In this document: positions 1-64,000 of the stretch, one piece after another
How the letters are laid out: every line of letters starts with the position of its first letter
How positions within the stretch are numbered: position 1 is the first letter of the stretch
From: Candidatus Thiothrix anitrata
GTDB lineage: Bacteria; Pseudomonadota; Gammaproteobacteria; Thiotrichales; Thiotrichaceae
Length of the DNA: 64,000 bases
Assembly: GCF_017901155.1 (NCBI RefSeq)
Contig: NZ_CP072800.1
Location: forward strand, 2,693,283 to 2,757,282
Direction of reading: 5' to 3'
Made by a program: the position numbers and the translations under genes
Notes under the pieces: model-generated
Told to the model about the DNA's origin: nothing
Seen by the model: only the letters and a program-made list of their open reading frames with translations
Database searches by the model: none

Positions 1-1114
1 ATTACTGGCGGAACAACATTACCAAAACCTGCAACGTTGGTTAGAACCGCTAGGCGTGGAAACCGTCTTCATTAGCGGCGGACAAACCGCACGTCAACGC
101 CGCCGCAAAGTTGAAAACCTACTGCTTGGCATTGGTCATATTGCGGTCGGTACGCACGCGCTGTTTCAAAATAGCGTGGAATTTCTGCAACTGGGCTTGA
201 TTATTATCGACGAACAACACCGTTTCGGGGTGCATCAACGCTTTGCCCTGCGCGAAAAAGGCAAGCAAGGCGAACATTACCCGCATCAACTGGTGATGAC
301 TGCCACCCCGATTCCGCGCACGCTGGCAATGACCGCTTACGGCGATATGGATTACTCGGTGATTGATGAATTACCACCTGGGCGCACCCCGATTACTACC
401 GTGGCATTGAGCAACGAACGCCGCGATGAAGTCATTGAGCGGATTGCCGCTGCTAGTCGCGAAGGTCGGCAAGTTTACTGGGTATGCACCTTAATCGAAG
501 AATCGGAAGTGTTGCAGTGCGAGGCGGCAGAAAAAACCGCTGAATTGTTGCGCGAACGCCTGCCTCACATTCAGGTTGGCTTGGTACACGGGCGTTTACA
601 TGGTAGCGAAAAAGAACGCATTATGCGCGAATTCAAGCAAGGCGAATTGCAATTACTGGTGGCAACGACGGTAATTGAAGTCGGGGTGGATGTTCCCAAT
701 GCTTCCTTAATGGTCATTGAAAACGCCGAACGCATGGGTTTGGCACAATTACACCAACTGCGTGGGCGGGTTGGGCGCGGCAAAGTCGCCAGCAGTTGCG
801 TGTTGCTTTATCAAGCACCGCTGGGAAAAACTGCACGAAAACGCCTTGATGCAATGCGCACGACTACCGATGGTTTCGTGATTGCGGATATTGATTTGGA
901 ACTACGTGGCTCCGGCGAAGTGCTCGGCACACGTCAAACTGGCGATGTCCGCTTAAAAATCGCGAGTTTAGTACGTGATCAACACTGGCTACCTGCGGTG
1001 CAAACGGCAGCGCGTGACATTGTGGCAAATTACCCAGAACGCTTGGAAGCCTTAACCGCAAGGTGGTTACAACGGGTTGGGGAAGATACCGCAACACGGT
1101 TTTTTCAAAGTTGA
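1..1114 (+). CDS. recG: ATP-dependent DNA helicase RecG, C-terminal part (5' end outside window)
   Basis: RecG remodels stalled replication forks and Holliday junctions in the cytoplasm. The frame is open from base 2, so the gene runs in from the left. Visible are the DEQH Walker B box within IIIDEQHRFG, motif III TATPIPRTLAM, and the C-terminal helicase motifs TTVIEVGVDVPNA and QLHQLRGRVGRG. These are followed by the RecG-type C-terminal segment DLELRGSGEVLGTRQTG. About 370 residues are present, just over half of the usual ~690. The N-terminal wedge domain and Walker A are missing only because of the window edge. Codons are intact throughout. It converges on katG, with a shared hairpin terminator between them. 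Confidence 0.95.
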   Translation, partial: LLAEQHYQNLQRWLEPLGVETVFISGGQTARQRRRKVENLLLGIGHIAVGTHALFQNSVEFLQLGLIIIDEQHRFGVHQRFALREKGKQGEHYPHQLVMTATPIPRTLAMTAYGDMDYSVIDELPPGRTPITTVALSNERRDEVIERIAAASREGRQVYWVCTLIEESEVLQCEAAEKTAELLRERLPHIQVGLVHGRLHGSEKERIMREFKQGELQLLVATTVIEVGVDVPNASLMVIENAERMGLAQLHQLRGRVGRGKVASSCVLLYQAPLGKTARKRLDAMRTTTDGFVIADIDLELRGSGEVLGTRQTGDVRLKIASLVRDQHWLPAVQTAARDIVANYPERLEALTARWLQRVGEDTATRFFQS

Positions 1115-1134
1115 CAACCATCCGCCAAACGTTA

Positions 1135-1173
1135 GAAAAAACGGCGTTACCTTAACCGGTAACACCGTTTTTC
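1135..1173. terminator. Bidirectional intrinsic terminator between recG and katG
   Basis: A long inverted repeat pairs 1141-1151 with 1158-1168 (one G-U pair). It is flanked by an A-run on the left and a T-run on the right, so it can terminate transcription from both convergent genes. Confidence 0.8.
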
Positions 1174-1183
1174 TCATGCCATG

Positions 1184-3394
<2,211 letters not shown>

Positions 3395-3420
3395 TCACAC
3401 CCATAGTTTTAACGCGTTAT

Positions 3421-3459
3421 GATTGATCTATCTAGTTGATTAAACCGAATAGATCAATC
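3421..3459. promoter_or_regulatory. Perfect 11-bp inverted repeat in the katG/peroxiredoxin intergenic region, possible OxyR-type operator
   Basis: GATTGATCTAT (3421-3431) and ATAGATCAATC (3449-3459) are exact inverted repeats 17 bp apart, between two divergent peroxide-detoxifying genes. The ATAG/CTAT half-sites resemble LysR-family OxyR boxes. The regulator assignment is inference from context. The rest of 3362-3641 is AT-rich and has no gene. Confidence 0.45.
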
Positions 3460-3641
3460 CATTTTTAAATATAATTAAGGATACGCCAAAAAAACCAGAA
3501 AAACGAACGAATCATCCCAAATAATCCATTTCACAAATGAATCAGTATTTAATAATATACCGATCATGGAAAGCAAAACGATCGACTAGCAAGATCAAGC
3601 TTTCTTAATCACATCAACTGATCACAGTAAAGGATACTGAA

Positions 3642-4282
3642 ATGGAAAACATGACAAACGCTATGCCACGCATTAACGAGCCAGCCCCGGCATTTGAAGC
3701 CCGCACCACCCACGGTGTAAAAAAGCTGGAAGATTACAAAGGCAAATGGTTGGTACTGTTCTCACACCCGGCTGATTTCACCCCGGTTTGCACCACCGAA
3801 TTCATGGCATTTGCCAAACGCCAGAGCGAATTCGCCGCGCTGAATTGCGACCTGTTGGGCTTATCCATCGACAGCTACTACAGCCACGTCGCGTGGGTGC
3901 GCAATATCAAGGAAAAATTCGGTGTGGAAATCGGTTTCCCGATCATCGAAGACCTGAGCATGAAAGTGGCGAATGCCTACGGCATGATCCACCCGGTGCA
4001 GCGGATACTTCCGCCGTGCGTGCCACCTTCATCATCGACCCGAACGGCATTATGCGGGCGATGGTGTACTACCCGATGACCAACGGACGTTCGATTGATG
4101 AATTCCTGCGTTTGGTTGCCGCTTTGCAAACCTCGGATGCCAAAAAAGTAGCAACCCCAGAAGGCTGGCAACCGGGCGATAAAGTCATCGTGCCACCACC
4201 GCAAGATGTCGCAAGCGCAGAAGCCCGCATGAATGAAGGTTACGAATGCACCGACTGGTATTTCTGCAAAAAATCGCTGTAA
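3642..4282 (+). CDS. Peroxiredoxin, AhpC/TSA (1-Cys Prx6-like) family, frameshifted
   Basis: Thiol peroxidase reducing hydrogen and organic peroxides. The N-terminal frame carries the thioredoxin-fold start and the peroxidatic Cys in FTPVCTTEF (about residue 48). After GMIHP (near 4000) the reading moves to another frame and continues with [17 protein letters not shown], then the C-terminal Prx6-type domain ending in [13 protein letters not shown]. Restoring one G in the run at about 3994-3996 rejoins a ~213-residue protein of normal length. RBS AAAGGA precedes the ATG. It is divergent from katG, consistent with a peroxide stimulon. The lesion is probably a sequence error, since both halves are well conserved. 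Confidence 0.85.
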
Positions 4283-4302
4283 TCTAACCCAAACCCGTCA
4301 AA

Positions 4303-4331
4303 AAGCAGGGAGTCACATGACTCCCTTGCTT
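4303..4331. terminator. Hairpin terminator between convergent peroxiredoxin and GDT1-family genes
   Basis: AAGCA-GGGAGTCA (4303-4315) pairs with TGACTCCC-TTGCTT (4318-4331), with one bulged base. It is followed by a T-rich stretch and sits between two converging genes. Confidence 0.7.
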
Positions 4332-4348
4332 GTTTCGGTATCGCGCCA

Positions 4349-4920
4349 TTACCCGATGCCCAACAACGTCGCAATCCCCAAGGTAGCAAAAATCGCCGCA
4401 GCAATCCCATGCACCAGCTTCAACGGCAAATTGCTTCCCATCTTATCGCCCAGCAACACTGCCGGAGCATTCGCCAGCATCATCCCCAAGGTTGTACCGG
4501 CTACCACCCAGAACAGAGAAGCGTATTGCGCCGCTAACGCCACGGTCGCAACCTGCGTTTTGTCCCCATTTCCGCGAGGAAAAACGCCACCACGGTTGCA
4601 CCAAAAATCCCGTAGTGCGTCGCATCCACCTTCACCTCATCGTCATCCAGCTTATCGGGGATCATAATCCACACCGCCATTGCCAGAAACGACAAGCCCA
4701 AAATCCAGCGCAATGCCTCTGCCCCCAGTACCGTCGTGACCCATGCACCGACTGCACCCGCCAACGCATGATTCAGCAAGGTAGCCACCAAAATCCCTAG
4801 GATGATAGGAACCGGGCGGCGGAATTTTGCCGCCAACACCAGTGATAGCAGTTGGGTTTTATCGCCGATTTCCGCAAGCGCAACAATACCGGTTGAAACC
4901 AGAAAAGCCTCCAAACTCAT
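4349..4920 (-). CDS. TMEM165/GDT1 (UPF0016) family cation transporter, probable Mn2+ exporter, frameshifted
   Basis: Six-helix inner membrane protein of the GDT1 family, whose bacterial members export manganese. The family has two E-x-G-D-K-T signatures. The first, EIGDKTQ, is intact near residue 18. The second is broken in the middle (AEMG, then out of frame) at about 4560. One extra G in the GGG run restores EMGDKTQ and joins the C-terminal half, which ends in TLGIATLLGIG. Restored length is about 190 residues, as usual. The start codon overlaps the stop of the upstream rhodanese gene (ATGA), so the two are co-transcribed. Mn export next to peroxide defence genes is a plausible pairing. Confidence 0.82.
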
Positions 4921-5376
4921 TGACGCACGACCGGCTTACCCGCTTTCATCCACCCCATAATCCCATGCGTCACGTTATACACTTCCTTATAACCCACTTG
5001 CGCCAACATATCTGCCCTGCCCTTGTGCGGTTGCCGGTGCGACAAATCAAGGCAACGGGCTTATCGGTTGCGGCTACTTGCTGCACTTTAGCCAAAAAAT
5101 CCGGCGCGACCGAACCATTTTCCCTAAACAAGGTAATCCGATGGCTATCCGCCACCGTGCCGGTTTGCGCCCACTCTTCCGGCAAACGAATGTCGATCAA
5201 GGTGACTTTTTGATCCAACAAGGTTTGTAACTCGGCATTGGAAATATTTTTCACTGCCCCTGTGTCGCCGCTGCCGCTGTGTTATTACCGCTAACGCTTT
5301 CAGCTTTTGAACAAGCCCCCAACGTAACCACAGCACTCAACGCCAGCGCGAGTGCTAACCACTTCATTGCATACAT
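4917..5376 (-). CDS. Rhodanese-domain lipoprotein, frameshifted twice
   Basis: Single rhodanese-like domain protein. The reconstructed N terminus, starting at ATG 5376 (upstream GGAG), is a lipoprotein signal with lipobox TLGAC. A one-base loss near 5255 (GGGG run) separates this from the rhodanese body KNISNAELQTLL. The active-site loop CRTGNRT follows. A second one-base loss near 5018-5025 separates it from the C terminus VYNVTHGIMGWMKAGKP. Reconstructed length is about 153 residues. It probably handles sulfane sulfur in the periplasm or on the inner membrane. Its stop overlaps the start of the GDT1-family gene. Confidence 0.75.
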
Positions 5377-5421
5377 TGTTATAAAACTCCAAAACTAAAC
5401 GTATTTTATTTCAATAAATGT

Positions 5422-6533
5422 TCATAGCAGCTGATCTGTCAGTGTGCGCATAAACGCCACTAACGCATCCACCTCCGCATCCTTCAGAGCGGGCTGCTGA
5501 AAGTCCTCTTCATCCAAAGCCAGATGACTATCGACTTCCGGCACATCCCACGGTTTGCTAGTTTCCGGGTTGAGAGTGCGCTGCGCATTATTAAACTTGT
5601 CGTAAAACAATACAACTGTACGCAAATCGGCAAACACGCCATTGTGCATATACGGCGCAGTCACCGCGACATTGCGCAAGGTGGGTACTTTGAATTTGCC
5701 CGCCGCTGTGGGGTCGCTAATGTCGGGTGTGCCAACAAACCTTGATCAACGAAATCCTTAGCCTTGCCATTCGCCGCCCGTACCGCGTGATTGGTCGGCA
5801 CACCCAAATTGTGGTACTCGTAATTGCTGAAGGTTTCGCCCTCACTACCGGGAAATGCCTTCACCTGATGGCAGCGGTTGCAATTGGTGAACTGCTGGGA
5901 AAAGAACAAGGATTCACCCAACGATTCCTGATCCGTCAGTTCGACCTCCCCTTTCAAATAGCGGTCATATTTGGAATCAAACGGCGCGAACAGATCAGTT
6001 TTTTCAAACTCGCCCAAACTTTCCGCCATTGCTGCGTAAGCCGTTTCCGGCGTGTCAAAAACACTTGCGCCAAAAAGCTGCTTGAAGGCGCTGACATAAT
6101 CCTGATTTTCTTGCAAACGCGCCACCAGGGCGGCTTTATCCGGCATCCCCATTTCCACCGGATTCAGTGGCGGGCACCGGCTTGCCCGGCTAAATCGTTC
6201 TCGCGCCCATCCAGAAATTGCCCACCGATATAGTTACCCGCTTTGTTTTGGTGAAAATCCGGGCTGAATTTGGCGTAAGTTGCCGTCGGTGCATTGCGAT
6301 CCCCAAGGATTTGCCGTCATCGCCAAGGAAACCGCTTTGCCCACCGCTGTGCTGCGATTATCCACAAAACCGTGCTCAGGATTGTGGCAAGTGGCGCAAG
6401 ATTGCGTGCGGTTTTTCGACAGATTCACGTCAGAAAACAGCTTTTCGCCCAAGGCGGCTTTGGTATTAAGGGGAGGATTAGCGGCAATGGCAGTTGATGC
6501 CAAGCACAATAAGCAGAAAAAAAGAAGGCGCAT
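5422..6533 (-). CDS. Di-haem cytochrome c peroxidase (MauG/CcpA family), multiply frameshifted
   Basis: Periplasmic peroxidase taking electrons from small cytochromes to reduce hydrogen peroxide. A signal peptide ([16 protein letters not shown]) opens the protein. The first haem site is CATCH, followed by GFVDNR; the second haem site is CNRCH. The C-terminal [16 protein letters not shown] block is characteristic of the family. The coding frame is broken about five times, near 6330, 6305, 6175, 5725 and neighbouring runs. Each break is repaired by adding one base to a G or C run, giving for example [19 protein letters not shown]. Total reconstructed length is about 370 residues. No close operon partner is seen. 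Confidence 0.85.
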
Positions 6534-6666
6534 GGTGTGGCTTTCAGTGATTGCAAAGCCTGCAATATAAATGAGAATGCTTTACATCACAATATGGAAA
6601 ATCCCTGTTTGGGTAATGCGCCGCATCCGAAGACCGCGTGTGCCTCAACAGAAGATCGGAGGAAAC

Positions 6667-7134
6667 TTACATCTGTGACTGTAAATAGTTCTGCAAGCCG
6701 ATTTTGTTAATCAAACCCAGTTGCTTTTCCAAATAATAAGCGTGATCTTGCTCGGTATCATCCAGTTGGCTACGCAGCATTTCACGGGTAACGTAATCTT
6801 GCTCTTCTTCGCAGATTTTCATCGCCGCCTTCAGCGCACCGACCACATGGTATTCCAGCGCAAGGTCATTCTTAAACATGCTGGGCACATCGGAACCCAC
6901 ATTCAGGCTGTCTTGATTGTTCAGATCCGGCACACCTTCGAGGAAGAGGATACGGCGAATAATGGCATCGGCATGGGCACTTTCTTCCTGACGTTCATGC
7001 TCGTAATGTTCGTACAGCTTGCTCAAACCCCAGTCGTCACACATGCGCGAATGGATAAAATATTGGTCGCGTGCTGCCAACTCCCCCGCCAACAGGGTTT
7101 TCAGCACGTCAATAACGCGGTCGTTGCCTTTCAT
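6667..7134 (-). CDS. bfr: Bacterioferritin, ferroxidase-type subunit lacking the haem Met
   Basis: Iron-storage shell subunit, 155 residues, aligning without gaps to E. coli Bfr. All ferroxidase ligands are present: Glu18, Glu51, His54, Glu94, Glu127 and His130. Position 52, the haem-ligating Met, is Ser (EESAHAD). This subunit should therefore oxidise Fe2+ but not form a haem site on its own. It lies 12 bp downstream of a second bacterioferritin gene with the reverse pattern, so a mixed 24-mer is likely, as in bacteria with paired BfrA/BfrB. The frame is intact. Confidence 0.93.
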
Positions 7135-7146
7135 AATGTCGTCTCC

Positions 7147-7617
7147 TTATGCGTTCATCATGGATTGTAAATAATCGGGCAAACCGGCATTCTGGATTGC
7201 CCATTGCTGGGATTCGAGCCAGTCGATTTGCTCTTCTTCCTCTTCAAGGATTTCTTGCAGCATGTCGCGGGTCACGTAATCCTGCGCTTGTTCGCACGCC
7301 GCAATCACGCTGCGCAATTCCGCCACCACTTCACCCGCTAAACGCAAGTCGTTGGCGATGATTTCCGGCACATCTTCACCAAGATACAGCTTGCCAAGGT
7401 CTTGCAGATTCGGCAGTGCTTCAAGGAACAGGATGCGCTCGATCAGCTCATCCGCCTGTTTCATGGCTTTAATGGAACGCTTGTATTCGTGCTTGTTGAA
7501 ACCTTCCAAGCCCCAGTTTTTACACATGCGGGCGTGCAGGAAGTATTGGTTAATCGCGGTCAACTGGCTACGTAGCACCAGATTCAGCGAACGGTTAATG
7601 TCGGGGTTTCCTTTCAT
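7147..7617 (-). CDS. bfr: Bacterioferritin, haem-type subunit lacking ferroxidase ligands
   Basis: 156-residue bacterioferritin homologue, colinear with E. coli Bfr. The haem ligand Met52 is kept (AMKQAD). The ferroxidase ligands are replaced: Gln18 for Glu, Ala51 for Glu, Gln54 for His, Ala94 for Glu and Gln130 for His. It should bind haem between subunits but cannot form a di-iron centre. It is first in a two-gene operon with the ferroxidase-type subunit, RBS GGAG before the ATG. Fur-box-like sequences lie upstream in the region shared with the divergent nitroreductase gene. Confidence 0.92.
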   Translation of the reverse strand: MKGNPDINRSLNLVLRSQLTAINQYFLHARMCKNWGLEGFNKHEYKRSIKAMKQADELIERILFLEALPNLQDLGKLYLGEDVPEIIANDLRLAGEVVAELRSVIAACEQAQDYVTRDMLQEILEEEEEQIDWLESQQWAIQNAGLPDYLQSMMNA

Positions 7618-7720
7618 CGCTATCTCCTATTTGTGTGATTTATTTGCGTGAAGGTCAATCCTACCGTTCAGTGAGTCTTGGAGCAATTACATATTTTCTT
7701 TGTGTAACAATAACTTAAGT

Positions 7721-7790
7721 AACAATTATCAAAATCATTTCCAATAACACCGATTTCCCTTGCCAAAATAAATGAGAATCAATACTATTA
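7721..7790. promoter_or_regulatory. Two Fur-box-like sites upstream of bacterioferritin operon and divergent iron locus
   Basis: AACAATTATCAAAATCATTT (7721-7740) and AAATGAGAATCAATACTATT (about 7770-7789) resemble the 19-bp Fur consensus of GATAAT-type hexamers. They lie in the 256-bp intergenic region between two divergent iron-related operons. Assignment is by eye. Confidence 0.5.
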
Positions 7791-7814
7791 TAGACAAGTC
7801 GCTCTCCTAATTAC

Positions 7815-7840
7815 GCAAGCCACCCTTCCTGTTAGCCAGC
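7815..7840 (+). promoter_or_regulatory. Shared leader motif, copy 1 (GCAAGCCA ... AGCCAGC)
   Basis: GCAAGCCA at 7815-7822 and AGCCAGC at 7834-7840, followed by a run of six T. The start codon of the nitroreductase gene is 34 bases after the motif. Related copies lie at 9775-9804 and 23788-23818, both upstream of genes in this iron-related region. Function unknown. Confidence 0.4.
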
Positions 7841-7873
7841 GTGTTTTTTACACCCGACACCAGAGGATTGGTC

Positions 7874-8580
7874 ATGACCTACTTGCACTCCATTTTCAAA
7901 TCCAAGGATATGGCGTTGGCACTGGCAGTGGATCGCGTCATCCGCAACCGCCGCACACGGAAAGTGTTAGGCCACCTGCATTCCCCGCCGTTATTCCCAC
8001 GGTTTCACTGAAAAAGTCGAAGAAGCCGTGCGTATCGCGGGTTGGGCACCGTTTCATTTCCCGCCAACAAAATTCACCGTCAGAATGAACTCGATTCGTG
8101 TGTCCCTTGGCGTTTTTACGCGCTGGATCAAGCCAGTTGCCTGACGCTTGCACATTGTCTGCTGGATAACGGTGCGGGCAATGTGACCGAAGATTCCACC
8201 ATTATCCGCATGTTAGCCGCTGCCGGGTCGGTGGTGTTAAGCACATGGCTGCCTGAGCCAGACCACAGCAGCAAAGCGCAACACATGAACGAAGAACACC
8301 TTGCGGGTACTGCCGCCGCCGTCCAAAACCTGTTACTGGCTGGCGAAGCGCGTGATTTGCAAACCTATTGGTCTAGCGGTGGTGTATTAGCCTCCAGCGA
8401 GTGTTTCAAACTGTGTGGCATTCCCACAGAACAAAAATTACTGGGTGCAATTTTTATGTTCCCGCCCAAGCAGACAGCACCGCTGACATTCACGAAGGCA
8501 AATTGCGCAACCAACGCGGCACACCGGATAGCTGGCGCACGTGGGTATCACTGAGTCAACCACAGGAGCAAGCCGCATGA
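7874..8580 (+). CDS. Nitroreductase family protein, frameshifted
   Basis: Flavin-dependent nitroreductase-like protein. The start ATG 7874 opens with AVDRVIRNRRTRKVLG, the usual family opening. The reading then passes through another frame (FTEKVEEAVRIAGWAPFHF) and returns to the first for VPWRFYALDQASC and NEEHLAGTAAAVQNLLLAGEA, matching the conserved C-terminal helix. A last one-base loss near 8455 restores YVPAQADSTADIHEGKLR and a stop (TGA, 8578-8580) overlapping the next start codon. Length after repair is about 235 residues. Its coupling to the following ligase gene and position beside bacterioferritin and the fez-like block suggest a redox role in iron handling, which is inference. Confidence 0.6.
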
Positions 8581-9648
8581 ATTCATTCCGTTTTGGCATT
8601 GAACACGAAGTCGCGTTTTACCGCGCTGACGGCAAATTCGCCGATTTCACCAACACTCGCTTTGAAGATTTCCAGCAAATCGTTGATCGCTTGCCAGAAT
8701 ACCCCAGTGATGCCGAGCATTTGCGCAGTGGCGATGCGGGTATCCGCCGTAAACGTTGGTACATCGAAGGTTACGAACGCTTCAACGAAGATGGCACACT
8801 GCGGACTTGCATCCCAAAGGCGTCGAAATCCGCACCACCATTCACACCAGCATTCAAAGCGTGTTGAACGAATTGCAGGACAGTTACACCCTTTTGCAAG
8901 AGATGGCGGCACGTTATGGCTATCGCCCTGCCCAGTGAGCTTCAACCCAGAACAGGTAAAATTCACCCCCAACCCACCTCTGAATGCGTTTGAGCGCGAA
9001 CAACAGCGCAACGAATCGCCCGAAGAACGCGATACTGCCCATATCCCCATGCTCACGTATGGCCCTGACCTGAGCTTGTCGCAACCGGGTATGAATAGTG
9101 CGGCAATGATCGACGCTGCCAGCAAACTGACGTATTACAGCCCGTTTATTGTGCCTTTCAGTTTCAACTCGCCCTTTTATGCGGGGGAAATTTGGTCAGG
9201 TTTGTCGATCCGCACATGGAAACGTACCGGCGCACGCCCCGCCACCTTGGTGTTTCCACCCGATAGCGGACATTTGCTGCATTCCAATCCAACTTTGACC
9301 AAAGCACCGCGCCATCCGGCAGAAGCAGGACGGATTGAGTTCAAAGCGTTTGATTCCAGCAGTGATTTCACCTTGTATGGCACACTGTTTGCATTGCTGA
9401 AAGGGCTGATGCTGGATAATAGCTTGCCGGGGCGAGCCATTGTGCCGAATGCGCACCAGCATCAAGTGGCAGCGATGCAGGCATTTGATAACCCCTTGAT
9501 TTTCAAGTTTGCATGGCAAGCACTTCACGCCGCTGATCGGGCATTGGGCAATGACCCTGACCATCAATTGCTGGAACCGCTGTTTGATATGCTGCAACGC
9601 AAACGCACACCCGCACATGAGTTGCTGGAGATGCGCTTGTGCGCATGA
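8577..9648 (+). CDS. Glutamate-cysteine ligase family 2 (GCS2) carboxylate-amine ligase, frameshifted
   Basis: ATP-dependent carboxylate-amine ligase related to YbdK/EgtA-type GCS2 proteins. The start is ATG 8577, overlapping the preceding stop (ATGA), and the N terminus FRFGIEHEVAFY is the family's first substrate motif. Two one-base shifts, near 8815 and 8930, move the reading through HPKGVEIRTTIHTSIQSVL and then VSFNPEQVKFTPNPPL. The rest is open to the TGA at 9648 and includes SGLSIRTWKRTG. About 356 residues in total. Substrate unknown; a gamma-glutamyl thiol or peptide is possible. Overlap with the nitroreductase gene indicates one transcript. Confidence 0.65.
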
Positions 9649-9774
9649 CTTTGCTATTGGAAACCTCATGGAAATTTGAAGCCGTTTTGCCATAAGAAGC
9701 CAACTTTGTTGACCAATCTCAATGCCAAATCAAAACTGCTATGAGACGCTATCAGCCGTCACATTAATTTCACG

Positions 9775-9804
9775 GCAAGCCACTCCTATTCCGGGATAGC
9801 CAGC
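9775..9804 (+). promoter_or_regulatory. Shared leader motif, copy 2
   Basis: GCAAGCCA (9775-9782) and AGCCAGC (9798-9804) lie just before the fez-like block, in a 225-bp gap after the GCS2 gene. The spacing between the halves (15 bases) is close to that of copy 3 (16). The T-run of the other two copies is absent. The rest of the gap shows no gene. Confidence 0.35.
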
Positions 9805-9875
9805 TGAATAACAACCCCGCTGTCATGGAGTACGGCAATGTTATTGGTTGGTCTCGCACCCACAAAGGGGAGCGC

Positions 9876-10240
9876 ATGGCAGCCATCCCCAACCTCAACT
9901 TCGACACCGCTGCCCTGCTGCGCCTGCGCCAGCACCTCAACATTGTCCACCACATTCCCGGACGCATTCGCTTGCGCCTTGGCATGGCTTTGTGGAGCAG
10001 CAGCGCACAACTTGACCGCAACCAGTTCCAACGCCTGCTCGACGGGCTGGAAGGCATCCGCGATGTACGCATCAACCCAGCGGTCGCCTCTGTCACCATT
10101 GAATACAACCCCAAACACATTCCCCCAACGACTGGGAAACGCTGCTGCATGGCGACGACCAAGCCGCCAGCACCTTATTGGATGACTGGCTAAGGCGTCA
10201 CGCCCAGTTGTTACACGACACCTTCATGCACAAGGAGTAA
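9876..10240 (+). CDS. HMA-like domain protein with R-x-R motif (FezC-like ferrosome candidate), frameshifted
   Basis: Small protein with a ferredoxin-like HMA fold in which the usual CxxC metal site is replaced by HHIPGRIRLRLG. The second half, GLEGIRDVRINPAVASVTIEY, is the typical beta-alpha-beta of an HMA domain. The same R-x-R motif recurs in the P-type ATPase and in the protein at 13856-14223. ATG 9876 is chosen for its AGGGGAG site; an upstream in-frame ATG at 9825 has none. One C lost in the run near 10128 separates the C terminus, which ends in HAQLLHDTFMHKE. About 121 residues after repair. Its role in metal-granule formation is inferred from cluster similarity. Confidence 0.6.
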
Positions 10241-10243
10241 ACA

Positions 10244-10822
10244 ATGAACGAACCAACAATGCCAACCAAGGCATGAACCCGGCGGAGGCCACCACTATGA
10301 TGGACGGCGAAGCCCCGCAGGACAAGGCAAGGCAAGCCCGCAAGCAAGGCGGCAACCCGGAAGCGCAAGGCTTGTACCAACAAGCGGCTGCTCAACAATC
10401 CGCACCGCAAATGCCCTATCCACCTCAACAGCCTTACCCCTACGGTTACGCGGCACAACCTGTGTATGGGCAAGCACCCGGCATGGGACAAATGTACGGT
10501 CAATACGCCGCCCACCGCCGCCGCCACCTGCCCGACCCTCCGGTCTGAACCAGATGGTGCAAGATATGACCAGCGGCACACCCGGTCTTTCCAGCCTCAC
10601 CAAACTGATCGACTTCGACGACAAGGATTTCTGGAAAGGCGCATTGGTCGGTGCTGCCGCCGTGCTGCTACTCACTAATAGCGGCGTACAACGCGCCCTG
10701 TTCCGGGAGCGGTCAAAACCCGCGATGCCGCCGAAGATGGGGTGGAAAAGGTCAAAGAAGGCGTCAGTAAAGTGAAAGAAACCGTGCAAAAAGCCGCCAG
10801 CAAGGAGAATGACGATGAGTGA
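10244..10822 (+). CDS. Small membrane protein with Gln/Pro/Tyr-rich N-terminal tail, fez-like cluster, frameshifted
   Basis: Unrecognised by name. Repair of three one-base losses (near 10260, 10515 and 10710) gives about 193 residues. There is a low-complexity tail rich in Gln, Pro and Tyr (PYPPQQPYPYGYAAQPVYG) and a poly-Pro segment. One hydrophobic helix follows (KGALVGAAAVLLLTNSGVQ), then a Lys/Glu/Val-rich amphipathic tail (EKVKEGVSKVKETVQKA) like YtxH-type proteins. The same architecture recurs in the gene at 11222. Such proteins could coat or shape a membrane vesicle, by analogy to organelle-associated proteins (inference). The stop overlaps the next start. Confidence 0.5.
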
Positions 10823-11197
10823 TCATTACCCCGTCGCGCAAAACCAGATGCAATACCCGCAAACCGCGCAGAATCCGGTTCCCACTTGTTCCCTCAGTGC
10901 GCTTGCCAATATGGCTATTGCAGGTGCGGTCATTGGTGGTTCTGCCGCTGCGGCTAAAAATTTACGGCGCGTCCAACAAGAAGAAATCCAATCACGCGAA
11001 GCCCTGATTGATACCGGCAAAACCGCACTTTCCAGCGCAGTTGCCACAGCGGCTGCTACTGCTGCCGCCACCACGGTTGCTGGTGTGGTTTCCCATGCAG
11101 TGGCTGACCGGAGCTGTTGCGCTTGGCAGTGATGCTTGGTGTCGGCACAGCCGTGCTGTACGGCCTGAATCGCTGGACAGAAAACAACGGCGCGTAA
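10815..11197 (+). CDS. Small Ala-rich membrane protein, fez-like cluster, frameshifted
   Basis: Start at ATG 10815, placed seven bases after AAGGAG; a nearer ATG at 10809 is too close to the ribosome site. A short Gln/Tyr-containing tail precedes a Gly/Ala-rich hydrophobic helix (IAGAVIGGSAAAAKNLRR). A polar linker and a second Ala-rich stretch follow (SSAVATAAATAAATTVAG). One G lost near 11112 separates the last part, LRLAVMLGVGTAVLYGLNRW, a third hydrophobic segment. About 127 residues after repair. No named family recognised. It overlaps the preceding gene and lies in the middle of the putative ferrosome operon. Confidence 0.5.
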
Positions 11198-11221
11198 CCC
11201 CCATTCACAAGGAAGCAGATC

Positions 11222-11625
11222 ATGAATCATCAACACGCAATGTATCCCACTCAACCGCAAGAACCCGCGCAAGATACTACGCAGCAACCGCCACAAAACA
11301 TGGCGCAACCACAAGCTGCTATGCCGCAACAGGCTTACTACCCACAGCAACCCGTTGCCTACGGTTATCCGGCTTACCAGCGTATTACCCACAGCAAGCG
11401 ATGCCCACACCTGCCCCGCAAGCCAGCTTTCTCAACGAACGCTTTGTCAAAGGTGTGCTGATTGGAGCCGCTGCTGCTTACATCCTTACCAATGAAAACG
11501 TGCAGCGCACCGCCATCAAAAGTGCAGTCAAAGCATGGAGCTTATTGCAAGGCGGCGTAGAAGAACTGAAAGAACGCTTTCAGGATGCTGAAGCCGAAAT
11601 CCGCGCCGAAGCGGGCGACGAATAA
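11222..11625 (+). CDS. Small membrane protein with Gln/Pro/Tyr-rich tail (paralogue of 10244 gene), frameshifted
   Basis: The N-terminal ~65 residues are Gln/Pro/Tyr-rich (AYYPQQPVAYGYPAY). A one-base shift near 11380 then leads into FLNERFVKGVLIGAAAAYIL, a single membrane helix followed by TNENVQRTAIKSAVKAW and an acidic amphipathic tail, AEIRAEAGDE. The KG-(A/V)-L-(V/I)-GAAA and LTN-x-(G/N)-VQR pattern is shared with the protein at 10244-10822, so the two are paralogues. About 134 residues after repair. The gene lies 11 bp before the ATPase gene, RBS AAGGA. Function unknown; a membrane-remodelling or cargo-tethering role is conceivable. Confidence 0.55.
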
Positions 11626-11636
11626 AGGATTGAACG

Positions 11637-13763
11637 ATGGCTAAGCTCGTTGTATTGCACGAAACCCCGGCACGTTTGCGGGTACGCCTGCCTGCGCTGG
11701 CAGAACGGGATTTTAACCCGGTAGGGCTGGAATCCTGGCTGGAATCCCAACAGGGCATTAAAGATGTGCGCATCAACCTGAAAGCCGCCAGTGTAGCCGT
11801 TGATTTTGACCCGACCTGTACCGGGCGTAGTGCCATCCTGACACGCTTGTCAGCCTTCCGCAGCTCACAAGTCGGTGAGGCACGTGGGCAAAGCAATAGC
11901 ACCGTCACCGACATTGCCCCGTTGGTCAGCAGTGCGGCAACACTTGCCTTGATGCCATTCCTCACACCTGCGCAACGCCGCACCCTCAGCATTGCTGATG
12001 CGGCTCCCACCTTGCTTAACGGGCTGGATACCTTCATCCATCACGGCATCGAGATGGAAGTGCTGGATGCGCTCGCCATCGGGCTGGCGGGTTTCAAGGG
12101 TGAAGCCTACAGCGCCAGCATTACCACGTTCCTGCTGGCTTTGGGCGAATACCTCGAACACCAGACTGAGCGCAAATCTGACAAACTACTGCGGCGTTTG
12201 TTACAGCCCGAACCTGCTCCGGCGTGGGTAGAACGTGAGGGTGAACTGGTAAAAATCCCCGGCACTGAAGTCAAGGTCGGTGAAATCGTGGTCGTCGGCA
12301 TTGGCGAAACCGTTCCCGTGAACAGGCAGCGTGGTCGAAGGCGTTGCCCTGCTCAATCAGGCAGCCGTGACTGGCGAAGATTTGCCAGTACGCAAGGAAC
12401 AACGCCATCGCGTCGTCGCAGGCAGCGTGGTGGAAGAAGGCCGCATCCGCATCGAAGCCCAGCGGGTCGGCTCTGACACCACCACCGCACGGGTTGCCAA
12501 TTTCATCCAGTCATCACTGGAAAGCCGTTCCGATACCCAACGCATGGCGGATGAACTCGCCGACAAGCGCGTGTGGTTTACCCTGATCACCGGCGGGCTG
12601 GTGTATGCCGTCACCCGCGACCTCACCCGTTTGCAATCGGTGTTTTGGTGGATTATTCCTGCGCCCTCAAGTTGGGTACACCCATGGCGTTCAAGTCCGG
12701 TTTGTACCGCGCCGCCACCCACGGGGTATTGATGCGCGGCGGCAGTGCCATTGAACATCTGGCGGAAGTTGACACCATCGTCTTCGACAAAACTGGCACA
12801 CTGACCCACAGCGAACTGGTCGTGACTGACGTGGTGGTGCTGGACAAATCCCATCTGGATGAAGATGCATTGCTGGCACTGGTGGCCTCCATCGAGGAAC
12901 ACGCCAGCCACCCACTGGCACAAGCAGTCGTGGATGCTGCCAAGGAACGCGACCTCCAGCACATTACTCACGGCGAAATTGACTATCTGGTGGCGCACGG
13001 CCTCACCACCGATGTAGACGGCAAACGTGTCGTCATCGGCAGTCGCCACTTTCTGGAAGAACACCACAACATCCTGTTCGCCAAACACGAAACCGCCATC
13101 GACCGGCTTCAGGACGAAGGCAAGACCCTGCTGTACGTGGGTGCGGCGGCGCAAGGGCGTAAAGTGGCAAAACCCATCGGCATTGTCGCCTTGCGTGACA
13201 CCCTGCGGGCGGATGCGGTGTACGCCATCAACCGCTTGCGCAGCCTCGGCATTACCCAAGCGATCATGATCACGGGTGACAAACGCAGCAAGGCCGAAGC
13301 ACTGGCAGCCGAACTGGGGCTGGACGCAGTACACGCCGAAGTCGCCCCGGAAGAAAAAGCCGCCATCATCCAGCAATTGCAGGCGCAAGGCCGCAAGGTA
13401 GCCTTCGTCGGCGACGGCATTAACGACGGCCCAGCATTGTCGGTAGCGGAAGTCGGCATTGCCATGCCACGCGGAGCGGACATTGCCCGCGCCACCGCCG
13501 ACATCGTGCTGATGGATGACAGGCTGGCAGCAGTCGCCGATGCCCGCGAACTGGCAGGACGCACCATGAAACTGATCCGCAGCAATTTCAACATTGCGGT
13601 CGGGGTAAATACTGCGGTGCTGGCAGGTGCAGTGCTGGGCAAGCTATCGCCAGTCATGAGCGCGGTGCTGCATAACGGCACAACCATTGGCGTATTGCTA
13701 CGCTCGCTGGTTGGTGTGGATATAGACGGATTGGCGGACAATAAGCAAGCAAAACGGCGTTGA
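11637..13763 (+). CDS. P1B-type metal-transporting ATPase with SCA motif, FezB-like (P1B-6), frameshifted
   Basis: Heavy-metal P-type ATPase of about 709 residues after repair. The N terminus has a degenerate HMA domain with R-x-R (ETPARLRVRLP) and no CxxC. Next come transmembrane helices, the actuator-domain AAVTGE motif, the metal-site helix with SCALKLGTP instead of CPC, the phosphorylation motif DKTGTLTHS, the HASHPLAQAV nucleotide-binding motif and the hinge VGDGINDGPAL. SCA is the signature associated with the P1B-6 subgroup, which includes the ferrosome ATPase FezB; substrate is probably Fe. Frameshifts lie near 12316 (one extra A) and 12647 (one T missing). The gene is followed by another R-x-R HMA-like protein and the feo operon. 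Confidence 0.82.
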
Positions 13764-13805
13764 AGCCATAAAAGCTGTGACGGGATATGGTTTTTATTGT
13801 TATTG

Positions 13806-13824
13806 AATGATAGTAATAATCATT
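13806..13824. promoter_or_regulatory. Fur-box-like palindrome before the second R-x-R protein gene
   Basis: ATGAT (13807-13811) and ATCAT (13819-13823) form a palindrome within AATGATAGTAATAATCATTT, close to the Fur consensus. It is 33 bases upstream of the start codon at 13856, so the following gene and perhaps the feo genes may have their own iron-regulated promoter. Confidence 0.5.
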
Positions 13825-13855
13825 TGGCAAGCAAGTGTTAAACGAGGAAGCAACC

Positions 13856-14223
13856 ATGACAGCCATTGATTACATGCACCACACTCCCGGTCGCCTGCGC
13901 CTGAAAGGCCGCCATTTCAATTGCCACGGTGTCACCGCCCGCCGTGCCGTGACCGCATTGGAAGCCACGCCCGGTGTTGAGACGGTCAAATTCAACAAAC
14001 ATGCGGGTAGCCTGACCGTGCATTACGACCCACAACGGCTGACCCACGAAGAACTGATAAACACGTTGGAAATTGCCGGGTGTATCCGCACCCCAGCAGT
14101 ATCCAGACACACAATGCGCCACCCGCCGCAGCCAGTGAAAAAGTCTCAGGACTGTTCAGCAAGGCATTGGTCGGCGCACTGGCACAACGTACCGCCAGCC
14201 ACCTGATTGGTAAACTTTTATGA
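13856..14223 (+). CDS. HMA-like domain protein with R-x-R motif (FezC-like), frameshifted
   Basis: Small soluble protein with an HMA-like fold. The loop normally carrying CxxC reads HHTPGRLRLKGRHF, as in the N termini of the ATPase and the 9876 gene. GVETVKFNKHAGSLTVHYDP completes the first repeat. One C lost near 14096 separates a C-terminal tail, SEKVSGLFSKALVGALAQRT, which looks like a membrane-associating helix. About 121 residues after repair. ATG 13856 has GAGG upstream. It sits between the ATPase and feoA genes, and its partner is probably the ATPase. The fez relationship rests on motif and context, not on a database match. Confidence 0.6.
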
Positions 14224-14244
14224 ATGACAGGATGACAACGCACT

Positions 14245-14481
14245 ATGGCTGAACAAGGCAGTTTTCCATTAGGGATGGCAGAAGAAGGCGCAACAGTACG
14301 CATCGTTGCGCTGCGTGGCGGAGCAATGCTGGACAAGCGTGTGACCGAAATGGGTTTGAATGTCGGCAGTGAAATCACCGTGCGCCAACGCCAAGGCGGC
14401 GGGCTGGTAGTATCACGCGGCGAAACCCGCTTCGCACTAGGCGGAGGCATGGCACACAAAATTATGGTAGAGGCGGTATGA
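14245..14481 (+). CDS. feoA: FeoA family protein (first copy)
   Basis: 78-residue SH3-like FeoA protein, a cytoplasmic accessory of the FeoB ferrous iron transporter. The core EGATVRIVALRGGAMLDKRV-type opening is followed by TEMGLNVGSEITV and a C-terminal RFALGGGMAHKIMVEAV. It is intact, without frameshift. A second, divergent feoA follows 39 bp later, then feoB. Tandem feoA genes occur in several gammaproteobacteria; the two products may play separate roles. Confidence 0.9.
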   Translation: MAEQGSFPLGMAEEGATVRIVALRGGAMLDKRVTEMGLNVGSEITVRQRQGGGLVVSRGETRFALGGGMAHKIMVEAV

Positions 14482-14520
14482 CAATCTGCCCCTGCACCGC
14501 TAACCCGATGGAGACTCCCA

Positions 14521-14751
14521 ATGACACTTAAAGAATTGCAAGTCGGCGACCGTGCCAAAATCAGCGGCTTTCTGGAAGGCGGTGGTGCTTACCGCCGCAA
14601 GCTACTGTCGATGGGCTTAACCCCCGGTGCTGAAATCGGCATCACCCGTGTTGCCCCGATGGGCGATCCGGTGGAAATCCGCGTGCGCGGTTTCGCCTTG
14701 ACCATCCGCAAGGATGAAGCCGAAGTCCTGTCAGTGGAGAAACTGTCATGA
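14521..14751 (+). CDS. feoA: FeoA family protein (second copy)
   Basis: 76-residue FeoA protein, closer than the first copy to the classical form: LQVGDRAKISGFLEGG, then LLSMGLTPGAEIGI and a C-terminal VRGFALTIRKDEAEVLSV. The stop codon overlaps the start of feoB (ATGA), implying translational coupling and direct partnership with FeoB. Intact reading frame. Confidence 0.92.
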   Translation: MTLKELQVGDRAKISGFLEGGGAYRRKLLSMGLTPGAEIGITRVAPMGDPVEIRVRGFALTIRKDEAEVLSVEKLS

Positions 14752-17071
14752 ATACCCGTTACACCATCGGCTTGGTCGGCAACCCCAATTGCGGCAAAAC
14801 CACCTTGTTCAATGCTCTGACGGGTTCCAAGCAACGGGTCGGCAACTGGCCGGGCGTAACGGTTGAACGCAAGGTTGGCGAATACAAGCTGGACGACACC
14901 CGCTTTGAAGTCGTGGATTTACCCGGCACGTATTCGCTGGATGTGGTTGACCGCGAAGTGTCACTGGATGAAAAAGTTGCTCGCGATTACGTCCACGCCA
15001 ATGAAGCCGATTTAATCATCAATATCGTCGATGCCTCCAATCTGGAACGTAATCTCTACCTCACCAGCCAGCTTGCCGAAATGCGCGTACCGCTGCTGGT
15101 CGTGGTCAATATGATTGACGTGGCAGAAACCAAAGGCATGAAAGTCGATACTGCCGCCCTGTCACAACAACTCGGTTGCCCGTTATTCCGGTAATTGCCT
15201 CGGAAGGCGACGGGGTGGATGTGCTAAAACAGGCCATTAAAACCGCCGTCGTCAAACAGCCACGTCCCACGGTGCAATTCCAGTACGACGCGGCTCTTGA
15301 ACAGGCTGTCAACACCCTTGCCCGACAGCTCGAAACAGCCGCAAGCACCAGTGGCGTTGCCCCGCGCTGGCTGGCAATCCGCCTGTTAGAAGGCGATGAT
15401 CTGGCACGCCAAGCGGCGGGTGACGCACTCGCAACGGGTGCAGCACAGCAAGCCGCGCTCTTGGGTGATGACATTGACATTATGGTGGCGGATGCACGGT
15501 ATGGTCTTGCTAACCGCATCGCCAACCAAGCCGTCAGCATGACCGGGCAAGCCAGCCGTGACATCACCGACCGTATTGACCATGTGGTGCTGAACCGGAT
15601 TTTCGGTATCCCGATCTTCCTGTTCATGATGTATTTGATGTTCATGTTCACCATCAATATCGGTGGCGCGTTTATTGACTTCTTTGACCAGCTTGCCGCC
15701 ACCGTGTTTGTGGATGGATTCGGTGAATTGCTGAGCCATCTGGGTGCGCCAGAATGGTTACGGGTCTTGCTTGCCAACGGTATCGGCGGCGGTTTACAGA
15801 CCGTGGCAACCTTCATTCCGGTGATTGGCTTTTTGTACCTGTTCCTGTCAGCACTGGAAGATTCCGGCTACATGGCGCGGGCGGCGTTCGTGATGGATCG
15901 GTTCATGCGCTGGGTGGGTTTGCCGGGTAAATCCTTTGTGCCGCTGATTGTCGGGTTTGGCTGCAATGTGCCTGCGATCATGGCGACCCGCACGCTGGAA
16001 CACCGCCGTGACCGCCTGATCACCATTGCTATGGCTCCTTTCATGTCTTGCGGGCGCGGTTGCCAGTGTATGTGTTGTTTGCCGCAGCTTTTTTCCCGCA
16101 GGGGGCACAAAACGTGGTGTTTGGCCTGTACCTGATCGGGATTGCCGTAGCGGTACTGACCGGGCTGGTGCTAAAGCATTCCTTGCTCGAAGGCGAGGCA
16201 ACGCCGTTTATCATGGAATTGCCGCCTTACCATTTGCCCACCTGAAAGGCATCCTCACGCATGCATGGTCACGCTTGAAGAGTTTTATCGTCAAAGCGGG
16301 GCGTATTATCGTGCCAATGGTACTGGTGCTGAACGTGTTGAATGCGCTGGGAACCGATGGCAGTTTCGGCAATGAAGACAGTGACAAGTCAGTATTGGCG
16401 GAAGTCGGCGTACCTTGCCCGGCATTCTCACCGATGGGGTTGCACGAGGATAATTGGCCTGCTGCCGTCGGGATTTTCACCGGGGTACTGGCGAAAGAGG
16501 CCGTGGTCGGCACGCTGGATGCGGCGTATACCGCATTGGGTAAACAGGATGCCGCCGAGGCTGGCACGGCTGCCGAGGAAGCAACACCGTTCAGCCTGCC
16601 AGCGGGTATTGCGGCGGCTTTTGCCACTATCCCCACCAATCTGGCAGGTGCGCTGGGTACATGGACTGACCCGCTGGGCGTAAACGTGGGTGATGTCAGC
16701 GACCAAAACGCGGTAGCGGAAGAGCAAGGGTTGCCGACAGCACGTTTGGTGCAATGGCGGCGCGGTTTGACGGGGCTGCGGGGGCATTTGCTTACCTGTT
16801 GTTCATCTTGCTGTATTTTCCTTGCACGGCGGCAATTGCAGCGGTGTATCAGGAGTCCGGGATGCGCTGGACGCTGTTTGTGGCTGGGTGGACAACCGGG
16901 CTGGGTTACGGGCTGGCGACGCTGTATTACCAAAGTGCGACGTTTGCACGGCATCCGGGTACGTCGGGTATGTGGATAGGAATTGTGTTGGCCTGTTTGG
17001 TTTCGGCGTTCCTGATATTGCACTGGCTGGGGCGGCGCGAGGTTGGTGTGCCGCTGCCACAACAAGCCTAA
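14748..17071 (+). CDS. feoB: Ferrous iron transport protein FeoB, four frameshifts
   Basis: Inner membrane GTPase-permease for Fe2+ uptake. The G domain shows G1 [10 protein letters not shown]3 DLPGT and G4 NMID. The helical GDI-like region follows, then the permease with [14 protein letters not shown] and the conserved [11 protein letters not shown] segment. Four one-base shifts, near 15185, 16055, 16240 and 16745, break an otherwise colinear protein of about 774 residues, a normal FeoB length. Every fragment is in the expected order with nothing missing, so a sequence error is likelier than decay. It lies in the operon feoA-feoA-feoB-feoC. Confidence 0.92.
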
Positions 17072-17086
17072 GCCACAAGGGTAAGC

Positions 17087-17310
17087 ATGATCCTGTCACG
17101 GATAACTGCGTATTTGCGCGAACACAAACGTGCCAGCCTGTTGGATATGTCCTACGCGCTGGAAGCAACCCCGGACGCACTCAAAGCCATGCTCTCCACA
17201 CTGGAACGCAAAGGGCGGGTACGCCGCTTGCCAGCGGCACGGCCTGTGGCGGTGGGTGCAGCAAGTGTGACCCGCACAGCGTGGAATTATACGAGTGGGT
17301 CGATGCGTAA
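17087..17310 (+). CDS. feoC: FeoC-like winged-helix protein with Cys cluster, frameshifted
   Basis: Small winged-helix protein, third partner of the Feo system. The opening is ILSRITAYLREHKRASLLDM, with helix-turn-helix residues ATPDALKAMLSTLERKGRVR. Near 17240 a one-base shift leads into TACGGGCSKCDP, giving the C-x3-C-x2-C cluster typical of FeoC, and a stop at 17308-17310. About 75 residues after repair. RBS AAGGG is upstream, 15 bp after feoB. The stop overlaps the start of the next gene, so the unknown downstream gene is co-translated. Confidence 0.8.
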
Positions 17311-17870
17311 GGCATTGCTGGTAATCGGCATTCACCGCGAGGAACGCGCTTTCGGTGAAGCCGTCGCCAGTAGCCTTGACCCTACCCTGTTTGACGTATT
17401 GGTGATCCCCGACGGTCTGTCGGGGCAACACCCCGCCCTGACCAGCGTTTCCATTTCGAGATGCTGCACCGCGAACTTTACCACCAGCTTTTGCCACATG
17501 TGACGGGGCATTACCCGCTGCTGGTGGATTTGCATGCCGGGGTTGATGAACAGGGTTTGTGCATTGATTTGTTCTGCAATCAGCCACAACGGCTGGAAGG
17601 CTTGCCTGCCTTGCTGGAGAGGATGGCAGATAGTGAGCTGCCTACAGCGGCGGTGCGGGTGGTGCATTTGCTCAAGGGCAAGGGTGGCACTGCGAGTGGG
17701 CTGGTGGCGGAAACGGTGATCCCGGCAGAGATTTGGTGTAACCGCCGGTTTTTGTATTTGGGGTGGAGGTGTTTTTGTCGGCACGTGGGGCGGGTACGAC
17801 GCAGGAACAGGATTTTACCCGGCGGTTTTCGGGCGGGCTGGTGCGCGGATTGATCCGTGAAGCTGCTTGA
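17303..17870 (+). CDS. Unknown protein coupled to feoC, weak resemblance to AstE/AspA-type zinc hydrolases, frameshifted
   Basis: Start ATG 17303 lies within the last codons of feoC. The repaired protein is about 190 residues. Near its start LLVIGIHREERAFGEAV contains an H-x-x-E pair. In the middle there are HRELYHQLLPHVTGHYPLL and LVDLHAG. An HxxE pair and a later D-L-H are the zinc-ligand layout of succinylglutamate desuccinylase/aspartoacylase proteins, but the match is short and uncertain. One-base losses lie near 17445 and 17763. No name is offered. Its position makes a role alongside ferrous iron uptake possible. It converges with metR, 8 bp away. Confidence 0.5.
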
Positions 17871-17878
17871 TTGACACA

Positions 17879-18750
17879 TCACCCACGCAACAAGCCAATG
17901 AAACCCATCAGCCACGGCTTGCCCATATCTTCTTTGCGCACCACCAGCCACAGTTGCTTGGTCAAGGGGTCGGCGGGAAATAACAGGCACAAATCCTCCC
18001 GCCAGGCACTGCGTTCTGCCAGCCACGCCGGTATCACCGCCACTCCGCGCCCACTTGCCACCATACCCAGCATCAACTCCGTATCCCCAACCGTCTTATG
18101 GTAGCGCGGCTCCAGTCCGGCGGGTTGCAACAGGTGGGTGAACACATCCAGACGGCTGCGCTCCACCGGGTAGGTCAGCAGGGTTTCTTCCGCCAGATCG
18201 CTGGCAGTGAACGTTTGCCGTGTCGCCAACCGATGTTGCTTGCCCACCGCCAGACACAGCGGGTAACTGAACAGGGGTTCATGGTGCAAGTCGCCATGTG
18301 GCATCTGGTCAGGTGTCAGGCAAGCATCAATCTGGTAGTCCAGCAAGGCTGGCAACGCAGAAAAACGGTACTGGCTGACAACATCCACATCAATATCCGG
18401 CCAGTCACGCATGAATGCCGCCAGTGCCGGATTCAGCCATTGCGCACAGGGCAAACATTCCACCGCGATATGCAAACGCCCGCCGCACCCATCCGCCATC
18501 AGTTTGAAGCGGCTACGGGTGACTTCGATTTCAGGCAATACCCGCTGTGCCAACCGTAGCAACTCCTGCCCCGCTGGCGTGAGGCTGAGGCGTTGCCCTG
18601 TTTGTTCCAGAAGGCAATACCGATTTCGTGTTCCAGTGCTTTCATGCGGTGTGAAAGTGCGGATTGGGTCAGGCACAAGGCTTCTGCTGCCGCACCAAGC
18701 GTCTGGTGTTGGTGCAAAGCGTGAATAATGCGTAGTGCGGCGATGTCCAT
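17879..18750 (-). CDS. metR: LysR-family regulator MetR, frameshifted once
   Basis: Activator of methionine synthesis genes that responds to homocysteine. The N-terminal helix-turn-helix, GAAAEALCLTQSALSHRMKA, and the C-terminal effector domain with RLHIAVECLPCAQWLNP are typical of MetR. One base is missing near 18600, between HEIGIA and EQTGQRLSLTPAGQELL. About 290 residues after repair. It is divergent from metE with a 98-bp intergenic region carrying an operator-like palindrome, the standard metR/metE arrangement. Confidence 0.85.
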
Positions 18751-18751
18751 A

Positions 18752-18766
18752 ATGAGTTTTACTCAT
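18752..18766. promoter_or_regulatory. MetR-type operator between metR and metE
   Basis: ATGAGTTTTACTCAT is a perfect 5-5-5 palindrome, a variant of the TGAA-N5-TTCA MetR box. A second TGAAT/TTCAT-containing stretch follows at 18765-18800. Its location between metR and metE supports the assignment. Confidence 0.6.
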
Positions 18767-18848
18767 GAATTACTGAGAAAAACGCGATTTTATTCATTGA
18801 TTGATCACTGCACAATCCTTCTTTCTGTCATTCAATGGAAGAATTTGT

Positions 18849-21124
18849 ATGCGACTCCACAACCTCGGCTTCCCACGCATGGGGGCAGGCCGTGAATTGA
18901 AATTTGCGTTGGAAAGCTACTGGAAAGGGGCAAGTGATGCCGACAGCCTGCTAACCACTGCTACGGCTTACGCCAACAGCACTGGAACATTCAGCAACAA
19001 GCGGGGCTGGACTTTGTGCCCGTGGGCGATTTCGCCCTGTACGACCATGTGCTGAACACCAGTTTGATGCTGGGCAACTTGCCACCGCGTTTCCAGCAAG
19101 GGCAAGGGGCAAACGAACTTGACCAGTATTTCCGCATGGCACGCGGACGCGCCCCGACAGGCGAACCGACCTTTGCCTGTGAAATGACCAAATGGTTTGA
19201 CACCAATTACCACTACATCGTGCCGGAACTGGCAAGCGATACCGATTTCCATCTGGCTTCCACCCAGTTGCTGGATCAGGTGAAAGAAGCCAAAGCCGCC
19301 GGGTTCAACCCCAAGCCCGTCCTGCTGGGGCCGTTGTCCTACCTGTGGCTGGGCAAGGTCAAGGGGCAGGAATTCGACAAACTGGAACTGCTGCCACGCC
19401 TGTTGCCCGTGTATGTGGAAGTGTTGCAATACCTCGCCGCGTTGGGGGTGGAATGGGTGCAAATCGACGAACCCATTCTGGTGCTGGATTTGCCGCTGGC
19501 ATGGCAAAACGCTTTTGAATCCGCCTACAACCAGCTCCAGACCCGCAGCCTGAACCTGTTGCTGGCAAGCTATTTCGGTGAGTTGCGCGACAACTTGCGG
19601 CTGGCGTGCAACTTGCCCGTGGCAGGACTGCATCTGGATGCGGTGCGCGGGCGGGAAGAAATAGCGCGGGTGCTGGACAACCTTTCACCCTACAAAGTGC
19701 TGTCCCTTGGGGTGGTGGATGGGCGCAACCTCTGGAAAACCGACCTCAACGCGGTGCTGGCATGGCTCGAACCCATCCACCAACGCTTAGGGGAACGCCT
19801 GTGGCTTGCCCCGTCCTGCTCATTGCTGCACGTACCGCTGGATTTGGGGCTGGAAGCCACGCTGGATACGGAACTGAAAAACTGGCTGGCATTTGCCGTG
19901 CAGAAGCTGGACGAATTGCGCATCCTCAGCCAAGCCCTGACCCAAGGACGTGGCAGTGTGCGTACTGCGCTGGAAGCCAACCACGCCGCCATTGAAAGCC
20001 GCCAAACCTCCACACGGGTACACAACCCAGCAGTGGCACAACGCATGGCAGACATTACCCCGGCACTGCTGCAACGCGCTTCCGCCTACCCCGAACGCGC
20101 CAAGGTGCAACAGCAACGCTTCGAGTTGCCGCTGTACCCCACCACAACCATTGGCTCATTCCCGCAAACGCAAGAAATCCGCAAGGCACGGCATGATTTC
20201 AAAGCTGGGCAACTGGACGCAGCCAGCTACCACGCCGCGATGCAGGCTGAAATCCGCCACGCCGTCGAAGTACAGGAACAACTGGGGCTGGATGTCCCCG
20301 TGCATGGTGAAGCCGAGCGTAACGACATGGTGGAATACTTCGGTGAACAACTTGCCGGGTATGCCTTCACCCGGCTGGGTTGGGTGCAATCCTACGGCAG
20401 CCGCTGCGTCAAACCGCCGATCATTTACGGCGATGTGTCACGCCCGTTGGCCATGACGGTGGAATGGTCGGCTTATGCCCAGTCCCTCACCACCAAGCCC
20501 ATGAAAGGGATGCTCACTGGCCCGGTTACAATGCTGCAATGGTCATTCGTGCGGGATGACCAGCCGCGCCGTGATACCGCGTTCCAGATTGCGTTGGCGT
20601 TGCGGGATGAAATCCTTGACCTAGAAGCGGCTGGCATCGGCATTATTCAGGTGGATGAACCCGCTTTCCGCGAAGGTTTGCCCCTGCGCAACAGTGAATG
20701 GAAAGCCTACCTGCAATGGGCGGTGGAGGCGTTCCGTCTGTCAGTAGCGGGGGTGCGCGATGATACCCAAATCCATACCCACATGTGCTATTCCGAGTTC
20801 AACGACATCATGCCGGAGATTGCCGCGATGGATGCGGACGTGATCACCATCGAAACCTCGCGTTCCGATATGGAATTGCTGGAAGCGTTCAGTGAATTTG
20901 CCTACCCCAATGAAATCGGCCCCGGCGTGTACGACATCCACAGCCCCAATATCCCCACGGTAGACAGCATGGTGCGGATGATGCAGAAAGCCAGCCGTGA
21001 CATCCCGCCCCAACGCTTGTGGGTTAACCCGGATTGTGGGTTGAAGACACGACAATGGGCGGAGGTGATCCCGGCACTGGCCAACATGGTGGAGGCTACC
21101 AAGGTGTTACGCGAAGCAGCCTGA
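18849..21124 (+). CDS. metE: Cobalamin-independent methionine synthase MetE, frameshifted once
   Basis: 5-methyltetrahydropteroyltriglutamate-homocysteine methyltransferase, the last step of methionine synthesis. The start [20 protein letters not shown] matches MetE. One base lost near 18970 moves the reading to [14 protein letters not shown], after which the frame is open to 21124. The catalytic half starts at [10 protein letters not shown], and the zinc ligands lie in HTHMCYSEF and NPDCGLKTR. About 758 residues, the usual length. Divergent from metR. Confidence 0.95.
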
Positions 21125-21132
21125 TCCAACGG

Positions 21133-21159
21133 GGATGTTGCTTTAATCAAGCAGCATCC
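21133..21159. terminator. Hairpin between metE and the convergent ATPase/nuclease gene
   Basis: GGATGTTGCTT (21133-21143) pairs with AAGCAGCATCC (21149-21159). There is no clear T-run on either side, so termination strength is uncertain. Confidence 0.5.
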
Positions 21160-21164
21160 TCCCC

Positions 21165-22861
21165 TCAAGCCAGCCGCAGCACTTCCACCCGCTGGGTATC
21201 CGTGATAATCAACCACGCACTCAAATTCTTAAGGGCGGTAATACTCGGCAGTTGCAGATATTCCTGCACTTGCTGAGTACCTTGCTGTTTCTTCGCCTCC
21301 CAGCCTTTGTCACCATCGCCCTTCTTGCAATATTTAAGCTCAATCAAATGCTGGAAATTGACCTTATAAGGGCTACGTTCCAGCAACAAAATATCAGGGT
21401 ATTTCTTATCCATTTCGCGTTCACTCAGGATGAAATACGCCGGAGACTGGTACAGCAACGCCAGCAAAATTGTCTTGATATGTTCCTCATCCAAATACAG
21501 TGAATCGCGGTTGGACAGCAATTGCAGCACCCGTTCCAGTTCCGCCACCAGCGGCTGGATGTCGCTGTAAAGTGCCAGTTTCTCCACTGCCAATAGCAAC
21601 GTGCGGTCGGAAATGGTGATCTGGTTGCGCCGCTCGATTTCGACTTTAAAATACTGGAAATATAACTCGCGCATCACGTGATTAGGGATAGCAAACACCT
21701 CGCCCGCCAGCGATTCACGCACCAGCGTGGTGAAACCCATGTACGCTATCAGGCTGATAAAATCATTGCGGTCAAAACCCTTGTCAAACTCAAACTTGCG
21801 CCGCTGACTGGCTTGTACTTCACCCGCATTCAACAACTCATCCAGCACCGCGAAATTGTCATCGCGGTTGCCAATGGTGAACAACTTCATGATTTTGCCG
21901 TAGTCCGAGGCAATGTTCTCATCCAACATCGGCTTGGAGTATTCACAGCGTTTGCGGTCAAAATCTTGACGAAATACAGCAGCATATTGGCGTTGTACAC
22001 GCTTTGCGGCGTTTTGAGGTTGAAACGGTAGCCGTTGTACCAAGCGCGGGCATCGCCAAGTAATTGTTCCAACGCAATGGGGCAGGTTTCTGCCAATGGC
22101 TGCAACAGGGTGATCACTTCCGCTTCGGTAAACCCCACTGCCTCATTGAAGTCCTCATGCAGCGACAAATTCACGCCAATATTGAAGCCACTGGTCATAC
22201 TGTCGAGCATCACTGGCGTAACACCCGTGACAAACAGCCGGTCGAGTGTGCCGCGCTGGGTCGCGGTTTTCAGCACTTCGTAAAAGCTGCGTACAAACCC
22301 GCCCTTGCCCATGATTTTCTGGAATAGTTGCAGGTCATCGGCAAGGATAGTGTTGGCAAAGTGGTCGTATTCGTCGATCAGCAGCAGGAATTTTTGTTCG
22401 CCCAGTGCCGTCAAAAACTCACGCATTTTAGCGGCGGGTGAAGCCTGTTCCAGAATGACCTGTCTGACCTGTTGGGGATAAGCATAACGATCCAGAAACT
22501 TGCTTAGCCATGTGGCGACATTGTTGTCGAACTCAGACAGAATCGCATCATGCCCACCGTCGGTGTCAATGCCACTAAAATCCATGAACAGTACTTGGTA
22601 AGTGTTGTGCAACGGCGTGGGATGCTGCCCAATATACAGCTTGCCAAACAGGGTGGCGAATGCATCCCGATGCGATACATCGTAGTAGTATTCCAGCATC
22701 GACAACATCAGGCTTTTACCGAAACGACGCGGACGCATCAGGAACAAGTGGCTGCCCATTTGCTCCAGCTTGGGGATGTAATGGGTCTTATCGATATAGA
22801 CGAAACCTTCCGTCATCACTTTTTTGAAATTGCTTTCGCCGTAGGGGATTTTCAGGTTCAT
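21165..22861 (-). CDS. AAA-ATPase with C-terminal PD-(D/E)XK nuclease domain (DUF1703 type), frameshifted once
   Basis: Member of the AAA-ATPase/DUF1703 family found in many copies in Thiotrichales and Bacteroidetes. The N terminus IPYGESNFKKVMTEGFVYID leads to the Walker A-like RPRRFGKSLML. Walker B is LLLIDEYDHF and sensor-like residues TGVTPVMLDS follow. The C-terminal PD-(D/E)XK core is HLIELKYCKKG. One base is shifted near 21965 (after LLYFVK). About 565 residues after repair. The biological role of the family is not established; defence or mobile-element functions have been suggested. It stands alone, convergent with metE. Confidence 0.8.
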
Positions 22862-22925
22862 GCTGTCTGTGCCGATGGTGCTTATGGAGGCAGTCTAGCA
22901 CAATTCCCTTTGCTTGATTGACACC

Positions 22926-23669
22926 TCACCCGCACCGATTTCTGCCCATACCGCCATGACCATGACCCGCACTACCACCCCCATGATGTCCCCTGCCCCA
23001 ACCGCCGCCACCGTTACCGACATTGCCTTGACGAACCGTGGCATGATCATGGCTGGCTGGCATAGCCGCCATACCTCTTCCCTGCCCCATACGCTTGCCG
23101 CCGCCGCCCATACGGGTAACATTCCCACCGTTTGGATAGGCTGAACTGCCGATGATGGCATCCACTTCCGTCTGCGGCATGACCTGCGCGGCATAAGCAC
23201 CGCTACGGCTTTGCAATTGCCCGGTAAATGCCCGCAAATGGCGGTGTGAAGCCTGCATCAGGTTGTTGTACACACGGGAAATATCGCCTTGCGAAGTCTT
23301 GCTGATAGCGTTTTGCAAATCGGCAATATCGGTTTCCTCAATCAGTGCGCCGACCTGCAAGGCATCGTGGGCAGATTTGCGCCCGCGTGCGATCAAATCA
23401 GCATACAAGCTGGAAAGTTCCGGGTTAGTGAACACCCCCACCCGGTCATTTGTCACTGGATCAGGGATACCGTAGGTTTGCAGCAAGCCCTGCACCGCAT
23501 CGGTATGACGCTGTTCGGAGGCGGCAATATTGCTGAACACTGGCAAGCGCCACAGACTGTACAGGGTCAGATAAACATCACGGGCAAGTTTTTCTTCCTC
23601 GCGCATGAATTGCAAGGCTTCACGTTCGTTGTCATTCAACGGTGAAGGGGTGGATAGGTTAGCAATCAT
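22926..23669 (-). CDS. DUF2202 ferritin-like protein with Gly/His-rich tail
   Basis: The N-terminal ~150 residues are a DUF2202 four-helix ferritin-like domain. The iron-ligand-type motifs are MREEEKLARDVY and SEQRHTDAVQ in the first pair of helices and ASHRHLRAFTGQL in the last. The C-terminal ~75 residues are low-complexity Gly/His/Met-rich (GRGHHGGGSAGHGHGG), a likely metal-binding tail. 247 residues, intact frame. Two Fur-box-like sequences lie just upstream, so iron-dependent regulation and an iron-storage or detoxification role are reasonable inferences. Confidence 0.8.
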   Translation of the reverse strand: MIANLSTPSPLNDNEREALQFMREEEKLARDVYLTLYSLWRLPVFSNIAASEQRHTDAVQGLLQTYGIPDPVTNDRVGVFTNPELSSLYADLIARGRKSAHDALQVGALIEETDIADLQNAISKTSQGDISRVYNNLMQASHRHLRAFTGQLQSRSGAYAAQVMPQTEVDAIIGSSAYPNGGNVTRMGGGGKRMGQGRGMAAMPASHDHATVRQGNVGNGGGGWGRGHHGGGSAGHGHGGMGRNRCG

Positions 23670-23692
23670 GACTCACGTGCTCCATTCAATGT

Positions 23693-23782
23693 AAATGATA
23701 ATTTGTTGCAATAAATGCATTCTAACACTTGCCAACACAAATGGTAACAATTATCATTAAGTCTCTAACTACCTCCTATAAT
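23693..23782. promoter_or_regulatory. Divergent iron-regulated promoter region: two Fur-box-like sites and a -10 box
   Basis: AAATGATAATTTG (23693-23705) and CAATTATCATTA (23748-23759) match the core of the Fur consensus. A TATAAT at 23777-23782 is placed to start transcription just before the shared leader motif at 23788. The region lies between the DUF2202 gene (minus) and a coiled-coil gene (plus). Confidence 0.55.
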
Positions 23783-23787
23783 CTTGC

Positions 23788-23818
23788 GCAAGCCAGCTTC
23801 TGAGCCAAGTCAGCCAGC
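23788..23818 (+). promoter_or_regulatory. Shared leader motif, copy 3
   Basis: GCAAGCCA (23788-23795) and AGCCAGC (23812-23818), followed by GT and a T-run, as in copy 1 at 7815. The ATG at 23852 is 34 bases after the motif, exactly the spacing of copy 1 to its start codon. Confidence 0.45.
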
Positions 23819-23851
23819 GTACTTTTTTCAAACATGATGGAAAAAAGACGT

Positions 23852-24094
23852 ATGAATCAGCCTGAATATTGCAAGCGACAACAGAACAAAAACCCCCAGC
23901 TCAACCGCTTGCAACAAAAACGTGAACAACTACAGCAAGACCTTGCCGAATTGCAAGATGACCTGAAAATAGTGCAAAACCTCATCCGGCATAAACAGCA
24001 AAAACTCCGGGCGCTGAATCAGGATATTGTCACTAAAACCCGCCACGTCACGCCGGTTTTGGTCTGCTTAAATGGCGGGCGCACGACTACGTAA
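23852..24094 (+). CDS. Small coiled-coil protein of unknown function
   Basis: About 80 residues, highly charged and Gln-rich. Heptad-like Leu spacing through LNRLQQKREQLQQDLAELQD and the following LKIVQNLIRHKQQKLRALN indicates a single long coiled coil. ATG 23852 is preferred over ATG 23834 because its distance from the upstream leader motif equals that in the nitroreductase gene. The Fur-box-like promoter upstream suggests iron-dependent expression. No family recognised. Confidence 0.5.
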   Translation: MNQPEYCKRQQNKNPQLNRLQQKREQLQQDLAELQDDLKIVQNLIRHKQQKLRALNQDIVTKTRHVTPVLVCLNGGRTTT

Positions 24095-24145
24095 ACACCC
24101 GACCATCCTTTACAATTAGCCATCCACACTTGCGTTGGTAGCCAA

Positions 24146-24412
24146 ATGACCTTGTTGAAGTTTAAGGAAAATTTGTATGCCATTCGTAACCCAAAAATCG
24201 TTAGTGTTATCCTGCTCTCTCTTGACCCTTACCTGTTGTGGCTGGAATCCCCAAGCAATAAAAAATTTCAAAAAAATTACGCTGGCGACTGCCCGATTGC
24301 CTTCCTGCTTTGTCATTACCTGTAGAAACCGATTAAGATGCCCAGCGCATGACAGTATTGCGGGTGGAAGCACGCTTGCGCAGCAGCTTGTTTGTAGATA
24401 CCGTCTTGCCAG
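24146..24412 (+). other. Intergenic stretch with weak ORFs, possible remnant gene next to IS110
   Basis: Between the coiled-coil gene and the IS110 remnant there are two overlapping candidate starts. ATG 24146 gives 59 residues ending at 24325. ATG 24177, after a good AAGGA site, begins with a lipoprotein-like leader (SLVLSCSLLTLTCC) but runs into the IS110 gene with no recognisable body. Either could be the 5' end of a gene cut by the insertion. Not confident that anything here is expressed. Confidence 0.2.
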
Positions 24413-25340
24413 TCAAGCGTTTTGATAGCTTGGTTGGTATTTTTGTTGGGTTTTCAGGACACCGAAGCAGAGGTGAACCAGTTTGCGCATAGCAGCCCCC
24501 AGTGCAGACATTTTGGTCTTTCCGCGTGCCAGTAGACGTTCATAAAGTGCCTTGACATGGGGATTGTATCGAGTTGCCACCACCGCTGCCATGTAGAGAA
24601 TGGCACGAATATGCTGAAGGTCCTGTTTTGGATAGTTTGGCACGCCCATGAGGGATGCGCCTGATTGCCGCTCGATAGGCACTAAGCCCAAATAGGCTGA
24701 CAATTGTTCGGCAGAATTAAAGGTATGCAAGTGCATAACCGCCAACAATTGGGTACTGCTTTTCTCCCCAATCGCGGGGATACTTTGCAGTAACGCAAGG
24801 TCATGTTTGAGCAATGGATTGCCGTTGATATGGTCATCAATCTGTGTTTGTATTTTCTTCAATTGCTCGATAAGGAAGGCAATGCTGTCAGCAATGGACT
24901 GCTGGATCAATGTGGATTCATTGGCGACTACTGATTTCTCTTGGCGGTTTTTTTCACGTTGCAAATCCTGCTGGATAGCCTCACGTCGTGCCAGCAATCC
25001 TTGTAGGATACGGGCTTCGGGAGGTGGAGGCATCCAACGCCGAGGTTTGAGGAGAGCCGCGTAGCGTGCCAAAATTAGACTGTCAACGCCATCGGTTTTA
25101 GTCTGCACACCCAAGCCACGGGCAAAGTTCTTAATGTGGGCAGGATTGATGATAGAAACCGTGACACCTGCATCGTGTAAGGTGATGGCTGCCTGCTCAT
25201 GGTAAATGCCAGTGGCTTCCATCACTACGTGCAGTTCGGTCGATAAAATGCTTTGTTTGGTTGCCCAGTCTAATAACATGGCGATCCCCGAAGGGGAATT
25301 GGCTACCGATTTGAATTTACGTTTGTTACTGTCACAATAC
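24413..25340 (-). mobile_element. IS110-family transposase gene, 5' end removed
   Basis: DEDD-type IS110 transposase. Present are VVMEATGIYHEQAA with the Glu, GVQTKTDGVDSLILARYA with the following Asp residues, and the C-terminal Transposase_20 domain with LLQSIPAIGEKS and the Ser-containing ERQSGASLMG. The expected first segment, G-x-D-V-(S/A)-K with the first catalytic Asp, is missing. The IS110 sequence stops at codons for CDSNKRKF, exactly where the IS4 terminal repeat begins (25341), and further upstream in-frame codons belong to the IS4 end. The enzyme is therefore truncated by about 15-20 residues and presumably inactive. Confidence 0.85.
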
Positions 25341-26753
25341 TTCGGACAGTTTAGGCATGATTGAAAATAGGCTGGAAGCCTCCAGTGTGGGAAGATGTCG
25401 TCAACCACGATAACAACCCCTCACCCCAGAAGCCTCCATGCCCACAATAGAAACGATTCTGAGCCAAATGTCCAGTGTGGCGAAACCGCAGCGCAAGTTC
25501 TTGCTCACCTTGTTCAATGCCCTGATGTATCTACCCAGCCGCGTCAACTTCCGCAACCTTGGACGTTACACTGACTACAACGAAAAGACCTTTTCGCGCT
25601 GGTTTTCACGTCCGTTTAATTTCCTTACCTTTAACCTGCTGATCTTAAAGGGTGTGCTGCATGGTGATGGAGAACGTATTGCCGCCATTGATGCCAGTTT
25701 CGTACCTAAAAGTGGGCGCAAGAGTCATGGCTTGGACTGGTTTTGGAACGGCTCACAGGGCGGACGCAACGCGGGCAAGAATTATCCTTGTTAGCGATGG
25801 TGGACGTAACCCACAACACGGCTTACACCTTATCCGCCAGCCAAACGCCTGCGTTGCCGCGATCAACCGGCAAAGGGCAAAGCCAACCCGCCAAAACAGT
25901 GGCCGCCACCACAAAAACCAAGCCCAAGGCTAAGGTTAAGGCTAAACACAAGCCTTTCGTTGGCCCGCCGCTCCCCACGCGGATTGATAGCTACCTTGGA
26001 CACCTCCAACACCCCATCAAAGCCCTACTGGAGTGTGGCATCCGTTATCTCGTCGCTGATAGCTTTTATGCCAAAACCAAGTTTGTCAGTGGCGTCAGGC
26101 AACTCAACCTGCATTTGATCAGCAAGTTACGTCAGGATGCCGACTTACGGTGGCTGTACACTGGCGCACAAAAACCCAAAGGCCGTCACCGCCAGTACTG
26201 CGGCAAAGTCAGTTTTGACGACTTATCACGTTTTGAACGGGTCGGAGAGCTGGACGGGCAGCGTGTTTACACCGCTATCGTTAACAGCCCGACGTTCAAA
26301 CGGACATTGCGCATCGTCTATCTCAGTGCGGGAAGCAAACGGCAAGACCGCTAGTGCACTGCTGTTCAGCACCGACACGGATTGCGCTGCATTGGACATC
26401 CTGCGTTACTACAAAGCGCGTTTCCAGATAGAATTTCTGTTCCGGGATGCCAAGCAACACACCGGGCTGTGCGACTGCCAAGCGACCCAACAGGAAAAGC
26501 TGGATTTCCACTTCAATGCCTCACTCACGGCGCTTAACTTGCTCCGGCTGGAAGACCGCCAGCAGAACCTTGATGCTGAGGGCAACGGGCGTAGTGTCAT
26601 CTCTATCGCCAGTGGGAAAATCCGCAGATTCAATGCCCATCTGCTCGAACGCTTTTCTCGCCACTTAAAACTCGACTTCAGTACCATAAAATGCAGCCAA
26701 GCCTTCGCAGACCTCTGTAGTTATGGTGCTATCGCGGCGTAAACTGTCCGAGG
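25341..26753 (+). mobile_element. Complete IS4-family insertion sequence with 14-bp terminal inverted repeats
   Basis: CTTCGGACAGTTTA at 25341-25354 is repeated in inverse orientation as TAAACTGTCCGAGG at 26740-26753, with one mismatch. The transposase gene lies between and its stop codon falls inside the right repeat. Element length is about 1.41 kb, normal for IS4. The left flank is an IS110 gene cut at its 5' end and the right flank a porin gene cut at its 3' end. No target duplication is visible, so insertion was followed by a deletion or the neighbours were already joined. Confidence 0.85.
25438..26742 (+). CDS. IS4-family transposase, two frameshifts
   Basis: DDE transposase of the IS4 family. 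The first Asp lies in AAIDASFVPKSG, the second in YLVADSFYAK, and the catalytic Glu in the Y-(2)-R-(3)-E-(6)-K signature, read as YKARFQIEFLFRDAK. The frame shifts near 25750-25790 and near 26330. Repair gives about 435 residues. The two shifts are within the left part of the window that is generally rich in one-base losses, so it may be intact in reality. It can transpose only if the true sequence is unbroken. Confidence 0.85.
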
Positions 26754-27181
26754 TGTTGGTAGCCGACATCAGAAAAAAAGCGTCCGGCTTTAGCTTTGAC
26801 ACCATTGCCCAAGCCTTGAGTTTCAATGAAAAACTCTTCCAGTTCGGTGTTAAGGCCGCCACCCTCGCCTTTTGGTTTTTCGGTGATAGCGGCCGTCACA
26901 CGGGCTTTGAGTTTCTCACTCAGATTGCCACTAACCCCTAGCTCGTTATGCCCTGCGTGTAAGCCCTCTTTAAAGCCATGATTGTGTCCACCTGTTGGCA
27001 TTCCTTCAATGTTCAAATCTGCACTGGTACTGCGATCGAAATAAACACCCTCGACAATTAAGCTACCTTGCCAGTTGGGAGAGGATTTCTTGGATACGTC
27101 AGCAAAGCTGGCTGAGGCACTTAAAGCTGCAATAACAGTGATGAAAGTCTTAATACGACTTACGTGTTTAACAGTTGGCAT
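26754..27181 (-). pseudogene. Outer membrane porin-like protein, 3' end removed by IS4
   Basis: The N terminus is a signal peptide (TFITVIAALSASASFA). The protein then reads as the start of a porin-like beta-barrel with a His-rich patch (GGHNHGFKEGLHAGHNE) and the strand motif LGNGVKAKAGRFFSDVGY. At 26754 the coding sequence meets the IS4 repeat, and the ORF ends a few codons into the element (QFTPR). Only about 140 of an expected ~350-450 residues remain. A metal-linked role is possible from the His patch but unproven. ATG 27181 is preceded by a GAGACAACATCATG stretch. Confidence 0.7.
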
Positions 27182-27256
27182 GATGTTGTCTCGTCAAAGG
27201 TTGCATTAGAAAGTTGGAACACAGCATAAAATAATTGCCACATAAAGTGCAACTAT

Positions 27257-27281
27257 GTTGCATATCCAACATTCATGCAAC
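27257..27281. promoter_or_regulatory. Inverted repeat upstream of truncated porin gene
   Basis: GTTGCAT (27257-27263) and ATGCAAC (27275-27281) are a perfect 7-bp inverted repeat 11 bp apart. It lies between the porin promoter and the stop of the cytochrome b gene and could be an operator. No regulator is assigned. Confidence 0.3.
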
Positions 27282-27291
27282 GCATACAGCA

Positions 27292-27903
27292 TCACATCAG
27301 ATAACTCCCCAAAAACCCCACAATTGCCACCAACAACACCACACCCAAACCAACATACGCCCGCGTAATACCGACTGCCGTTTCCGCCTGCTTGTAGCCA
27401 GTAAACATCGCCCGTACCAGATTCTCTCGATGCAACACACTGCTAATAATCACTCCGGCAATATGCACCAACACCACTAACAGCATCAGGTTGGAAGCGA
27501 CTTCGTGCAAATCTTCCCACCAGTCCTCATCACCGATTTCCCAGTGCAAGCCCAGCCCACTCACGCTAATCACCAAACCCAACGCCAACAGCAGAAAAAT
27601 GGCAACGCCACCGGCTGGGTTATGCCCGACATAATGCTGTGGCTGCTTGCCCAGCAATGACAGTAAGTAAGACTGCACCTGTGCTGGGGTAAAGGTAAAA
27701 CTGCGGAAACGCGCATACGCCGTACCCACGAATCCCCACAGCAAGCGAAAGCCGATCAACCCCAGCAACACATAGCCCAGCGCAAGGTGAATGTCACGGT
27801 AACGTTCGGATTCCGCCGTCAGATATGCACCGGCAAACGACAACGCCAACGACCAATGAAATACGCGGGTAGGAACATCCCACACCAAGATACGTTGCAA
27901 CAT
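27292..27903 (-). CDS. Cytochrome b561-type membrane protein
   Basis: 203-residue di-haem-type cytochrome b with four transmembrane helices, passing electrons from the quinone pool to periplasmic cytochromes. His residues sit in VFHWSLALSF (helix 1), DIHLALGY (helix 2) and the VLVHIAGV region (helix 4). The gene is last in an SHP-DHC-cytochrome b operon, 12 bp after the DHC gene. All three are intact. This set is known in Rhodobacter and many gammaproteobacteria. Confidence 0.9.
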   Translation of the reverse strand: MLQRILVWDVPTRVFHWSLALSFAGAYLTAESERYRDIHLALGYVLLGLIGFRLLWGFVGTAYARFRSFTFTPAQVQSYLLSLLGKQPQHYVGHNPAGGVAIFLLLALGLVISVSGLGLHWEIGDEDWWEDLHEVASNLMLLVVLVHIAGVIISSVLHRENLVRAMFTGYKQAETAVGITRAYVGLGVVLLVAIVGFLGSYLM

Positions 27904-27915
27904 ACTGTCACCTCC

Positions 27916-28428
27916 TTAACGGGGAATTTTGATGAAGTCTTCGTCGTAATTGCCCTGCTCCGCCGTAGTATGGCAAGCCGCACAATTAGCAGGGCTATCA
28001 ATTCGCTTCCAAGTCGATGCCGACACCTCATCATGCTCCTTGATAAACCAGCGGGTTTCGGTAATCCGCATAGCCGATTTACTGGGGGCTGCCGCATATT
28101 TGCGTTCAGAACCGGCGTTTTTTTCAAGGAATGGTAGGATTTCTGCAATGGCATCTGCGTCCAGACTCGCATCCGTCCCGAAATGGTTATCAAGTGACCC
28201 CATCATTTTTTGCCAAGAGGCGGCGGGCAATAATTGCGGTGGGTAAGCGATGTGGCACTCGCCACACTCGGTTTTCCATACCGGCAGAGTTGCGCTGTAA
28301 ACGTGTTCGCTACCGTGTTTCTCGCCGTCGTCGTCAGCAACCACCTGTTTGGACACCCAAAAGACAGTAGTACTCGTAATCAGCAAAACACCCATCATCA
28401 GGGAAGATACCCGTGTTTTCTTCAACAT
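27916..28428 (-). CDS. Di-haem cytochrome c (DHC family)
   Basis: Periplasmic di-haem cytochrome c. Start ATG 28428 is chosen for its AGGAG site; a longer in-frame extension lacks one. An uncleaved or cleaved signal helix (SSLMMGVLLITSTTVFWVS) is followed by two haem motifs, CGECH (about residue 55) and CAACH near the C terminus. About 170 residues. DHC proteins are the electron donor for SHP, whose gene is immediately upstream; the membrane cytochrome b gene follows. The DHC reading frame begins 12 bp after the SHP stop. Confidence 0.9.
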   Translation of the reverse strand: MLKKTRVSSLMMGVLLITSTTVFWVSKQVVADDDGEKHGSEHVYSATLPVWKTECGECHIAYPPQLLPAASWQKMMGSLDNHFGTDASLDADAIAEILPFLEKNAGSERKYAAAPSKSAMRITETRWFIKEHDEVSASTWKRIDSPANCAACHTTAEQGNYDEDFIKIPR

Positions 28429-28439
28429 AGCGTTGCTCC

Positions 28440-28853
28440 TCATTGTGTTGCCAATAGCCAAGTCAGCACGTCACCTTGTTCTTGAGCTGTGCAGGTGCGC
28501 TCCAACACATCGTTACAATTACGCCTAAACCACTTTTTCACCTTTTTAGGCTCAGTAAAACGTTCGGCATTCGCACTGGGGGCAAGTGGCTCAATCGCCT
28601 TACCGGTTTTAGCGTGTTTCCCCCCGTTTACCGGATTTTCAGAGTGGCAAGAGGCACAACTCCAGTCATTGGCATGGGTTTGCTTGAAAAATAACTCACC
28701 ACGGGCTGCATCAAACCCCTGAAAGTCAGCAGATTCTGTTTTGGCTTGCTGGGTGAGACCATCCAGTATTTGTTGTGGCGTTTCTGCGTATACAGCAGTG
28801 CTACAAACGCAAGCCACTAATGATAATATTGCGCTAATAGGGAAGCGTCGCAT
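28440..28853 (-). CDS. SHP-type cytochrome c (DUF1924)
   Basis: Small high-spin cytochrome c of the SHP type, which binds oxygen, NO or other small ligands in the periplasm. Start ATG 28853 follows AGGA at good spacing and gives a clean signal peptide (SAILSLVACVCSTAVYA). The single haem motif is CASCH in NDWSCASCHSENP, and the family-typical KKWFRRNCNDVLERTCT follows with two further Cys. About 137 residues. First gene of the SHP-DHC-cytochrome b operon and divergent from a membrane-bound LuxR-type regulator that may control it. Confidence 0.88.
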   Translation of the reverse strand: MRRFPISAILSLVACVCSTAVYAETPQQILDGLTQQAKTESADFQGFDAARGELFFKQTHANDWSCASCHSENPVNGGKHAKTGKAIEPLAPSANAERFTEPKKVKKWFRRNCNDVLERTCTAQEQGDVLTWLLATQ

Positions 28854-29014
28854 TAGATTGTTCCTCATGATGTTTAACATGCCCAACAGTGTTGCCGATA
28901 CCAGCATGTTTTACATCGGCCTAATGACCTACTATTCATAGGCATTTGTCCACTCACTAAAATATATGGATACCGCTACCATCATCCGACATATGCCCCA
29001 TACAGGAAGACAGC

Positions 29015-29539
29015 ATGACACGCCTCAAAGAACACGTTCTCATCACCATTTTGTTATTGCTTGCCATGCCCTATACGCTGAATTTCATCCATGAGGTGCA
29101 GGAAGACCATCACGACCTTCCCTACCTGTTATTTGAAGGCACGGAGATGATATTGGCATTGTTAGGCATTGCCTTGTTGGTTTATGCCATCCGCCAACGG
29201 CAACGTGAAACGGAGGCGATGCGCCAACAACTGCAACTGACACGCCATGACCTGATTGCCGCTCACGCCGACCTGCAACAGATGAATGACAAAATCCAGC
29301 AAGCCAGCCGCCAATACGGGGAGGTCATTCGCGAACAACTGAATGCTTGGCAACTCACCGCCAGTGAACAGGAAGTGGCGTTATTGCTACTGAAGGGTTT
29401 AAGCTTTGACGAAATCGCCAGTGTGCGCGATACCAAGGAAAAAACCGTGCGCCAGCAAGCTAGCAGCATTTACCGTAAATCAGGTTTGAATGGGCGACAT
29501 GAATTTGCTGCGTGGTTTTTTGAGGATTTTTTAAGTTAA
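29015..29539 (+). CDS. Membrane-anchored LuxR-type transcriptional regulator
   Basis: 174 residues. Two hydrophobic helices (HVLITILLLLAMPYTLNF and MILALLGIALLVYAI) enclose a short acidic/His loop (HEVQEDHHDLPYLL). A coiled coil follows, then a LuxR-type helix-turn-helix with LTASEQEVALLLLKGLSFDE and TVRQQASSIYRKSGL. It is divergent from the SHP-DHC-cytochrome b operon and just upstream of a cytochrome c gene, so it probably senses a periplasmic or membrane signal for these. Intact frame; start ATG after GGAAGACAGC. Confidence 0.75.
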   Translation: MTRLKEHVLITILLLLAMPYTLNFIHEVQEDHHDLPYLLFEGTEMILALLGIALLVYAIRQRQRETEAMRQQLQLTRHDLIAAHADLQQMNDKIQQASRQYGEVIREQLNAWQLTASEQEVALLLLKGLSFDEIASVRDTKEKTVRQQASSIYRKSGLNGRHEFAAWFFEDFLS

Positions 29540-29591
29540 GACACTTTGTCTTTATCATTTGCACTTTTATGCATCACTTGGAACTTTGATT

Positions 29592-30131
29592 ATGAAACGA
29601 TACTTATCCATTAGCGTACTCATTGGCTTAGCTGTCATCAGCTTACACGGACATGCCGACGAAAAACCCAAGCCAAATGCATGGCAAGGTAAATCCGGCG
29701 AAGAAGTTTACAACACGGTCTGTTTTGCCTGTCACAAAGCAGGCATTGCCGATGCTCCTAAACTTGGCGACAAAGCCGCGTGGGCAGACTTAATTGCCGA
29801 AGGGCAAGCAGTACTCACCGCTCATGCTTGGGTTGGGGTTCGTGCCATGCCCGCTAAAGGTGGGCAACCTGACATGACCCTCGAAGCCTTTGCAGATGCC
29901 GTTGCATGGATGGCAAGCAATTCCGGTGGCGACTGGAAAACACCTGATGACACGTTGTTGGCGGTTATCCGCGAAGAAGCGATTCAACGCATTGGCGTTC
30001 AAGTCACTGAAATGCAGGAAATGCAACAAGAACTCCACAAACTGACACAAGAGCATCTGGAAACCCGCCTGCAAAACATGGAGAAGCAACTACAAAACCT
30101 GACCAGTAGAGACACAGGCAAGGTCAAGTGA
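29592..30131 (+). CDS. Cytochrome c5-like protein with C-terminal coiled coil
   Basis: Signal peptide (LSISVLIGLAVISLHGHA), then a single cytochrome c domain with CFACH and the axial Met in RAMPAKGG, as in cytochrome c5. The last ~60 residues form a charged coiled coil (EMQEMQQELHKLTQEHLE), an unusual addition that may drive oligomerisation. About 179 residues. ATG 29592 is preferred to a longer upstream start because it opens directly into the signal peptide. It is followed by a short ORF. Confidence 0.85.
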   Translation: MKRYLSISVLIGLAVISLHGHADEKPKPNAWQGKSGEEVYNTVCFACHKAGIADAPKLGDKAAWADLIAEGQAVLTAHAWVGVRAMPAKGGQPDMTLEAFADAVAWMASNSGGDWKTPDDTLLAVIREEAIQRIGVQVTEMQEMQQELHKLTQEHLETRLQNMEKQLQNLTSRDTGKVK

Positions 30132-30141
30132 CATTCAAGGT

Positions 30142-30291
30142 GTGGACTACCAACACCTGTTGGAAGAAGCCAAACAACAATTGCATGATGCGTTATTTTT
30201 ACATCGCAAGTTGGGCGGGTTATATTTGTTGGCGGCGAAATTACGGGCACGGGTGGATGTTGCGGAACTATTTGCACAGATTACCCCTTGA
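30142..30291 (+). CDS. Short ORF after cytochrome c gene, possible small helical protein
   Basis: GTG start, 49 residues, Leu/Ala-rich and amphipathic (LLEEAKQQLHDALFLHRKLG, then LYLLAAKLRARVDVAELFAQ). The composition resembles a real protein. There is no strong ribosome site, and the frame extends upstream without an ATG. Could be a coupled small protein or chance. Confidence 0.35.
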   Translation: MDYQHLLEEAKQQLHDALFLHRKLGGLYLLAAKLRARVDVAELFAQITP

Positions 30292-30353
30292 ATAACGTAG
30301 GCTATCACCTTACATATTCGCTATACTTTGCTGCATCTTAAAAGGATGACATT

Positions 30354-30458
30354 ATGGCCTATACATTAAAAAAGACGGTTGGCTTCATCTTATTACTGGT
30401 CACCATTGGTGGGGTGAGCATCGCGTCTATTATTCATCTTATTCCTCCCATTTTTTAG
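30354..30458 (+). CDS. Single-helix membrane micropeptide at head of XpaC-TelA operon
   Basis: 34 residues, one transmembrane helix (TVGFILLLVTIGGVSIASII) after a short Lys-rich start. AAAGGA is correctly spaced before the ATG. It precedes the XpaC gene by 12 bp, so it is likely the first gene of the XpaC-TelA-SPFH operon. No family recognised. Confidence 0.5.
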   Translation: MAYTLKKTVGFILLLVTIGGVSIASIIHLIPPIF

Positions 30459-30470
30459 GAACGGGACACA

Positions 30471-31325
30471 ATGGCATCAGCAAAGCGTTACGACCCTACC
30501 CTTCATGCCGTGCGCTACGGCATTAAGGGCATTTTATTATTCTTGTTACCACTGCCGGTATTGATCACTGCGATTGTCTCGCTGTTGCGCGGGCAAGTGT
30601 TTGATACCCTAGTCACGGGCGGGGCATTTGCGGCTTTCATGGTGGCAGCAACGGTGGCACGGCACGGTTTCCGGCTGCAAGGCGAATACGAACGCCGTAA
30701 GATTGCACGTGCACCGAGCGCACCGTACAAAACCATCGCCGCATTGTTTATCAGCGTGACCACAAGTTTACTGGATTGGTGGACTTCCGATTTTGTCATC
30801 AGTGCGTTACCAGAAGCCATCTTGATTGGCGCAGTGGCGTTTTTGGGTTTTGCGTTGTATTACGGGCTTGACCCACGCAAAGATAAGGCAGGCAAACTGT
30901 CGCTTGGCGTGACGGTAGAAGAAGTGTTGGATGCCCTAGATGCCGCCAATCTGAAAATTGATGCCATTGAAGGTGCACGTCGTAAAATCCGCAATCCTGA
31001 ATTTAACGCACGCTTGCAACGCATTACGCATAAAGCCCGCGAGGTGGTGGAAAGCATTGAAGACGATCCCACCCGCCTGAGCCGGGCACGTAAATTTCTC
31101 AAGGTATACCTAGACGGAACCCAACGTGTCACCGAAGGTTATGCCAAAACTCACCAAGGGCTGGCCGCACCGCAAGCGTTAGAAACCAATTTCAGCCGGG
31201 TATTGGACTCGATTGAACAAACCTTTACGGAACAGCAAACAAAACTTCTCGAAGATAATCACTTTGATTTGGACGTACAGATAGAGGTACTGGAAACCCA
31301 ACTCAAACGTGAAGGCATCATTTAA
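30471..31325 (+). CDS. XpaC-family membrane protein (5-bromo-4-chloroindolyl phosphate hydrolysis protein)
   Basis: 284-residue protein of the XpaC family. N-terminal membrane helices (GIKGILLFLLPLPVLITAIV and later AILIGAVAFLGFALYYG) precede a cytoplasmic helical domain with VEEVLDALDAANLKI and KIRNPEFNARLQRITHKARE. XpaC proteins are almost always found beside TelA, as here. They are linked to envelope or toxic-anion stress, but their biochemical activity is unclear. Frame intact; 26 bp before the TelA gene. Confidence 0.85.
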   Translation: MASAKRYDPTLHAVRYGIKGILLFLLPLPVLITAIVSLLRGQVFDTLVTGGAFAAFMVAATVARHGFRLQGEYERRKIARAPSAPYKTIAALFISVTTSLLDWWTSDFVISALPEAILIGAVAFLGFALYYGLDPRKDKAGKLSLGVTVEEVLDALDAANLKIDAIEGARRKIRNPEFNARLQRITHKAREVVESIEDDPTRLSRARKFLKVYLDGTQRVTEGYAKTHQGLAAPQALETNFSRVLDSIEQTFTEQQTKLLEDNHFDLDVQIEVLETQLKREGII

Positions 31326-31351
31326 ATCATAATTATTCGGAGATTACCATC

Positions 31352-32521
31352 ATGAGCACGACCCAAACCACGACTGCCACCCAAACAGCTCCGGCGGTTA
31401 TTCCCGGCACTGAAATTGCCGCACTACCGGAAGTCACCACCGAGCTGGTAGCTTTTGGACAAGCACCTGACCCGAAAAAACAAGAAATAGAAAGCATCAT
31501 TGCGGAAATCGACATGAATGACCGCAGCAGCATTATGTTCTTCGGCACGAAAACCCAAGAACAAATGACTGTTATTTCGGAGAAAATGCTGACCGGCGTT
31601 AAAAACAAAGACATTGGGTCGGCGGGTAAATCCCTCACCAACATGATCACCGCAATCAAAGGCTTCGACATTGATTCCCTTAACCCTAACGATGAGCCTA
31701 GCTGGTGGGAAAAGCTGATTGGCAAAGCCAAGCCAGTAGTGGAATTCCTCAACCAATACGAAGAAGTCCGTAAGCAAATTGACACCATCACCGATGAGAT
31801 GGAAAGTCACAAAACCCAGTTACTCACCGACGTAGTAACACTGGATCACCTGTACGAAGCTAACCTCGATTTCTTCCACAAACTCGAAACTTACATTGCC
31901 GCTGGTGAAGAGAAACTGCACCGTTTGGAAACCAGCGAAATCCCCGCGCTGGTCGCCCAAGCCGAAGCTAATGCTCAAGACATGATCAAAGCGCAAAACC
32001 TGCGTGACTTACGCGCAGCACGCGACGACCTCGAACGCCGCGTCCACGATTTACGCCTGACCCGTCAAGTCGCGATGCAAAGCCTGCCTAGCATTCGTTT
32101 GGTGCAGGAAAACGACAAAACCCTGATAAACAAGATCAACTCGACCCTGATCAATACCGTGCCATTATGGAAAAACCAACTAGCGCAAGCGGTTACGATT
32201 TTCCGTATGAGCGATGCCGCCGAAGTAGTCAAGAAAGCCTCTGACCTGACCAATGATTTACTCGAAAAGAATGCCGAAACCCTACGCCTCGGAAATGCCG
32301 AAACCCGCAAGCAGATGGAACGCGGCGTATTCGATGTTGAATCCGTGAAAAAAGCCAACCAAAGCCTGATCGACACTATCAACGACTCCTTGCGCATTGC
32401 CGACGAAGGCAAAGCCATGCGTGCCAAAGCCGAGGAAGAAATCAAGGTCATGGAAAGCGAATTGCGTGAAGCCCTCATTGCTGCTAAGTCGAAAGCTGAC
32501 AGCCCGCGTCAAGGAGCATAA
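31352..32521 (+). CDS. telA: TelA-family toxic anion resistance protein
   Basis: 389-residue soluble helical protein of the TelA/KlaA family. Characteristic stretches are SSIMFFGTKTQEQMTVISEK, LIGKAKPVVEFLNQYEEV and QSLPSIRLVQENDKTLINKI. Long alpha-helical segments make most of the protein. Members are linked to tellurite and antimicrobial-peptide resistance. The gene follows XpaC with 26 bp between and is joined to the SPFH gene by 2 bp, so the three are likely co-translated. Good SD before the ATG (GGAG). Confidence 0.9.
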   Translation: MSTTQTTTATQTAPAVIPGTEIAALPEVTTELVAFGQAPDPKKQEIESIIAEIDMNDRSSIMFFGTKTQEQMTVISEKMLTGVKNKDIGSAGKSLTNMITAIKGFDIDSLNPNDEPSWWEKLIGKAKPVVEFLNQYEEVRKQIDTITDEMESHKTQLLTDVVTLDHLYEANLDFFHKLETYIAAGEEKLHRLETSEIPALVAQAEANAQDMIKAQNLRDLRAARDDLERRVHDLRLTRQVAMQSLPSIRLVQENDKTLINKINSTLINTVPLWKNQLAQAVTIFRMSDAAEVVKKASDLTNDLLEKNAETLRLGNAETRKQMERGVFDVESVKKANQSLIDTINDSLRIADEGKAMRAKAEEEIKVMESELREALIAAKSKADSPRQGA

Positions 32522-32523
32522 TC

Positions 32524-33597
32524 ATGGGACTGTGGGATAAACTCATGGGTGAATTTGTCGATGTCATTGAATGGACAGACGACAGCAACGACACAATGGT
32601 TTACCGCTTCGAGCGGCACGGCAACGAAATCAAATACGGTGCAAAACTTACCGTGCGCGAATCACAAGTCGCGATTTTCGTTAACGAAGGCCAGATTGCC
32701 GACGTACTTACCCCCGGTATGTACGTGCTGGAAACCCAAAATCTGCCGGTGCTTTCCACCTTGCAGCACTGGGATCACGGTTTCCAAAGTCCGTTTAAAG
32801 CCGAAGTGTATTTCTTCAACACCAAGCAATTCACCAATCTGAAATGGGGAACCAGCAACCCTGTCATCATTCGGGACAGCGAATTTGCAGCCGTCCGGTT
32901 ACGTGCTTTCGGAACTTACACGATTCGGATTGAAGATGCCCGCCAATTCATGCTGGAAATCATCGGCACTGACGGACATTTCACCGTCGATGAAATCAGC
33001 AGCCAATTACGCAGCATGATCGTCACCCGCTTCAGCAGCGTAGCGGCTTCCGCGAACATTCCAGTATTGGACATGGCGGCGAACTACGAGCAATTCGGGC
33101 AATACATCACCCAACGTATCGCACCTGAATTCAAAAGTTACGGCATTCAATTGACCGCCATTATGGTGGAAAACATTTCCCTGCCGGATGAAGTGGAAGC
33201 AGCACTCGACAAACGTACCAGCATGGGCATGGTCGGCAATCTTGACCAGTACCTGCAATTCCAAACCGCACAAGGTATTGGCAATGGCGGCTCCAACAGC
33301 GCGTTAGACATGGGGATGGGTTTTGCCGTTGCTAATAAAATGGCGGAAGTGCTTAACAAACCAACCGCTGCTGCACCGCCGCCGCTGCCTGACAATACTT
33401 GGCACATAGCCATTAACCAAACTCCGAGTGGCCCACACTCTCTCCAGCAATTACAACAGATGGTCAGCAGCGGCACACTGACTACCGCAACACTGGTGTG
33501 GCAAAACGGCATGGCTTCCTGGCAAGCCGCAGGGGAAGTGAGTGCGTTAGCAACGCTGTTTAATGCGCAAACACCACCACCACTTCCACCCATGTAA
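32524..33597 (+). CDS. SPFH-domain protein with C-terminal GYF_2 domain (YdjI-like)
   Basis: 357 residues. The N-terminal SPFH/Band-7-like domain of the YdjI class (virion core protein type) has VYRFERHGNEIKYGAKLTVR, SFAVF-like VAIFVNEGQIADVLTPGMY, and the VDEISSQLRSMIVTRFSSV region. A Gly/Met-rich linker follows, then Pro repeats and a GYF_2 domain with WHIAINQTPSGPHSLQQLQQ and VWQNGMASWQAAGEV. In Bacillus the YdjI homologue recruits PspA to the membrane; a similar envelope-stress role is inferred. Next gene is a zinc-ribbon protein that matches YdjG, completing the arrangement. Confidence 0.85.
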   Translation: MGLWDKLMGEFVDVIEWTDDSNDTMVYRFERHGNEIKYGAKLTVRESQVAIFVNEGQIADVLTPGMYVLETQNLPVLSTLQHWDHGFQSPFKAEVYFFNTKQFTNLKWGTSNPVIIRDSEFAAVRLRAFGTYTIRIEDARQFMLEIIGTDGHFTVDEISSQLRSMIVTRFSSVAASANIPVLDMAANYEQFGQYITQRIAPEFKSYGIQLTAIMVENISLPDEVEAALDKRTSMGMVGNLDQYLQFQTAQGIGNGGSNSALDMGMGFAVANKMAEVLNKPTAAAPPPLPDNTWHIAINQTPSGPHSLQQLQQMVSSGTLTTATLVWQNGMASWQAAGEVSALATLFNAQTPPPLPPM

Positions 33598-33617
33598 TCA
33601 ATAACAACATTAATCAG

Positions 33618-33640
33618 CCCTTCCTGCCATTTAGGAAGGG
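33618..33640 (+). terminator. Hairpin between SPFH and zinc-ribbon genes
   Basis: CCCTTCCT (33618-33625) pairs with AGGAAGGG (33633-33640). No T-run follows, so it may be a stability or attenuation element rather than a full terminator. Confidence 0.4.
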
Positions 33641-33660
33641 TTGGGTATTCATAGGCACTC

Positions 33661-34896
33661 ATGGCAGACGCTAACGACACAACACGGCAACAGCATTTTC
33701 CCTGCGAACAATGCGGAGCAGACCTGCTTTACCAACCGGGCACGGCTACCATGCAGTGCAACTATTGCGGGCATGAAAACGCGATTCAAGCCAGCAGTGT
33801 TGTCATTCAGGAATACAGCTTTGCCGAGGCCTTAAAAACCATGCAGCAGGTAAAACTGCGCCCGCTGGATAATACCCAAGTCATTAAATGCCCCAATTGT
33901 TCAGCCACTTTCGAGTTAAAAACGAATCGCCATGCGGGGGATTGCCCATTTTGTGGCACACCCGTAGTCACAGGAACAGAACGCACACGCTTATTTCAGC
34001 CGAAATCGCTACTGCCGTTTGTGATTACGGAAAAAGCCGCCCGTGAAGCCTTTGATAAATGGATTAGCGGCTTATGGTTCGCCCCCTCTGCCCTCAAGAA
34101 CAAAGCTCGGCGTGATGAAAAACTGTTGGGCATTTACGTGCCCTATTGGACGTATGACAGCCACACCGATACCTTTTACCGGGGTGAACGCGGCACTATT
34201 TACTACGAGCGGGTGATGGTCACCGTTATCGTCAACGGCAAACCCCAACGACAAGTTCAAAATGTACCCAAAATACGCTGGACACCGACCAGCGGGCGAG
34301 TACGCTTATTCTTCGATGATGTTTTGGTTGGTGCAACCCACACCCTGCCTCGCACTATATTGGATCGCCTAGAACCGTGGGATTTGCCCAATTTAGTCGC
34401 ATACAACGACAGTTATTTAAGTGGTTTTCAAAGCGAAATTTACCAAGTTGACCTAGACGAAGGCTTTGAAGACGCACGCAGCATCATGGACAGCCGTATT
34501 CATCGCGCTGTACTCAGCGATATTGGCGGTGATCAACAACGCATTAATAGTCTACAAACCCAACATTCGGGCACAACCTTTAAACACCTGCTATTACCAG
34601 TATGGTCGGCGGCCTTTCGTTATCAGGACAAAACCTACCGTTTTGTCCTCAATGGGCGCAATGGCAAAACACAGGGCGAACGCCCTTACAGCAAAGTAAA
34701 AATTGCAATGGCGGTGATTTTCGCAGCTCTTACCTTAGCAGGCGCAGGCTACTATATGGAGAAAAGCGGTGCATTTGATACCATGCTAGAACAAGGCAGT
34801 GGGCAATATCAATACGCACCTGCACCGCGTTACCCTAGGAGTGAGCCTTATAGCCCCAACACCTACCGCATACCAACACCTAATTACCCACGTTAG
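33661..34896 (+). CDS. Zinc-ribbon membrane protein (YdjG-like)
   Basis: 411 residues. Two pairs of Cys form zinc ribbons: CEQCG...CNYCG near residues 17-40 and CPNCS...CPFCG around 78-101. A central domain with LLGIYVPYWTYDSHTDTFYR is shared with YdjG-type proteins. A transmembrane helix near the C terminus (VIFAALTLAGAGYYM) and a Pro/Tyr-rich tail (YAPAPRYPRSEPYSP) follow. The gene is the last of the XpaC-TelA-SPFH run and converges on a hypothetical gene, overlapping its end by 4 bp. Confidence 0.8.
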   Translation: MADANDTTRQQHFPCEQCGADLLYQPGTATMQCNYCGHENAIQASSVVIQEYSFAEALKTMQQVKLRPLDNTQVIKCPNCSATFELKTNRHAGDCPFCGTPVVTGTERTRLFQPKSLLPFVITEKAAREAFDKWISGLWFAPSALKNKARRDEKLLGIYVPYWTYDSHTDTFYRGERGTIYYERVMVTVIVNGKPQRQVQNVPKIRWTPTSGRVRLFFDDVLVGATHTLPRTILDRLEPWDLPNLVAYNDSYLSGFQSEIYQVDLDEGFEDARSIMDSRIHRAVLSDIGGDQQRINSLQTQHSGTTFKHLLLPVWSAAFRYQDKTYRFVLNGRNGKTQGERPYSKVKIAMAVIFAALTLAGAGYYMEKSGAFDTMLEQGSGQYQYAPAPRYPRSEPYSPNTYRIPTPNYPR

Positions 34897-35489
34897 ATAT
34901 TATAAATTTGGCGCATTAACTGTATTTGCGCTACCACTGGGTAAGGCGCATCCAAAAACAACACCACATCTTTATGCGCCGTTTGTTCACGCAACTGCTC
35001 AAACAGCTCACGCAAAGCTACCGCTGTCAAGGTATGTCCAGTACGTAACAATGCCAGTTGTGCATTAGCCTCCGCTGGCATCTGCGCCAATAACGCATCA
35101 TTAAGTGCCTCATGCACCGAAAACCGTTGCTCCCAATCTGCCGGTAAGTGCGCCCTAGCTGCTGTATCGACCCATAATCCGTTAATATGTTGTGCTAAAA
35201 CTGTCTCAATACACTCACGTACCTGCACCCAATGCGCAGACTGCAACAAGGCGAGGTTAATTTCCAAATACAAATCAAAACCGACTGGCAACACCGACCA
35301 ATCATCCGATAATGCACCCGTCCCCCATGCTGCTGCGGGCACTAACACTTCGTTAAACTCATTGCAGTAATAGCCCAGTCGCCAAGTTGACGGTAAATCC
35401 TCCGGGTAAAAACATTGTTCCCAATCCTGAGGCATCCACCCATACGCCGCCAAAGTCAAACTCATTAATCCCGGATTTGCTAGCGTCAT
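34893..35489 (-). CDS. Hypothetical protein upstream of DsrC-like gene
   Basis: About 198 residues with no named family recognised. The start ATG 35489 is chosen because GGAG is eight to nine bases upstream; a further in-frame ATG at 35498 is too close. The N-terminal half has LPSTWRLGYYCNEFNEVLVP, a pattern seen in DUF72-like fragments, and the C-terminal half is helical. No signal peptide or membrane segment. It is divergent from the DsrC-like gene, suggesting a shared role in sulfur metabolism or its regulation, which is inference only. Confidence 0.55.
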   Translation of the reverse strand: MTLANPGLMSLTLAAYGWMPQDWEQCFYPEDLPSTWRLGYYCNEFNEVLVPAAAWGTGALSDDWSVLPVGFDLYLEINLALLQSAHWVQVRECIETVLAQHINGLWVDTAARAHLPADWEQRFSVHEALNDALLAQMPAEANAQLALLRTGHTLTAVALRELFEQLREQTAHKDVVLFLDAPYPVVAQIQLMRQIYNI

Positions 35490-35672
35490 CCACACCACTC
35501 CAAATAATTACCCAAAGTACAGCATAGCCCAATCGTCACACGCTTGTAAAAATACAAAAAATATCTTGACTGCAACCCTAGGAAATATTACTTTTGGAAT
35601 ACGCTAATTAACCAATAAACAGCTACTAGAGATATATAGTTCCCGTACAAACACCACTTGGAGGCTAATACC

Positions 35673-36044
35673 ATGATGTTTACTGACGTATCACTCGATG
35701 AAATGTTCCCTCGCGCCGAAGCAGTAATGCGTGCCCCACTACCGACATTGAAAGTCGCTAACGTTTACAGCCGAATCAATCAACAAGCCACCACCCAAGG
35801 CATCGACCTCACTCCGCAACACATGGAAGTTATTGACTTCGTGCTCGATTTTTACGAACACTGCGATGACTGTCAAAATGCCCGCCGCCTCGCTGACATG
35901 CTGCAAGATGAATTCAGTGAACAAGGTGGACGTAAATACCTGTACCAGCTATTCCCCAATGGCCCATTAAGTACAGTACACGATTTAGCCGACTTACCCA
36001 GTTTAGGGCATCAGGCTGATAAAAGTTTTGGTACACGTTGGTAG
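35673..36044 (+). CDS. DsrC/TusE-family protein lacking the conserved cysteines (RspA-like)
   Basis: 123 residues with the DsrC/TusE fold: LTPQHMEVIDFVLDFYEH and the helix-turn-helix region RLADMLQDEFSEQGGRKYLY, then LFPNGPLSTVHDLADLPS. DsrC and TusE carry one or two Cys in the flexible C-terminal arm. Here the arm ends in GHQADKSFGTRW with no Cys, and the only Cys pair is CDDC in the middle. Proteins of this kind, called RspA, are thought to be regulatory. ATG 35673 is preferred because GGAGG lies eight bases upstream. An intrinsic terminator follows. Confidence 0.8.
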   Translation: MMFTDVSLDEMFPRAEAVMRAPLPTLKVANVYSRINQQATTQGIDLTPQHMEVIDFVLDFYEHCDDCQNARRLADMLQDEFSEQGGRKYLYQLFPNGPLSTVHDLADLPSLGHQADKSFGTRW

Positions 36045-36060
36045 TTTTTAGCTCAAATTA

Positions 36061-36105
36061 AACAAAAAACCCGCTTTTCGAGTTTAATCAGCGGGTTTTT
36101 TGTTT
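36061..36105 (+). terminator. Intrinsic terminator after DsrC-like gene
   Basis: AACAAAAAACCCGC (36061-36074) pairs with GCGGGTTTTTTGTTT (36091-36105), ending in a long T-run. Confidence 0.9.
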
Positions 36106-36175
36106 ATATTCAGTTTAGAACTTATAGAATGGATTCCTGTCCTAATAGATAACAAAAATCAGGGGTCTTAAATTT

Positions 36176-36763
36176 ATGGGGAAATTACAGGCGACGCTGT
36201 GGTTGGGCACTACAGCGGCATTACTCGGTGGTTGCGTGCCCATGCAACCATACCCTCAAGCGAGCATGTATGCCAACTACATACCTAGTTCGTATAACAC
36301 CGCCAGACCTTATCCGGCATCGTATCATCCAAATAGCTACAACAATGGCTCATCCTTTTCTTCACGCCAAGAACCAGCAGATGCACCCGCACGTCGAGCC
36401 TTGCTTGCAGAAACGCACCGCACCTTGGGTGTTCGCTACAAATACGGCGGGGAAACCCCTCGCGAGGGGTTTGATTGCAGCGGCTTAACCCAGTTTGTTT
36501 ACAAAAATGCTAATGGCATCACCCTCCCGCGCACCGCAGCACAACAAAGCCAAGCCAGCCGCACCATCAGCTTTGAACAAATGCGTCCTGGCGATTTAAT
36601 TTTTTTCCGCACCAGCGGCAACCGCGTCAATCACGTGGGCATTTATACCGGGCGCGGTCAATTCATTCACGCGGCATCCGGTGGCGCAAAAGTCTCCATT
36701 GACAGCCTTAGCCGCCCATACTGGCAACAGCGTTTAGTAAAATTCGGGAGAATTCTTGCGTAA
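36176..36763 (+). CDS. NlpC/P60 family lipoprotein peptidase
   Basis: 195-residue cell-wall hydrolase with a lipoprotein signal (LLGGC). A Tyr/Ser/Pro-rich linker leads to the C40 NlpC/P60 domain. The catalytic Cys is in FDCSGLTQFVY, the His in NHVGIYTGRGQFIHA (His of FIHA is the further conserved residue). Likely cleaves peptidoglycan stem peptides at the outer membrane. It is preceded by a terminator and has an AT-rich upstream region; no operon partner. Confidence 0.9.
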   Translation: MGKLQATLWLGTTAALLGGCVPMQPYPQASMYANYIPSSYNTARPYPASYHPNSYNNGSSFSSRQEPADAPARRALLAETHRTLGVRYKYGGETPREGFDCSGLTQFVYKNANGITLPRTAAQQSQASRTISFEQMRPGDLIFFRTSGNRVNHVGIYTGRGQFIHAASGGAKVSIDSLSRPYWQQRLVKFGRILA

Positions 36764-36883
36764 CATCTGAACCTTCGGTGACAGTTCGTCGACTAACCAA
36801 GCAACGCTATGTTTATTTTAAATAAACCGGCTATACTTGTCCGTGGAGATTGATCCACTTAATAATCCGAAGGAGACAACAAG

Positions 36884-37327
36884 ATGGGACTTTTTGATTT
36901 TGCACGTAATATCGGCAAGAAAATTTTTGGCAAGGAAGAAGAAGCACCTGAAGCTTTGGCGCAACATATCAATGAAGACAATCCGGGTGTTAATGGCTTG
37001 CAAGTCCAAGTACAAGACGGCGTGGCAACATTGACAGGCGAAGCAAGCTCTGCTGAAGCACTGGAAAAAGCCGTGTTAATGGCGGGTAATGCCATGGGTA
37101 TCCAAGAAGTTAAAGCTGATGGCATGACTATTGCTGACGGTAGCCAAGTCGGTGGTGATGACGAATTCTATATCATCGAAAAAGGTGACACACTGTGGAA
37201 GATCGCCGAAAAAGCTTACGGCAATGGCTCAAAGTACACCAAAATTGTTGAAGTCAATCGCGAAGTCATCAAAAATGCTGACTTGATCTTCCCCGGTCAA
37301 AAAATTCGCATCCCTAAAAGCATCTAA
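36884..37327 (+). CDS. kbp: BON- and LysM-domain protein, potassium-binding Kbp (YgaU)
   Basis: 147 residues: an N-terminal BON domain (VNGLQVQVQDGVATLTGEA) and a C-terminal LysM domain (YIIEKGDTLWKIAEKAYGNG). This is the layout and length of E. coli Kbp/YgaU, a cytoplasmic K+ sensor. No signal peptide is visible, in agreement. AGGAG precedes the ATG. The gene is 15 bp upstream of the YidB-like gene, an association known in other gammaproteobacteria. Confidence 0.9.
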   Translation: MGLFDFARNIGKKIFGKEEEAPEALAQHINEDNPGVNGLQVQVQDGVATLTGEASSAEALEKAVLMAGNAMGIQEVKADGMTIADGSQVGGDDEFYIIEKGDTLWKIAEKAYGNGSKYTKIVEVNREVIKNADLIFPGQKIRIPKSI

Positions 37328-37341
37328 GCGGAGAGAAACAC

Positions 37342-37824
37342 ATGGATATGGGAAACCTCATGCAACTTGGGGCGCAAATGTTCCAAAGTCAACTCGACAA
37401 AGATCGTGATGGTCAGATAGAAATTACTGAAATTGCCTCAGCTTTGATGGGTTTGATGTCCAATGGTCAAGGCCAGTCACAAGCTGGTGGTGGCTTAGGT
37501 GGCTTGATGTCGATGGTGAGCGGAATGCAAGGCAGCGGCAACGGTGATCTGATGTCTATCGCTGCGTCTTGGCTGGGTAAAGGCGAAAACGCGCCTATTT
37601 CCGGCGGTCAACTGACGCAAATGCTGGGTTCAGACAAAATCGCAGCGTTCGCTCAACAGCTCGGCCTGAGCCAAGAGCAAGCGGTTAGCGGCCTGCAAGC
37701 TGCTATTCCACAAGTGGTTGATAAAGCATCACCAGACGGCGCACTCGACCTCGGCAATATGCTGGATGCAGTCGGTGGCGTTTCTGGCGCAATTGGCTTG
37801 GCAAGCAAATTGTTCGGTCGTTAA
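37342..37824 (+). CDS. YidB-family (DUF937) protein with an EF-hand loop
   Basis: 160 residues. The N terminus contains DKDRDGQIEITE, a complete EF-hand loop (D-x-D-x-D-G-x-I-x-x-x-E). A Gly/Met-rich linker (GGLGGLMSMVSGMQGSG) follows, then the DUF937 repeat region with LTQMLGSDKIAAFAQQLGLS and a C-terminal GNMLDAVGGV. The calcium-binding loop is not part of ordinary YidB, so this is a fused or extended form. It shares an operon with kbp and ends before an intrinsic terminator. Confidence 0.85.
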   Translation: MDMGNLMQLGAQMFQSQLDKDRDGQIEITEIASALMGLMSNGQGQSQAGGGLGGLMSMVSGMQGSGNGDLMSIAASWLGKGENAPISGGQLTQMLGSDKIAAFAQQLGLSQEQAVSGLQAAIPQVVDKASPDGALDLGNMLDAVGGVSGAIGLASKLFGR

Positions 37825-37847
37825 ACCGTAGCAAAGCTTGTACCGAT

Positions 37848-37877
37848 AAAAACCGCCTCACAATGGCGGTTTTTTTA
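37848..37877 (+). terminator. Intrinsic terminator after yidB-like gene
   Basis: AAAACCGCC pairs with GGCGGTTTT across a TCACAAT loop, followed by seven T. Confidence 0.9.
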
Positions 37878-37917
37878 TTGACAGCTTTTTTAGTAGTCGT
37901 TATTATACGCGCCTCTT

Positions 37918-37994
37918 GGCTACATAGCTCAGCTGGTTAGAGCACATCACTCATAATGATGGGGTCCCTAGTTCGAATCTAGGTGTAGCCACCA
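37918..37994 (+). tRNA. tRNA-Met (CAT), elongator type
   Basis: 77 bases including the encoded CCA. The acceptor GGCTACA pairs with TGTAGCC, the T-arm has GTTCGAATC, and the anticodon loop CTCATAA contains CAT. The GG start and G-C-poor anticodon stem (CATCA/TGATG) fit the elongator rather than the initiator tRNA. A restriction-modification system starts about 60 bp downstream. Confidence 0.95.
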
Positions 37995-38002
37995 AAACAC
38001 TC

Positions 38003-38037
38003 AAAGGGTTGCATCCTCACAGATGCAGCCCTTTTTT
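38003..38037 (+). terminator. Terminator after tRNA-Met
   Basis: AAAGGGTTGCATC (38003-38015) pairs with GATGCAGCCCTTT (38022-38034), followed by TTT. The A-run on its left may also serve the converging hsdS gene. Confidence 0.85.
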
Positions 38038-38051
38038 GTGTTCGTTGATCT

Positions 38052-39437
38052 TCATGATTTCGTTGCCTTTTTGGTGAGTTCGCGGGGTTGCTGTGTGGGT
38101 TTTAGTTTAGCACGCTCCGCCTTAATCCGCTCCAACAGCGCGGCGGCACTATTCTCACCGCTAATCAGATCAGGGTTTTGCTCACGCCAGTCTTTGGTGA
38201 GTTCGCCGCTGAACGCCTGTGCAAGAATCGACTGCGTAAGATGATTAACGCTCTCCATCGCGGTTTTCACCTGCGCCGCCACCTTATCCGCAAACCCAAA
38301 CAACTCCTCCACCCGCCGAACAATCTCCTCCTGCTCTTCAATTGAAGGCAAAGGAATCGGTATATCTCTAACCTTTTTTAAATTAAGGTTTGGTTGATTT
38401 CCACCAGCAGCAGCCCGTCTGGTTTCTTCATAATTAGAAATTAATATAAACTTTAGGAATGTCAGATCAATTGCTTTATCATGAATTGTAATAGCCGCGC
38501 ACGCCTGATTACAGGCAGCAGAAATTTTCATTTCCGTTACTTGCCCGCGAGTTTTTCCCTCCCCATACATGGCAAGCAATAATGTGCCTTCAGGAAAAAC
38601 TTTTAAGCTACATTCTTTTACTGCTTGCTCTGTGACAAATTGCTCTGCTTCATAGGTAAATGATTTTCCGGTTGCAGCACTGGTTAACCAAGGAATATCG
38701 CCTCCATCCCAGAATTTATTTTCAGTACGCTTGGGGGTTGTTCCTGTTGAAACGTCTGCTACTGTACCAATGGTTTCTTCTCTCCAGCCAATAAGCTCCT
38801 TCGTTCCCCGCCAATCCTCCGTCAGCTCCCCACTAACTGCCGCAGCCAACACCGACTGCCGGAACTGCTTCAGTATGCCGGGAATGCTCTCAAGGCGGGC
38901 TTTGGTGCTTTCGACCTGAGCGAGGAGGGAGTCGAGTTTTTCGGCTATGACTTTTTGTTCGGTTAATGGAGCCACAAATAACTCGCAGTCTCTTATTCTA
39001 AACAATGCAAGCTTTGGTTGACCACTAGAAACAGTTTTTTCAATAAATTGATTTTTTGCATAGTTTGAGTTTAAGAAAAACTTAAGGTAATTTTTATTTA
39101 TTTCAATATCACATATCTTTGCTGCATTTTCGGTCAGGCTTGCACCATCAAGATAATCTGGAATACTTCCAACAAGACCAATTGTACCAGCGATACTGAT
39201 GTACAAATCACCTTTGTTTATCGTATAAGTTGAAATATCATTAAAGGTATCCTCATCAATATACTTCAAACCTAACGTAATAATATTTCCATCCTGAAAA
39301 TCCGTAACCCTCAGATATGGATGATTTGTTGGACTATTCGAGAAAGACGTTCCTTTGGGAAGTCGTTTACCACCTTTTACATTTGCAATAGAAGAAATCG
39401 TTGAGCAAACCCACTCTTCAGGAAGCTTATTATCCAT
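38052..39437 (-). CDS. hsdS: Type I restriction-modification system specificity subunit HsdS
   Basis: 461 residues, DNA sequence-recognition subunit. Two target-recognition domains alternate with two conserved spacer helices, seen as QSVLAAAVSGELTEDWR and QSILAQAFSGELTKDWR, with a matching pair of L-P-x-x-E-Q-x-x-I segments (PLTEQKVIAEKLDSLLAQVE and PSIEEQEEIVRRVEELF). The start overlaps the hsdM stop by one base (TAATG), the usual coupling. Codon use in the recognition domains is more AT-rich than in neighbours, as is common for exchanged HsdS domains. Frame intact. Confidence 0.95.
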   Translation of the reverse strand: MDNKLPEEWVCSTISSIANVKGGKRLPKGTSFSNSPTNHPYLRVTDFQDGNIITLGLKYIDEDTFNDISTYTINKGDLYISIAGTIGLVGSIPDYLDGASLTENAAKICDIEINKNYLKFFLNSNYAKNQFIEKTVSSGQPKLALFRIRDCELFVAPLTEQKVIAEKLDSLLAQVESTKARLESIPGILKQFRQSVLAAAVSGELTEDWRGTKELIGWREETIGTVADVSTGTTPKRTENKFWDGGDIPWLTSAATGKSFTYEAEQFVTEQAVKECSLKVFPEGTLLLAMYGEGKTRGQVTEMKISAACNQACAAITIHDKAIDLTFLKFILISNYEETRRAAAGGNQPNLNLKKVRDIPIPLPSIEEQEEIVRRVEELFGFADKVAAQVKTAMESVNHLTQSILAQAFSGELTKDWREQNPDLISGENSAAALLERIKAERAKLKPTQQPRELTKKATKS

Positions 39438-40966
39438 TAGTTATTTCCTAGAGCTGTTATAAGACTTTGCAGGTCTTTGAGGGCGGCTTGGAGTTCGGTA
39501 ATGGCGGTTTGTGCCAGCACGTCAGGTTTGGGTAGGGTGGAAGCGTCCACGCTGCTGTCGTCTTTGAGCCAGCTAATGTCGAGCGAGTCGCCTTTTTGGT
39601 CACGGATATAATCGCGGGAGAAGCACCGCCAGCGTGAGGTTTCGGCGTTATGGGCTTTTTCGGCATCGCTGAATGACCATTCGCCTTCGGTGCGCGGGCT
39701 GCTGCCATCGGATTTGTCGCCATAGACAGCTTCAAACGGTTTCAGGTGATCTTCGGTAAACGGCGTGCGCTTGCCGAAACTCGGCATATTGGTGCGCAAG
39801 TCATACACCCAGACCTGTTGTGTGCTGTTTTCCTCTTGGCGTGGATCAGTCGCGCTGCCCTTGTTGAAAAACAGCACGTTGGTCTTTACCCCATGCGCGT
39901 AGAAAATCCCGGTCGGCAACCGCAGGATGGTATGCAGGTTGCACTTGTTCATCAGGTCAGCGCGGACACTCGTCCCCACCCCCGCTTCAAACAGCACGTT
40001 GTCCGGCAACACCACCCCCGCACGCCCACCCGGTTTCAGGTTGCGGTAAATATGCTGCAAAAACGCCAATTGCTTATTACTGGTGTCATACGTCAGGTCA
40101 TCGCGGGTAATGCTCGCCTCACCACCCTTGGATGTACCAAACGGCGGATTCGCCAAAATCAGGTCAGCCGCAGGCAAGCCCGCCCCTTTCGCCCCCAGTG
40201 CATTACCCAAATGCACCACCCCGCTGTCACCGCCATCCATGCCATGCAGCATACAATTCATCAACGCCAAACGGCGGGTATTCGGCACCAGTTCCACCCC
40301 GGTAAATGCCTTGGTGCGCTGAAACTCGGCTTGCTTTGCGCTGAGGTTAAACAGGTCGTCGGTCTGTGACTTGATGTAATGGTCAGCGGCAATCAAGAAG
40401 CCCGCCGTGCCAGCCGCCGGGTCTTGAATCAGTTCCCCCTGCTGTGGTCGCAGGCAACGCACCATGCTATTGATCAAGGCACGCGGGGTGAAATACTGCC
40501 CCGCCCCGGACTTGGTTTCGTTGGCATTCTTTTCTAGCAAGCCTTCGTACAAATCGCCCAAGCCGTCTTCTTGAATGCTGTACCAGTCGATACCGTCCAG
40601 TGCTTTCACCAACTGGCGCAAATGGCGCGGCTCACGCAAGCGGGTATGCGCATCGGCATAAATCGCCGTAATCAGCGGGTCTTGGTGGATGGTTTTCCCC
40701 CAGACATCCTTGCCCGTGGACAACGCCAACAAGATGCGCTTGTAGTCATTCAAGAGCGGAATGCCGTCCTTATCGCGCAGGTTTTCCCAACGGCAACCCT
40801 CTGGCAAGGGATGTTTTTTCAAGGTGCCTGCTTCGGTTTTCTCATGCACCATCTTGATGAACAGCAACAACACCAGTTCCGTCACGTAATCGCTGTAATT
40901 GATGCCGTCATCGCGCAGCACATCACAGAGATTCCAGAGCTTTTGCACTATGTCGTTGTGGGTCAT
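39437..40966 (-). CDS. hsdM: Type I restriction-modification system methyltransferase subunit HsdM
   Basis: N6-adenine DNA methyltransferase of the type I system. ATG 40966 (MTHNDIVQKLW) is chosen because AAGGA lies upstream; a longer in-frame extension overlaps hsdR and has no site. The N-terminal HsdM_N domain precedes the AdoMet motif DPAAGTAGFLIAA and the catalytic NPPFG (DLILANPPFGTSKGG). About 509 residues. Partner of hsdS (overlap) and hsdR (49 bp upstream). Confidence 0.96.
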   Translation of the reverse strand: MTHNDIVQKLWNLCDVLRDDGINYSDYVTELVLLLFIKMVHEKTEAGTLKKHPLPEGCRWENLRDKDGIPLLNDYKRILLALSTGKDVWGKTIHQDPLITAIYADAHTRLREPRHLRQLVKALDGIDWYSIQEDGLGDLYEGLLEKNANETKSGAGQYFTPRALINSMVRCLRPQQGELIQDPAAGTAGFLIAADHYIKSQTDDLFNLSAKQAEFQRTKAFTGVELVPNTRRLALMNCMLHGMDGGDSGVVHLGNALGAKGAGLPAADLILANPPFGTSKGGEASITRDDLTYDTSNKQLAFLQHIYRNLKPGGRAGVVLPDNVLFEAGVGTSVRADLMNKCNLHTILRLPTGIFYAHGVKTNVLFFNKGSATDPRQEENSTQQVWVYDLRTNMPSFGKRTPFTEDHLKPFEAVYGDKSDGSSPRTEGEWSFSDAEKAHNAETSRWRCFSRDYIRDQKGDSLDISWLKDDSSVDASTLPKPDVLAQTAITELQAALKDLQSLITALGNN

Positions 40967-41015
40967 CGGGGTTCCTTGAAGTTGGTTAAGCGAGGCGGGA
41001 TTATAGCAGATGCGC

Positions 41016-44000
41016 TTAAGCCGCTTCCCACAAGTGCGCACTGATTTCGCTTAACACCGTATCCAACTGATTGCCGAGAATCTTGTCCATTTGTTTTGCG
41101 CCGCCCTGTTCCCCAAAACGGTTGTTAACGAATGTGCGGTCAACAATCACTTCAAACACCAGTTGTTTACCGAGTCTATCCAACCACTTGCGTTGCGCCG
41201 CCGTCCAGGAATGCTGTTGGTAGAGTTTATTCATGGCATTTTGCACCCGTTGCTCAAACGGGATTAACGCTTCCCCCAAAGCAGCCTGCCGGATATAGCC
41301 GATAATGCTGGCAGCAATTTCCTGGCTGGTTGCGCTACGCCAGGCACTTTTCAGACCCACTTCGGAAAAACCGGAATTATCCAGCAACACCCGTATTTCC
41401 TTGAGTTGCTCGCGGGTTAAATCTTTAGGGCGGTTTACCACCACTGCCAGTGCGGCGGACAGATTGATTTGCTCACGGACGAAACGGTTGAAGCTGTCCA
41501 GATAGTCTTCCGGTTTGCCATATTCACCATAGCTTTGCTCGCGTACCAGCAATTTATCTTCATGGTGGGAAATCACGGGATTACTGTTACTGCCCAGTAG
41601 GGTTTTTACGGCGGCGACCTGTTCCAGAAATTTGCTGTGCTGGCGCAGGAACTGGCTGGCTTGTTGCGGGCCGAGGGTGTGCAAATGCTGATGCAATTCG
41701 GCAGGGTTGATGCCCCATTGTTCCTGCAACTGCTCCAGTTGGGTTTTCAGCGCAGGCTTTTGTTCGGCTTCATTGGTGGCTTTGCGCATCACCTGCATGA
41801 CTTTCTGCCCAAGTTGGGCAAGGATTACGTCGGCTTGTGACGAGTTGCTGTCATCGCCGGGGGCATCCAGTGCCTGTTGCAGGATGGTGGGGTCGGTCAG
41901 TTCTTGTGCGAGTTGTTCCAGCGTGATGGCTGGGTTTTTCACCAGCGGTTTCATGGTATTCACGGTTGCCAGTGCCGCATAAATATCCACAGGGTCATAG
42001 ATGCGGAATACTGTCTTGCCGATCTCGTCACAACGGCGCGTTGCCCGCCCCAGCATCTGTTCAAACAGGATGCGGGATTTCACCCGGCGCAAGAACACCA
42101 GATTGCAGATAGGTTTTACGTCAATACCGGTGGTGAGCAAGTCAACCGTAATGGCAATAGTGGGGTAGCGTTCGTTCTTGAATTCCTTGATGCGCTTGGC
42201 GACCTGATCGCTTTGCCCGGTAATTTTCACCACCGCCGACTGTTTGTATTCATCCCCGTACAAGTCTTTGAACGCCTTATCGAGCAAGCGTTTGACCATA
42301 TCGGCATGGAGGTTGTTATGTGCCGGAGCGCAAAAAATCAGGGTCTTTTCATCGCCAAAGGGGTCAAGTTCCTGAGCAAGCTGGTTGCAGATCACCTCAT
42401 TGAATTTTTCGACAATCACCTGACGATTGAAAGCATCCACCTCGAAATCCAGCTCATCGTCCAGTTCAGCCGCCTCTACCTTGCCTGTTTTCACATCAAT
42501 GTAATCAACCGTTGCACCTTTGCTGAAATGAATACCGTTTTGCGTCAGCAAGGTTTGGTAACGGATCGGCGGTTCGTGGTCGATTAACCAATCATCCGCC
42601 ACTGCTTCCCGGTAGGAATAGGTGTAAACGGGTTTGCCGAAAATTTCCGAGGTGTGTTTGGCAGGCGTGGCGGTCAAGCCGATTTTGACCGCATCGAAAT
42701 AATCCAGCACCCGCCGGTAACTGGAAAGGTATTGGTTGGCATCGCGGGTGGCGAGTTCGCCTTCGGTCATTTCCTGATCCAGCGTATAACCCCGATGGGC
42801 TTCATCCACAATAATGCAATCAAAGAAATCCACGGGCGGCGGCTGGTCAGTCATCAATACGCGCTTGACCAATGCCTGTACGGTAGCAACCTGTACCCGG
42901 TCGGCTGCACCCGCCCTATCAGCCAGTTCAGCGATGTTATAGCTTTTCCAAAGCGTCTGGTTTTGCTCCAACACCACATCCTTAAAGGAGTCGATGGCCT
43001 GATCGCCCAAGCTGGTGCGGTCTACCAAAAACAGGATGCGCTTGAAACGTTCCGCTTTCAGGAAACGGTAAATCAAGCCAATAATGGTACGGGTTTTGCC
43101 GGTTCCGGTTGCCATCGCCAATAAGCAGTCGCGCTGCCCGGTTTCCAACGCGGCTTCAACCGCCTGCACCGCTTTTTCCTGATAATCACGCAAACCCAAA
43201 TAGGCAAAGCCTTCTTCACGTAATTGGGCTTCTGCGTCTGCCTTGCTGCGTTTGAGCTTGTCCAGCAAGCCTTCCGGGCTGTGGAAGTTTTGCAACGCCT
43301 GCTTGAGGTGACTGTCAGCGCGGACATCCCGAAACCAGATACCGGATTGTTCAGCCAGTTGCTTGATGTAGGGGCGACCATTGCAGGAATAGACAAATGG
43401 CACATGGTAATGCCCGTCCTTGTGATCGGCCCAAGCGATGGTTCTGCCTGCCAGTTCCCACGCGCTTTGCATAATGTCCGTCACTGACATGCCCAGACTG
43501 TAACGTTCTGCCTGTTCGATCTTACCTGCCACATTCAGGTTGGCCTTTTTGGCTTCGACCACAGCGATGGGTGTTAGCCCGAAGAACAGTACATAATCGG
43601 CTTTCTCCCTGCCCTTGGTTGGCCATTCAGCAATGGCGCGGTTCACCCCTTTTTCCGGGCGGATGCCTTTCTGGTAGGTGAGTTGCTGGGTATCCGCTTC
43701 CCAACCAGCATCCACCAGTTGTTGATCAATCAGAACGCGGGTCAATTCCTCACTGAGATGAATTTGCTGACCGGCAGTTTTGCCTCGGCTGGTAGCATTG
43801 CGCCGCTGTTCCTGAAGTTCGGCTTTGGTTTTTTCGTCGAGTTGTTCCTGAAGTTGTTTGAGCCGGGTTTCGTAATGTTTTTCCTGTTGTTTGAGTGCCT
43901 GTTCTGCCTCAGCGACCATAGCGGCAAACTGGCGGGATTCCTGATCCATCATGTCTGCCAGTTCGGCGTATTCCGACTTTTCTTGCGTCAGCAGCGTGTT

Positions 44001-44525
44001 CAGCTCCTGATTGCCCTCCAGTTCCTGATGGGTTTCCCGTAGCTGGGCTTTGAGCTGATCAATCTGCGTCTGAAGTGTTCTTAATCCGGTACTGGGGTCT
44101 GAAGGCGGCTTGAAAGCACCGGGTTTGAAAGGCTTGTCTTTGCTGCTGAAGGTGCGGTGAAACCAGATGGCCAGTTCCCGCGCCATTTTGAGTCCATTCA
44201 TCGCCGCTTTGTGATGGGTACGGAATTCATGCGTTGCCCGGTTGCCCTCAATCCGCAGGGTATGGAACAGGTTTTTGACGGTCGGTTCCAGACGGATTTC
44301 ACGATCTAAACGGTACAACAACTCTTGCTGGGTCGTCTGGCTATCAAACGGAATACCGAGTTTGACGGCAATATGCTGTGCCATTGCTTCACCCAACTGG
44401 CGCAACTTAATCAGGGTGGTATTGGGATCGCTGGCAAACACGTTTTCTGCTGTGGTTGCCAACTGCAAAAACAGCGGATCGTGTTCACCCAAAAAACCGA
44501 AATTGCTTTCCAAATCATTAGCCAC
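41016..44525 (-). CDS. hsdR: Type I restriction enzyme HsdR subunit
   Basis: 1169 residues, ATP-dependent translocase and endonuclease. An N-terminal DUF4145-type domain (TLRIEGNRATHEFRTHHKAA) is followed by a long coiled coil. The HsdR_N nuclease has VEAKKANLNVAG. The helicase shows MATGTGKTRT, DEAHRGY and GLTATPAKHTSE, and the last part matches the EcoEI-type C terminus. The presence of the DUF4145 and coiled-coil region places it in the EcoEI/type IB-like branch. It is the first gene of the operon hsdR-hsdM-hsdS, all intact. Confidence 0.96.
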   Translation of the reverse strand: MANDLESNFGFLGEHDPLFLQLATTAENVFASDPNTTLIKLRQLGEAMAQHIAVKLGIPFDSQTTQQELLYRLDREIRLEPTVKNLFHTLRIEGNRATHEFRTHHKAAMNGLKMARELAIWFHRTFSSKDKPFKPGAFKPPSDPSTGLRTLQTQIDQLKAQLRETHQELEGNQELNTLLTQEKSEYAELADMMDQESRQFAAMVAEAEQALKQQEKHYETRLKQLQEQLDEKTKAELQEQRRNATSRGKTAGQQIHLSEELTRVLIDQQLVDAGWEADTQQLTYQKGIRPEKGVNRAIAEWPTKGREKADYVLFFGLTPIAVVEAKKANLNVAGKIEQAERYSLGMSVTDIMQSAWELAGRTIAWADHKDGHYHVPFVYSCNGRPYIKQLAEQSGIWFRDVRADSHLKQALQNFHSPEGLLDKLKRSKADAEAQLREEGFAYLGLRDYQEKAVQAVEAALETGQRDCLLAMATGTGKTRTIIGLIYRFLKAERFKRILFLVDRTSLGDQAIDSFKDVVLEQNQTLWKSYNIAELADRAGAADRVQVATVQALVKRVLMTDQPPPVDFFDCIIVDEAHRGYTLDQEMTEGELATRDANQYLSSYRRVLDYFDAVKIGLTATPAKHTSEIFGKPVYTYSYREAVADDWLIDHEPPIRYQTLLTQNGIHFSKGATVDYIDVKTGKVEAAELDDELDFEVDAFNRQVIVEKFNEVICNQLAQELDPFGDEKTLIFCAPAHNNLHADMVKRLLDKAFKDLYGDEYKQSAVVKITGQSDQVAKRIKEFKNERYPTIAITVDLLTTGIDVKPICNLVFLRRVKSRILFEQMLGRATRRCDEIGKTVFRIYDPVDIYAALATVNTMKPLVKNPAITLEQLAQELTDPTILQQALDAPGDDSNSSQADVILAQLGQKVMQVMRKATNEAEQKPALKTQLEQLQEQWGINPAELHQHLHTLGPQQASQFLRQHSKFLEQVAAVKTLLGSNSNPVISHHEDKLLVREQSYGEYGKPEDYLDSFNRFVREQINLSAALAVVVNRPKDLTREQLKEIRVLLDNSGFSEVGLKSAWRSATSQEIAASIIGYIRQAALGEALIPFEQRVQNAMNKLYQQHSWTAAQRKWLDRLGKQLVFEVIVDRTFVNNRFGEQGGAKQMDKILGNQLDTVLSEISAHLWEAA

Positions 44526-44636
44526 AGCGAGATGCCCTTTGAACTGTCCTCAAATAGGAACATCCCGAATATAAGCATTAATTGAGCAGGAAGCAAAAAT
44601 TTATCAGTCTGTCATCGCTGAAGAGAAAACAAAACG

Positions 44637-44659
44637 CCCCTCCTTTGCAAAAGGAGGGG
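44637..44659 (-). terminator. Hairpin terminator for the transglutaminase-DUF2126 operon
   Basis: CCCCTCCTTT (44637-44646) pairs with AAAGGAGGGG (44650-44659). On the minus strand it is followed by CGTTTTGTTTTC. The repeat also resembles the palindromic G/C-rich repeat seen near 61540-61575. Confidence 0.65.
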
Positions 44660-44683
44660 AGGGGGCGGATTTTCTTCTCGCAA

Positions 44684-47600
44684 TTAACCCCGCCGTAAAT
44701 CCAACGTATACGGATAATCCGCATTCACCTCTTCCGGCGGTGGACTCATCGGCTGCGGCTTAGCCCCATGCTCATAGAACGCCCGCGTCGCTTCCGACAA
44801 GAACTTCGGCTCAATCACACCCGGCGTATGCTCCTCACGGAAACGCGAGAAACGCCGACTTTCCGCCTCATACGCATTCACCGGGAAGATCTCAGAGTTG
44901 CGCCCGCCCGGATGCGACACATGGTAAGTACACCCACCCACCGAACGCCCATTCCAGGTATCAATAATGTCGAACACCAGCGGCGCATGAATCCCAATGG
45001 TCGGATGCAACGCGGAAGGCGGCTGCCAAGCGCGGAACCGCACCCCAGCCACATACTCACCCTTCACGCCCGTCGCCTTCATCGGCACACGCCGCCCATT
45101 ACACGCCACCACGTAGCGCGAATCGGTCAAACCATTGATTTTCACCTGCACCCGTTCCAGCGACGAATCCACAAACCGCGCAGTGCCTTGGCTACTCAAT
45201 TCCTCACCCAATACATTCCACGGCTCTAACGCCGCCCGCAATTCCAGCTCAATGCCGCAATATTGCACGCGCCCATACACCGGGAAACGGAACTCATGGA
45301 ACGGAGCCAACCATTCCAACTGGAACGGATACCCCGCCGCCTGCAAATCCGCGCACACGTCCTTCATGTCCTCCCACACGTAATGCGGCAACATGAAACG
45401 GTCGTGCAATGCAGTACCCCACCGCACCAAACGATGCGCATACGGCGTATTCCAGAAACGCACCATCAATGTACGAATCAGCAACATCTGTACCAACGAC
45501 ATCCGCGCATGAGGCGGCATTTCAAACCCACGGAATTCCAGCAAGCCTTGGCGACCACTGAAAGAATCCGGCGAATACAGCTTGTCGATGCAGAACTCGG
45601 CGCGATGCGTATTCCCGGTAATATCAATCAGCAAGTTGCGCAGCAAACGGTCAACCAACCAGGGCTGGTCATTATGTCCGCTCGGCATTTGCTGGAACGC
45701 GATTTCCAGCTCATACAAACTCTCATCTCTCGCCTCATCGACCCGTGGCGCTTGGCTGGTCGGCCCCAAGAACATGCCAGAGAACAGGTAAGATAGTGCT
45801 GGATGGTGCTGCCAAAACGTCAACAAACTGCGCAAGACATCCGGCTGACGCAAGAACGGGCTATCGCTCGGCGTAGCCGCACCCAGCGTGACGTGATTGC
45901 CGCCGCCTGTGCCAGTATGCCGCCCATCCAGCATGAATTTTTCCGCACCCAGCCGCGACAACCGCGCTTCTTCGTACAGAATTTCAGTATTCTCAACCAA
46001 TTCCTTCCACGTCGTCGCCGGATGAATATTCACCTCGATAACACCCGGATCAGGCGTAACCTTGAACGACTTCAAGCGCGGATCAGACGGCGGCTCGTAG
46101 CCTTCCAGCAAAATCGGCATTTTCAATTCGGCAGCAGTGGTTTCCAGCGTTGCCACCAAATCCAGATAATGCTCCAAGAAATGCAATGGTGGCAGGAACA
46201 CATACAAACGCCCTTCCCGCGCCTGCACGCACAAGGTAGTACGCGGCACTTCGCGCCATTCCTTCACCATCGTCTTGGTCGCATCGGCGTGCTGCAACGT
46301 CGGCTCAGGCGGGGCAACATACGCGCTGTAACGCTGCTCGACTTCGCCGTGGAAATCCGTCAATGCCGGACGGTCTTCAAACGGGCAAGGCTGCGCTTCG
46401 ACTTCGCGCTCATCCTCAGCCGTCCACGCCAAACTATCCAGTGGCAGGCGGAAACCCATCGGTGAATTGCCGGGAATCAAATACATCTCTTGGCGGCGGA
46501 ATTCCCACGGCGCACTCGCCCAAGCTTTGGCGGCATCATCCCAACGCAAGGGCAGCGCGTAACCCGTCGGCACATCCAAACCGCGCTGCAACGCCAGCAC
46601 TAAATCGTTACGGTGCTTGCTATCCCGCAGATTCAGGGTCAACCAATCCACATTCGCAGGCTGGTTCGCCTCTTTCCACAAGTAATACAAACGGTCTTCG
46701 TAACCCGGCACGAGGTACTTTTTGTTTAAGCCGAGCTTGGCACACACCGTTTCGGCAAACAGCTTGGCGTGCGTATCGTCGTAACCGTAATCCTTCTGAT
46801 CATCCGCCACCAGCGCAGGATCTTTCCACACCGGCACACCGTCCGGTCGCCAGAAACAACCCAACGCCCAACGCGGGAACGGTTCGCCCGGATACCACTT
46901 GCCCTGCCCGAATTGCAGCGCACTGCCCGGCGCAAACACCTTCTGCATACGCCGCAACAACACGCCCGCCCGTTCACGTTTGTGTTCGCCCAAGGCCGCC
47001 GTGTTCCACTCCGCCCCATCCATATCGTCAATGGAAACGAAGGTCGGCTCACCACCCATCGTCAGCCGCACGTCGCCACGCACCAAATCAGCTTCGACCT
47101 GATTACCCAACGCCAGCACATCCGCCCATTGCTCATCCGAATACGGCTTGGTCACACGCGGGTCTTCAAGAATGCGGCGCACATTGTTGTGGAAATCGAA
47201 CTCGACTTCGCATTTATCGGTGAAACCATCAATCGGCGCAGCACTGCCCGGCGAAGGCGTACACGCCAACGGAATATGCCCCTCACCTGCGAACAGCCCC
47301 GATGTCGGGTCAAGTCCGATCCAGCCTGCACCCGGCAAATACACCTCTGTCCAAGCGTGCAAATCGGTGAAATCCACTTCTGTCCCGCTAGGGCCATCCA
47401 ACGCCTTTTGGTCAGCCGTCAATTGCACCAAATAGCCCGACACAAACCGCGCCGCCAAGCCTAAATGCCGCAAAATTTGCACCAGCAACCACGCCGAATC
47501 GCGGCAAGACCCCGTTTTCTTGGTCAGGGTTTCCTCACACGATTGCACCCCCGGTTCGAGGCGGATGTTGTAACCAATGTCCTGCTGCAAACGGCTGTTA

Positions 47601-48043
47601 ATCGCCACCAAAAACAGCACGGTATTCGGCTGCTTATGGTCAACACCCTTCAGCCATTCCTTCAATAATTCGCCGTCTTCGGCAATTTCCAAGTACGGAA
47701 TCAGCTCTTTCTGTAACGCTTTGTCGTACTTGAACGGGTACTTCATGGCGTAATCTTCCACGAAGAAATCGAACGGGTCGATCGTCACCATATCGGCAAT
47801 CACATCGACTTCCACGCTGAATTCCATCGTTTTTTCGGGGAATACCAGCCGTGCCAGCCAGTTACCGAACGGATCTTGCTGCCAGTTGATGTAATGCTTT
47901 TCCGGCTTGATTTTCAGCGAATACGCCAGAATCGGCGTGCGCGAATGCACCGCCGGGCGCAAACGCACCACATGCGGCGACAGGTTCACCGGACGGTCAA
48001 ATTTATAGCCGGTGTAATGGTTTAAAGCGACGTGAATACTCAT
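44684..48043 (-). CDS. Large transglutaminase-like protein with DUF2126
   Basis: 1119 residues. The N-terminal ~270 residues are a bacterial transglutaminase-like module with catalytic Cys in GSCRDSAWLLVQILRHLG, His in DFTDLHAWTEVYLP and Asp in WIGLDPTSGL. The rest is DUF2126 with VDVGE-like VRGDVRLTMGGEPTFVS and the ATP-binding-like C-terminal LTVRFWNTPYAHRLVRW. The gene belongs to a conserved set with alpha-E, circularly permuted ATP-grasp and Anbu, thought to ligate and process peptides. The last codons are 7 bp from the alpha-E gene stop. Confidence 0.93.
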   Translation of the reverse strand: MSIHVALNHYTGYKFDRPVNLSPHVVRLRPAVHSRTPILAYSLKIKPEKHYINWQQDPFGNWLARLVFPEKTMEFSVEVDVIADMVTIDPFDFFVEDYAMKYPFKYDKALQKELIPYLEIAEDGELLKEWLKGVDHKQPNTVLFLVAINSRLQQDIGYNIRLEPGVQSCEETLTKKTGSCRDSAWLLVQILRHLGLAARFVSGYLVQLTADQKALDGPSGTEVDFTDLHAWTEVYLPGAGWIGLDPTSGLFAGEGHIPLACTPSPGSAAPIDGFTDKCEVEFDFHNNVRRILEDPRVTKPYSDEQWADVLALGNQVEADLVRGDVRLTMGGEPTFVSIDDMDGAEWNTAALGEHKRERAGVLLRRMQKVFAPGSALQFGQGKWYPGEPFPRWALGCFWRPDGVPVWKDPALVADDQKDYGYDDTHAKLFAETVCAKLGLNKKYLVPGYEDRLYYLWKEANQPANVDWLTLNLRDSKHRNDLVLALQRGLDVPTGYALPLRWDDAAKAWASAPWEFRRQEMYLIPGNSPMGFRLPLDSLAWTAEDEREVEAQPCPFEDRPALTDFHGEVEQRYSAYVAPPEPTLQHADATKTMVKEWREVPRTTLCVQAREGRLYVFLPPLHFLEHYLDLVATLETTAAELKMPILLEGYEPPSDPRLKSFKVTPDPGVIEVNIHPATTWKELVENTEILYEEARLSRLGAEKFMLDGRHTGTGGGNHVTLGAATPSDSPFLRQPDVLRSLLTFWQHHPALSYLFSGMFLGPTSQAPRVDEARDESLYELEIAFQQMPSGHNDQPWLVDRLLRNLLIDITGNTHRAEFCIDKLYSPDSFSGRQGLLEFRGFEMPPHARMSLVQMLLIRTLMVRFWNTPYAHRLVRWGTALHDRFMLPHYVWEDMKDVCADLQAAGYPFQLEWLAPFHEFRFPVYGRVQYCGIELELRAALEPWNVLGEELSSQGTARFVDSSLERVQVKINGLTDSRYVVACNGRRVPMKATGVKGEYVAGVRFRAWQPPSALHPTIGIHAPLVFDIIDTWNGRSVGGCTYHVSHPGGRNSEIFPVNAYEAESRRFSRFREEHTPGVIEPKFLSEATRAFYEHGAKPQPMSPPPEEVNADYPYTLDLRRG

Positions 48044-48050
48044 TTAGCCC

Positions 48051-49007
48051 TTATCCTTGTGCTTGCTGTTGCCCGTTGTGGTCGGGGTAAAACCATGTCT
48101 TGGCAATCTCGGCGTGCAATACACCCAATTCGCTCTGCAAATAGTCCATTAAGGTGTGTACCTTTTCTGCCGGAATCGCGCCGACATCCTCACGTTTGGT
48201 GTGTTCTAACACCCGATGTGCCATCGTCATCGCCATTTCGGGGTCAGGCAGGTAGCGCATCCGGCGGCTCATGGCGGCGAGAGAGTAGCTGACCGAGCCG
48301 GGGAATACGTTGTCATTCATCAAAAAGCGCATCACGCTCGCGCCTTCGACTCGCGAATGGATGTGCTGCAAATACATCTGCCGCGCACTTAGGGCTTGCA
48401 GCAGGTTCGTCCACAAAATACCGTCGTATTTGCGTAACGTTTCGCTACGGTCTTCTGACAATAACAACGAAGTCATTTCCAGAATCCGGCTGGTCATGTC
48501 GGTGCGTTCCAGATGCTTACCGATTTGCATGAAATCGAAGCTGTGGTCGCGGCTCATATTGCTGTCCAGCGCACCCCGGATGCATTGGCAATGTTTCATC
48601 ACTTCGCGTAAGAAAATTTGTCGGGCGTAACGGTCAGCAATGCGTGGCAAATTATTGGTCATCAGCAAGTGAATCTGGTTAGCTTGTTCCCATATTTCTT
48701 CCGGCAACACATCCAACGAGGTGCGCACGTTTTCGCGCACATTCGCCAGCGAGGTTGCCAGCGAGGAGGGGTTGTTGGTGTCCGCAATCAGGAATTGCAT
48801 GATATTGGCTTCATTGCCACGTTCGTAATGTTCGCTGAAGACCTTTTCAGCGTTGAACAGGCGGATCAGGGTGAACCAGTTGATTTCCATGCGCCCCGGC
48901 AAATCCATCAGCAACGCGGTATGCACATTGATCAGACGGGCGGTTTTTTCGGCACGTTCCAAGTAACGCGCCATCCAGTAAACACGTTCAGCTACACGGG
49001 ATAACAT
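48051..49007 (-). CDS. Alpha-E domain protein (DUF403)
   Basis: About 318 residues, almost entirely helical. The start ATG 49007 overlaps the upstream ATP-grasp stop (TGATG). The N terminus is LSRVAERVYWMARYLERAEK, the canonical alpha-E opening, and YARQIFLREVMKHCQCIRGA lies in the middle. In the ATP-grasp/transglutaminase/Anbu modules the alpha-E protein is always encoded with the permuted ATP-grasp. Its biochemical role is not known, perhaps a carrier or scaffold for the peptide product. Confidence 0.93.
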   Translation of the reverse strand: MLSRVAERVYWMARYLERAEKTARLINVHTALLMDLPGRMEINWFTLIRLFNAEKVFSEHYERGNEANIMQFLIADTNNPSSLATSLANVRENVRTSLDVLPEEIWEQANQIHLLMTNNLPRIADRYARQIFLREVMKHCQCIRGALDSNMSRDHSFDFMQIGKHLERTDMTSRILEMTSLLLSEDRSETLRKYDGILWTNLLQALSARQMYLQHIHSRVEGASVMRFLMNDNVFPGSVSYSLAAMSRRMRYLPDPEMAMTMAHRVLEHTKREDVGAIPAEKVHTLMDYLQSELGVLHAEIAKTWFYPDHNGQQQAQG

Positions 49008-50485
49008 CAGATTTCCTCCCCTTCCTGCACATCGCCCACAATCCAAGTGTCTTTGCTGCCGCCGCCTTGCGACGAATTCACCACCAACGAACCTTCCACC
49101 AAAGCCACACGGGTCAAACCGCCAGCAGTAACAAAAATGTCCTTACCGCTGAGAATGAACGGACGTAAGTCCACATGACGCGGGGCAATTTTAATGCGCT
49201 CTTGATTGGGGGTTTCGCACGAAGTCGGTGTCACCGACAAGCTCAAGGTCGGTTGGGCAATGTAATTGTTAGGGTCTTCCTGAATCAGCTTGCGGAATTC
49301 CTCGACTTTTTCAGCGGTGGAATGCGGACCAACCAACATGCCGTAACCACCGGATTCGTTGGCAGGTTTCACCACCAATTCAGCGAGGTGTTCCAGCACG
49401 TATTCGCGGTCTTCATCACGACGGCACACGTAAGTTGGCACGTTCGGCAAGCTCGGCTCTTCGCCAAGGTAGTAACGAATCATGTCCGGCACGTAAGCAT
49501 AGATCACTTTATCATCCGCCACGCCACATCCCGGTGCATTGGCGATGGCAACTTTGCCCGCTTTCCATGCACGCATGATACCGGGCACACCGAGCATCGA
49601 ATCTTCGCGGAACACTTCCGGGTCGATGAAATCATCATCAATGCGGCGGTAGATCACGTCAACGCGCTCCAAGCCCTTGATGGTTTTCATGTAGACATAA
49701 TCGTCTTTGCCCACCACCAAATCCGCACCTTCCAACAACACCAAACCCGCTTGTTGCGCAAGGAATGCGTGTTCAAAGTAAGCGGAGTTGTAGATGCCGG
49801 GGGTCATCAGCGCGATGGTCGGGTCATCCAAATCAGGGCGCAACGACGCGAGCATTTCGTACAATTGGGCGGGGTAATTACTCACCGGACGAATCGGCAG
49901 GGTATTGAAGATTTCTGGCAGCACCCTTTTGGTGATATTGCGGTTTTCCAGCATGTAAGCCACGCCAGAGGGCACACGCAAATTATCTTCCAGCACATAC
50001 AGTGCACCATCGCTGTGGCGTACCAAATCGGAGCCGCAAATATTCGCCCAAACACCGTGCGGCGGAGTCATGCCGATGCACGCTTGGCGGTAGCCTTTGG
50101 ATTGCAGCACGATGTCAGCAGGCATTACGCCGTCTTTGAGGATTTTGCCACCGTTGTAAATATCCTGAATGAACATATTCAGTGCACGTATGCGTTGCTT
50201 CAGCCCTATTTCGGTGCGATCCCATTCCGTAGCGGGGATAATGCGCGGAATAATGTCAAACGGCCAAGCGCGGTCAATATTGCCCGCATCACTGTAAACC
50301 GTGAAGGTGATGCCCATTTCGCGGATAACGACTTCGGATTCCTGCACACATTGGCGAAAACGGTCGGGGGTGAGGTGACGTAGATACTCGACCAGCTTAT
50401 AACTGGCTTCACGCGGCTGATGCAGCGCAGCAATCAATTCGTCATACAATGAACCGGGATCGTACTGATTCCATTCTTTTTTCAT
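49007..50485 (-). CDS. Circularly permuted ATP-grasp protein (type 2)
   Basis: 492 residues, predicted peptide ligase. The signature stretches are VVQS-like IVLQSKGYRQACIGMTPPHG, YVLEDNLRVPSGVAYMLENR, and VDVIYRRIDDDFIDPEVF, with VVKPANESGGYGMLVGP near the C terminus giving the ATP-grasp Lys/Gly loop. It is first in the operon, with alpha-E and transglutaminase/DUF2126 following. A 253-bp intergenic region separates it from divergent Anbu and has no other gene visible. Confidence 0.93.
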   Translation of the reverse strand: MKKEWNQYDPGSLYDELIAALHQPREASYKLVEYLRHLTPDRFRQCVQESEVVIREMGITFTVYSDAGNIDRAWPFDIIPRIIPATEWDRTEIGLKQRIRALNMFIQDIYNGGKILKDGVMPADIVLQSKGYRQACIGMTPPHGVWANICGSDLVRHSDGALYVLEDNLRVPSGVAYMLENRNITKRVLPEIFNTLPIRPVSNYPAQLYEMLASLRPDLDDPTIALMTPGIYNSAYFEHAFLAQQAGLVLLEGADLVVGKDDYVYMKTIKGLERVDVIYRRIDDDFIDPEVFREDSMLGVPGIMRAWKAGKVAIANAPGCGVADDKVIYAYVPDMIRYYLGEEPSLPNVPTYVCRRDEDREYVLEHLAELVVKPANESGGYGMLVGPHSTAEKVEEFRKLIQEDPNNYIAQPTLSLSVTPTSCETPNQERIKIAPRHVDLRPFILSGKDIFVTAGGLTRVALVEGSLVVNSSQGGGSKDTWIVGDVQEGEEI

Positions 50486-50738
50486 AGACTTATTCCAGTC
50501 AGGAGTCGATGTTGTAAATAGCGGCTGTCAACAGCCTGCAAACCTTATTGTTGTAATACATCTAGCAAGATTCATGCCCAATGCTTTTAACCTACACGCT
50601 TTTTTCACTCAACCAAGATCGGGGTAATGTCGTATCGACAAGCTATTCGTGTTTCTGGTAAAAACAAACGCAATAGAACATTGACCTAGCACCCAGAGTC
50701 TAATAAGTTTAGGTAACTTTAAATCACCCTGAGTTGAT

Positions 50739-51470
50739 ATGACATACTGTATAGGCATTTCCCTAGACGCTGGGCTTGTGTTGACCTCTGATTCACGTAC
50801 TAATGCGGGCATTGACCATGTAAGCACCTACAGCAAAATGCATCGCTGTGAGACGAATCCAGATCGTTGCTTGATCATTATGAGTGCTGGCAACCTTGCG
50901 ACCACCCAGGCTGTTATCCAGCAAGCCCGACGTGACGTGCAAGAAGGAATGCCCCGTAATGTCAACACCCTGCACTACCTCGCCGATATAGCGGAGTATT
51001 TAGGCGATGTATTAGTTGCTAAAATCCGCAAGCACACCGAACAAACCGGTTTTATTCCTGATGCCACCCTCATTCTAGGTGGACAAGTATTAGGGCGTAA
51101 TCCCAATACCTACATGATATATCCGCAAGGCAACTATATCACCTCGTCTGAGGATACACCTTATTTACAAATCGGGGAAAGCAAATACGGCAAGCCTGTA
51201 TTAGACCGTTTTATTACCCGTGAAACTTCACTCGAAGATGCTGCGATTTGCTCTTTAATCTCCATGGATTCCACCATGAAAAGTAATGCCAGCGTCGGGC
51301 CGCCAATTGAAATGTTGATTTACTCACGGGATCAATTTGCCAATCCACGTCATTACCGATTTGAGGCTGATAATCCGTACCTATTGTCAGTGCGTCACGA
51401 ATGGGCTAACCAATTAAATCATGCGTTTCGCGCCATGCCTCGCTTGGAAAATCACGATTTATCGTCCTAA
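50739..51470 (+). CDS. Anbu, ancestral proteasome beta-subunit-type peptidase
   Basis: 243-residue proteasome-fold protein. The N terminus MTYCIGISLDAGLVLTSDS begins with Met-Thr, the position of the catalytic Thr after Met removal, and continues with SDSRTNAGIDHVSTYSKMH, typical of Anbu. The later stretch GESKYGKPVLDRFITRETSL is also conserved. Anbu forms ring or spiral assemblies and is linked to the ATP-grasp, alpha-E and transglutaminase genes, here in the same neighbourhood but divergently transcribed. It is intact and stands alone on its strand. Confidence 0.94.
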   Translation: MTYCIGISLDAGLVLTSDSRTNAGIDHVSTYSKMHRCETNPDRCLIIMSAGNLATTQAVIQQARRDVQEGMPRNVNTLHYLADIAEYLGDVLVAKIRKHTEQTGFIPDATLILGGQVLGRNPNTYMIYPQGNYITSSEDTPYLQIGESKYGKPVLDRFITRETSLEDAAICSLISMDSTMKSNASVGPPIEMLIYSRDQFANPRHYRFEADNPYLLSVRHEWANQLNHAFRAMPRLENHDLSS

Positions 51471-51484
51471 TTTCATAGGCAATA

Positions 51485-52219
51485 TTAAGATTCCAACACC
51501 ATTTCGTTGGAATCTACCCGCAAATAGCTGATTTTATTATCATCCCAGTCACCCAGCACAATGCGCTGCGCTTTACTATTACTATTAGGCACTACGACAT
51601 CATGAATTGCCGGGCGGTGTGTATGACCGTGAATCATTCGCGTAACCCCGTATGCCTGCAAGGTTTCCACGACAGACTGCGGGTTTACGTCCAAAATCTC
51701 CGCTTGTTTGTGTTGCATTGCTAAGCGACTTTGCTCTCGCATGGCTTCTGCCTGACGGATACGTTCTGCCAAAGGCAAGGCTAAAAATTGCGCCTGCCAC
51801 TGCGGATTACGAAACATTTTACGTATTTTTTGGTAATCCACATCATCCGTACACAAGGTATCACCGTGTAACAACAAGGTCGGCGTACCATACAAATCAA
51901 TTAACTGATGTTCAGGTAATAAGGTACAGCCCGCTGCCTGCGCAAAACCGTCACCCACCAGAAAATCACGATTACCGTGCAGAAAATACAATGCAACACC
52001 CTGCTTACTGAGGCGTTGCAATGCCCTAATAACAGGCTGAAATACCGCTGTGGATGAGATGTCTAAAGCATCATCCCCCACCCAATACTCAAAAAAATCG
52101 CCAAGGATATATAAAGCCTCGGCATCATCGGCAAGCTGTTCCAAAAGTGACAAAAACGACTGCACGATTGCAGGCGTATTCGCGTCTAAATGCAGGTCTG
52201 AAATAAACCAAGTTGCCAA
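51485..52219 (-). CDS. lpxH: UDP-2,3-diacylglucosamine diphosphatase LpxH
   Basis: 244-residue calcineurin-type metallophosphatase making lipid X for lipid A. Metal-site motifs are SDLHLD, GDFFEYWVGDDAL, HGNRDF, LHGDTLC and HGHTHRPAIH. No ATG fits; TTG 52219 (before ATWFISDLH) is the likely start, with the ribosome site weak. The stop is 14 bp before the end of Anbu, and the two converge. Upstream is ychF, on the same strand, 12 bp away. Confidence 0.93.
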   Translation of the reverse strand: MATWFISDLHLDANTPAIVQSFLSLLEQLADDAEALYILGDFFEYWVGDDALDISSTAVFQPVIRALQRLSKQGVALYFLHGNRDFLVGDGFAQAAGCTLLPEHQLIDLYGTPTLLLHGDTLCTDDVDYQKIRKMFRNPQWQAQFLALPLAERIRQAEAMREQSRLAMQHKQAEILDVNPQSVVETLQAYGVTRMIHGHTHRPAIHDVVVPNSNSKAQRIVLGDWDDNKISYLRVDSNEMVLES

Positions 52220-52231
52220 TGCCAGTACCGT

Positions 52232-53326
52232 TTACACGTTAAATAGGAAGTTAAGTACATCGCCGTCTTTCACAATGTACTCCTTACCTTCGGCACGCAT
52301 CTTCCCTGCTTCTTTCGCACCCTGCTCACCCTTGTAAGCAATGTAGTCGTCATATGCAATGGTTTGCGCCCGAATAAAACCACGTTCAAAATCGGTATGA
52401 ATCACCCCCGCCGCTTGCGGTGCAGTCGCATTTTTCGGGATAGTCCAAGCCCGCACCTCTTTCACCCCAGCAGTAAAATAGGTCTGCAAACCTAGCAAGT
52501 CATAACCGGCGCGAATTACACGGTTCAAGCCCGGTTCATCCAACCCCATACCTGCCAAAAACTCATCGCGCTCCGCATCGTCTAATTGCGAGAGTTCGGA
52601 TTCCATTTCTGCACACACCGGCACAACCACCGCATTTTCACGCTTGGCAATCTCGCAAACCTGGTTCAGATACGGGTTATTCTCAAAGCCATCTTCGTTG
52701 ACGTTGGCGATAAACATCAAGGGTTTAATGCTAATCAGGTGAAACTCACGGATAGCTAAAGCGCGTTCTTCAGGAGTCATCTCCATTGAGCGTGCCGAAT
52801 GCCCTTCAGACAAATGCGCGAACAAACGTTCTGCCAACGCTTTTTGCGCAACCAAATCTTTACTGCCGGATTTAGCCGAACGAGTCAAACGATTGACTGC
52901 TTTTTCAGCCGTATCCAAATCTGCTAATGCTAGTTCGGTATTGATGGTATCAATATCGGAAGCAGGGTCAATTTTTCCTGCAACGTGAATAATATCGTCG
53001 TTATCAAAGCAACGTACCACCTGCGCAATTGCATCGGTTTCGCGGATATGTGCCAGAAACTTATTACCCAAGCCTTCACCTTGCGATGCACCTGCCACTA
53101 AACCCGCGATGTCCACGAACTCCATCGTGGTCGGTAAAATTTTGATTGGCTTAACAATGGCCGCCAATGCATCCAAACGCGGATCAGGCATTGGCACGAT
53201 GCCTACATTCGGCTCAATCGTACAAAACGGGTAATTGGCTGCCTGAATGCCAGCCTTGGTCAACGCATTAAACAAGGTGGATTTACCCACGTTTGGTAAA
53301 CCAACAATGCCGCACTTGAATCCCAT
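52232..53326 (-). CDS. ychF: Redox-regulated ATPase/GTPase YchF (OLA1)
   Basis: 364 residues, the normal YchF length. The P-loop is [15 protein letters not shown], followed by the coiled insertion and the C-terminal TGS domain ending in [11 protein letters not shown]. It binds ribosomes and hydrolyses ATP. It lies between pth and lpxH, and pth-ychF adjacency is standard in Gammaproteobacteria. Frame intact. Confidence 0.97.
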
Positions 53327-53345
53327 GAGTTGTACCTACTTATGT

Positions 53346-53921
53346 TTACTTAGTGTGCAGTGCGTTCATCGCTTTCTGCATTTCACCTGATAAAATCAAT
53401 TCAATCTGATCGGCTGCTTTATCAATCGCCCGTAAAATCACGATTTCGTCATCTTGCGAAGGGCGTGACAGCACATAATCGACCACTTTATTACGGTCGC
53501 CGGGGTGTCCGATACCCAGTCGCAACCGCCAATACTCCGCGCTCAAATGCGCGTGACAATCACGCAAACCGTTATGTCCGCCGTGACCACCGGCTTGTTT
53601 CAAACGCACGTCACCGGGCGCAATATCCAGCTCATCGTGCGCTACTAAAATTTGCTCCACCGGAATTTGGTAGAAACTGGCTAACTGCTTGACTGCTAAC
53701 CCGCTACGGTTCATAAACATCATTGGCTTAATCAGCCATAGCATCGTGCTGCCAACTTGCAGTTTACAGACTTCACCGGAAAAACGCTTCTCGACCGCAA
53801 ATTTGCCAGAATACCGTCTTGCCAGTTCGTCAACAAACCAAAACCCGGCATTATGCCGGGTTTTGTCGTACTGGCTTCCGGGGTTGCCCAAACCTGCAAT
53901 GAGGCGGATCGGGATTCCCAT
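53346..53921 (-). CDS. pth: Peptidyl-tRNA hydrolase
   Basis: 191 residues, recycles tRNA from stalled peptidyl-tRNA. Family motifs are GLGNPGSQYDKTRHNAGFWF with the catalytic His, FMNRSG and QAGGHGGHNGLRD. It lies 10 bp downstream of rplY and 19 bp upstream of ychF, consistent with one transcript. Confidence 0.97.
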   Translation of the reverse strand: MGIPIRLIAGLGNPGSQYDKTRHNAGFWFVDELARRYSGKFAVEKRFSGEVCKLQVGSTMLWLIKPMMFMNRSGLAVKQLASFYQIPVEQILVAHDELDIAPGDVRLKQAGGHGGHNGLRDCHAHLSAEYWRLRLGIGHPGDRNKVVDYVLSRPSQDDEIVILRAIDKAADQIELILSGEMQKAMNALHTK

Positions 53922-53931
53922 CAGATTAACC

Positions 53932-54504
53932 TTAGTGAATCGCAGCGATGGCGTTGTCGTGGTCTGAACCCAGTGCCAATTGCGGCAGGGTTACGCCCTC
54001 CGGCAATTTCAGGTCAGACAAATGTAAAATCTGACCTTTTTCGACATCAATCATATCAATTTCGATAAATTCAGGCAGGTTCTTTGGCAAGCAAGAGACT
54101 TCCACTTCAGAAACCACGTGACTAACCTTGCCACCTTGCTCTTTAACACCTTTTGACACATCACCATTGATGAAATGTAATGCCACAAGAACTTTAATTT
54201 CCTCGTCATCACGGATGCGCTGTAAATCAGCGTGCATAACGATTGGCTTAGCAGGGTGGCGTTGCAAGTCGCGCAAAATCACTTGCTCTTTACGATCACC
54301 AAAATCGACCGTGATGATTTGCGAGTAGAATCCTTCTTCCTGCAAGTTACGAATCATTTCATTATGACGCAAAGAAATGGATTGTGCTTCACCACCTGCA
54401 CCGTAAATCACGGCTGGAATCAGGCCAGTATGACGCAGGCGGCGGCTCGCACCCTTACCCTGCAATTCACGTACCTGCGCTTGCAGAACGTATTGTTTTG
54501 ACAT
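53932..54504 (-). CDS. rplY: Ribosomal protein L25 (long CTC form)
   Basis: 190 residues, so the long form with a general-stress-type C-terminal extension. The N terminus QAQVRELQGKGASRRLRHTG and the motif PAVIYGAGGEAQSISL are typical. It binds 5S rRNA. Start ATG 54504 follows AGAAG. First of rplY-pth-ychF-lpxH, separated from prs by a terminator. Confidence 0.96.
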   Translation of the reverse strand: MSKQYVLQAQVRELQGKGASRRLRHTGLIPAVIYGAGGEAQSISLRHNEMIRNLQEEGFYSQIITVDFGDRKEQVILRDLQRHPAKPIVMHADLQRIRDDEEIKVLVALHFINGDVSKGVKEQGGKVSHVVSEVEVSCLPKNLPEFIEIDMIDVEKGQILHLSDLKLPEGVTLPQLALGSDHDNAIAAIH

Positions 54505-54551
54505 GTTACTTCTCCAACATAATCGTCACCGAACGCGACCGGACGGCAACT

Positions 54552-54570
54552 AAAAAAACCCGCGAACGGG
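54552..54570 (-). terminator. Intrinsic terminator after prs
   Basis: On the minus strand CCCG-TTCG-CGGG (54559-54570) is followed by seven T (54552-54558). A short stem with a UUCG tetraloop. Confidence 0.8.
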
Positions 54571-54578
54571 AGCTAAAC

Positions 54579-55535
54579 TTATAAACCTTCAAACAACGAG
54601 CTGACGGACTCGTCCTGATTGATACGTAAAATGGTTTTGGCTAACACTCCGGCTACCGAAAGCTGACGGATCTTAGCGCAATCCTTAATACTTTGGCTCA
54701 ATGGAATGGTGTCAGTCACAACGACTTCATCTAACTGAGACGCAGCAATATTACTCGCAGCCTTACCAGAGAACACCGCATGAGTTGCGTATGCTACCAC
54801 ACTCAAAGCACCGTGTTGTTTCAAGGCGGCTGCGGCATTGCATAAGGTTCCGCCAGTATCAATCAAATCGTCAATCAATACGCAATGACGACCCTCGACA
54901 TTGCCGATAATATTCATAATTTCGGATTTATTCGGCTCAGGGCGACGTTTATCAATAATCGCCAACTCTGCTTCACCCAAACCCTTAGCGAGGGCACGCG
55001 CACGCACCACACCACCTACATCAGGTGAAACCACCATAGTATTAGGTAAGTTTTTCGCCCTGATGTCAGCTAATAACACACCGGAAGCGTAAATATTATC
55101 AACGGGCAAATCAAAGAAACCCTGAACCTGATCAGAATGCAAATCAATCGTCAAAACTCGGTCAACATGACCGACCGAGATCATATCAGCGACTAACTTA
55201 GCAGAAATGGGTACACGACGTGAACGTACACGACGATCCTGACGTGCATAACCGTAATAAGGAATAACTGCGGTAATACGTCCGGCAGATGCGCGATAAA
55301 GCGCGTCTGCCATAATCAGCAATTCCATCAGGTTATCATTGGTTGGCGCACACGTGGACTGCACAACAAAAACATCACGACCACGTACATTTTCCAAAAT
55401 CTCAACATGCGCTTCACCATCGCTGAAACGTTCTGCTTTGATTTTACCAAGGGGAATGCCGAGATGGTCGACGACTCGGTGGGCCAGCTCCGGGTTTGCA
55501 TTACCCGTAAACACCATCATTCTATCGTCAGACAT
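54579..55535 (-). CDS. prs: Ribose-phosphate pyrophosphokinase (PRPP synthase)
   Basis: 318 residues. Makes PRPP from ribose 5-phosphate and ATP for nucleotide, His and Trp synthesis. Motifs: the N-terminal [14 protein letters not shown], the flexible-loop region with [11 protein letters not shown], and the PRPP-binding [13 protein letters not shown]. Follows two tRNA-Gln genes on the same strand. Confidence 0.98.
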
Positions 55536-55566
55536 GATCTACCCATACTTGAATTTTTTAAGCGGA

Positions 55567-55641
55567 TGGCAGGGCTGCCAGGATTCGAACCTGGGTATGC
55601 TGGAATCAAAATCCAGTGCCTTACCGCTTGGCGACAGCCCT
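55567..55641 (-). tRNA. tRNA-Gln (TTG), copy 1
   Basis: 75 bases including the encoded CCA. The acceptor AGGGCTG pairs with CAGCCCT. The anticodon loop TTTTGAT contains TTG, and the T-loop has GTTCGAATC. Identical in sequence to the copy at 55693-55767. Confidence 0.95.
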
Positions 55642-55692
55642 GTTGAAAACCGATCGATGGTCATATGACCTATTTGCTTAGACTCAAATAAA

Positions 55693-55767
55693 TGGCAGGG
55701 CTGCCAGGATTCGAACCTGGGTATGCTGGAATCAAAATCCAGTGCCTTACCGCTTGGCGACAGCCCT
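55693..55767 (-). tRNA. tRNA-Gln (TTG), copy 2
   Basis: Same 75-base sequence as copy 1, including CCA. The short flanks are also alike (GTTGAA on the 5' side), so this is a recent tandem duplication with a ~51-bp spacer. Confidence 0.95.
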
Positions 55768-55793
55768 GTTGAATCTAAAAACGTAAACACTAG

Positions 55794-56633
55794 CTAATTA
55801 CTTAGCATTTCTTGCTGTAAAGGCGAAACAACCTGACCTTTTGCAACAAAGCCAAACCACTTTTCCGGCAAAGTATGAAGAATAATTTTTCCTTCAACTT
55901 CATTGGAAACTTCGGCAAACAAACAACTTCCTGAGCCTGTTAATACCGCTTTGGCGTGCTGCGCTAACCATCTTGAAGCTTCAGCCACTTCTGGATAACG
56001 CTTTTCTACTACTGACTGGAATACATTCACGCCCAGTCCATTATGGAAGGCGGCTAATTTAATGGGAGGGCAGTTGCGTGTCAAGTCTTCTGCCGAAAAT
56101 AGTTCGGCTGTAGGTACATGCACACGCGGATGAATCACCACATACCACACTTCAGGCACTATCACAGGGGTTAGTTGCTCACCAACACCTTCAGCCCATG
56201 CCGCATGACCCCGCACAAACACCGGCACATCCGCACCCAATTGCAAACCCAGCGTCGCCAGTTGATCATCATTCAAACCGCATTGCCACAAACGATTTAA
56301 ACCTTGCAATACGGTAGCCGCGTCGGAACTTCCACCACCTAACCCCCCCCCCATCGGAATCCGCTTTAGCACCCCAATATCCGCACCCAACCGGCAACCA
56401 GTTTCGTGTTGTAACAAGCGTGCTGCACGCACACTCAAATCGCTATCCTCTGGCACACTTACTGAATCACCGACACGCCTGATAACACCATCATCCCGTA
56501 CTGACAAGCTAATGTCATCGCCGAAATCGAGAAACACAAATAAGGTTTGCAGCAAATGGTAACCGTCAGCACGCCGACCGGTAATGTGCAAAAACAAATT
56601 AAGCTTGGCGGGAGCAGGTAACGTCAACATCAT
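55794..56633 (-). CDS. ispE: 4-diphosphocytidyl-2-C-methyl-D-erythritol kinase
   Basis: GHMP kinase of the MEP isoprenoid pathway, about 279 residues. Signature PMGGGLGGGSSDAATVLQGL is present, as is the N-terminal PAPAKLNLFLHITGRRADGY. Start at ATG 56633 or 56630, just after the lolB stop (56636); an in-frame extension into lolB is not needed. The run of eight C at 56342-56351 (GGGG-rich on the minus strand) codes for the Gly-rich loop and could be a slippage site. Confidence 0.96.
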   Translation of the reverse strand: MMLTLPAPAKLNLFLHITGRRADGYHLLQTLFVFLDFGDDISLSVRDDGVIRRVGDSVSVPEDSDLSVRAARLLQHETGCRLGADIGVLKRIPMGGGLGGGSSDAATVLQGLNRLWQCGLNDDQLATLGLQLGADVPVFVRGHAAWAEGVGEQLTPVIVPEVWYVVIHPRVHVPTAELFSAEDLTRNCPPIKLAAFHNGLGVNVFQSVVEKRYPEVAEASRWLAQHAKAVLTGSGSCLFAEVSNEVEGKIILHTLPEKWFGFVAKGQVVSPLQQEMLSN

Positions 56634-56635
56634 GT

Positions 56636-57268
56636 TTAATAACGTGTTTGCCACTCTTTAGCGATAACCTTCACCTTAGTGTTTTCGGCAACACGACTCA
56701 AATTAATTTTTTCAGGCAAGGCATTCCAACCATTACCTTGCCAACCCGCATACTCCACCAACCAACCGACTTGTTGCAACATTTCGGGACGGCCTTGCGC
56801 ATCCAGCTTCACCTGTTCTAGCGCACTGTCTGGCGATGGTACACCACGCACCCAATATTTCATGCCTCCCAAGGGTAATGACACACCCATTTGCGATTGC
56901 AGCAAACGTTCTGCATCCGCATCACGATAGGTCTTACCATTGGCCTGTAAAGTGACATCCGTTGCGGTGCCTTGTAAATACGCCATGACCGAACCCGTCA
57001 GGGGGTTTTTAATGTTCATTTCGTACTTATCTTTGCCTTGTTGCAACCAAGATAAAGTGAATGCTGCACTTTGATCGCGGAATTGCATCCCAACACGACC
57101 CTGTAACTGCCATGAACTCATTCGTGCAAATTGGCTTTGACGCTGCTGCCAAGCAGCCTGCACGCTCGCGGGCTTAGCCGTATCTGATGGTACTGCCGGT
57201 TTACCTTGCGTGGCACACCCCCCCAACAAAGCGGCACAAAGCGTGAAAACCACGATCCCTTGTTTCAT
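56636..57268 (-). CDS. lolB: Outer membrane lipoprotein LolB
   Basis: 210-residue lipoprotein receptor of the Lol pathway. Signal peptide with lipobox LLGGC, then the beta-barrel core with SSWQLQGRVGMQFRDQSAAF and the C-terminal NGWNALPEKINLSR. It accepts lipoproteins from LolA at the outer membrane. Immediately upstream of ispE, the usual gammaproteobacterial order. Confidence 0.93.
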   Translation of the reverse strand: MKQGIVVFTLCAALLGGCATQGKPAVPSDTAKPASVQAAWQQRQSQFARMSSWQLQGRVGMQFRDQSAAFTLSWLQQGKDKYEMNIKNPLTGSVMAYLQGTATDVTLQANGKTYRDADAERLLQSQMGVSLPLGGMKYWVRGVPSPDSALEQVKLDAQGRPEMLQQVGWLVEYAGWQGNGWNALPEKINLSRVAENTKVKVIAKEWQTRY

Positions 57269-57310
57269 ATTATCTATCCTGAATGCATGAATATGACGAT
57301 TAGCCTAGTA

Positions 57311-59029
57311 TTATAAACCAACCAGCTTATCTTTCAGCTTAGTAAGTAACGGATCATCGGGAAATTTCGCCAGCATGTCTTTTAACAAACTTTTCGCTTC
57401 ATCTGTTTTGCCAAGTGCTAACAACACTTCCGCTAAATGACTGGCAATCTCAGGGTCAGGTAGATGCTTATAAGCTTTGCGCAACCACGCTTCTGCCTCT
57501 TCTGCCTTACCGGTACGGAATAAAATCCACCCCATACTATCCATAATAGGTGCATCATCAGGCGCAAGGACAATGGCTTTACGGATCAAACCTTCAGCTT
57601 CAGCGTAACGTTCAGTATTAATGAGCAACATATACCCTAGTGCATTCAAAACACCGGGGTTGCTAGGCTCCAAGCTGAGAACTTCACGCAAGTCTTTTTC
57701 AGCATCGGTGAAATTCCCTATCCGTTCAGCACTCAATGCCCGATGATACAGTGCATCTGCTTCTAGCGGATTTTCGGTTAACGCCTGGGTAAGCACTTTT
57801 ACCGCTTCTGCATATTGTTTTTGCTCATGCAGCATCTTACCTTCTACCAGCAATAAACGTGCTTTGTGTACTTCGTTATTCACAGTAGGCAAATGTTCAT
57901 GAATCCACGTTCGAGCCGCTGCCAAGCCTTCGGTATCCAGCAATAGCACACTGATCCGACGTGAAGCCTCTATCGCAAATGCACCATTTAGTGCCTGTTT
58001 ATAAGCGGCTATAGCCTCTTTAATACGTTGTTTACCTTCATAAATCTGACCAAGGAAATAACTGGCATCATCAGCGCGTTCGGGCATCCCCTGCAATTTT
58101 TTGATAAGGGGTTCGGCCACATCAAACTGCTTTTGCTCCAAATGCAGCAAACCCAAGGTATAGATAATATCGGCATTCTCAGGTTTTTTCGTGTAGAGCT
58201 GTTCGTATAAAGGAGTGGCTTCCGAACGGCGGTCAGTAAGAATTAACATACGCCCATAACTGAGCTTTAAATCCCAGTCCTTACTGGCACGCGCCACAGG
58301 GCCCAACTCATCCAATGCTTTATCCGTCTGCTGCAAACTCATTAACGCTTCCGCAATGATGCGGGATGCTTGTTCTTTTTGCGCCAACGTGCCGCTTTTT
58401 TTCGCCAGCTGCGCCGCCGTTATCGCCTCTTCAAAATGGTCTGAACTATGCGCCATTCCTGCCAACGCCAATTGTGCCCTTGCTGACTGATCGACTGTAT
58501 CCACGTAATACTTTAACGTAGCATAGGCGTGCCGTGGGTCACGCTGCACCTCAAGCAAAGCAATCATTAGCTCAAAACCACCACCATCCTTTTTCTTCAT
58601 TTGATCACTGATAATCACAAAATCCCTGACTGCCGCCTCATAACGCCCAACCTGAACATGACTTAAAGCACGGTATTGACGCGCCTCTAAAGATTCAGGG
58701 TCAAGCTCTGTCCACAAATCCAAGGCGCGGCTGATTAATTGGAAATCATTGGCCATCGTCGCCAGTTCCGCAGCACGCTGGGCTAAACTGGCATCCTTGG
58801 ACTGCTGAGCCACCGCAATGTAATGTAATGCAGCCTGCCCTGGATTTTCCTGACGCAGATAAATTTCTGCCGCCAGAATGTTATACACCTGATAACTAAC
58901 TGGGCTACTAAAAGTGGCAACAGGTGTCGGCGCAAAAGCAGATTCTGCATAAACGGAAGTAACAAACAGCACACTTGGCAATAACATTCCCCATTTAAGG
59001 GTGTGAGAAATCCAAGAAAAACCTTGCAT
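57311..59029 (-). CDS. Tetratricopeptide-repeat protein with signal peptide
   Basis: 572 residues. Signal peptide (LLPSVLFVTSVYA) is followed by at least ten TPR-like helical pairs, among them ALYHRALSAERIGNFTDAEK, VLNALGYMLLINTERYAEAE and MDSMGWILFRTGKAEEAEAW. Likely periplasmic or outer-membrane, in outer-membrane biogenesis. The gene lies between lolB and the divergent hemA, as in many gammaproteobacteria, and shares their intergenic region. Confidence 0.9.
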   Translation of the reverse strand: MQGFSWISHTLKWGMLLPSVLFVTSVYAESAFAPTPVATFSSPVSYQVYNILAAEIYLRQENPGQAALHYIAVAQQSKDASLAQRAAELATMANDFQLISRALDLWTELDPESLEARQYRALSHVQVGRYEAAVRDFVIISDQMKKKDGGGFELMIALLEVQRDPRHAYATLKYYVDTVDQSARAQLALAGMAHSSDHFEEAITAAQLAKKSGTLAQKEQASRIIAEALMSLQQTDKALDELGPVARASKDWDLKLSYGRMLILTDRRSEATPLYEQLYTKKPENADIIYTLGLLHLEQKQFDVAEPLIKKLQGMPERADDASYFLGQIYEGKQRIKEAIAAYKQALNGAFAIEASRRISVLLLDTEGLAAARTWIHEHLPTVNNEVHKARLLLVEGKMLHEQKQYAEAVKVLTQALTENPLEADALYHRALSAERIGNFTDAEKDLREVLSLEPSNPGVLNALGYMLLINTERYAEAEGLIRKAIVLAPDDAPIMDSMGWILFRTGKAEEAEAWLRKAYKHLPDPEIASHLAEVLLALGKTDEAKSLLKDMLAKFPDDPLLTKLKDKLVGL

Positions 59030-59177
59030 GTTGATCTCCTAAGGGCGCGTTAGCGGGTGGCTATTCATAAGTTCGTAGAGATTTTCAGGGTATATTCCCC
59101 GAATCACCTTGTAATCGTGCATAACGTAGCAGAAAATTCGCGGTTCTGAAAATTATATCGTTAGTATAAGTGATTGA

Positions 59178-60443
59178 ATGCCTATTCTGATTGTCGGAGT
59201 TAACCATAAAACTGCACCTGTCGCCATTCGGGAGAAAATCTCTTTCTCGCCCGATACCATGACGCAAGCATTACACTCTGCCCAGCAAGTTGTGCAGGAA
59301 AGCCTGATTCTATCCACTTGTAATCGCACCGAAATTTACGCTACCTGCTCGACAACGAACTCAGCACAAAATCTAGTCGAATGGTTAGCGCACTGGCATA
59401 AGTTACCCGTCAAACAACTGCAACCCTACTTGTACCTGCATGAAGACTCCGCAGCAGTGCGCCATACCTTGCGCGTTGCCTGCGGCTTAGACTCTCTCGT
59501 GTTGGGCGAACCACAAATTCTGGGGCAACTCAAATCTGCCTTGCAAGTCGCTACCGAGCAGGCCACCACAGGCAATCACCTCAATCGTTTAATGCAACAC
59601 GCATTTTCCACCGCCAAAAAAGTACGCACCCAAACCAGTATTGGCGCGAACCCCATTTCCGTGGCATTTGCCGCTGTCAGTTTGGCAAAACAAATTTTCA
59701 GTCAGTTGGAAAAACAAACCGCACTGTTAATCGGTGCTGGCGAAACCATCGAACTGGTCGGCAAACACCTCGCCACCAACAAAATTGGTTATGTGTTAGT
59801 CGCGAATCGCAGTGTCGACAAAGCGCAAAAACTTGCAGCAGAATACGGCGGCAAAGGCATTGGCCTACAAGAATTAGCCGATTACCTGCCTAAAGCTGAC
59901 ATTGTGATTTCCTCGACTGCTTCCCCCGTCCCCATTTTGGGCAAAGGCACAGTCGAACGCGCTCTCAAAATCCGCAAGCACCGCCCAATGTTCATGGTCG
60001 ACATTGCCGTACCACGTGACATTGAGGAGGAAGTCACCGAACTTGACGACGTTTATTTATACACTGTCGACGACTTACAGTCGGTTATTGAAGAAAACCT
60101 GCAATCACGCCGTGCTGCTGCCGAACAAGCTGAAGGCATGGTCAGTACCGAAACCGACAGTTTTATGGCTTGGTTACGCGCCCAAGACCACATGGATACC
60201 ATCCGTGCGTACCGCGCCCGTACCGAACAAACCCGCCAAGAAACCCTAGATAAAGCCTTAACATTGCTCAATAACGGCAAAACACCCGAAGAAGCCCTGC
60301 AATTTTTAGCGCACACCCTAAGCAATAAATTGTCGCATGATGCAACCCATGCCATGCACCACGCCGCCCGCAATGGCGACCATGCGCTGCTAGCTCATGC
60401 TCGCACTCTTTTCAACCTGTCCACGCCGGACACTAATGACTGA
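59178..60443 (+). CDS. hemA: Glutamyl-tRNA reductase
   Basis: 421 residues, first step of C5 tetrapyrrole synthesis. The catalytic Cys is in LSTCNRTEIYA (about residue 50), the NADPH site is ALLIGAGETIEL, and the C-terminal dimerisation domain follows. Operon hemA-prfA-prmC, the standard order. Intact. Confidence 0.98.
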   Translation: MPILIVGVNHKTAPVAIREKISFSPDTMTQALHSAQQVVQESLILSTCNRTEIYATCSTTNSAQNLVEWLAHWHKLPVKQLQPYLYLHEDSAAVRHTLRVACGLDSLVLGEPQILGQLKSALQVATEQATTGNHLNRLMQHAFSTAKKVRTQTSIGANPISVAFAAVSLAKQIFSQLEKQTALLIGAGETIELVGKHLATNKIGYVLVANRSVDKAQKLAAEYGGKGIGLQELADYLPKADIVISSTASPVPILGKGTVERALKIRKHRPMFMVDIAVPRDIEEEVTELDDVYLYTVDDLQSVIEENLQSRRAAAEQAEGMVSTETDSFMAWLRAQDHMDTIRAYRARTEQTRQETLDKALTLLNNGKTPEEALQFLAHTLSNKLSHDATHAMHHAARNGDHALLAHARTLFNLSTPDTND

Positions 60444-60449
60444 TTGACC

Positions 60450-61529
60450 GTGAAAGCATCCATCCTCCAAAAATTAGAAAACCTCAACGAACGTTACACC
60501 GAAATCGCCGCGCTGCTGGGTGAGTCGGATGTCATCGGCGATCAACAGCAATTTCGTAAACTGTCGATTGAATACAGTCAACTCGAACCGCTTGCACAAG
60601 GTTTTCGCGCCTATCAGCAAACCAGCGATGACATTGAAGCCGCGCAAGAAATGCTCTCTGATCCTGAAATGCGCGACATGGCACAAGAGGAAATCGAAAC
60701 CAACAAAGCGCGGCGACTGGAACTCGCTACCGAATTACAAAAGCTGCTATTGCCGAAAGACCCACACGATAACAGCAACGTGTTCCTCGAAATCCGCGCA
60801 GGCACGGGCGGTGATGAAGCGGCGATTTTCGCGGGGGATTTGTTTCGGATGTACTCGCGTTATGCGGAAATCCGTCGCTGGCAAATTGAAGTCATTAGCC
60901 AAAACGAAGGCGAACATGGCGGTTACAAAGAAATCATTTCGCGCATTATCGGTCACGGGGCTTATTCGCGCTTGAAGTTTGAATCCGGGGCGCATCGGGT
61001 ACAGCGCGTGCCTGCTACCGAATCCCAAGGGCGCATCCACACTTCCGCCGCCACCGTAGCGGTGATGCCAGAATTGGACGAAGTGGAAACCACCGACATT
61101 AATCCTGCTGATTTGAAAGTGGACACTTATCGCGCATCCGGGGCGGGTGGGCAGCACATTAACAAAACCGAATCGGCGATTCGCATTACCCACTTACCGA
61201 CCGGGATTGTTGTGGAATGCCAAGATGAACGTTCCCAACACAAAAACCGCGCACGAGCGATGGGCTTGTTACAAGCCCGCATTTTTGAGGGGGAACGCCA
61301 GAAACAAGCAGCCGAACAAGCTGAAACCCGCAAAAATCTGGTCGGTTCGGGGGATCGCTCCGAACGCATCCGTACCTACAATTTCCCGCAAGGGCGTGTG
61401 ACTGATCACCGCATTAACTTGACGCTTTACAAGCTCGAAGAAATCATGACTGGTAGCGTGGATCAGGTGATTGAGCCGTTAATCAATGAATACCAAGCCG
61501 ACCAGTTAGCGGCATTGGCTGATGAGTAA
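60450..61529 (+). CDS. prfA: Peptide chain release factor 1
   Basis: About 359 residues. The GGQ motif is in [12 protein letters not shown] and the codon-recognition PAT in [14 protein letters not shown]. Start GTG 60450 ([11 protein letters not shown]) agrees with the family; a TTG at 60444 is closer to the hemA stop but gives a two-residue extension. Reads UAA and UAG stops. It overlaps the start of prmC, which methylates the GGQ Gln. Confidence 0.97.
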
Positions 61530-62436
61530 CCCCCGATACCCCCCATCCCCGACCCTTCCCCCGCAAGGGGGGCAGGGAGTAAGAGTACGGGAGTTGTTGC
61601 TTGATGCGGCGCAACGACTAGAAAGTACGTCGGAATCAGCGCGAGCGGATGCGGAAATTTTACTGGCGCATTGCTTGCAAAAATCGCGCACTTGGTTGTT
61701 TACCTGGCCTGAACATAGTGTGCCAGCAGCGGGTGAAGCTCACTTTCAGCAATTACTGACGCAACGTTTACGCGGTGTGCCAGTAGCGCACCTTACGGGG
61801 CAACGTGAGTTTTGGACGCTGAATCTTAAAGTGACTCCTGACACCCTGATTCCACGCCCGGATACCGAGTTATTGGTAGAAACAGCACTCTCTTTACTCC
61901 TTCCTGCCTCAGCGGGAGAACCACCTCACATCCTCGATCTTGGCACGGGAACGGGTGCAATTGCTTTAGCTGTTGCCAGCGAACGCCCGGATGCAAGGCT
62001 TACCGCTTGCGACTTTTCGGCGGCGGCATTAGCGGTTGCGCGAGAAAATGTGCAGTCGCACGGGCTGCATCATGTCACCCTGATTCAATCCAACTGGTTT
62101 GAGGCGTTACCCACACAACGCTTTACGATGATTGTCACTAACCCGCCGTATATTGAAACTAACGACCCGCATTTGGCGCAAGGTGATGTGCGCTTTGAAC
62201 CGTTAAGTGCATTAACCGCAGGTAATGATGGTTTAGACGATATTCGCCATATCGTGCAGCACGCGCCTGTATGGTTAATTCAAGGCGGCTGGTTGCTGTT
62301 GGAACACGGTTACAATCAAGGGGTTGTCGTTACCGCGTTACTGCGTGATGCCGGGTTTACTGAGGTGCGTTGCCTGCCGGATTTAGCAGGCAACGACCGG
62401 GTTAGTTTAGGCCAGTGGCTAAACACCGCTTACTGA
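61522..62436 (+). CDS. prmC: Release factor glutamine methyltransferase PrmC
   Basis: 304 residues. Methylates the GGQ Gln of RF1 and RF2. AdoMet motif [17 protein letters not shown] and catalytic NPPY ([17 protein letters not shown]) are present. The start ATG 61522 overlaps prfA. The first ~22 residues ([19 protein letters not shown]) are unusual and come from a palindromic repeat; the true conserved start is near [10 protein letters not shown]. Converges with the pilY1 gene, overlapping its stop by a few bases. Confidence 0.94.
61530..61585. repeat. Palindromic C/G-rich repeat inside the 5' end of prmC
   Basis: CCCTTCCCCCGCAAGGGGGG with flanking CCCCATCCCC and CAGGGAGTAAGAG resembles a dispersed intergenic palindrome (CCTCTCCCNNAAGGGGAGAGG-like). 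It lies in frame within the prmC N terminus, encoding a Pro/Gly-rich extension. A similar hairpin sits at 44637-44659. Confidence 0.5.
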
Positions 62437-64000
62437 GCATCACGCCAGAAGGCACGCGGTAGGATTTTTCCTAAATCCATATCCTTGCCATCTACTACAC
62501 CCGCAACCAAACTATTATTGCTATCAATCAGTGGGCGACTCATCCTGCCCACACGTACTTCGACAAATTGCTGAGTACAATCGGTTTTATCCGTGCAATC
62601 TTTCGCCTCAGCGTTGCTAGGTTTGTGGAACACCAGTTGTGCGCCATCCAATAGTTCATTTTTAGCAGCAACCAGCGCACGCTCTTTACCACCTTTGCGA
62701 TCCAAGTCAGCAACCGCCGCCCCGGTGAACAAATCAACCACGTAAGCACGTGCTTTTGCCTGACGATTTTCGCACGAATCCCCCACCGTTACCGAACCGG
62801 GTGTGAAGGTACTGAATACCACTTTATTCAGGACGGTATTTGAGCTGGCTAATACTTTTTCACCACTATTCGGCAAGGCGTAATACCAACCGTTGAGTGC
62901 CGCATTCCCCAATAAACCCGTACCTAAACTACTAGCGTTATCAATATTCGCTAACTTGCTGTCTTCTTTGATCGGGAATACGCTGCTATCCGGCTTATGG
63001 TTATACGGCGCACGGTCAACCATGACATAAAAACGGTCTTGCACACTGGTATCAAGTGCGAGTGCACGATTCCCGCTCCCAATCGACAAGAACAATAAGG
63101 TTTTGCCTTGGTGTTCCATCAACGCGACATCCGGTTCAAAAAAGAATTGCCGCTTGACTGAACTCGTTCCGCCTAATTCTGCAAATTTGCTTAAGCGTGC
63201 TTTGCTGTAATCGTAGAACGTATCCGCGCTCGTTGGCTTCAAGTCGTGTAAATCCACATCCATATCAACGCGCCACACCGTACCGCCGGTATCAGCGAAA
63301 TACAACCGATCAAGCGCACCGTTACGATCCATATCCAATACCCGAATATCACCGGGAATGCTATGAACAAGCGCACTAGCTGGAGTCAAACCGTCACTCG
63401 CACCGCTAATATCACGTAACGACCACAACAGATCACCCGTTTTTGCATCGGCGATATACACGTTACGGCCTTTGCTCATACCATAACCACCGCCAAACAC
63501 CAGCACATCAACCAACTCGCTATCGTGGGTAACATTTTCGGGCTTAGGTTTCGGCACTCGCATTTTCGCCAAAGCTGGTTTTGACCATGCCTCACCTAAC
63601 TCACTAAAACCACTGGTTTTGTCGTTAATATGCCATACCAACTCTGGTTTGCTGGTGTTACTAACATCCAGCATGTAATACGCCGCGCCACCGCTACGCA
63701 ACCCAAAATACAGGTAGGTTTTAAAGGCATCGCTGACATCAATTTTACCGTCATTATTACTATCGTACTGGAAACGCCAGAGGTTTAACGCGCCATCAAT
63801 ACCCGCCACATGGGTATCAGGTAACGCATTCTCATAAAACGTCTTCACGTTTTTCAGTAAGGCGTTTGGCATAAATGCCCATTTTTCCACACCTGTCGCG
63901 GCATCAATCGCATGTAAATAGCCTTCGTTAGTTGCCATAAACACCAACGTTGTCGTGGCATCGTAAGACACCAGTTCTGGTTTACCGGTCAACATATCAC
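62430..64000 (-). CDS. PilY1-type type IV pilus adhesin, C-terminal part (5' end outside window)
   Basis: About 523 residues of the C-terminal beta-propeller of a PilC/PilY1 protein, which sits at the pilus tip and regulates extension. Propeller blades are visible, for example NEGYLHAIDAATGVEKWAFM, YIADAKTGDLLWSLRDI and RLYFADTGGTVWRVDM. A calcium loop DSNNDGKIDVSDAF and a second Asp-rich DMDRNGALDRLYF are typical. The frame is open to the right-hand end of the window, so the N-terminal half lies further on. Frame intact. Confidence 0.92.
   Translation of the reverse strand, partial: DMLTGKPELVSYDATTTLVFMATNEGYLHAIDAATGVEKWAFMPNALLKNVKTFYENALPDTHVAGIDGALNLWRFQYDSNNDGKIDVSDAFKTYLYFGLRSGGAAYYMLDVSNTSKPELVWHINDKTSGFSELGEAWSKPALAKMRVPKPKPENVTHDSELVDVLVFGGGYGMSKGRNVYIADAKTGDLLWSLRDISGASDGLTPASALVHSIPGDIRVLDMDRNGALDRLYFADTGGTVWRVDMDVDLHDLKPTSADTFYDYSKARLSKFAELGGTSSVKRQFFFEPDVALMEHQGKTLLFLSIGSGNRALALDTSVQDRFYVMVDRAPYNHKPDSSVFPIKEDSKLANIDNASSLGTGLLGNAALNGWYYALPNSGEKVLASSNTVLNKVVFSTFTPGSVTVGDSCENRQAKARAYVVDLFTGAAVADLDRKGGKERALVAAKNELLDGAQLVFHKPSNAEAKDCTDKTDCTQQFVEVRVGRMSRPLIDSNNSLVAGVVDGKDMDLGKILPRAFWRDAQ

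Follow-up and report, generated by a model that had tools for sequence, protein, structure and literature searches.

A probable ferrosome-type (fez) gene cluster with an adjoining second set of ferrous-iron import genes in Candidatus Thiothrix anitrata

Layout of the fez-feo block

By analyzing a 64,000-nucleotide stretch of the Candidatus Thiothrix anitrata genome (hereafter the window), we found six consecutive genes at 9876-14223 that we read as a fez-type block, in the order HMA_2, X, MamC-like, Y, FezB and HMA_2, followed by feoA-feoA-feoB-feoC. An earlier reading made from the letters alone (the sequence-only reading) had counted five or six fez-like genes; the count is six, and genes, order and motifs were borne out. 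The features are given below, with open copies from the same-genus loci L011 and L012 where they define a gene.

9647..23687, no strand: presence/absence segment of 14,041 bp, whose flanks are adjacent in alignments with G005 (L188) and G001 (L189)
9876..10241, plus: small HMA_2 (heavy-metal-associated domain 2) protein with RxR for CxxC; Pfam PF19991, E 4e-8; open copy L011:3572-3934; frame-broken near the 3' end
10244..10823, plus: protein X, with a long Pro/Gln/Gly-rich tail, a KG-GAAA membrane segment and a charged helix; open copy L011:3935-4603, 222 aa; frame-broken
10815..11198, plus: MamC-like membrane protein, homologue of magnetosome MamC; NCBIfam NF038051, E 2.1e-12; hhalign E 7.9e-16; frame-broken
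11222..11625, plus: protein Y, with a Pro/Gln/Tyr-rich tail, a KGxLIGAAAAYxLTNExVQ membrane segment and a GGVEELKERFxDAEAE helix; open copy L011:5005-5424, 139 aa; frame-broken
11637..13763, plus: FezB, P1B-type ATPase with YSC/SCA for CPC and an RxR-bearing HMA-like domain at its N terminus; open copies of 712 aa in L011 and 707 aa in L012; frame-broken
13808..13822, plus: putative Fur-box-like palindrome TGATAGTAATAATCA, downstream of fezB and ahead of HMA_2-feo, with 2 mismatches to TGATAATNATTATCA
13856..14223, plus: second small HMA_2 protein with RxR; Pfam PF19991, E 1e-7; open copy L011:7669-8034; 3' part frame-broken
14245..14481, plus: FeoA; Pfam PF04023, E 3.5e-17
14521..14751, plus: second FeoA; Pfam PF04023, E 5.6e-22
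14748..17071, plus: FeoB, fez-linked second copy; Pfam FeoB_N, 1.7e-66 on the open L012 copy; frame-broken in the window
17087..17284, plus: FeoC-like, scanned piece with provisional 3' end; Pfam PF09012, E 8.2e-13

Pfam confirmed the four feo genes that had been read behind the block, feoB being tested on the L012 copy. An ordinary FeoB occurs in all 16 genomes of the genus; the fez-linked FeoB is a second copy, confined to the 3 that bear fez. FezB is missing from the other 13. Among loci with wide flanks, a Feo gene lies within 9 kb of FezB, in any orientation, in 10 of 58, a raw count with no background rate. A tight succession of fez, HMA and feo is claimed for no loci other than the Thiothrix copies, L030 and L042; a second FeoA was not found in L042, and in L041 feo also adjoins but HMA is on the opposite strand.

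Besides fez-feo, the presence/absence segment holds a gene without Pfam match, a LysR-type gene and metE (by our own reading), an AAA-ATPase-like gene and DUF2202. It is missing with sharp edges from the two relatives G005 and G001, and in a third genome, G009 (L190), the site is occupied by different DNA. No shared repeat of at least 9 bases was found within about 160 bases of the edges, where one chance-like 8-mer occurs, nor did a search inside each edge find a repeat. An IS110-type transposase gene lies just outside the segment, at 24413-25405. Also outside it stand two ferritin-domain (bacterioferritin-like) proteins (6667-7617, minus strand, Pfam), in agreement with the bacterioferritin that had been noticed upstream of the block.

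The Fur-box consensus is TGATAATNATTATCA, and the putative box within the block is identical in the window, L011 and L012 (3 of 3 genus copies). Fur-like boxes in the 64-kb window are not rarer than chance, with 3 found versus 1.97 expected at up to 3 mismatches. Exact boxes were found in three Shewanella loci and, over the loci searched, there were 24 matches in 681 kb near FezB versus 11 in 726 kb further out. The HMA_2-feo half may be Fur-controlled. Fur repression is suspected in the Thiothrix cluster, whereas for C. difficile it is reported, together with fezA and fezB, in PMC12574912. Compared by description, the C. difficile pair comprises a FezB pump and small membrane protein(s), as here, and the gene set is larger here. 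Upstream of the first gene lies a conserved stretch, readable as MEYGNVIGW, in which the three Thiothrix copies differ by no more than 2 bases; a search of the other loci did not find it.

Frame breaks in the block

As assembled, all six fez genes and feoB are frame-broken, and the caution of the sequence-only reading about its own frame repairs was right. L011 has open frames for all six fez genes. L012 has them for FezB, X, Y and the final HMA_2, with some N, but not for genes one and three. Breaks relative to related genomes were seen only at about 7.8-19 kb, where they also affect a nitroreductase and, by our own reading, glutamate-cysteine-ligase-like, LysR-type and metE genes. Genes in a single frame were found at 30-37 kb (7 of 7 tested) and for DUF2202 at 23 kb, the rest of the window being judged by ORF lengths alone.

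We have to ask whether a true fez cluster is decaying here, with real frame breaks and no organelle made, which we consider unlikely but worth weighing. Every gene of the block is broken, the segment varies between relatives, and G+C is 0.567 at 7.8-21.1 kb versus 0.502 in the rest of the window, all of which would fit decay. Moreover, in four genes compared with L011 only 5 of 11 frame-changing indels adjoin a run of at least 3 identical bases and one spans 7 bases, so simple homopolymer error does not account for all of them. However, the 10 other indels are single-base changes, and breaks also occur in the two genes bordering the segment (7.8-9.6 kb), whose counterparts in G005 and G001, about 92% identical, are open. 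Also against decay, dN/dS for window pieces against L011 runs from 0.02 to 0.16 in five genes, much as it does for L011 against L012 (0.05-0.16), with 0.163 versus 0.142 for FezB and 0.102 versus 0.139 for FeoB. The only stop counted inside these pieces is in FeoB, at a hand-set border (our own reading). Taken together, the broken region is probably a stretch of poor sequence.

FezB and its companion genes

The stretch before DKTGT is LVDYSCALKLGTP in the window, L011 and L012, where ordinary P1B pumps read ACPCALGLATP or similar. The metal site described earlier as SCA instead of CPC is indeed present in all three copies; since the CPC of ordinary pumps aligns with YSC, the in-register triplet is YSC, and SCA is the same site shifted by one residue. 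The motif (Y/F)(S/A)C(A/G) occurs in 84 of 84 FezB relatives long enough to test, a count biased by the patterns spanning the metal site itself with which most of them were retrieved. The 8 copies retrieved through whole-protein similarity (L011, L012, L023-L028), which escape this bias, all have it, as does a ninth, L029. CxxC occurs in the first 160 residues of 1 of the 84 FezB, and a CPx-type triplet in 1 of the 84. R-x-R does stand in place of CxxC, as had been proposed, in both HMA_2 proteins and at the FezB N terminus; among relatives it is without exception in 21 aligned FezB and in 10 aligned HMA-type domains, with P-x-R-x-R/K in 81 of 84 FezB and RxR without P in the other 3. FezB has the P1B-6-type features of a non-CPx metal site and RxR for the N-terminal CxxC, SCA and RxR being what we take to define P1B-6. 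In a table of PMC7558416, P1B-6 is listed with Fe(II).

In a tree where the L011 copy stands in for the broken window copy, 29 FezB relatives form one side of a 100/100 branch, apart from 14 CPx rows including E. coli CopA and ZntA. A grouping of the ATPase with CPx exporters, which the sequence-only reading had named as evidence against itself, was looked for in this tree and not found.

Counting one family per gene in the 70 loci with enough flank, Y is present in 70, X in 68 and MamC-like in 64. HMA_2, X, MamC-like and Y all lie beside FezB in 55 of these loci, at least one of the four kinds is missing in 15, and the full six, including two HMA_2, occur in 40. Among the 40 are three Shewanella genomes (L104, L107, L108) with the order HMA(-) HMA X MamC Y FezB and the same six families as L011 and the window. 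The sixth gene, an HMA_2, is divergent and upstream in these Shewanella loci, whereas here it lies downstream on the same strand and leads the second feoA-feoA-feoB-feoC. Pro/Gln/Tyr-rich tails, read earlier on the small membrane proteins, were seen in X and Y of the window and in relatives, in a count that dropped members without a tail of >20 residues; such a tail is missing from the Y-type proteins of Magnetovibrio and Azospirillum.

Shewanella putrefaciens reportedly has a six-gene fez operon, an account ascribed to Grant et al. 2022. Six fez genes of R. palustris (RPA2333-2338) are described in PMC12016538 as giving rise to ferrosomes. Both are six-gene operons around a P1B-6-type ATPase, as here. 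The named operons of R. palustris, S. putrefaciens, D. magneticus and C. difficile are absent among the 80 FezB-type loci of our contig scan and were compared by description only, so that the fez call comes from gene content, motifs and the Shewanella-genus copies. The D. magneticus fez genes presumably include a FezB-type ATPase, as here. They also include FezC, a DUF4405-like heme protein described for D. magneticus and Desulfurispirillum in PMC11334425, whereas no DUF4405 protein was found in the Thiothrix cluster, which we therefore do not file as D. magneticus-type. An absence of FezC-like homologues had been named in advance as telling against the fez reading: this holds for the cluster, and elsewhere in the window there is one DUF4405 match (27292-27903, minus strand), of cytochrome b561 type. 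We rejected this protein as FezC, because cytochrome b561 is the better match (E 1.6e-27 versus 8e-9) and DUF4405 matches occur in 16 of 16 genus genomes.

Gene content, motifs, the ATPase tree and the Shewanella-genus layout together support the fez interpretation of the sequence-only reading. We put at about 0.85 the probability that the block is a fez cluster coupled to a second set of genes for ferrous-iron import. As such, it is a further cluster of an already known type, in a filamentous sulfur oxidiser, the wide spread of fez clusters in bacteria and archaea being already in print (Grant and Komeili 2020).

Alternatively, FezB could export Fe(II) over the cell membrane for detoxification, without any organelle. 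Known P1B pumps are mostly exporters and the solved structures nearest to the L011 FezB fold are CopA- and ZntA-type pumps, which both count for export. We nevertheless find this quite improbable, since X, Y, MamC-like and HMA_2 companions travel with FezB in Gammaproteobacteria and in three examined plasmid clusters of Alphaproteobacteria and Arcobacter, and since a cell would presumably gain nothing by combining export with a second Fe(II) import system. That an ordinary copper/zinc CPx ATPase locus was misread through sequence errors is hardly credible: generic NCBIfam heavy-metal ATPase models match the window FezB and the L011 copy, but open-frame relatives share the non-CPx site and form a separate clade, and on the tree we rejected a copper/zinc CPx identity.

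The MamC-like third gene and a possible iron store

Against NF038051, the third gene scored 47.2 bits (E 2.1e-12) for the window piece and 41.0 bits (E 1.8e-10) for the L011 copy. Because both lie below the equivalog cut-off of 100 bits, the gene is not MamC itself. Profile-profile comparison (hhalign) of the fez MamC-like family with MamC gave 98.6% (E 7.9e-16), with homology over 81 columns and 35% identity in the aligned pair. As controls, protein Y against MamC gave 0.2%, and the fez MamC-like family against Y gave 40.5% (E 3e-4) over 35 columns; Y as a MamC relative is thus not supported. NF038051 was matched at E <=0.01 by 24 of 25 chosen MamC-like members. Across 398 genomes of Pseudomonadota, MamC matches under the cut-off come from three fez clusters and nowhere else, and weaker MamC-like matches were found in the three examined plasmid clusters (Azospirillum, Cereibacter, Arcobacter). 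Judged from these profiles, the third fez gene is homologous to MamC of magnetosomes and belongs to the MamC superfamily. An AlphaFold model of the protein has three helices (mean pLDDT 72, pTM 0.44); it was not used as evidence.

If the block is a fez cluster, FeoA-FeoA-FeoB-FeoC would bring Fe(II) into the cytoplasm, and FezB, as a P1B-6-type ATPase in an internal membrane, would move it into a vesicle lumen. The two RxR HMA_2 proteins and the RxR domain of FezB may serve for cytosolic docking or regulation, not thiol metal binding, and X and Y, each with a disordered tail, a glycine-rich membrane segment and a charged helix, may give the vesicle membrane its shape or crowd it. The MamC-like protein, also in the membrane, may touch the iron mineral as it grows, a position proposed for MamC in magnetosomes; a MamC loop is described as binding iron oxide crystals in PMC12199438. 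Iron-filled membrane granules would then form a store. The evidence from this analysis consists of gene content, order, motifs, relatives, the phylogeny of relatives, the second FeoB and the empty site.

A MamC-family protein is usual in fez clusters (64 of 70 loci, weaker in the three plasmid clusters). We tentatively propose, at slightly below even odds, that it has a common ancestor with magnetosome MamC, that ferrosomes and magnetosomes share this building block and that fez-feo is a self-contained, transferable iron-organelle kit of importer, vesicle pump and mineral-contact protein. In the literature within our reach, which leaves out the founding ferrosome papers (Grant 2022, Pi 2023), we found no link between MamC and fez clusters and, by paper title, no ferrosomes in Thiothrix; we do not claim that the relation is unpublished. 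If new, it would be a part common to both membrane-bound iron organelles of bacteria, and one could test whether magnetosomes borrowed parts from ferrosomes or ferrosomes from magnetosomes. The same gene families occur in purple sulfur bacteria, Vibrionaceae and Enterobacterales, and a probable ferrosome-type gene set with its own iron importer is now placed in filamentous sulfur oxidisers.

Gene content and relatives of the cluster

Six genes stand in a row on the plus strand at window positions 9876-14223. In order, they encode a small RxR protein (HMA_2), a membrane protein rich in Pro and Gln (X), an Ala-rich one, another rich in Pro, Gln and Tyr (Y), the P1B-type ATPase FezB and a second HMA_2; feoA, feoA, feoB and feoC lie downstream. 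Within the genus, the ATPase was found in 3 of 16 genomes, the window's included. In G013 (locus L011), FezB has 712 aa with a C-terminal half 96% identical and all six genes are open; in G004 (locus L012), FezB has 707 aa (87% identity), some N are present and neither the first gene nor the third has an open frame.

Using the site region of FezB to scan GTDB genomes, we obtained 427 pattern matches, 385 of which encode a relative, and retained the best 80, a ranking that favours query-like sequences. These best 80 of 385 belong chiefly to Chromatiaceae and other sulfur bacteria, followed by Vibrio, Photobacterium, Ferrimonas, Shewanella, Kluyvera, Hafnia, Budvicia and others. Together with nine loci found by similarity they gave 88 loci. 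This number does not count the window or L012, which was left out because it duplicates L031; L026 and L082 contain an identical FezB. After exclusion of 18 loci with <3.6 kb on one side, and with one family counted per gene, the 70 remaining loci (mainly from the best 80 of 385) carried Y in 70, X in 68, a relative of the magnetosome membrane protein MamC in 64 and HMA_2 in 63, all four families in 55 and all four plus two HMA_2 in 40. Three Shewanella loci (L104, L107, L108) have the order HMA(-) HMA X MamC Y FezB, with HMA(-) upstream, whereas in the window the second HMA_2 follows FezB on the plus strand. Ferrosomes of S. putrefaciens reportedly involve six genes. R. palustris builds its ferrosomes with six fez genes (PMC12016538).

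Six-gene fez-type clusters were also seen in Enterobacterales (Kluyvera, Hafnia, Pluralibacter; L087, L088, L090, L093, L100, and L077 and L084 with short flanks), and a metagenome-assembled genome named Magnetovibrio sp. (L085) has, besides its fez-type cluster, an additional MamC-like and HMA gene on the opposite strand. The three Thiothrix copies agree within two bases over a 24-base stretch 5' of the first fez gene (window 9824-9847), readable as MEYGNVIGW; no such stretch was found in the other FezB loci of the best 80 of 385 and the similarity set.

FezB occurred at E <= 1e-120 in 8 of 398 sampled Pseudomonadota genomes, the window's included, and at E <= 1e-100 in 12 of 72,556 plasmid records (Azospirillum 8, Arcobacter 2, Cereibacter 1, Vibrio 1). 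Neighbours were inspected in four plasmid clusters (L110, L111, L112, L113) and families tested in three, each of which contained HMA_2, Y and a weak MamC-like relative (Arcobacter 2.6e-13, Azospirillum 9.6e-8, Cereibacter 3.4e-7). The plasmid MamC-like gene is annotated "hypothetical protein" in all three clusters examined. The Cereibacter plasmid pORIO2 is typed conjugative, with TonB-dependent receptors and a FeoA gene close to its fez-type cluster.

FezB and the MamC-like protein

The metal-site stretch of FezB reads LVDYSCALKLGTP, in contrast to ACPCALGLATP in E. coli CopA. Like the sequence-only reading, we take SCA combined with RxR to mark the P1B-6 type. A table in one review pairs P1B-6 with Fe(II) (PMC7558416). 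Among 84 relatives of at least 600 aa (mainly the best 80 of 385; window, L012 and L029 excluded), the site was YSCAL in 71, YACAL in 9, FACGI in 2 and FSCGI in 2; P-x-R-x-R/K was present in 81, and an N-terminal CxxC and a CPx-type triplet in one each. This constancy is partly built in, since most loci were retrieved via patterns over that site; the site is also present in all nine copies retrieved by whole-protein similarity (L011, L012, L023-L029). H12, R17 and R19 were invariant in an alignment of 21 FezB sequences.

A tree of 57 ATPases (29 FezB, 14 pumps of the CPx type, 8 odd Thiothrix ATPases and, by our own reading, 6 P2/P3/Kdp-like) separated FezB at 100/100, with 87/45 for the CPx group; the programme flagged long branches elsewhere. 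In the L011 FezB model (mean pLDDT 79.5, pTM 0.62), the N-terminal domain reads as HMA-like, with RxR predicted on the second strand; among solved structures, pumps of the CopA, ATP7B and ZntA types come nearest. The odd Thiothrix ATPases (L159, L161-L163, L165, L166, L168, L170; G013 and G004), of ~640-720 aa and without a CPx site, form one strongly supported group beside FezB on a long branch. Four of them and a fragment lie within ~73 kb of G013 (G013:C4:4380529-4453084), and a search of the window's genome found none.

The NCBIfam MamC model has a cut-off of 100 bits; the third-gene piece of the window stays under it with 47 bits (E 2.1e-12), and the L011 copy matched at E 1.8e-10. The model was matched at E <= 0.01 by 24 of 25 fez members chosen out of 69, and no other family was matched by more than one of these 25. 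Profile-profile comparison of the fez family with MamC, built from proteins of 8 of the 13 genomes exceeding the cut-off, gave 98.6% (E 7.9e-16). As controls, Y gave 0.2% against the same MamC profile, and the fez family against Y gave 40.5% (E 3e-4, 35 columns), so that resemblance between membrane segments has some effect by itself. Across the 398 sampled genomes, the model matched 16: 13 above the cut-off, presumably magnetotactic, and three below (the window's, G276 and G368), each next to FezB. It matched none of the other five fez-positive genomes; our own MamC-like profile and a reading of the neighbourhood found none at four of them, and in the fifth the contig stops at FezB. Given these genomes and the weak plasmid relatives, a MamC-like protein is usual in fez clusters, not universal. 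According to one review, the MamC loop binds iron oxide crystals (PMC12199438).

The feo genes and the variable segment

A FeoB ~53-56% identical to the fez-linked one occurs in all 16 genus genomes, and the FeoB search found the fez-linked second copy only in the three fez-positive ones. The Thiothrix copies have the order fez, HMA, feo in common with L030 and L042; a second FeoA was not seen in L042. L030, L042 and two Thiothrix copies form one FezB clade (100/100) despite the listing of Parasulfuritortus (L042) under Thiobacillaceae, which suggests transfer. In all three genus copies, a palindrome between fezB and the HMA_2-feo genes lies two mismatches from the Fur consensus. Fur-like sites were no rarer than chance in the window, and numbered 3 against 0.06 expected in L011 and 2 against 0.19 in L012; their density near FezB loci is ~2x that further out.

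In the fez-less genomes G005 and G001, the aligned flanks stop at window 9646 and resume at 23688 with zero bases between; G009 carries other DNA there, hence an empty site in two of three genomes inspected. Besides fez and feo, this 14,041-base segment contains an AAA-ATPase-like gene, a DUF2202 gene, one gene that matches no Pfam family and, on our own reading, LysR-type and metE genes. G+C is 0.567 at 7.8-21.1 kb vs 0.502 in the rest of the window. A search for repeats found none marking the edges. Two features lie at or near the right edge:

22926-23669, DUF2202 protein, at the right edge, within the segment
24413-25405, IS110-type transposase gene, ~0.7 kb beyond the right edge

On two Arcobacter plasmids, too, a DUF2202 gene is annotated close to FezB, and another follows feo in L011. 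In G013, fez directly follows the same upstream gene as in the window. The segment may represent either a gain in the window's genome or a loss in the sister genomes.

Frame breaks and proposed iron storage

As assembled, frame changes split all six fez genes and feoB. Wherever relatives allowed comparison, breaks were seen only at ~7.8-19 kb, in unrelated genes as well, and two of the broken genes lie immediately beyond the inserted segment and have open frames in G005 and G001 (~92% identity). This concentration (7800-19000) straddles the segment edge. At 30-37 kb, all seven genes tested have a single frame. Against L011, 11 frame-changing indels were counted in four genes (10 single-base changes and one of seven bases), and a run of at least 3 equal bases adjoins five. 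With piece borders placed by hand and frames left unmended, dN/dS of window pieces against L011 was 0.163 for FezB, 0.102 for FeoB, 0.021 and 0.117 for the two FeoA and 0.091 for HMA_2; between L011 and L012 it was 0.142, 0.139, 0.052 and 0.163, and 0.083, respectively. We read this pattern as probably poor local sequence, not decay.

Gene content, relatives and sequence properties led us to assign the cluster to the fez type, in its six-gene kind. The other kind, defined by the DUF4405-like heme protein FezC of D. magneticus, was rejected, as no such protein was found in the cluster. Judging from the protein families, the second Feo would import Fe(II), FezB would pump it into vesicles and the MamC-like protein may contact the mineral. 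Organelle formation in Ca. Thiothrix anitrata would depend on the frames being open, and the gene set itself probably acts as a ferrosome kit.
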